A stretch of DNA of 34,152 bases, taken from the NCBI GenBank assembly GCA_029858565.1, contig JAOUEV010000038.1, positions 1 through 34,152 on the forward strand. The letters are read 5' to 3'. Positions within the stretch are counted from its first letter, which is position 1, and each line of letters begins with the position of its first letter. The stretch is from Nitrospirota bacterium (lineage in GTDB: Bacteria > Nitrospirota > UBA9217). Made by a program: the position numbers and the translations under genes. This document shows positions 1 through 34,152 of this stretch, piece after piece. The notes under the pieces were generated by a model. That model had not been told where the DNA came from. It saw only the letters and a program-made list of their open reading frames with translations, and did no database searches.

Positions 1-618
1 TCGGATCACCTCGCTGATCGTGCCGTTGCCGATGCCGAGCACGATGATCGGAAGCAGCGCATATAACCATTTCTCGCCGCCTGTTGCGTAGCCGAATGCC
101 ATGGGAAAGAGACCGAGCTTGTGGGTAAAAAAATAGATGACAATATAGCCCAGCCAGAAGACCGGAAGAGCGGAAATGACATAGGAGAGGATGGTCAGAG
201 GCCAGGTGATCCGGCCCATGCCGTACATTGCCGATCGGATGGCGATCGGCGCCGCGATCAGGATCGTGATAAGGAGCGAGCCAACGGTCAGGAGCAGGGT
301 GTTCAGGCCCGTTCGGAGCACCTCACGAAGCACCGGCATGCCCGAGCGGATGGAGGTGCCGAAATCTCCCTTGAGCATGCCAAAGGTCCAGGAGAAATAC
401 CGGCCGTACCAGGTCTTCTGGACCCCCAGCGCCTCGCGCACACCGCTCCGCGCCTCTTCGGACATTGCCTGGCCTTCGAGCAATACGCTGAAAGGATCAC
501 CCGGTGAGAGGTAAAGGATGACGAAGACCACAAAGCTCACCCCAAGGAGCAGCAGACCGGTGATGACCAGCTCGCGCGAAAGGACCAGTGCTATGGGGCG
601 GAATGCTGAAAGTTTCAT
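1..618 (-). CDS. Dipeptide/oligopeptide ABC transporter permease (DppB/OppB family), 3' end outside window
   Basis: This is an inner-membrane permease subunit of a peptide/nickel-type ABC importer. 206 codons are open from the ATG at 618 to the window edge, so the C-terminal part is missing. An N-terminal membrane segment (about residues 15-35) is followed by the family's periplasmic stretch with LSPGDPF and then YGRYFSWTFGMLKGDFGTS, which is typical of DppB/OppB. Further hydrophobic helices start near residue 105 (NTLLLTVGSLLITILIAAP) and near 140. The gene starts 9 bases after the stop of the binding-protein gene at 628, so the two are surely co-transcribed and probably translationally coupled. 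No strong Shine-Dalgarno sits right before the ATG. Substrate specificity cannot be read from this fragment. Confidence 0.9.
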   Translation of the reverse strand, partial: MKLSAFRPIALVLSRELVITGLLLLGVSFVVFVILYLSPGDPFSVLLEGQAMSEEARSGVREALGVQKTWYGRYFSWTFGMLKGDFGTSIRSGMPVLREVLRTGLNTLLLTVGSLLITILIAAPIAIRSAMYGMGRITWPLTILSYVISALPVFWLGYIVIYFFTHKLGLFPMAFGYATGGEKWLYALLPIIVLGIGNGTISEVIR

Positions 619-627
619 TGAATCGTC

Positions 628-2223
628 TTACTTCCCTTCCATGAACCACTCATCGGCAAAAGAGAAGAACTTGTACGGATGGATCGCTACGCGCCTGACC
701 TTGTCGCGGTAGGCCGCGAAGTTCGTGAGTGTCCAGAGGTAGGTGTAGGGATTCTCCTCGGCAAGGATCGCATGGAGCTTGCGGTTGATGGTACGCTTCT
801 TCTCGTGGTCCAGCGTGAGCTTGCTCTCGTTGATCAGGCCGTCAACTTCGGGGTTCGAGTAGCCGATGAAGTTGTTCTTCCAGGCCCCGATCTCGCCGGT
901 GTGGAAGAGCGACGAGATGTCAGCTGAATCGTCAAAGACCCAGGACGCGAACACGATATCGAAATCATGCTCCAGGAACACATCCTCTTTCCAGGCCTGC
1001 CACTCCTTGAACTCCACCTTGATGTCAGCACCCACGTTCTTGAGATAGTTCTTGAACGCCAGCACCACGCGCTTCACCGCCTCGCTCTCCTTCTCGATCG
1101 GCACTTTCAGCGAGAACGCGAGCCGCTTGCCGTCCTTCTGCAGGAACCCGTCGCCGGCTTTGGTGTATCCCGCTTCCTGGAGCAGGGCTGCAGCCTTCTG
1201 CGGATCGAATGCCAGCGGCTGCACATCCAGATTATAGGCCCAGCTGCCCGGAGCAAAAGGACCGGATATGATCGTTCCCCTGCCGTTGAAGAAAGAGTCG
1301 AGCATTTCCTGACGGTTCACCGCGTGCGTAAAGGCCTTGCGCACGTTCTTGTCCGCCAGGAGCGGATTGCGCATATTGTAGCCGAAGAAGGAGTAGGACA
1401 GGGCATTGTACGACTTGAGCACGAACCGCTTGTCGCCCTCGATCTCGGGGATGTCCCGCGGGTTCACGAGCACGATCATGTCGATTGCATTGAACATGAG
1501 CGCCTGGGTCATGATATTCTGGTCCGCGAAGGGTTTGGCCGAGAACTGGTTGATGTGCGCCCGTCCCTTGAAGTAGCTCTCGTTCGCCGCGAGCACGATC
1601 TCCCGCTCCGAGGTCACGTTCTTGAGCATATAAGGGCCCGTGCCGATGGGGTGCTGCACAAAAGGATCGTCGCGGGTCAGATAGTCCTTGTTCGCCGGCC
1701 CGTGCTTCGGGATGACCTTGAAGCTGAATTTCGCCAGGGCGTTCAGGATGGGCCGCTTGAGGCTGAAGCGCACCGCAGAGTCGTCAACCTTCTCCACGGA
1801 GGAGATGAACTCGTAGCGCACCTTGAGCGGCGTGATGGTCTTGGGATGCATCATGATATTGTAGGTGAAGACCACGTCGTCGGCGGTGAACGGCTTGGGC
1901 TGTTCCCCTTCCTTGGCGTGCCAGGTCACGTTCTTGCGCAGGTAGAAGGTGTAGGTCCGGCCGTCCTTCGATATCTCCCAGCGCTCGGCCAGTTCCGGGA
2001 CGATCTCCTGCTTCTCGTTGATGCCCACAAGGCCGTTGAAGATCAGCTCCGTGAGCCTGAGCGAGATCATCTCGTTGCTTGTGACCGGGTCGAGTGTGGC
2101 CGGTCTTCCGTACTCGCCGTAGCTCAGGCTGCCGCCGTCAGGCCGTCCGTCCTTCTTGGGCCCGGCATGGACCGCCGTCGCAATGACCAGGACCGCCAGC
2201 AACATCATCAGTATCCGTTTCAT
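628..2223 (-). CDS. Peptide ABC transporter substrate-binding protein (SBP_bac_5 family)
   Basis: This is an extracytoplasmic solute-binding protein of the DppA/OppA type, 531 residues, the normal length for the family. A Sec signal peptide (MKRILMMLLAVLVIATAVHA, cleavage near residue 20) has no lipobox, so the protein should be periplasmic. Family landmarks are the early SYGEYGRPATLDPVTSNE segment, LTELIFNGLVGI, PELAERWEISKDGRTYTFYL and the later HPIGTGPYMLKN. GAGGAGG is well spaced before the ATG at 2223. The gene lies directly upstream of the permease gene at 618, so the pair is the start of an importer. An 80-bp heptad-repeat hairpin separates it from the TPR gene upstream, so its expression may be partly insulated from the riboswitch-led genes. 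The ligand is probably a peptide but is not proven by sequence. Confidence 0.93.
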   Translation of the reverse strand: MKRILMMLLAVLVIATAVHAGPKKDGRPDGGSLSYGEYGRPATLDPVTSNEMISLRLTELIFNGLVGINEKQEIVPELAERWEISKDGRTYTFYLRKNVTWHAKEGEQPKPFTADDVVFTYNIMMHPKTITPLKVRYEFISSVEKVDDSAVRFSLKRPILNALAKFSFKVIPKHGPANKDYLTRDDPFVQHPIGTGPYMLKNVTSEREIVLAANESYFKGRAHINQFSAKPFADQNIMTQALMFNAIDMIVLVNPRDIPEIEGDKRFVLKSYNALSYSFFGYNMRNPLLADKNVRKAFTHAVNRQEMLDSFFNGRGTIISGPFAPGSWAYNLDVQPLAFDPQKAAALLQEAGYTKAGDGFLQKDGKRLAFSLKVPIEKESEAVKRVVLAFKNYLKNVGADIKVEFKEWQAWKEDVFLEHDFDIVFASWVFDDSADISSLFHTGEIGAWKNNFIGYSNPEVDGLINESKLTLDHEKKRTINRKLHAILAEENPYTYLWTLTNFAAYRDKVRRVAIHPYKFFSFADEWFMEGK

Positions 2224-2240
2224 GGAAACCTCCTCAAGGA

Positions 2241-2320
2241 AGTGCGAAATGCGAAGTGCCGAGTGCGGAATAACATCGAAGAACGATTCAGGCTTTTCCG
2301 CACTTCGCGCTCCGCACTGC
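2241..2320. repeat. Inverted pair of degenerate heptad repeats between TPR and binding-protein genes
   Basis: The left arm (2241-2270) consists of 7-base units related to GTGCGGA/GTGCGAA. The right arm (2296-2320) holds units related to CGCACTT, CGCGCTC and CGCACTG. The arms are largely complementary, apart from one extra heptad in the left arm, so the transcript could fold into a long hairpin between two genes of the operon. The same unit (CGCACTC) recurs in tandem at 3821-3846. No clear U-tract follows on the minus strand, so I do not call it an intrinsic terminator. Confidence 0.75.
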
Positions 2321-2322
2321 TG

Positions 2323-3846
2323 TTAGTTTATTTTTACGTCTCCCGCGCTCTTGTGCTCCATGGAGTAGATCCCCTGGAGCGCCTCCTGCAGCTGCCGCAC
2401 CTGGGGGAACTGCTTGCTCATCTCGAAATAGATCTCCAGCGCCTCGGAGTATTTCTTGGTCCGGTAATAGGCCTCCGCAAGGTCCACGAGCATCAGCGGA
2501 TCATTGAACTCGATCTTGTTCTTGTTTCCCTTGTCGCGTCCTGTCTCCAGATAGGTCAGGGCCCGGGCATAGTCTTTCCTGCCCACGTAGTATCTGCCGA
2601 GTCCGATGTTCGCCACGGCGAACCGCTTTCCCTCGCCCCGCTCCACGGCTGATGCAGCGGTCTGCGCCGGACGGGGGCACTCGATCGAGAGCCTGCCGCA
2701 GGCGAACAGCACGTCCGCCAGGAGCTCGGGGTCGTTCGGCTGGTTGCGCGTCAGCTCGTCCCAGAGGCCGATGGCGTCGGCCTTCTTGCCTTTCTGGTAC
2801 TGCACCAGGCCCTGGCGCACCATAGCCCGGTTCTTGTACTGCGGCGGGGCCTGGGGCGAAGCGAGGAACGCTGTTGCCGCCTTTGCCGCCTGGTCCGCGC
2901 TGCCTTCCAGAACAGAGGCTTCGCTCAGATAATAGTTCGCGATGCTCCTGAGCTGCGCATCCGCCGCGGCATGTTCGAGCGAGGCCGTTGCCGCCGCAAG
3001 ATAGAACTTCGCGAGGCTCGCCAGAAGCTGCACGTCGTAGAACGAGATCACCTTGCTCCTGCCGGCTGACTCGCGGTAGGCATGGGACTTGAGATCGCCG
3101 CGCTGGAGCAGGTCCATTCCTTTGTCCATCAGTCCGGCGGCCGCGTAGACCCCCAGGCAGTTCTTCACCGCAATGATCGACGGTGCGGCGCCGCTCTTCC
3201 TGCCCGCAGCCAGGACCTCATCGCACAGGGCCGGTGCGTTCTTGTCCGCCGCGACCGCCCGGCTCCAGGCAAAGGCAAGCTCGGTCTTCACGTCCTGGTC
3301 CGAGGACTGAACGGCATTCCAGGCGTCCTGCGCCTTTTGCTTGTTTCCGGCGTGATGCTCGACCATGCCGAGCCCGATCGCGGCAAATGCCTTGTGTTTT
3401 TTCTCAGCTGTTCCGGCAAGGAACTTTTCGAGCGGAGCTGCGGCGTTCTCGGGCTTGCCGCTCTCCAGCAACGTGAGGCCGAGATAGAGATCGCTGTATT
3501 TGCTCCTGCTCGACCCTCTTTCCCGGGCAAGCCGATTGAGATAATCGGCATTCACCACGACCGATGAGTGGAACAGTCCCTGGTGCAGCTCCGCGTTCTT
3601 AAGATAGAGCATTCCCAGGGCGAGCTGGGCCGCGGACTGCTTGTTCTGAGGCAGGGATGAAAGCGTCTGCCGCAAATCCCGGGCGCCTTCTTCATAACGG
3701 TGCTTCTCATAGGCCTTCATGGCCTTCTGCACCGCGTCATCGGCAGCGTGACCGCTGCCTGCGGCGCACAGCAAGAGCATTACGCACAAGAGGCCTGTTT
3801 TTGTTACCCGCAGCTTGTTCCGCACTCCGCACTCCGCACTCCGCAT
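2323..3846 (-). CDS. Secreted TPR-repeat protein
   Basis: This is a 507-residue exported protein built almost entirely of tetratricopeptide-like helices. The chosen ATG at 3846 lies just 5 bases past the stop of the propeller gene at 3852. The frame is open further upstream, but that part overlaps the propeller gene and has no signal peptide. A Sec signal peptide follows the start (hydrophobic core GLLCVMLLLCAAGSGHA, cleavage near residue 34). TPR-like helices include YLGLTLLESGKPENAAAPLE, a stretch around GLGRYYVGRKDYARALTYLE and one around LAEAYYRTKKYSEALEIY near the C terminus. Such proteins scaffold envelope complexes; no partner is identifiable beyond its operon neighbours. An oddity is that the n-region of the signal peptide (MRSAECGVRNK) is a translated heptad repeat, so the true start could be slightly downstream or the repeat may have invaded the start. 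Confidence 0.82.
   Translation of the reverse strand: MRSAECGVRNKLRVTKTGLLCVMLLLCAAGSGHAADDAVQKAMKAYEKHRYEEGARDLRQTLSSLPQNKQSAAQLALGMLYLKNAELHQGLFHSSVVVNADYLNRLARERGSSRSKYSDLYLGLTLLESGKPENAAAPLEKFLAGTAEKKHKAFAAIGLGMVEHHAGNKQKAQDAWNAVQSSDQDVKTELAFAWSRAVAADKNAPALCDEVLAAGRKSGAAPSIIAVKNCLGVYAAAGLMDKGMDLLQRGDLKSHAYRESAGRSKVISFYDVQLLASLAKFYLAAATASLEHAAADAQLRSIANYYLSEASVLEGSADQAAKAATAFLASPQAPPQYKNRAMVRQGLVQYQKGKKADAIGLWDELTRNQPNDPELLADVLFACGRLSIECPRPAQTAASAVERGEGKRFAVANIGLGRYYVGRKDYARALTYLETGRDKGNKNKIEFNDPLMLVDLAEAYYRTKKYSEALEIYFEMSKQFPQVRQLQEALQGIYSMEHKSAGDVKIN
3821..3846. repeat. Tandem heptad repeat CGCACTC overlapping a start codon
   Basis: Three exact copies of CGCACTC (3821-3841) are followed by a partial copy ending in the complement of the ATG. 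The repeat thus encodes the first residues of the TPR protein. It belongs to the same family as the inverted heptads at 2241-2320 that lie beyond the other end of that gene. Confidence 0.85.
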
Positions 3847-3851
3847 TTCCC

Positions 3852-5042
3852 TCACTCCTTCATCTTCGCCACAAAGATCTGGTCCCACTGGTTCACCTGT
3901 GCCCGGAAAGCGATGCTCCCGTCGGGCCCGCAGGCGATATCGTGGTTCATCTTGGTCTCGGTGTGCAAGGGCCTGTCGCTCTTGTCCGCGAGGTTCACCA
4001 CGTGGATCGGATTGTATTCCAGCCGGTCGTTCTTCACGTACACGATGCGGCTGCTGTCGACCATCCACGCGGGCCCCCGCTCCACATCGGAGATCACGTC
4101 GAGCGCCGCTACCCGCTCAGCCAGCCCGTCGCCTTCCGCGGGATCGGTCCCGTCGGCATTCACCACCATGATGGACCAGATCCGGGGATCTCCCGCGGGA
4201 TTGTAGTTGCTGTAAAAGGCGATCTTCTTCCCGTCAGGCGACCAGACCGGCCGGATATCGTCATGAGACCAGGTCGTGATCGCCCTGCGGGACTCCGCGG
4301 GACGCGCCGGATCATCGATTACATAGATATTGTGGTCTTCGCTGCTCCCGGCCATGAACACGATGCGCTTCCCGTCAGGGGACCACTGGGGATAGAGAAA
4401 TTCTTTCCCTCCCTGGGTGAGCCTGGTCAGCACGCGGGTCGCGACATCGAGCAGATAGAGGTCGCCCTTTCCCGTGCGGCCCGAAACGAACACGATCCGG
4501 TCGCCCCTGGGCGACCAGTCCGCCTGGCCGTCCTTTTCCTTGTGCTGGGTCAGCCGATTGACCGCCTGGCCGCCCAGATCGCCAAGGTAGAGATCATAAT
4601 TTCCCGCGCCGCCGTTGCTCATAAAGGCGAAGCGGTACTCGTCCGGGGACCAGGTGATCCCCGTGTTGAAACTGATGTCCTCCACCACGCCGGGGAAGAA
4701 GAACTTCATCTCCCCGCCGCCGGAGGACGGAAGATAGTAGACCGTCTGGACCGGCGAAAGATCGTTGAGCAGGACGCGTATTTCCCGCTTGTCGCCGATG
4801 TTCCGCTCGAAGGTGAACAGGAAGCCGGAGCGGGACCAGGAAGGATTGCCGTCGTTCCTCCCGGTCTCGATCTCCGCGATGTTCTTTACAAAGAGCGGCA
4901 GCAGGGGCTCCGGCTTCTTCACGTCCTCGACCGCAGGGACGGACGGCGTGGGCGCGGTGACCGTCTCCTCTGCATTCAGAAGAGAGGCGCTCCCGGCAGC
5001 CAGCCCCAGCGTCATTACCATCAGAACGGTCGCTCTCAGCAC
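3852..5042 (-). CDS. TolB-like beta-propeller (PD40 repeat) protein, exported
   Basis: This is a 396-residue protein that starts with GTG at 5042, preceded by GAGGG at suitable spacing and 19 bases after the stop of the upstream lipoprotein gene. A signal peptide (LMVMTLGLAAGSASLLNA) leads into an Ala/Pro-rich linker, then a six-bladed-type TolB propeller. At least four blades carry the WSPDG-type signature: WSPDEYRFAFMSNGG, WSPRGDRIVFVSGRTGKGDL, WSPDGKRIVFMAGSSEDHNI and WSPDGKKIAFYSNYNP. It lacks the N-terminal TolB domain and is unlikely to be the Tol-Pal TolB itself, because no tol/pal genes are near. It probably acts in the periplasm as a protein-interaction platform for its lipoprotein and TPR neighbours; that role is inference. 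Confidence 0.85.
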   Translation of the reverse strand: MLRATVLMVMTLGLAAGSASLLNAEETVTAPTPSVPAVEDVKKPEPLLPLFVKNIAEIETGRNDGNPSWSRSGFLFTFERNIGDKREIRVLLNDLSPVQTVYYLPSSGGGEMKFFFPGVVEDISFNTGITWSPDEYRFAFMSNGGAGNYDLYLGDLGGQAVNRLTQHKEKDGQADWSPRGDRIVFVSGRTGKGDLYLLDVATRVLTRLTQGGKEFLYPQWSPDGKRIVFMAGSSEDHNIYVIDDPARPAESRRAITTWSHDDIRPVWSPDGKKIAFYSNYNPAGDPRIWSIMVVNADGTDPAEGDGLAERVAALDVISDVERGPAWMVDSSRIVYVKNDRLEYNPIHVVNLADKSDRPLHTETKMNHDIACGPDGSIAFRAQVNQWDQIFVAKMKE

Positions 5043-5061
5043 GTCAGGCCCTCGTCACAAC

Positions 5062-7632
5062 CTACATCTGCTTTTTGATCTGGTCCCAGTATTTCTGTCC
5101 TGCTTCCCTGCTCTGCTTGAAGCTGCCGTCGTTCTCCAGGGCCGCGGGAAAGAAATCGAAATACTCCTGCCAGGCCTGGTTCGCGTTGTTCAGGAGCAAT
5201 GACTTCTTCGTCAGGAGATAGAGCTTGTGATACGACAACGCCGTGTAGTAATAGGTGTCGTGGACCGCTTCGTCATAGCGCTCGGTCGGGAAGAAACGCG
5301 TGTTCTCCTTTGCCTTCTGGAGCGTCTGGATAGCCTTGGCAAAGCTCTGGGCGGAGCCGTCCCGGTCGCGCTGGACCAGCGCGTTGCCCCGCTCGTAGTA
5401 CGCATGTCCCAGGTTGGTGAAGGCCACGGAGTACTGCTTGAATATGAGCTGCTGGTTCTCGGGAAGCGAGAGCACCTTCTCGAACTCCCGGATCGCGGCG
5501 TCGTAGTCGTTCTTTTCGTCCAGGTACAGCTGCGCCAGCCGGTGGTGGGCATCGGAATAGTCCGGATGGTCCTTCTGCGTGGCCGCATAGGCCGCGATGG
5601 CGCCGTCCACGTCGTTGTTCTTCTCCGCCCGCTCGCCGATCTTGAGAAAATCCTTGTACAGGACGATCGCGCGGCCGGCGGTCCGGTCCTCGGTCTTGGT
5701 CGCGAACTCCACGACCTCCTCCCAGTCACGATAGTCGCCGCCCACGGTCAGGCGCACGGTATGGAACCCGAGCGTCACCGGCTTCCCCTCGGTCATGGGC
5801 GTTCTGCCGAGCTTCTCGCCGTCCACGAACACCTCCGCGCCCTGAGGACTGGAATCCGCCTTGAAGACCGCATTGTTCACCGTCAGGGAGTATTCCTTCA
5901 CATCGCGGCTCTTCTCGACGCGGAGCTTGTCGGATACCTGCTGGTAGCCGTGCCGATAGAGCACGAGGTCGTATTTCTTTCCGAGCCGGACCGGGACCTC
6001 GGCCTTGCCGTCGGCGTTCGTGGTGCTCACCCACTCCTCGTTCAGGTAGATGTTCACCCCTGCGAGCGGGCTCACATCAGGAGGCAGGCCGCCCTTGGTC
6101 GACAGGATGGCCACGTCCTTCCCGTCGTCATCCTCCCGCGCCGCGAGCCGGACGACCCGGTCTCCCACCGACACCTTCTCGCCTTTTTTCAGGTCATCGG
6201 CCTCGGCAAAGGAATGTGCGTCGTCGACCTTCTTGATCCTGAGCCTTCCTGCGTCGCGGTACCCCGTGACTTTGCCGGTCCCGTCGGTCTTGGGCGCCAG
6301 GAGGTTGAACTCCATGTTCTTGGCGATCTTGTAGCCGGACTTGCCCAGGTTGATGCGGTAGCGGTCGCCGTCAATGCCGACCACCGTCCCCTCGAAGGGG
6401 AACTTGGCAATGACCGCGTTTGCGATATCCTTTGCCGCTCCCGCTATATCCTTCTCACGTTTTGCACGCGCGAGCTGGCTGTGCACGATCTTGCCGCCGG
6501 AAGTGATGAACTTGACCTCGACCAGGAACCCCTGGTCGTCCTTGGCAACGCTCCCCATCACGATCATGTCCACTTTCTTCTTGAGCGGCGTTTCGCGCCA
6601 CCCCTTGGCAGTGATCTTGTCGATCTTCACCCGGGCCGCTTTCACTTCGGCATGGAGCGTTTTGGAAGGGACTTCCCTGAAGCAGGAATACTTGAACAAC
6701 TGAGCGGTCAGGGCATCCTCGGTCTGGGCCACGACCTCCTTCAGGTCCACGTTCGGCGTATTGCCGGTGACCCGATAGATGCCCGTCCGGATAGGCCGCG
6801 CCGTTGTGGGGGTGAAATACCGCTGAATGTCGATCTCCCCATCCAGGGATATCTTTGTTTTCCACGATTCAGGGATATACCCCGGCGCGCTGATCGCGAG
6901 CTGGACCTTTTTGCCCGGTTCGCCGTCGTAGGAATAGGTCACGGAACCCTTGGCGTCGGTCTTCCCTATCACGCGCTTGTCGATCGACACGGACAGGCCC
7001 GCGAGCCCGCCTGCCTGGCCGTACTCCTCCATGAGCGCGGTCACGGTCACGCGGGCGCGCTTGGACAGGATAGCCTCGATGTGTTCGCCCGGAACAAGCT
7101 CTCCGGTCTTTTTCCAGGAGCCATACCCCGGCTTCTTTACCGCAAGATCCGCGCCGCCCTTGGGCAAGGTCTGATAGGAGTACTGGAACTCGCCTTTTGC
7201 ATCGGTTTTCCCGATCTCCTTGCCCTCCGCCAGGACCGCCGCGTCCGCCACCGGCGCGCCCTTTTCCAGTGCGACAATGGTGACGAACCGCTCGGCCACG
7301 AGGTCGGCGTCAAGGACGTACTTCTCCACGATGCCTTTCTTCGGAAGTTTCATGAGAACGCTGGTCTTCCAGGGCTTGATCCGGTACCCCGGCTGCTCCT
7401 TGGTGACCGCGATCTCGACCTCCGCTCCCGGTTTCTTGGTAAGGATCTTGCCGAACATGCCGTCCTCGCCGGTCATGCCTTCCTGTACGCCATCGACGGT
7501 GACCGCGGCTTTCGCCACGGGCTGGCCATCCATCTTTGCCTTGACCTCAAGTGCCATCTTCTCGCCGCCGCAGGCAAACAGCAGGAGCGACGCCGAACCG
7601 GCAAGCACGAATGAGAGTAAACGCTTGAACAT
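5062..7632 (-). CDS. Large lipoprotein with carboxypeptidase-regulatory-like, PEGA and TPR segments
   Basis: This is an 856-residue predicted lipoprotein. The start is the ATG at 7632, six bases after AGGAGG; a TTG further upstream would place the Shine-Dalgarno inside the gene. The signal peptide ends in LLLFAC with Cys21 as the lipidated residue. About residues 25-270 contain three Ig-like carboxypeptidase-regulatory segments with the signature (G)KTDAKG. Residues 285-470 resemble the CsgG/FlgT-type accessory fold (weak). Near 505-580 lies a fourth regulatory-like domain, near 595-650 a PEGA domain (SSPQGAEVFVDGEKLGRTPM), and from about 665 to the end TPR helices (NNDVDGAIAAYAATQKDHPD and following). 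It follows the small lipoprotein gene by 48 bases. Envelope anchoring is well supported; the biochemical role is unknown. Confidence 0.88.
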   Translation of the reverse strand: MFKRLLSFVLAGSASLLLFACGGEKMALEVKAKMDGQPVAKAAVTVDGVQEGMTGEDGMFGKILTKKPGAEVEIAVTKEQPGYRIKPWKTSVLMKLPKKGIVEKYVLDADLVAERFVTIVALEKGAPVADAAVLAEGKEIGKTDAKGEFQYSYQTLPKGGADLAVKKPGYGSWKKTGELVPGEHIEAILSKRARVTVTALMEEYGQAGGLAGLSVSIDKRVIGKTDAKGSVTYSYDGEPGKKVQLAISAPGYIPESWKTKISLDGEIDIQRYFTPTTARPIRTGIYRVTGNTPNVDLKEVVAQTEDALTAQLFKYSCFREVPSKTLHAEVKAARVKIDKITAKGWRETPLKKKVDMIVMGSVAKDDQGFLVEVKFITSGGKIVHSQLARAKREKDIAGAAKDIANAVIAKFPFEGTVVGIDGDRYRINLGKSGYKIAKNMEFNLLAPKTDGTGKVTGYRDAGRLRIKKVDDAHSFAEADDLKKGEKVSVGDRVVRLAAREDDDGKDVAILSTKGGLPPDVSPLAGVNIYLNEEWVSTTNADGKAEVPVRLGKKYDLVLYRHGYQQVSDKLRVEKSRDVKEYSLTVNNAVFKADSSPQGAEVFVDGEKLGRTPMTEGKPVTLGFHTVRLTVGGDYRDWEEVVEFATKTEDRTAGRAIVLYKDFLKIGERAEKNNDVDGAIAAYAATQKDHPDYSDAHHRLAQLYLDEKNDYDAAIREFEKVLSLPENQQLIFKQYSVAFTNLGHAYYERGNALVQRDRDGSAQSFAKAIQTLQKAKENTRFFPTERYDEAVHDTYYYTALSYHKLYLLTKKSLLLNNANQAWQEYFDFFPAALENDGSFKQSREAGQKYWDQIKKQM

Positions 7633-7680
7633 ACCATTCCTCCTCAAAATTGACAGGTCCCGCGGATCAGGTGTGCCGTC

Positions 7681-8133
7681 CTACATGGTCGGCGGCTGGA
7701 TGTTCACCTCGCCGGGATTCACGATCTTGTCCTCGTCGGACCTGGATGCCTCGGTGGACTTGCGTCTGCCCTCGGAGATCTTCTTGAGCTTCAGGTCGAC
7801 CTTGGCGCCGCTGAACTTGCCGACCTCCACGGTCTGGGTCTCTGTCTGGTAGCCGATCCTGCTCGCTTCCACCTTGTAAACGCCGGCGGCGATCTTCCCT
7901 TTTTCCGACTCGAACTTGCCCTCGACATTCGCCGTCACTGCATGGGATGCCTCTTCGAGTGTCGAGGTGGTATTGATCATGTTTACCACCGTACCTTCGG
8001 GACTCTCCTTTGCCGGGGGGACCGGCTGCAGGTTGGCATCCACCAGCTGAAGCGTTCCATAGATCTTCGGCGAGCATGCGGCTAGGGAGAACAGCACTAC
8101 CAACAGTATGATGGTTCTGGACTGGAGCATCAT
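7681..8133 (-). CDS. Small lipoprotein, first gene after the c-di-GMP riboswitch
   Basis: This is a 150-residue predicted lipoprotein. The signal peptide ends with FSLAAC, so Cys20 should be lipidated. The middle part (about 70-118: VTANVEGKFESEKGKIAAGV and the following residues YKVEASRIGYQTETQTVEV) has the carboxypeptidase-regulatory/transthyretin-like pattern that also appears in the next gene. The tail is charged and polar. AGGAGG lies 6 bases before the first of two consecutive ATGs at 8133. As the leader gene behind the riboswitch it is the most directly regulated product. I do not recognise a named family. Confidence 0.85.
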   Translation of the reverse strand: MMLQSRTIILLVVLFSLAACSPKIYGTLQLVDANLQPVPPAKESPEGTVVNMINTTSTLEEASHAVTANVEGKFESEKGKIAAGVYKVEASRIGYQTETQTVEVGKFSGAKVDLKLKKISEGRRKSTEASRSDEDKIVNPGEVNIQPPTM

Positions 8134-8167
8134 GGGATCCCTCCTGAAACAGGCGTTAGTGGCATAG

Positions 8168-8235
8168 GTTATTCAGAAAACAGAAAACCGCCAAAGCTGA
8201 TATCCTACTGTGAAGTAAAGAGGTCGCTTTGGCGG
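8168..8235 (-). terminator. Intrinsic terminator forming the expression platform of the riboswitch
   Basis: On the minus strand, CCGCCAAAGC (8235-8226) pairs perfectly with GCTTTGGCGG (8197-8188). The second arm is followed at once by TTTTCTGTTTTC. This is a 10-bp stem with a roughly 28-base loop and a U-rich tail, ending about 35 bases before the first start codon. The first arm overlaps the 3' closing side of the aptamer, the standard arrangement for ligand-controlled termination. Confidence 0.88.
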
Positions 8236-8332
8236 CTCGACTGGCATGTAAGGCCTGCCTAGATCGGCAGGTTTACGTAGCCTCGTGGCTCTGCGTCCCC
8301 GGGTTTCCCCAGGTTTGCTCTGAGCAAAGTAC
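8226..8332 (-). ncRNA. Cyclic di-GMP-I (GEMM-I) riboswitch aptamer
   Basis: Read on the minus strand, the conserved GEMM-I core is visible. GCAAACC (near 8325-8313) leads into hairpin CTGGG-GAAA-CCCGG, whose GAAA is a GNRA tetraloop as the class requires. GGGACGCAGAGCC (consensus GGACGCAAAGCC, one difference) follows at about 8303-8291. Then comes a second helix, ACCTGCC paired with GGCAGG, extended by GTAA with TTAC, and a 3' closing segment CGAGCCGCC. The class binds the second messenger c-di-GMP and controls motility, biofilm and surface genes. If the 3' side of P1 competes with the terminator arm, ligand binding would favour read-through (an ON switch); that direction is inference. Confidence 0.87.
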
Positions 8333-8368
8333 GTATGTTCCCGGACGTTGTGTCCGAAAGTGGAATAT

Positions 8369-8397
8369 ACTGTAGCATTGGCAGACCTGATTGTCAA
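8369..8397 (-). promoter_or_regulatory. Sigma-70-type promoter of the riboswitch operon
   Basis: A perfect TTGACA (8397-8392) is separated by 17 bases from TACAGT (8374-8369), a 4/6 match to TATAAT. Transcription would begin near 8362, some 30 bases before the aptamer. The left end of the decayed insertion sequence lies only about 5 bases upstream of the -35 box. Confidence 0.75.
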
Positions 8398-8401
8398 GAT
8401 G

Positions 8402-9785
8402 TGACATGGGCAGTGTCAAGCCAAAGCAGAAATGTCCTATTCTAAAGGAACAGTTGACACTGCTGGTTTTTGTCTTAAGTCAGGGTTGAAGCTTTCTCTC
8501 CAGGGGTGTATGCGACCCGGTTTCCCCCGATCCCACGTCTTGTACAGCTTGGGCGATTGTTTATGTTCTTTCTGTGGGCGAACACTGATCTTCTGGCACC
8601 TCAAACGCTGGCCGTTATGCAGAATCCTCATTGAGCCGTCTGTCCGTTCTTCCACGGTTACCTTCTTGGCCCGGAGATTGTCTTTGATCTGATAAAGTTA
8701 TTTGTCGTGCGCTATGGTAAAGTCGTTCCGCAACGCCCTTGAGCTACGAATTGACAGGATTCGATCCTGCTCCCGATAGTCTTTGAACCGACGGTGCATA
8801 TCCGTGTTCTTGGCCGGAGACACCCGATACCGCCGGTTATAATCCGGCAAGTACGTTTGCAGAAAGACATTTTCCTCGTCTTTACTCCTGACACCTGCCA
8901 GCCGCATTTCTTTTATCACCCGGTCCTGAAACGTCCCGAACAGCCGCTCCACCCGCCCTTTGGCCTGGGGGGGAATATGCATGGATCACGGTCATGCCGA
9001 GCTCCTGAAGGCTCCTTTTGAACTGGCTCATCAACTGCCGGTCTTCAAGCTGCTCCTCGATCGCCTGGTGCTGAACAGTCGATTTATAGGTCGAATGACG
9101 GTCTAAATACACGCTCCGAGGAATGCCGTACTGCTTGATATATCCTTTGAAACAGTCCATGGCCGGAAGCGTTCCCTCATAATCATAGAACCAGGCGCAC
9201 ACCTCTCCCGTAGCATCGTCCACAAATGCCATCAGTGCACACTTTGGTCCCCGGCCCTCGAACCAGTCGTGATGAGAACCGTCCAACTGGACCATGGCAC
9301 CGCGGCATGCTTTCCGTTCCCGCCACTGCCTGTAGGGCCGTTTCTTGCGCTTCCGGTACGGCAACCCTGCCTCGAGAAACCAGGTCCGCAGCGTTTCGAC
9401 GCTTACCTTGATACGATTCTTTTCAAGAAGCTTTTCACTGGCAAGGGTAGGGCCGAACTCTTGATAGCGTTCGCGGCAAACTCGATTGTCTTGAGTTTTA
9501 CTGCCTCCGGGATCTGGTTGTCGGTTTCCTGCCGCGTGCGTAGTGGCAAACTCCCGCATCCCCCTCTGTCCTGACCTGCCGAATAATCCGTTGCAGCTGC
9601 CGCAGGCATAAACCTGCCATCTGTGCGGCTTCTGCCTGCGTAATTCTCTTCTCTATCGCCTTCCGTCACAAGATGCAGCAGCTTTGCTTCCTTCATGCTC
9701 ATCGTGATAACACCTCTCCCCATCGCGCCCTCCCTTAACAGGAGGACAATACGACATTTCTGCTTGGGGAAATGCGACATTATCA
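8402..9785. mobile_element. Decayed insertion sequence, ISNCY/IS1202-like
   Basis: The two ends share an inverted 13-mer, AAGCAGAAATGTC, read inward at about 8424-8436 and, on the other strand, at about 9768-9756. Both ends carry further TGA/ATGTC-like motifs outside it. Between them lies a broken transposase. The outermost bases are approximate because the terminal repeats have diverged and I could not find a convincing target-site duplication. The left end abuts the riboswitch-operon promoter; the right end is about 70 bases from the RseC-like gene. Confidence 0.7.
8437..9702 (-). pseudogene. Transposase pseudogene (ISNCY-type, rve/DDE catalytic core)
   Basis: Joining the reading frames reconstructs a typical transposase. 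It starts MSMKEAKLLHLVTEGDRE (ATG at 9702). A helix-turn-helix follows in another frame (ITQAEAAQMAGLCLRQLQRI), then FGPTLASEKLLEKN, then the catalytic core with QLDGSHHDWFEGRGP, YLDRHSTYKS and KGRVERLFGT, the likely D-D-E triad. The coding sequence is broken by frameshifts near 9648, 9525 and 9478, by a one-base shift at the 7-G run 8967-8973, and by an in-frame TAA at 8698-8700 after AHDK. The C-terminal tail then continues to 8437. The element is therefore not autonomous now. Confidence 0.85.
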
Positions 9786-9856
9786 CTTTGGGAAAAACAG
9801 GAACTTGGCCGGAAAACCGTCAAGGTGATCAGCAGGCACGATCCGCGGCATTCTCC

Positions 9857-10321
9857 CTATTGCCGGACCATCCATTGGCCGTCGGGTATCCAGGGATCGC
9901 TGATCACCTGCACGATCTCAATGGAATGGGACGCATCCAGCATCTTCAGCCGCCGGAAGGAGAAGAACGAGACCGCGATCATCACGAGGAAGCCCGACAG
10001 GATCTCCAGGAAGGGAAGACCTGCATAAGAACCCAGCAAATGGCCTGCCGCGATACCGAGAAGCAGCGCAAGCGCGGGGACCACATAGGCCAGGACAAAG
10101 CCCTTGTATTGGACCCGCTTGACCAGCCCGATCTTCACGGTATCTCCAACGCGGGCGTTCTTCGGGTTCATCACCGTCAGCTCCTGCATCAGCCCGCCCT
10201 TGCAGAGTCCCATTGCCGCGGCTCCGCATTTATAGCACGACCCTTCGTGCTTCATGCGGACCACCGCGTATCCGCCTTCCAGTCTGATGACCGTGCCGGT
10301 GTCGGGGATCGAGGGCTTCAT
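9857..10321 (-). CDS. RseC/MucC family protein
   Basis: This is a 154-residue membrane protein of the RseC family, which modulates sigma-E signalling in Escherichia coli and is linked to the SoxR-reducing system. A small N-terminal beta-like domain carries the family cysteines Cys29, Cys32 and Cys40 (CYKCGAAAMGLC). Two transmembrane helices follow at about 74-95 (FVLAYVVPALALLLGIAAG) and 103-122. The ATG at 10321 is chosen; an in-frame TTG two codons earlier is possible and neither has a strong Shine-Dalgarno. It diverges from the TauE-like gene across 164 bases. No rseA, rseB or rnf genes are visible nearby, so its partner is unknown. Confidence 0.85.
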   Translation of the reverse strand: MKPSIPDTGTVIRLEGGYAVVRMKHEGSCYKCGAAAMGLCKGGLMQELTVMNPKNARVGDTVKIGLVKRVQYKGFVLAYVVPALALLLGIAAGHLLGSYAGLPFLEILSGFLVMIAVSFFSFRRLKMLDASHSIEIVQVISDPWIPDGQWMVRQ

Positions 10322-10471
10322 ATCCAAGGATAGTACGCTGCAGCGGGAACGGCCATGATCTGCATCATACGGAACACCGGACGGTGCGGCCCTGGTACCC
10401 GTTCATCGGCCCTTATGCGCACATCCCTGCTCTTTGCGTCATGATCAGCTCGCATTTCCAAATTCATTACA

Positions 10472-10480
10472 TGGTATAAT
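10472..10480 (+). promoter_or_regulatory. Extended -10 promoter giving a probable leaderless mRNA
   Basis: TGGTATAAT (10472-10480) is a perfect extended -10 element. Its last base is only 5 bases before the ATG at 10486, so transcription should begin at or within a base or two of the start codon. There is no Shine-Dalgarno and no clear -35 box. Confidence 0.65.
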
Positions 10481-10485
10481 CTCCC

Positions 10486-11241
10486 ATGCTTCCGGTCCTG
10501 AAATTCCCCCTGCTCTTTGCCGCCGGACTTTTCGCCGGGCTCATCGACTCCATTGCCGGAGGCGGCGGGCTCATAACCATTCCTGTGCTGCTCGGTATAG
10601 GCATGCCGCCCCAGACCGCGCTCGGCACCAACAAGCTTCAAGGCACTTTTGGCGCGGGCAGCGCCATGGTGCACTTTGCCCGCGCCGGCGCCGTGAACCT
10701 GAAGGAGTGCGGCGCAGGCATCCTCTGGACCGCGCTCGGCGCAGGCCTCGGCACCGCGGCCGTGCAGGGCCTTGACCCGGCGTTCCTGGGCCGGGCGATC
10801 CCGCTCCTGCTCATCGCCATCGCCCTGTTCATCCTGTTCTCGCCCAGGCTCGGAATGGAGGATGTCCGGGAACGGATGGATCAAAGAAAATTCTTTCTTC
10901 TCTTCGGGATCTCGATCGGTTTTTACGACGGCTTTTTCGGTCCTGCCACCGGCACGTTCTGGGCCATGGCCTTTGTGCTGTTCCTGGGATTCAATCTGGC
11001 CCGTGCTACCGCCTACACCAAGGTGATGAACTTCACGAGCAATCTTGTCTCGCTGGCATTCTTTTTTTCCAATGGCCTCGTATCGCTCCCCGAGGGGATA
11101 GTCATGGGGCTGGGACAGTTCGCGGGTGCCCGCTTCGGATCACGGCTCGTGATCAAAAAAGGAAGCCGCTTCATCAGGCCGGTGTTCATTACCGTGGTCA
11201 TTGCCATAAGTGTGAAGCTTCTGTGGCAGAACATAAGGTGA
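10486..11241 (+). CDS. TauE/SafE family membrane transporter
   Basis: This is a 251-residue polytopic inner-membrane protein of the TauE/SafE (DUF81) family. Members export or import sulfite, sulfoacetate or other anions. The two family half-motifs are clear: GLIDSIAGGGGLITIPVLLG with ALGTNKLQGTFG in the N-terminal half, and SIGFYDGFFGPATGTFW followed by KVMNFTSN in the C-terminal half. About seven or eight hydrophobic helices are present. The length is typical. It is the only confident plus-strand protein gene in the window. It stands alone, divergent from the RseC-like gene, so the substrate is not indicated by context. Confidence 0.93.
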   Translation: MLPVLKFPLLFAAGLFAGLIDSIAGGGGLITIPVLLGIGMPPQTALGTNKLQGTFGAGSAMVHFARAGAVNLKECGAGILWTALGAGLGTAAVQGLDPAFLGRAIPLLLIAIALFILFSPRLGMEDVRERMDQRKFFLLFGISIGFYDGFFGPATGTFWAMAFVLFLGFNLARATAYTKVMNFTSNLVSLAFFFSNGLVSLPEGIVMGLGQFAGARFGSRLVIKKGSRFIRPVFITVVIAISVKLLWQNIR

Positions 11242-11438
11242 GATGTGGCGGAGGAAGGTGCAATGACCTGCCGAGGGAGGATCATAAGAGCTTGAGGCTC
11301 GTAAACGAAGATCGAGACCGGATCAACACGCGAGCAAACAGGTCTTCCCGCGGGCAATCGCCTGATGATTCCGATCACAATTTCTGCTTCGCGCTGATCC
11401 TTTTTCGACGAACTTGTATTTACTGCCAGCGAGCTCGC

Positions 11439-11963
11439 TCAACTGTACGTGAGCATGACCTCTATGTTCTTTATCAGGGCCTCTGCTTTTTTCCAGATCA
11501 CTTCCATCGAATCCGTTGAAATGCTCCTCCACCGCGCACCCGTGGCTTTATATACGTGGCTCTCGGTCGCGAGATCGTATCGTTCCACGACGGCGTCCAG
11601 ATCCTGGGACACGTAGATACGGCCCTTGGGCACGAACTGGAAACTGGTCAGATGGCCCCGCGACCTGCAGAGGTGCAGGGCATCGCGGGACATGACCACA
11701 AGGCCTTCGTAGGCGAAGAGCAGATCACGCTCGGCTTTTGACACAGCCTTGCCCTGTAAGGCCGTGGCTCCCGCGGCCAGCCGGTCCACCACAGCAGCCG
11801 GGGCCGCGCACTGGCCGCCGGACCTGAGAGCGGCCATCAAGTCCTGACTGGCGCTCCTCAGTTCCGCGAACTTTGCCTTGTCAAGAGACGGCTCCGGATC
11901 GCAGCCCGCGGTTACCAGCAGCAATCCCGCTATCACTATGTTGAAGATACGCACAAGGGTCAT
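11439..11963 (-). CDS. Predicted lipoprotein of unknown function
   Basis: This is a 174-residue protein with a lipoprotein signal peptide ending LLVTAGC (Cys21 lipidated). The mature part is largely helical, with Cys residues at CAAPAAVVDRL and LHLCRSRGH that could form a disulfide in the periplasm. It then has a short segment around FQFVPKGRIYVSQDLDAVVE and a C-terminal helix. I do not recognise a family. The TfoX-like gene starting downstream of 11983 is on the same strand but upstream in transcription, with a 19-base gap, so the two may be co-transcribed. Confidence 0.7.
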   Translation of the reverse strand: MTLVRIFNIVIAGLLLVTAGCDPEPSLDKAKFAELRSASQDLMAALRSGGQCAAPAAVVDRLAAGATALQGKAVSKAERDLLFAYEGLVVMSRDALHLCRSRGHLTSFQFVPKGRIYVSQDLDAVVERYDLATESHVYKATGARWRSISTDSMEVIWKKAEALIKNIEVMLTYS

Positions 11964-11982
11964 AGAGATACTGGTCGGCCGG

Positions 11983-12381
11983 TCAATATCCTTTCGATCG
12001 GTGCGCGCTATACTCCTTCAATGTCTTCGTTCTCTTTGCCGTCTTCTTTGCGGTCTTCTCCGGCAGGGACAGCGCGAACTCTTTTCCGATCTTCAGCCAT
12101 CGCGCAAGCCCCGCGGGGCTCTTCCATCCGGTTTCCGGAACCATCACCCACCCTGCCATGGGTCTGCCGGTAACGTCAAAGGGCCGAACGTTCCGCTGTG
12201 TCAGGCTTCTCTCCGCCAGGGCCTTGTCCATGCGCACGATCAGGAAGTCCTTCCAGATGCCGAAGCACATGTTCCCCCGGATCAACCAGCACACACCGCC
12301 GAACATCTTCTTTTTGTGCGTATCCTTCCAATTCTTCGCCGCGCTGTCGATCTTCTGCTCAAGAATTGTATTAAAGGCCAT
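11983..12381 (-). CDS. TfoX N-terminal domain protein
   Basis: This 132-residue protein carries a TfoX_N (Sxy-like) domain, seen in KKMFGGVCWLIRGNMCFGIW followed by DFLIVRMDK and the Gly/Trp-rich GRPMAGWVMVP. TfoX/Sxy proteins regulate competence genes in gammaproteobacteria, but single-domain homologues elsewhere have no established role. The ATG at 12381 is preceded by GGAG at good spacing; an earlier in-frame start at 12429 lacks this. The C-terminal tail is Lys/Thr-rich (EKTAKKTAKRTKTLKEYSA), like a basic nucleic-acid-binding tail. The 265 bases upstream (12382-12646) hold no gene I can support. Confidence 0.85.
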   Translation of the reverse strand: MAFNTILEQKIDSAAKNWKDTHKKKMFGGVCWLIRGNMCFGIWKDFLIVRMDKALAERSLTQRNVRPFDVTGRPMAGWVMVPETGWKSPAGLARWLKIGKEFALSLPEKTAKKTAKRTKTLKEYSAHRSKGY

Positions 12382-12646
12382 GGGTACTCCGCGGTAAAGG
12401 TGGGAATCGGTCTGCGGAGGTCCTGCCATGCCGTTCAGAACCGATTGTCATCAGGCGCCTGGACCAGCGCCGGATCCGAAAGCAGCGGCTCCCTGCAACC
12501 GCTTCACTTAAGGGTCCGCCACACCGACCGATGCGCCCGGATAACACTGCAAGCGGTAAGCAACGAAATGAACTTGATAAGCACATTGACCGCAGAACCA
12601 CAGGAGGGCAGGACCCCTGGGTTCATGTCCCTGCCGGTTCTCGCGC

Positions 12647-13018
12647 CTACGCGCCCGGCAGCTTGCACTGCGGGTTCTCCGCTCCCTTGTTCCAGGGCAT
12701 CATCTTCAGGACCAGCGCGATGCCGCACCGGTCGAAAAAGACCACCATGGCCGTACCCAGGAGCAGCAGCCCGTAGAAATAGAAACGCCCTGCGTCCCAA
12801 AGACCGAGCAGGGTATAGGTGAAGTAGACGATCCGTACCTGAGAGGGAAAGGAAATCGCACTGCCGGACCGGATGGCAAAGATGATCACTTGCGCAGCGC
12901 TCACCAGCATGACAGCGGCATAGCCCGGCTTCCACCCGGCTACCGCGGCGATGATGAATCCGAACGTCACGGCCCAGAGCCACCACTCCATGCTTGTAAT
13001 GTCAATCTTCAGCTTCAT
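12647..13018 (-). CDS. Small integral membrane protein, unknown function
   Basis: This is a 123-residue hydrophobic protein with about four membrane segments (roughly residues 11-30, 32-50, 62-80 and 82-102). An aromatic start (MEWWLWAVTFGF) and a conserved-looking end (RCGIALVLKMMPWNKG) are visible. The ATG at 13018 follows AAGGGGG at good spacing, whereas the open frame extending to 13159 runs through the hairpin repeat and is unlikely to be translated. No named family recognised. Confidence 0.75.
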   Translation of the reverse strand: MKLKIDITSMEWWLWAVTFGFIIAAVAGWKPGYAAVMLVSAAQVIIFAIRSGSAISFPSQVRIVYFTYTLLGLWDAGRFYFYGLLLLGTAMVVFFDRCGIALVLKMMPWNKGAENPQCKLPGA

Positions 13019-13091
13019 TGTCGCCCCCTTTTTTTGCGCGTAATAGGCGCTCCCCGCCGGCACCTTGTTTTGCTTTAAGCACAAACGCACC

Positions 13092-13129
13092 GGCCGGTCA
13101 AAGATGAACGGCTTCATACTCGACCGGCC
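13092..13129. repeat. 38-nt hairpin repeat, copy 1
   Basis: GGCCGGTC (13092-13099) pairs with GACCGGCC (13122-13129), and an inner ATGAA/TTCAT helix lies between. The same 38-nt element recurs at 13984-14021 with its first 17 bases identical. It lies in the gap between two minus-strand genes and could act as a transcript 3' end, but no U-tract follows. Confidence 0.85.
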
Positions 13130-13207
13130 CTGCGCTTTAACTATGTGACCACCCTTCACGGGGTAAATGCGTCCCGAGCGGCCTATCCGACCGCTTTCTT
13201 TCGACGC

Positions 13208-13411
13208 TTACCCGCGAACGCGCTTGAGAGTGCCGTTATTGATCATGGCGTGGAATTGGGCGAGCAGGGCCTGCTCTTCCTTGTCCAGGTGGCCGTCGGC
13301 CTGGGCGTGGTCCATGATCTGCTGATATTCCTGCGGCGTGATCTCCAGGTCGCTGATGGCGGCATTAATGAGGTCTTTGAGGCTTCCTGCGGACTTGCTG
13401 GGCTTCTCCAT
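13208..13411 (-). CDS. Small acidic protein with EF-hand/TerB-like look
   Basis: This is a 67-residue cytoplasmic protein. The ATG at 13411 has GGAGG at proper spacing, so the longer frame from 13480 is not used. The sequence is helical with an acidic loop (ADGHLDKEEQALLAQFHAMI) that resembles one EF-hand or a TerB-like segment, though the loop lacks a full set of Asp ligands. It is close to the SspB-like gene. No assigned family. Confidence 0.7.
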   Translation of the reverse strand: MEKPSKSAGSLKDLINAAISDLEITPQEYQQIMDHAQADGHLDKEEQALLAQFHAMINNGTLKRVRG

Positions 13412-13528
13412 GGTGTTCCTCCGTGTGTAGTAAATTCTGCTGTTCAGGCTGATCAGATGCGCGGAGCTAGGTCCCGTCATGATCCCTGCAAAACTGTACT
13501 ATATGCGCGAAAAAAAGTCCAGTGGTCC

Positions 13529-13954
13529 CTACTGTTTCCGCTTCTTGAAATCCCTCAGGGACACTACCTGTCTTGCGTGGCTCTGCTCCCCGTCCCTTGG
13601 AGACGCTTCCGCCGGCACCTCTGCGGGAGCTTCCTTGCCGCTGTCGCTCCTGACAAACTGCACCTTGGCTTCCGGCGAGAACACACCCAGCAGGTCGTCG
13701 TGGTGGAGATAGACATCCTCCTTGCGCGTGCCGAATGCCAGTACGCAGGTGACATTTCCCTCGGCGTCCCACTCCAGCTTGGTGTTGGTCTTGTTGTTGA
13801 AGACCAGCACCAGCCCCTGCTTCATCTCTTCTTCCGTGAAGCCGCGCTTGCCAATGATCGTCCTCTCGGAATGCTTTACCAGAAGGTAAACGCTTCCGAA
13901 GTCGTTCCAGATGTCATAGAACAGCTTCTGCAGATATTCGACCTGTTTTTTCAT
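13529..13954 (-). CDS. SspB-like ClpXP adaptor protein
   Basis: This is a 141-residue protein that resembles SspB, which delivers ssrA-tagged and other substrates to the ClpXP protease. The N-terminal helix (VEYLQKLFYDIWNDFGSVYL) leads to the beta-rich substrate-binding fold. There QGLVLVFNN and VTCVLAFGTRKEDVYLHHDD match the pattern of the SspB core, including the GVF segment near its end. A disordered Pro/Ala/Glu linker follows, then a C-terminal VVSLRDFKKRKQ that looks like the ClpX-binding peptide VVSLDxFRKK of alphaproteobacterial SspB. The start at 13954 has no strong Shine-Dalgarno; an in-frame TTG lies at 13993. The assignment is from pattern memory, not a search. Confidence 0.68.
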   Translation of the reverse strand: MKKQVEYLQKLFYDIWNDFGSVYLLVKHSERTIIGKRGFTEEEMKQGLVLVFNNKTNTKLEWDAEGNVTCVLAFGTRKEDVYLHHDDLLGVFSPEAKVQFVRSDSGKEAPAEVPAEASPRDGEQSHARQVVSLRDFKKRKQ

Positions 13955-13983
13955 AGGATGATCTAGGTTCGGGGAAAAGCAAA

Positions 13984-14021
13984 GGCCGGTCAAAGATGAA
14001 TTGTTTCATTTTAAACCGGCC
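13984..14021. repeat. 38-nt hairpin repeat, copy 2
   Basis: GGCCGGT (13984-13990) pairs with ACCGGCC (14015-14021), with an inner ATGAA/TTCAT helix. It has the same length and architecture as copy 1 at 13092-13129, with differences concentrated in the loop and bulges. It lies just upstream of the SspB-like start. Confidence 0.85.
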
Positions 14022-14084
14022 CATGAGTGATTGTCTAGACGTCTTTTAGCGCCTGTGACCCCCGCTTCGGCGATAGTTGTTTAC

Positions 14085-14177
14085 TTACCACCAGAGAAAC
14101 TGCTTGCCGATCGCGAATATCGTAAGCACAAACACAACAGCTATCGTACTGAAGAATATTATTGATCCTTTATTCAT
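14085..14177 (-). CDS. 30-residue single-helix membrane protein
   Basis: A short gene encodes M-N-K-G then one hydrophobic helix (SIIFFSTIAVVFVLTIFAIG) and a KQFLWW end. The ATG at 14177 is preceded by AAAGGAGG at ideal spacing, the best ribosome-binding site in this part of the window. The hydrophobic, low-GC codons with a Lys before and a Lys-Trp cap after the helix are what a real small membrane protein looks like. I know no family. It may be a subunit or regulator of a membrane complex, but nothing nearby identifies one. Confidence 0.7.
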   Translation of the reverse strand: MNKGSIIFFSTIAVVFVLTIFAIGKQFLWW

Positions 14178-14405
14178 GGTTTATCCTCCTTTCATAATCA
14201 TGGCACCGCAGGTGGGTTCTTCTAACATCTGCCGTAACCGCATGTTCGTTTCCGATTGAATATCATCCACGGCAAAGGATAGAGACGACCGCTCAGTACG
14301 CATCGGCCCACTATATGGGCAGTGCAGGCGCGTGATGACGCCAGAGCACAGAATACGTTCTCAAAAGCGTCTCCTCCGCCGTGCGCGGTCAACCTGCTAC
14401 ATGCA

Positions 14406-14846
14406 CTACGAGTGGGCGAAGATCGATACGATGTGCTGCGAATGGGAGGGCGGCGAAATGCCCGATCGGGCAAAGTGGATATCGGCGGAACGGGAATGCT
14501 GCAACAACGGATTGTACCATTCAGGATTACTGTGTGTTGATAAAGACAGGCCAGGTGAACTGGCAAGGACCGGGGTGTTGTTATAGGAGTCGCCGTGGTC
14601 CGTCTTTTCCGGGGCGGAGAGAAGCTGTTTGGCGGTGTGCTGCGTTTTCTTTAGGCTCTGCCATATCAGGATGTCGTAGAGGTACAGCGTAGTATGCTGA
14701 TAGTCCTTCACCAGTTCGCCGCTGTTCCGAATCCCGGGAACAGTGGCAACTGCCTGGCGAATCGCGGAAAGCGGCGGGATTATTAAAACGGTCAGATAAA
14801 GCAGCAGGCTCCAACAGATGATATTATGTGTCAGTGAACGACGCAT
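14406..14846 (-). CDS. Hypothetical protein with N-terminal membrane segment
   Basis: This is an open frame of 146 residues. An N-terminal hydrophobic stretch (IICWSLLLYLTVLIIPPLSA) may be a signal anchor. A helical part follows (ELVKDYQHTTLYLYDILIWQ), then a low-complexity Ser/His/Pro-rich tail. There is no Shine-Dalgarno, but TATAGT sits 6 bases before the ATG at 14846, as if the mRNA were leaderless. Codon quality declines after about residue 75, so the true protein may be shorter or broken. No family recognised. Confidence 0.42.
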   Translation of the reverse strand: MRRSLTHNIICWSLLLYLTVLIIPPLSAIRQAVATVPGIRNSGELVKDYQHTTLYLYDILIWQSLKKTQHTAKQLLSAPEKTDHGDSYNNTPVLASSPGLSLSTHSNPEWYNPLLQHSRSADIHFARSGISPPSHSQHIVSIFAHS

Positions 14847-14979
14847 GGGGTAACTATACTAGACTCAGGGGTTATAGTACATAGAAATCGGTTGTTCTTC
14901 TCTGGAAATATATAGGGATTATTGCCAATTCGGCACGAAACCGGCACGAGACTTTCCATCCATGTTCCTGTAGTTCAAC

Positions 14980-15021
14980 AGACGAACCGTTGGAGAGTGT
15001 AAATGCTCCAACGGTTCGTCT
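14980..15021. repeat. Perfect 16-bp inverted repeat downstream of the giant gene
   Basis: AGACGAACCGTTGGAG (14980-14995) is the exact complement of CTCCAACGGTTCGTCT (15006-15021), with a 10-base loop. It lies about 90 bases past the stop of the giant gene. Neither side has a U-tract, so it is not a standard intrinsic terminator. It may be an mRNA 3'-end stabiliser, a factor-assisted terminator or a protein-binding palindrome. Confidence 0.85.
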
Positions 15022-15112
15022 CCCTCGCGAAGAGACTCAAGAAACACACAACGCTTCTCACGCCATAGCCGCGAGCTATTGGAAAAGATAGAGCATTCTC
15101 TCTTCTCGAGCG

Positions 15113-18100
15113 CTATTCGCTCAATTCAAACCATTTCCGTCCCCAGACTTTAAGAAGTTCATCGAGCTGAAGCCGGATCCGCCATTTAGCCGGTGTTGAT
15201 TTTTTCACCTCATCGATAGCGTTGAGGATCGCGATGATGTTCTGTTCCGCTGTCTTGCGGTCACCGGCTGATTCATTCACCGAGCGGAGATCATCCAAGG
15301 CTTTGAAAATCGCCAGGGCATCTTCCTTGCCTGCTGCTGTCGTCGTGTTCAGATCGTATAGAACGTCGCGCAGCAGCGTTCCGGAGCTCTTCTCTACCTT
15401 GACCATAAGATCGAGCCGATCGTAGAAGCGATACTCGCCTCCGTTCCGGTACCATGCCTCCGTCCGCGTGAGATAATCGGCCGCTCTGTCGTCTACCCTG
15501 AGGGAATAGCGGAAGGTCCCTGTTTCCGACGCCTGGAGGGACTTCTCCCATGTCAGGATGTCATCGATCAGCGGCGTGGCCGGCCGGATCGCGTCAACGG
15601 AAACGCCCATGGGCAGAAATTCGCGTATCTGTATATCCACAGGCTCCGTTGAATTGTTCACGCTGATCCTGATCGGCACGATCCCCAACGGCCGCGGATA
15701 GAATTCAGCAGGACGCACATAATTGATGCTGTTGATCAGGAGCGCCGCTGCCTTTGCCTGGTCCGGGGATTCCGGCAGATTGAACGTATAGAGAAGCACC
15801 TTTCCGCGGCCGTACTCCCGTGCCACAATCGAAGGATATGCCGTCTGTTTGTCCAGGACCGTGGCGAAGACCGTTGCATTCGGGTCAATAACCTCAGCGA
15901 CAACATGCTTGCCGCTGCTTTCGAGGGCCGATTCGGTGCTGAGGGGACTGTCGAGCAGGGAAACGGTCAGATTCTCGGCAGTCGTCCTTCCCGTGAATTT
16001 GACGCCGTACAATTCATCAAGCACCGGGTCCACCTCATGACGCGCCTTGATGAAGATCAGCCCGTCGCCGTAATGCACCGCATCCCTGATTTCCCGGCCG
16101 ACGAACGGTTCCTTCACGTCGACGAGCATGTAGGTGTTGTAGCGGCCTGAGCGATATTTCATCGCAAAATCGTCTTCGTCCTTTGCGATGCTGTAATTGA
16201 TGCCTGCTGATGACAAAAGATTGCTAAGGACATCCAGGGAAGAGAGCTCTCTCCTATCCCGACCTTCGTCATCACGATTATCTTCTCGTTTACATGCTGC
16301 ATCCTTCTTAATATCGGCACACCCTTTATTTTCCCTGTCATCATCGTCATGGCCGCCACGCTCATCTTCGCAGTCCGAATCATCCCCTTTTTCCCGCCCG
16401 TCAAACCAAACAAGAACAACGGGATCGGCCGCGATCTTTTTCGAAATTGTCATGGTGACCAAGTTAACAGTAATTGCCTGTTCAGTTTCTTCGTTCTGGA
16501 CATTATCGACGGATTTGAACAACACTGTATGCACACCCGACAGGCCATCCTTCAGGCTGAAGCTGCCGGTGTACGTCTGCCACGCGCCGTCATCAATGCG
16601 ATAGCTTGTCACACGAAGGCCGGACAGGTTGTCAGCGGCTGACAGGGTAAAGAATATCGACGGCGAAACCGCGTTCACCTGGCCTTCCAGCAGCGGCTCG
16701 GTCGCGGAAATGGTGGTAACCGGCGGCGTTGCGTCGACGGTAAGGACAAAAGACCCGTCCTTTTCGGTGTTTTCGACATTGTCAATGCTCCGATAACCGA
16801 TCGAGTGGGTCCCCTCCGTGGCAAGAAGGACTGGTCCTGCATAGCGCTCCCAGGACTTTTCATCGATTCGATATTCACTCCGGGCCACGCCGGAGGATGC
16901 ATCCGTGGCCTCAAAGATGATCTCGCTTCCGCCGGCAACGAACAGCTTTCCGTCAGCGGCACTGTACTCCGAACCGCTCACTGCCGCGGTCGTCTTCGGC
17001 GCGGTGTTATCGATGATCAAGGCAAGAGACTTGTCCGCCTCCAGGTTTGTTACCTGGTCCCGGCTCCGGTAGCTGATGGTATGAGTGCCTTCCGTGCTAA
17101 CCGTGAAGGCGGAATAGCGCGACCAGGCGCCGTTGTCGATGCGGTATTCCGTCAGCGCAACGCCGGACAGGTCGTCGGTTGCCGATACCGTGACCACGCT
17201 GGAACTCGATCCGTACAGGCTTCCGTCGCCTGCGGTATATTTCGGCGTACCAACGGAAAGCTCTGAGAGCGGAGGCATGTTGTCGATAATTACCGCTTCC
17301 GGTCCGATGGTTGCCCCATTGCCGAGACGATCCGATGCCTGCGCAACAATCCTGTGGCTCCCCGGCTCGCTGATCTTGAACGCACCGGCATACTCCTGCC
17401 ACGCGCCATCGTCGATGCGATAGCTAACCGCTGCGACACCGCTTCCTGCATCGGTCGCCGTGATGGTAACCGGCGAGGAGTTCTTCGCGTAGCGTGTCCC
17501 GTCCGCGGCAATAAAGACGGGCTCACCGACAACCAACTGAATCGCCGGTGCGGCAGCATCGACAACGAGACTAAGCACTCGCTCCTGCTCCAGGTTGCCG
17601 ATATTGTCCCTGCTCCGGTAACCAAGGGTGTGGGTGCCTTCGGACGATAGCGTAAATGGTGATGTGTAGGCAACATACTGGCCGCTGTCGAGCCGGTATT
17701 CCGTTCCAGCGACCCCGGAAATATCGTCGATAGCGCTTAGCGTAATTGCCGTGCTCGGCGCGAGGAACACGCTGCCGCCGGCCTCATGCTTCGGCGTGCC
17801 GATGATCGCCGTTGTTACCGGCGGCGTGGAATCCATCTGGACTTCAAAAGCCACGAGCGGCGTTGTTGCGGAATTGCCTGCCTTGTCAAATGCGCGGAAC
17901 GCAATCGCATGGGCGCCGTTGTCCGTTATTCCCGGCTCCCAGGTCGCAGCAAATTTCCCCCGGATCGGATCAGCCGGCGGGAGAAGTCTCCAGACGCCGC
18001 TGTCGATCCGGTACTCGACCCGGTCGATTCCCGTCCCGCTGTCGGATGCAGCGGCCTCGATTGCCACGGTCCCGCGATAGGAGCCGTTCGCAGCAGGCAA

Positions 18101-21100
18101 GACCGCGGTGACAACAGGCGCGATCATGTCCTTGACTGCAAAAGACGCGCTCGCCAGAGTTCCGTTCCCCTCTGGCCCGGTTCTCTGCAAAAGAACGGTG
18201 TAGGACTTGAAATCCAGGCCAGCCGTGGAAACGATCCATGTCCCGCTCCGCTCGGCCGATCTCGGAAGGTCTGCGGTTTGTTCGTGCGTGCGCAGGACCG
18301 CATTCGTCTCCGGATCCACCAAGACAAGCCTCGCGGCCACACCCGACGCATCCGCATTGCCGCTGTTCAAAAGGCTGTAGGTTATCGTTGCGTCGCTGCC
18401 AAAGGCCGTGACCGGCTGGGCTGTTTTGATCGATCCCGTGATCACCGGCACCGGCCGGATGCCGAAAGATGCGGATGCCGCGGCTTCCGGCTGGCCGTCC
18501 TGAAACACCTGCACCGAGACCGAATAGGTTCCCGCAGGGAAGGTTGACGTGTTCCAGGCAGCGCTGAAGGAGACAGCGGTCCCGGGAAGTATATTTGATG
18601 CATTATGTTCCGTCGTGGACAGCGCCGTGCCGTGAGCATCAAGGTAGTTCACCACGGCCCGGATCGCGGAAATAATGAAGTTCTTGCCGCTGTTCCTGAT
18701 GGTCACCGCCCCGGTCACGGCTTCCGCCGGGCCATACTCTGCCTTGTTCGTAGTGACCGAAGCCTGAATGTTCACATCCGGCAGGATGGTGAAATCAGCT
18801 GAGCTGCTCGCCAGGACAACGGTACCTTCCTTCAGCTCCGCCTTCACCCGATACCGGCCTGCAAGCGTTGTGCCGGTATTCCAGGCATACCCTCGCCTGA
18901 GCGGTTCGGCATATCCGACGGAGACGCTTTCCGCGGTGAACAGGACCACCGGGTACCCGTCGGCGTCCTCGATCCGCGTCTCGAGCGCGGCGGTCGTCGG
19001 ACGGCCGCTGTTCCAAAGCGATGCGTTGATCGCTACCGGCGAATCGCTCGCATAACGCAACGAATCCGCGCCCACTTCCAGTGCCACTCCCTCGCGATCT
19101 GTCACGGTGAAATCATGGATTGCCACATTGTTTGACTCGTCGCGTTCAGCGATCAGATCGTCAGCGTCCACGACGACGACAAGTCTGTTCTGTCCTGCTT
19201 TGCCGGAACTGTCCCACGGAACGTTCACCCACTCTTCCGAACCCGGCGCTATTTCGGGGATGAGCATCGAGAGCAGATGTTCAAGATTTCCGGCTCCATT
19301 CCACAGATACAAATCAACACTCACATCCTCTATCGGCGAACCGGACGGATTGCGGACAGGGACGGAGACCGCGACCTGCTCGCCCGCGATCGAGGCCGCC
19401 GGAAGAAGGAGAATGTCTTCGTCGACGACAGCGGCGTCGGGCGTCAAGGCGGCATCAAAGTTTATCGCGACGGAGGCGGATCGGTCGCTTTCATTCCCTG
19501 CTTTATCGGCGCAGGCGGCGTTGAACTCGTTCGATCCGTCGAGAAGAGCAACGCTTGCGAATTCGAACGACCCCGCGAGATCGACCAGTTTCACCGTCCT
19601 GGAAATCACCGCCAGGATCGTGCCATTCGCGGACGTCTCGATCTTCCCGATCGAAGACAGCGGCCCGAGCAGATCGCGGGCCGTTCTCGAAGCCGCCAGG
19701 CCTGCAATCCTGAGGAAATAGCCGCCCTTGGCAGAGTTATAGACCATATACAGAAGTTCATCGCCCGACGCGGACCATGAGGGCCGAAACGCGTTGTCGG
19801 CAATGCCTGCCGAGGCGGAGGCGCCGGTCGACAGATCGTAGATCATCACTTCGCTCGAGCCGCTGGCATATGACGTATACGTGAGCCGCTTGCCGTCGGG
19901 CGACCAGGTGAAAGAATCCCATCCGCCGTCGGGATCAATCGACTTCGATTGCATGGTCTCGACGTTCAGCAGCTGCAGTCCAGCCCACCGGACATAGGCC
20001 AGATATTTCCCGTCCGGTGAAATCCGATCGTCGTAAAGATCGGAAGCGGAGAGCAGGGATTTCAAACTTCCCGTTGTCAGGTCCTTCAGCATGACCGACA
20101 TGGTGTTCCCCGCAACGCTCAGCACGCAGACTTTCGCACCGTCCGCTGTCCACTGCGCGCCATATTCCTGCCTCGACGCGCCGGTGTTGACCGGCGCCGC
20201 GTCGCGACTATCCAGAGGCATGATCGCGATCCGTTCGTTTCCTGAATAACCCTCGTAGAACGAGTAGGCAATCTGCGTTCCATCGGGCGACCAGACGGGA
20301 TGGAACGCCCCTTCAATCGCCCGTTCTTCCGCTCCCGTCGCCAGCGTCTTGAACCAGAGAGCGCCGTCTTTTGCGTAGGCGAGGATCGCTCCGTCCGGAG
20401 AGAGCGCGGGAGACTCATCGATCCCCTCCAGCGCATAGGAGGTAACCTCGTCGCTGGGAAGCGCCGGGGTTTCGCCCGCCGGGCTCCCGTTCCGGTAGAG
20501 ATGCACGGTCGTACCGGGCTCTCCGATCCCGGTGATCGCGATCCTGGCGCGCGATGCCTGCGCCGGCGCGCCGGGCCGTGCCGGGAAAAAGATCCCGGGG
20601 GTGGACGGAGCTATCGTATCGACGACAACAGCGGAAGCTTCGTCCGAATAGGGGCTTTCATTGCCGACCCCGTCAACCGACGTGACAACGTAGAAATATT
20701 CCACGCCGTTCGTCAGACCGGAGTCCTCGTAGAGGGTGCTCGTCAGCTCCGCCCTATTCACCCGCTCGTAGGGGCCGCCTGTCTGCAAACCACGATAGAG
20801 CGCGTATTTCGCCTGCGGTGTAGGATTCCACTCGATCCTGAGGCTCCCCCCCTCGGGGAGCGACTGAATATGGAGACCCGCGGGCGCGTCAGGCAGCGGA
20901 ACAGCAACGGTGGCCGTCGCCTCTTCGGACGGCGCGCTTTCGTTGTTCTTCGCGTCAACCGCGGTTATCCGGTACCGATAGTTTCCGTTGGCAAGATCGG
21001 TGTCCCTATAGGTCCGGTCGGTTGCAGGCGTCGCACCTAGCAGGATCCATCCCGACGGGCCGCTCCTGAACACGCGGTACGTCGCGACGTCGGGCTCCGT

Positions 21101-24100
21101 GTTCGGGACCCACGTCAGAAGCACGCGGGTTCCGTCGGGAACCGCAAGAAGACCCTGCGGCTGGCCGGGCGGCACGACATCCCCGACCTCGGCCGAAACC
21201 GACTGGCTCGGCATGCTCTCCGCTCCATAGCCGTCGACCGCCGTGACGGAATATTGATAGACGCCGTCGTCGAGCGCGACATCCTGAAACGAAGGAATAT
21301 CGATCAGCTTCGCCTCCGTCAATCGGATCTCGGAAATACTCACGATGCCGTCAGCATAGGGGTATGCCAGCTCCGTTATGTACAGCCTGATCTGCGCGGT
21401 GCTCACGGGCGGCGACAGCGAGATCGTGTTCCGGGTGAGTTGGTTCCCGGTGACCGTCGCCGCCGTGACCCAGGCATCGCCGGTAAAGAACTGGACTTTG
21501 AAGGCCGCGGCAGCCGTGTTCGCGTCCAGCCAGTCGACCGAAATGCCCTTGATCATCTTCGTTTCCGGAAGCGTGATGCTCAGCCATTGCGGCGTGAAAT
21601 CCCACCAGCTGTAATCGGACATCCAGAACGTGTCGGAATTGCCGTCAAAGGCAAGGGGACCCGACACATCGACGCCCCAATAGTAATAATCCCAGTTGAT
21701 CGAGGAAACGTTGACCTCGCCTTCGGTGACGGCCGTTTCCGGATTCGCCTTCCGACCGTTTCTATACAGGTTATATCCGCTCACGTCGGCTTCGGGATTC
21801 GCGGTCCATGCCAATGTCACCGTATTGCCGGAGACTGCCGCCTGCAAATCCGCCGGCGCTGACGGCGGTTCGTTGTACAGCACCGTAACGGGGACGGACC
21901 ACCTGCTCGCATTGCCCGCGACGTCAACCGCCTGCGCGACGATAGTGTTCATCCCGTCGTGTAGCGTGATATCGGCAGAGAAGCCTCCTTCTCCGTCCGC
22001 ATCGACGACAGCGAGCGGCGCGGAGCCTTCCGACGGATCCGCATAAATGCCGACCGAAGTATTCGGCTCCGCATTGCTCCCGAGGAGGAGGACAGGATCG
22101 TCCGTCACCGGCGATTCCGGTTGCGCGATCACGGGCGCGTACACCCGGGCGATCGCGGATTGTGACGGAGCGCTCTCATTGCTGAACAGATCGACCGCCG
22201 TCAGTTCGTACGCATAGATCCCGTCGGGGACATTCTTGTCCAGATAGATCGTCGTTTCCTTCTGCATCGAACCGCCGCTGATTCGCACCCTGCTTCCGTT
22301 CGAAGTTCGGTACAGATAGTAGCCATCCAGATCTGACTCTTCGGTTCGCGACCATGTCAGCGTAACCTGCGATCCGTTCGTCCGCGCGAGCAGCCCGTTC
22401 GGCCGTACAGGCGGCGTCAGATCGGCATAGCGTATCATGACGGGTATCGGCGCATGGTCCCATTTACCTGACCGGTCGGTTGCGACCGCCTGAATATAAT
22501 AGTCTCCGTACGGCAGGCCGATCGCGGCGGGATCGAAGATCGTCGTATAGGGCCGGAGCGTCACGCTCGCACCGATATCCGTCCATGTCCCGTTTACGGT
22601 TTTGTACTGGAAAAGAACCGATGCCACGTCGAAATCCGGCGTTTCGGCTTCGATGGATAGGGCTGATTCGAAACGGGCAAGGTGAAGCGGTTCGACGATC
22701 GTGGCTTTCGGTTCCCGTTCGTCGATCATTACCTGCAGGCTGTTCGACGGCATGCTGCTGTTCCCGGCCATGTCCACCGCAACGACGGCATATGCATGGG
22801 ACCCGTCGGGCAATGCGGAATCCGCGTAACCCGTGCCTGCCACGAGATAGGGCTTGATGTCGACAGGGAGATCGACGCCGGCATTCGCAAGCTGATCATT
22901 GCGATATACCAGATACCCAGCCAGGTCGGTCGTATTCGCCGACGGCTGCCAGAAGAGCGTTGTCGTCAATCCCGAAGCGATAGCCGACACCAGTATCGGC
23001 GCAGGCGGCGCTGTATTATCGACCGTGACGGTTACACGCCATTCCGTGACATTTCCGGAGATATCCTCGGCTTCCAGCCTGATAAGGTAAGAACCGTCTG
23101 CGACACCGGCGGTATCCCATGCGCCGAGAAGACCGGCGGAGACCGAAACGGGCGACAGGCGCAGGGAAGTCCACTGATCCGGCGTTTCGCTCCGTGCCGT
23201 CGCGAGCCGATATTGCTTGAAATCCTTCCTGCTGAACGCCGTTCCCTTGACGTCCACGACACCGTGAACAGAGGTCCCGTCTGCGGGAGCGGAGATGCGC
23301 GCGTCCGGCCCGGTCAAATCGATCGTAAGCGTAACCTCATTGGACGCGGCGCTCTCCGCAGTCGAGCTTCCGACGGCTTTCAAGGTATAGGTATAAACGC
23401 CACCGGTCAAATCGTAATCGCTATATGGCGGCTCCATGATTGGCTCGCTGTTCACTTTCACACCGTTCCGGTACAGGTTGTAGCCGACGACGTCCTGGTT
23501 CCGGATGAGCGGCCAGGCGAACGCCGTCGTCTTCCTGTCTTTCAGCCATCCGGAAAGAGCGGGAGCCTCCGGCGGCCGCGCGTCGACAAGTACGCCGACC
23601 GTCGATTCGGCTTTGTTCCCCGCTGTATCGCTGACGGTCAACCGCAGGCAGTACTCGCCGTCCGGCGGCAGGGCCTTCCAGGCGGCGAGGACATCGTTCT
23701 GCACCGGCGCACTCCCTGACTTCAGGACGACCCATTTCAACGCATCAGGGCATCTTCCTTCGGCCAGGTCGAGAATATAGTCTTCCAGATTTGCATCCCT
23801 GGCGCTTCCACGAACATCGGGCGGCGACGTTATACGGTCCCCTTCTTTCGGCACCGTGATGATCGCTTCCGGCACTGTATTGTCGATAACAACCCGGACC
23901 TTCGCTTCCGAGGTCGTTCCCGCCTTGTCCTTCGCGACAAGCGACAGCGTATACAGTCCGTCGGGAACGGCATCCTGCGCCCCGACATGCCACTCGGCGA
24001 AGCGGGGTGCCGCGGGAGCGCCTTCGCCGCTGAACAGGTCGGTCCAGGACGCTGGCGCATCGCCGGATCCGTAGCGCACCACGTACCCTTCGAGATTCTG

Positions 24101-27100
24101 ATCCGTGATCGCCCCATCGACGGCGATGACGCTCCGCGCCGAACCGAAATGATCGCCCTCTTTCGGACCGGTGATCTTCACCTCCGGCGCCGTTCTATCG
24201 ACGGAATACAATGCGGTTCTGACCGTCTGGTTCCCCGCGCCGTCGGACGCCGTGGCCTGTATCTTATATTCGCCGTTCTCCACCTGCGCCAAAGCGCCGA
24301 AGATCGCCTCCGATCGCGACACCGAGCCTCGCGCGATAATCGCTGAACCGGACGGCCCCGACACAAGAACCGTATACTCCGCCAGATTCAAGTCTTCGAT
24401 CGTTCCGCTGACGACGATATCCTCCTCGGTTCCATACCCGTCTCCCGGAGAAAGAATGTTCACGACCGGCAGCGTTGCATCGACGACAAGCGACAGATCT
24501 TCCGTCTGGCTGACCGTCTCGTCGTTCAGCAGAGTCGCCGCTATCGCGGCGCGATAGACACCGTCGGCGACCGCGGCGCCGCCGTCGTTCCTGCCGTCCC
24601 AGGCGAACGTAAACGTTCCCGCGGCAGCGGCGACGGTGTCATAGGTACGGATCGCGGCGCCGTTCGCGGCGCGGATCGCGAGATGCACCCTGGCTGCGTT
24701 CACGAGCGTCCAACTGACGGTCGACGCATCCGACGTTCCGTCGCCGTTCGGGGAAAACAAGCGGGGAAAAATAGCGTAATCGCTGATCACCGCATACCGC
24801 ATGCCGTTTCTGAGATCGACGAGGACCCGGCTCTCCGTCTGGTTGCCGGCGGCGTCGAACACGATTAGCCTGAGCGTCCACAGGCCCTCGCCGTCGGTGG
24901 TCTTCCAGACTCCCAGGACGTCGTTTCTCACCGGCGCTGTTTTTGTCGCGATCAGCGTCCAGGATTTCGGCGCTTCGCCCATGCCCGCGTCGAGTTGATA
25001 ATGGCTGAAATGCGCATCGTCGGCGGTGCCGCGCACTTCGATGATATTCCCGACAACCGTGCTGGGCGTTGGGTAGGTGATCAGCGCAGCCGGCGGCGTT
25101 GTATCGACGTCGGCGAATAGCGTCGTATTCGTCCCGTTTGCGCAAGCGTCCGTCACAGTGACGTGAAGCTCGTAGCTCCCGTCGGCGACAACGCGGTCGG
25201 CGTCATCCCATCCGTTCCAGAGCATAGTACCGCCTCCGGTAGCTTCGTTGCTGCTGATGCTGCGCACCAGCGATCCGGATGCGTCCCCTTTTCTGAAAAT
25301 ATCGATATTGATGTGAGCGAATTCGTCGAGCGAGAAAGGAATCGCCAGGTCGTCGTTCCTCCCGTCGCCGTTCGGCGAAAGAATTCCGGTCGGCATTTCG
25401 ATGGCGAGTTTCGGCGGAACCGTATCGAGCTGCACCGGCGCATCCAGGCACCCCGTATTTCCCATGGGATCGGTGGTTTTCATCTTCAGCAGGTAATTCG
25501 ATCCTCGTTTATTGGTAACGTCCCACGTTGCGAGCATCCCGTCGATGGTCCCGTGTTTGACGATGTCGCCGCTGCTGTCCTTGGCCGTGCACTCGATGGA
25601 GCCAAGAATCTCGCAGGGGGTGTAGGAAAGTGCGGTTGACATCTGCCGTTTTCCGACAACGGGGAAATTATCGTGCACCAACGCCTGGAGCGGTATTCCG
25701 AACCGGTCTCCCATCCTGACGGGACAGGCTTTTTGGTCCGCAGCAGGGGAGAGCAACGATACCTGGGGAACTGAGTGATCGACCGTCAGCGTCTGATGGT
25801 CGCGAACCGTCTTGATCGAATTATCGCTCGGATTCAGGTAGGTCAGCGCCGCATCGACGGCATAACCACCCTCGATCAGGTTGCCGATATCGAGATCCAT
25901 TGAACCGCCGAGCCCCGCGAACACTTCGGCGCCGTCCGCATGATGGACCTTCGTTGTTCCGTCCTTCATGAAAATCGTAATATCCAGTGCGGTTTCGGGA
26001 GCCGCCCCGATAAGCCATTGCCCCTCGGTAACTTTCGCAGCGACCGTTACCGTCCTGACCGGCGTGTTGCAGCCTTCCAGTCGCGGGGTAAACATCAGTT
26101 CGAGCTTGACGTCGCAGTAGCCGTCTACGATATTTGACTGGCGAACGGTCCCGGCGACCGTCGTGCCGGTCATGCGGAGCAGGTCGCCGTTCTTTATCTG
26201 TCCGCCCGCATCGTCAAGGATGAACCCGCGTCCGGGAATCGCGTCGCCCCGATTGGCGTCGAAAACCGCGAAATCGCTCCAGACGGTCTTCTGCGCTGCC
26301 GGCGCCCGCTCCACCTTCAGCATCTGCAGCGGCGAGTTCAATCCGTTCGTGATCACGAGTTTCTTCACGGCATCGCATATCAGCGACAGCTCGAATGTCT
26401 CCGCATGCCTGAGGACACCCGCGTTGCTGAAATACTCATTACCACCGTCGTCGACCGCCTTGACCCTCACGAGGTGATCGATGTCGGAGCTGAGAAGCGA
26501 GTTGTCCCACTGTACGAGCACGTCGCCGTCTGCGGGAGATTCGATCGTCCTGCCATCCGTCCAGATCCCCGTCTGTTCATACTGGACGACCAGGCGGGAG
26601 AGCGACCGCCGAATCGTTTCCGCGATCCGCAGGGAGTGCACACCGAACGGACCACTAAGCACCGGCGCGGGCTGGCCCTCGGCCGGCGCGATGTCTATCG
26701 GAGAATCGTCCCAGGCGTGGAAGACGATCTGCTCCGGCACGAATCCGCTGATGAACGCGCTCCGGTTCCCGGCCCCATCCTCGCCAGTAATCCTGAACTT
26801 GTTGCCGGCAAGCCCCGTCACCTCATCCTGGCCGAACGACCGAGCTACCGAGTCCTGCGTTCCGCCCGCCGCTTGTCCGCTCTCCGGGACCGCGCTCCCC
26901 AGGCTCCCCGAACCGCTCGCGATTTCGATCCACTCCCGCGGATCTTCACCTGCTCCCCGCGAGACGACCCATTCCTTGATACCCTCATCCCTGGCATGCG
27001 CGTTCACATCGAACGCGAGGCCCTGCAGCACTTCGCCGTCTTTCTTTTGATAGATCGTCCCGGGAACAACGCGTACGTCCGGCGGCGTCGTGTCCACGGT

Positions 27101-34152: not shown

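Follow-up and report, generated by a model that had tools for sequence, protein, structure and literature searches.

The window analysed here, a stretch of 34,152 nucleotides that constitutes an entire contig of a Nitrospirota genome (G000; 3.92 Mb in 144 contigs), contains a genuine, well-formed riboswitch of the known GEMM-I class, belonging to a subtype with adenine at nucleotide 20 (A20). The reading that we consider rather probable is that this RNA would function as an ON switch with 3',3'-cGAMP as its most likely ligand and an envelope and peptide-uptake operon as its output. The element, all parts of which lie on the minus strand, comprises the following features:

8369–8397, minus strand: promoter with TTGACA (8397–8392), a 17-nt spacer and an extended -10 TACAGT (8374–8369)
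8227–8329, minus strand: GEMM-I aptamer of the A20 subtype, 103 nt, assigned by RF01051 (54.8 bits) and base-pair counts
within 8227–8329, minus strand: aptamer helices P1 (CUUU/AAAG), P2 with a GAAA cap, and P3
8319, minus strand: nucleotide 20, an A, read in the aptamer sequence
8188–8235, minus strand: intrinsic terminator hairpin with 10 perfect pairs and a 28-nt loop
8174–8187, minus strand: U-rich terminator tail, TTTTCTGTTTTCTG

A cmscan search against Rfam revealed a full-length match to RF01051 at 8329–8228 (minus strand) with 54.8 bits versus a gathering score of 35, which was the sole family above its gathering score in the whole window. The assignment to the c-di-GMP-I/GEMM-I class made in the earlier note from the letters of the DNA thus passed the test, and the conserved core, the GNRA-capped helix and the second helix that it described are all present. 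Three RF01051 matches were found in the source genome, including the window copy. The cytosine that we take to be the ligand-pairing equivalent of Vc2 C92 was placed at 8231 (minus strand) by alignment. Folding of the 170-nt leader gave -68.2 kcal/mol compared to -46.0 kcal/mol in shuffles (z = -5.05, none of 200 shuffles as good), while the 110-nt aptamer alone was less striking (z = -2.23, equalled by 4 of 200 shuffles) and has as its lowest-energy structure a rival fold that lacks P1 and P3. At the 5' end of the aptamer, UUUGCUCAGAGCAAA (8328–8314, minus strand) is a palindrome around one base that is kept in most listed copies of the A20 subtype, and a hairpin formed from it could act as a competitor of P1.

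In an alignment of 23 RNAs of the window subtype, for which the Rfam pairs and P1 (CUUU/AAAG) were counted, 90.9% of 506 cells were paired, compared to 27–49% with partners slid. Cells changed on both sides numbered 46 versus 16.4 in shuffles, and the covariation score reached 0.307 versus 0.129 in shuffles and a maximum of 0.117 in the slid controls. When changes on both sides were counted per pair, the result stayed at shuffle level (8 versus 6.7; 137/500), so that four of five whole-structure measures lay above nearly all shuffles and one did not. One pair of P1 varies consistently (UA in 17, UG in 4 and CG in 2 sequences), whereas the Rfam P3 pair 40–142 is formed in none of the 23 sequences and pair 43–139 in nine. 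Overall, the P1, P2 and P3 helices are backed by compensatory changes. Two of these results, the aptamer fold that is not the minimum-energy one and the covariation measure at shuffle level, count against our preferred explanation. The former would also be expected of a decayed riboswitch whose terminator provides mere constitutive attenuation, yet the core, the terminator overlap and the gene order are conserved in several genera of the window's family (f1) and likewise in two MAGs labelled Geobacteraceae and Desulfuromonadales, which makes decay very improbable.

The promoter, which the earlier note had correctly recognised, agrees with the consensus at 10 of 12 positions and has TG preceding its -10. 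A second promoter match was located at 8419–8390, and these two matches compare with 0.4 in shuffles. The layout of TTGACA, 17–18 nt and TACA(G/T)T is conserved in seven of nine operon copies examined, with loci L036 and L048 as the exceptions. The perfect 10-bp terminator, likewise announced beforehand as overlapping the aptamer, is built from the arms CCGCCAAAGC (8235–8226) and GCUUUGGCGG (8197–8188), and its 5' arm overlaps the 3' end of the aptamer and P1. A generic terminator scan listed no terminator, its loop limit being 8 versus the 28-nt loop here. In the related RNAs, an exact terminator arm of 6–13 bp overlapping the 3' edge of the aptamer was found in 23 of 23 cases, a count that has no shuffle control and in which the shortest arms (6 and 7 bp) could be due to chance. 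The tails of these 23 terminators contain five to eight T in the first eight bases.

Aptamer and terminator are mutually exclusive via the shared strand. The cost of enforcing the aptamer pairs in the window RNA rises from 3.3 kcal/mol at the point where the aptamer has just been completed to 9.2 kcal/mol with the loop made and 20.7 kcal/mol with the terminator arm made; therefore, the choice between the two folds has to be taken co-transcriptionally, and a bound ligand should promote read-through. Since the 3' edge of the aptamer doubles as the 5' arm of the terminator, the ligand should turn transcription on. Without ligand, CCGCCAAAGC would pair with GCUUUGGCGG and RNA polymerase would stop in the U-tract, while a ligand bound during transcription would allow P1 (CUUU/AAAG) and P3 to keep the CCGCCAAAGC strand, so that the operon would be read. 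The same arrangement, with mutually exclusive aptamer and terminator in an ON switch, is described for the pilM riboswitch of Geobacter metallireducens (PMC9262584). From the sequence and the fold energies we infer with high confidence that the element is a transcriptional ON switch.

The ligand is a separate question, for which nucleotide 20 and the surrounding junction have to be considered together. In Geobacter, nucleotide 20 is reported to separate c-di-GMP from cGAMP riboswitches; A20 confers cGAMP selectivity on Gmet_0970, and an A20G exchange shifts it to c-di-GMP (PMC6456294). Reviews describe a G20A GEMM-I mutant as binding cGAMP (PMC7288161) and list G20A GEMM-I as a c-AMP-GMP sensor (PMC11352751). 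The window RNA has A at this position (8319), as is typical of cGAMP riboswitches (GEMM-Ib), and not the G of c-di-GMP-sensing GEMM-I. The suggestion in the earlier note that c-di-GMP is the ligand is therefore not supported by this base, which goes with cGAMP in Gmet_0970 (PMC6456294). Across all loci examined, A20 was found in 39 of 39 distinct copies of the subtype, which was defined by fixed flanks with position 20 left free, and both other GEMM-I of the window genome carry G20. By simple counting, the 72 GEMM-I matches in f1 have 44 G, 27 A and 1 T at position 20, with two A20 subtypes standing out, namely GATAAT[A]C and the window subtype CTTTGCTCAG[A]GC. The former (nine matches in the f1 genomes G001, G004, G006 and G010) agrees with the contacts given for 4YAZ, a Geobacter structure (PMC6274999, PMC7288161). 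The window RNA lacks this Geobacter-type junction (G8 A9 A11 A12 U13 A14 C15 in 4YAZ numbering) and differs from it at A9, A11, U13 and C15 when counted back from A14. These four letters mean that selectivity is not readable from one base. A related RNA in genome G031 (L032) combines a similar P1 with another junction and G20. A further subtype, CTTCTA.CA, was observed on a single contig of genome G028 (C31), where three GEMM-I (L323, L325, L326) lie approximately 4–6 kb apart, two with A20 and one with G20.

Comparison with the Geobacter GEMM-Ib riboswitches (pilM/Gmet_0970, pgcA/GSU1761; 4YAZ) thus reveals agreement in RF01051 membership, A20, a 3' strand shared with the terminator and the predicted ON switch; the wider subtype also has pilM and cytochromes in its range of targets. 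In contrast, the window has GCUCAG[A]G at the junction where the Geobacter type has GAUAAU[A]C, its P1 consists of CUUU/AAAG, f1 as the host family yielded no canonical cGAMP-making enzyme (see below), and the operon type is absent from the Geobacter target list consulted (PMC6456294). The core and junction letters of the window RNA match those of Vc2 from Vibrio cholerae apart from nucleotide 20, which makes the engineered G20A Vc2 the closest laboratory analogue of the window RNA, although the latter has a natural A20, a terminator ON platform and another P1.

Such a combination of A20 with a Vc2-like junction might also produce a dual sensor with similar affinity for cGAMP and c-di-GMP, so that the operon would answer to either. 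For the Geobacter OmcST riboswitch, sensing of both dinucleotides has been reported (PMC6456294), engineered G20A GEMM-I accepts cGAMP (PMC11352751, PMC7288161), and f1 combines many GGDEF genes with a merely putative cGAMP source. As G20 and A20 riboswitches occur side by side, suggesting that the cell distinguishes the two signals, we regard this alternative as quite unlikely. Our preferred ligand is cGAMP, which from nucleotide 20 and its conservation appears reasonably probable as the physiological ligand, possibly with some cross-reaction with c-di-GMP. Counted against it are the 4YAZ junction mismatches, the G20 of L032 and the results on cGAMP sources in f1.

The distribution of the subtype was analysed in 61 genomes, comprising 14 of f1 and 47 others of the phylum. 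RF01051 was matched at E ≤ 0.001 in 39 of the 61 genomes and above the cut-off in 35. The subtype occurs in nine of the 14 f1 genomes (G000, G001, G002, G003, G006, G007, G009, G010 and G012) and in 14 of the 47 others, the latter spread across four families (f3, f6, f8, f14) and not representing independent events; its absence is judged from RF01051 matches at E ≤ 0.001 under strict filters. Five weak GEMM matches outside f1 were left out as separate regions, one of which, in L018, was seen, and two matches in G060 were excluded as out of register at position 20. The 24 subtype loci outside f1 but within the same phylum precede pilM in three cases and cytochromes in four. For pilM, Pfam PilM_2 was matched in L023 and L348, while L028 was assigned by its near-identical start. 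The cytochrome-locus frames examined contain 17 (L322), 19 (L336), 6 (L012) and 3 (L361) CxxCH motifs; the cytochrome is the second gene in L322, L336 and L012, and Pfam confirms L322, L336 and L361. Among the remaining 17 loci, two are too short for a gene and 15 precede fn3/other surface-type or family-less proteins, several of them judged from the ORF start alone. For comparison, the reported targets of Geobacter cGAMP riboswitches are pilMNOP, OmcAHG, PgcA and OmcST (PMC6456294).

If the A20 subtype senses cGAMP, a synthase would be expected alongside it. The cGAMP-making GGDEF enzymes, termed Hypr, have Ser/Thr plus GGDE[F/Y] as their signature. One representative is encoded in a Geobacteraceae-labelled MAG (G061), with Ser and GGDEY and a best PDB match to 6d9m, the GacA of G. 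metallireducens (231 bits versus 141.5 for PleD). Outside f1, the best GGDEF match to Hypr-type enzymes carries Ser and GGDE[F/Y] in 24 of 47 genomes, absence in the other 23 being judged from the top one or two GGDEF domains of each genome and the searches being based on two different queries (6 genomes with one, 41 with the other). Hypr enzymes were present in 12 of the 14 genomes with the subtype versus 12 of 33 without it (Fisher p = 0.0034, uncorrected for phylogeny), and in genomes at least 85% complete in 10 of 10 versus 10 of 30 (p = 0.0004, likewise uncorrected). The two subtype genomes without Hypr, G043 and G047, are 77% and 65% complete.

The window's own family is the exception. 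In the window genome, the specificity residue is covered by 27 of 31 GGDEF matches, and no canonical Hypr enzyme was found in this set, nor among the 17 of 30 matches read in G006 or the top-scoring matches of each of the 14 f1 genomes. Ser occurs in three matches of the window genome, in two of them together with GGEEF and in the third with GGDDF. A CD-NTase was rejected as an alternative cGAMP source, as SMODS, the CD-NTase family searched, was found in none of the 14 f1 genomes. A full-length search for a GacA-like enzyme in f1 gave no outlier (best 146 bits). Two further candidates were discarded, namely a HAMP-type Ser/GGDDF protein (contig C9; L086, L156), whose motif is wrong and whose weak PDB hits are not led by 6d9m, and a GGDEM frame on contig C71 (L087), whose upstream part is broken by stops. 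That no canonical Hypr enzyme was found in f1 is what weighs most heavily against cGAMP as the ligand. It is consistent with a normal c-di-GMP riboswitch whose A20 is incidental and in which c-di-GMP from one of the many diguanylate cyclases turns the operon on, as are the predominance of Asp at the specificity position where covered among the 31 GGDEF matches of the window genome, the lack of SMODS and the class name in Rfam. The Vc2-like junction points in the same direction. Such a reading leaves the 39 of 39 copies with A20 unexplained, while f1 genomes also keep G20 GEMM-I; outside f1, the occurrence of the subtype follows that of Hypr enzymes and its targets are in part of the Geobacter cGAMP type, and A20 goes with cGAMP in Gmet_0970 (PMC6456294). 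We consider it unlikely and retain cGAMP as the favoured ligand.

A potential source in f1 is a GAF-GGDEF family with Ser and GGEEF, found in 18 of 18 closest matches (at least 59% identity; L154, L155, L362–L374, L376–L380) from 13 of the 14 genomes; the window genome contributes proteins from C85 and C89, and the lower matches read have Asp. The only intact-looking Ser344 GGDEF in f1 bears GGEEF. The exception, G003, has the subtype, and neither a Hypr nor a Ser/GGEEF enzyme was found in it. Placement of the Ser/GGEEF proteins as a branch within the Hypr clade was rejected, since seven sequences form their own clade (support 0.999); the Hypr clade of the GGDEF tree comprises 27 Ser and 2 Asp members with a support of only 0.57. 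A close relative of GacA (GSU1658) exists in G061, and Ser/GGDE[F/Y] enzymes are frequent outside f1; in f1 itself no such enzyme was found, and Ser/GGEEF GAF-GGDEF proteins occur in its place. An engineered Ser/GGEEF GacA is reported as inactive, and natural Ser/Thr enzymes are reported with GGDE[F/Y] only (PMC6456294); the published 'Goldilocks' model calls Ser/GGEEF inactive. Either the Ser/GGEEF proteins are exceptions that make cGAMP, or they are inactive, in which case the riboswitches of f1 would respond to c-di-GMP or to cGAMP of different origin. The conserved family tests the published rule on substrate choice.

The genes following the riboswitch on the minus strand correspond to the lipoproteins, propeller, TPR protein and peptide importer outlined in the earlier note:

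7681–8133, minus strand: gene 1, 150-aa lipoprotein with a carboxypeptidase-regulatory-like domain (below the Pfam cut-off)
5062–7647, minus strand: gene 2, lipoprotein of at most 861 aa with beta-sandwich and PEGA domains, a FlgT-like middle and C-terminal TPR
3852–5042, minus strand: gene 3, 396-aa PD40/TolB-like beta-propeller
2323–3846, minus strand: gene 4, TPR protein with a signal-like start near 3846 (open frame reaching 4068)
628–2223, minus strand: gene 5, substrate-binding protein of the SBP_bac_5 family (DppA/OppA type)
1–618, minus strand: gene 6, DppB-type permease, cut by the contig end

Gene 1 starts at 8133 with AGGAGGG just 5' of the start, and the likely start of gene 2 is an ATG near 7632. 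The AlphaFold2 model of the gene 2 product (P0002; mean pLDDT 86, pTM 0.52) displays sandwich repeats, the FlgT-like part and the TPR end and is to be read at domain level only; its structure matches were likewise domain-level with low TM-scores and gave no function. The gene 5 product (P0005) lies below every NCBIfam cut-off listed. Beyond gene 5, the related locus L393 continues with two permeases and two oligopeptide-type ATPases, and L392 has two such ATPases with permeases judged by position and length only. The operon thus resembles Dpp/Opp peptide importers in having SBP_bac_5, two permeases and two ATPases in order, but differs from them in four preceding envelope genes of unknown role. 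We infer that its products are anchored in the envelope and take up peptides or some other small ligand. Extracellular cytochromes were rejected as operon members, as frames of the window and 27 related loci (those of 150 aa or more, or with a match to a window protein) contained no CxxCH; a direct role of the window operon in electron transfer is therefore not supported.

With a simple ORF picker, the full order of lipoprotein, PEGA/TPR lipoprotein, PD40 propeller, TPR protein and SBP_bac_5 was recovered in 10 of the 27 related loci; in the others the locus was cut, a different frame was picked for at least one gene, or a gene was not seen. The subtype riboswitch lies 727–988 bases before gene 2 in eight of the 27 loci, 24 of which were examined with at least 1.1 kb of upstream DNA. 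These eight comprise six Nitrospirae/Nitrospiria MAGs, one Geobacteraceae-labelled and one Desulfuromonadales-labelled MAG, the six being the f1 genomes G001, G002, G006, G009, G010 and G012 and hence not independent of the f1 counts. Of the eight, only L035 fell below the RF01051 cut-off. No such riboswitch was found in the upstream DNA examined of the Rokubacteria, Nitrosomonadales, Gallionellales and Desulfobacterales loci and of the Nitrospiria locus L053, and the operon therefore appears more widespread than its riboswitch.

In the open-access literature, nothing was found that joins cGAMP, riboswitch and Nitrospirota; among the matches listed, none of the papers on GEMM-I, cGAMP or Hypr riboswitches mentions Nitrospirae, and Nitrospira was not found in those on GEMM riboswitches with pilM and cytochromes. 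The earlier note had proposed an undescribed c-di-GMP regulon, of which 'undescribed' stands, while c-di-GMP is better replaced by an A20 (cGAMP-type) GEMM-I riboswitch regulon. As a tentative and still doubtful extension, Nitrospirota may possess a cGAMP network of their own alongside the one known from Geobacter, in which A20 GEMM-I would switch on pilM, cytochromes and the f1 peptide-import/envelope operon, with cGAMP in f1 supplied by the natural Ser/GGEEF GAF-GGDEF enzymes. If true, riboswitch-based cGAMP signalling, described in Geobacter, would extend to another phylum, with two target classes in common and one new, peptide uptake. It would also be a warning that labelling an RF01051 match as 'c-di-GMP riboswitch' before nucleotide 20 has been read can name the wrong messenger.

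Elsewhere in the window, a single open frame of 5,864 aa (15113–32707, minus strand) encodes a giant surface or secreted protein with CARDB, FlgD_ig, Big_13, Big_7, fn3, F5/8-type-C, PD40 and squalene-cyclase-like domains; no Rfam riboswitch was found upstream of it within the window, and no repeats of at least 60 bases within the gene. A TauE/SafE-type exporter gene is located at 10486–11241 (plus strand), and a frame at 8882–9559 (minus strand), approximately 0.5 kb upstream of the riboswitch promoter, has a weak rve (integrase-core) match below the Pfam cut-off and is probably a transposase piece.
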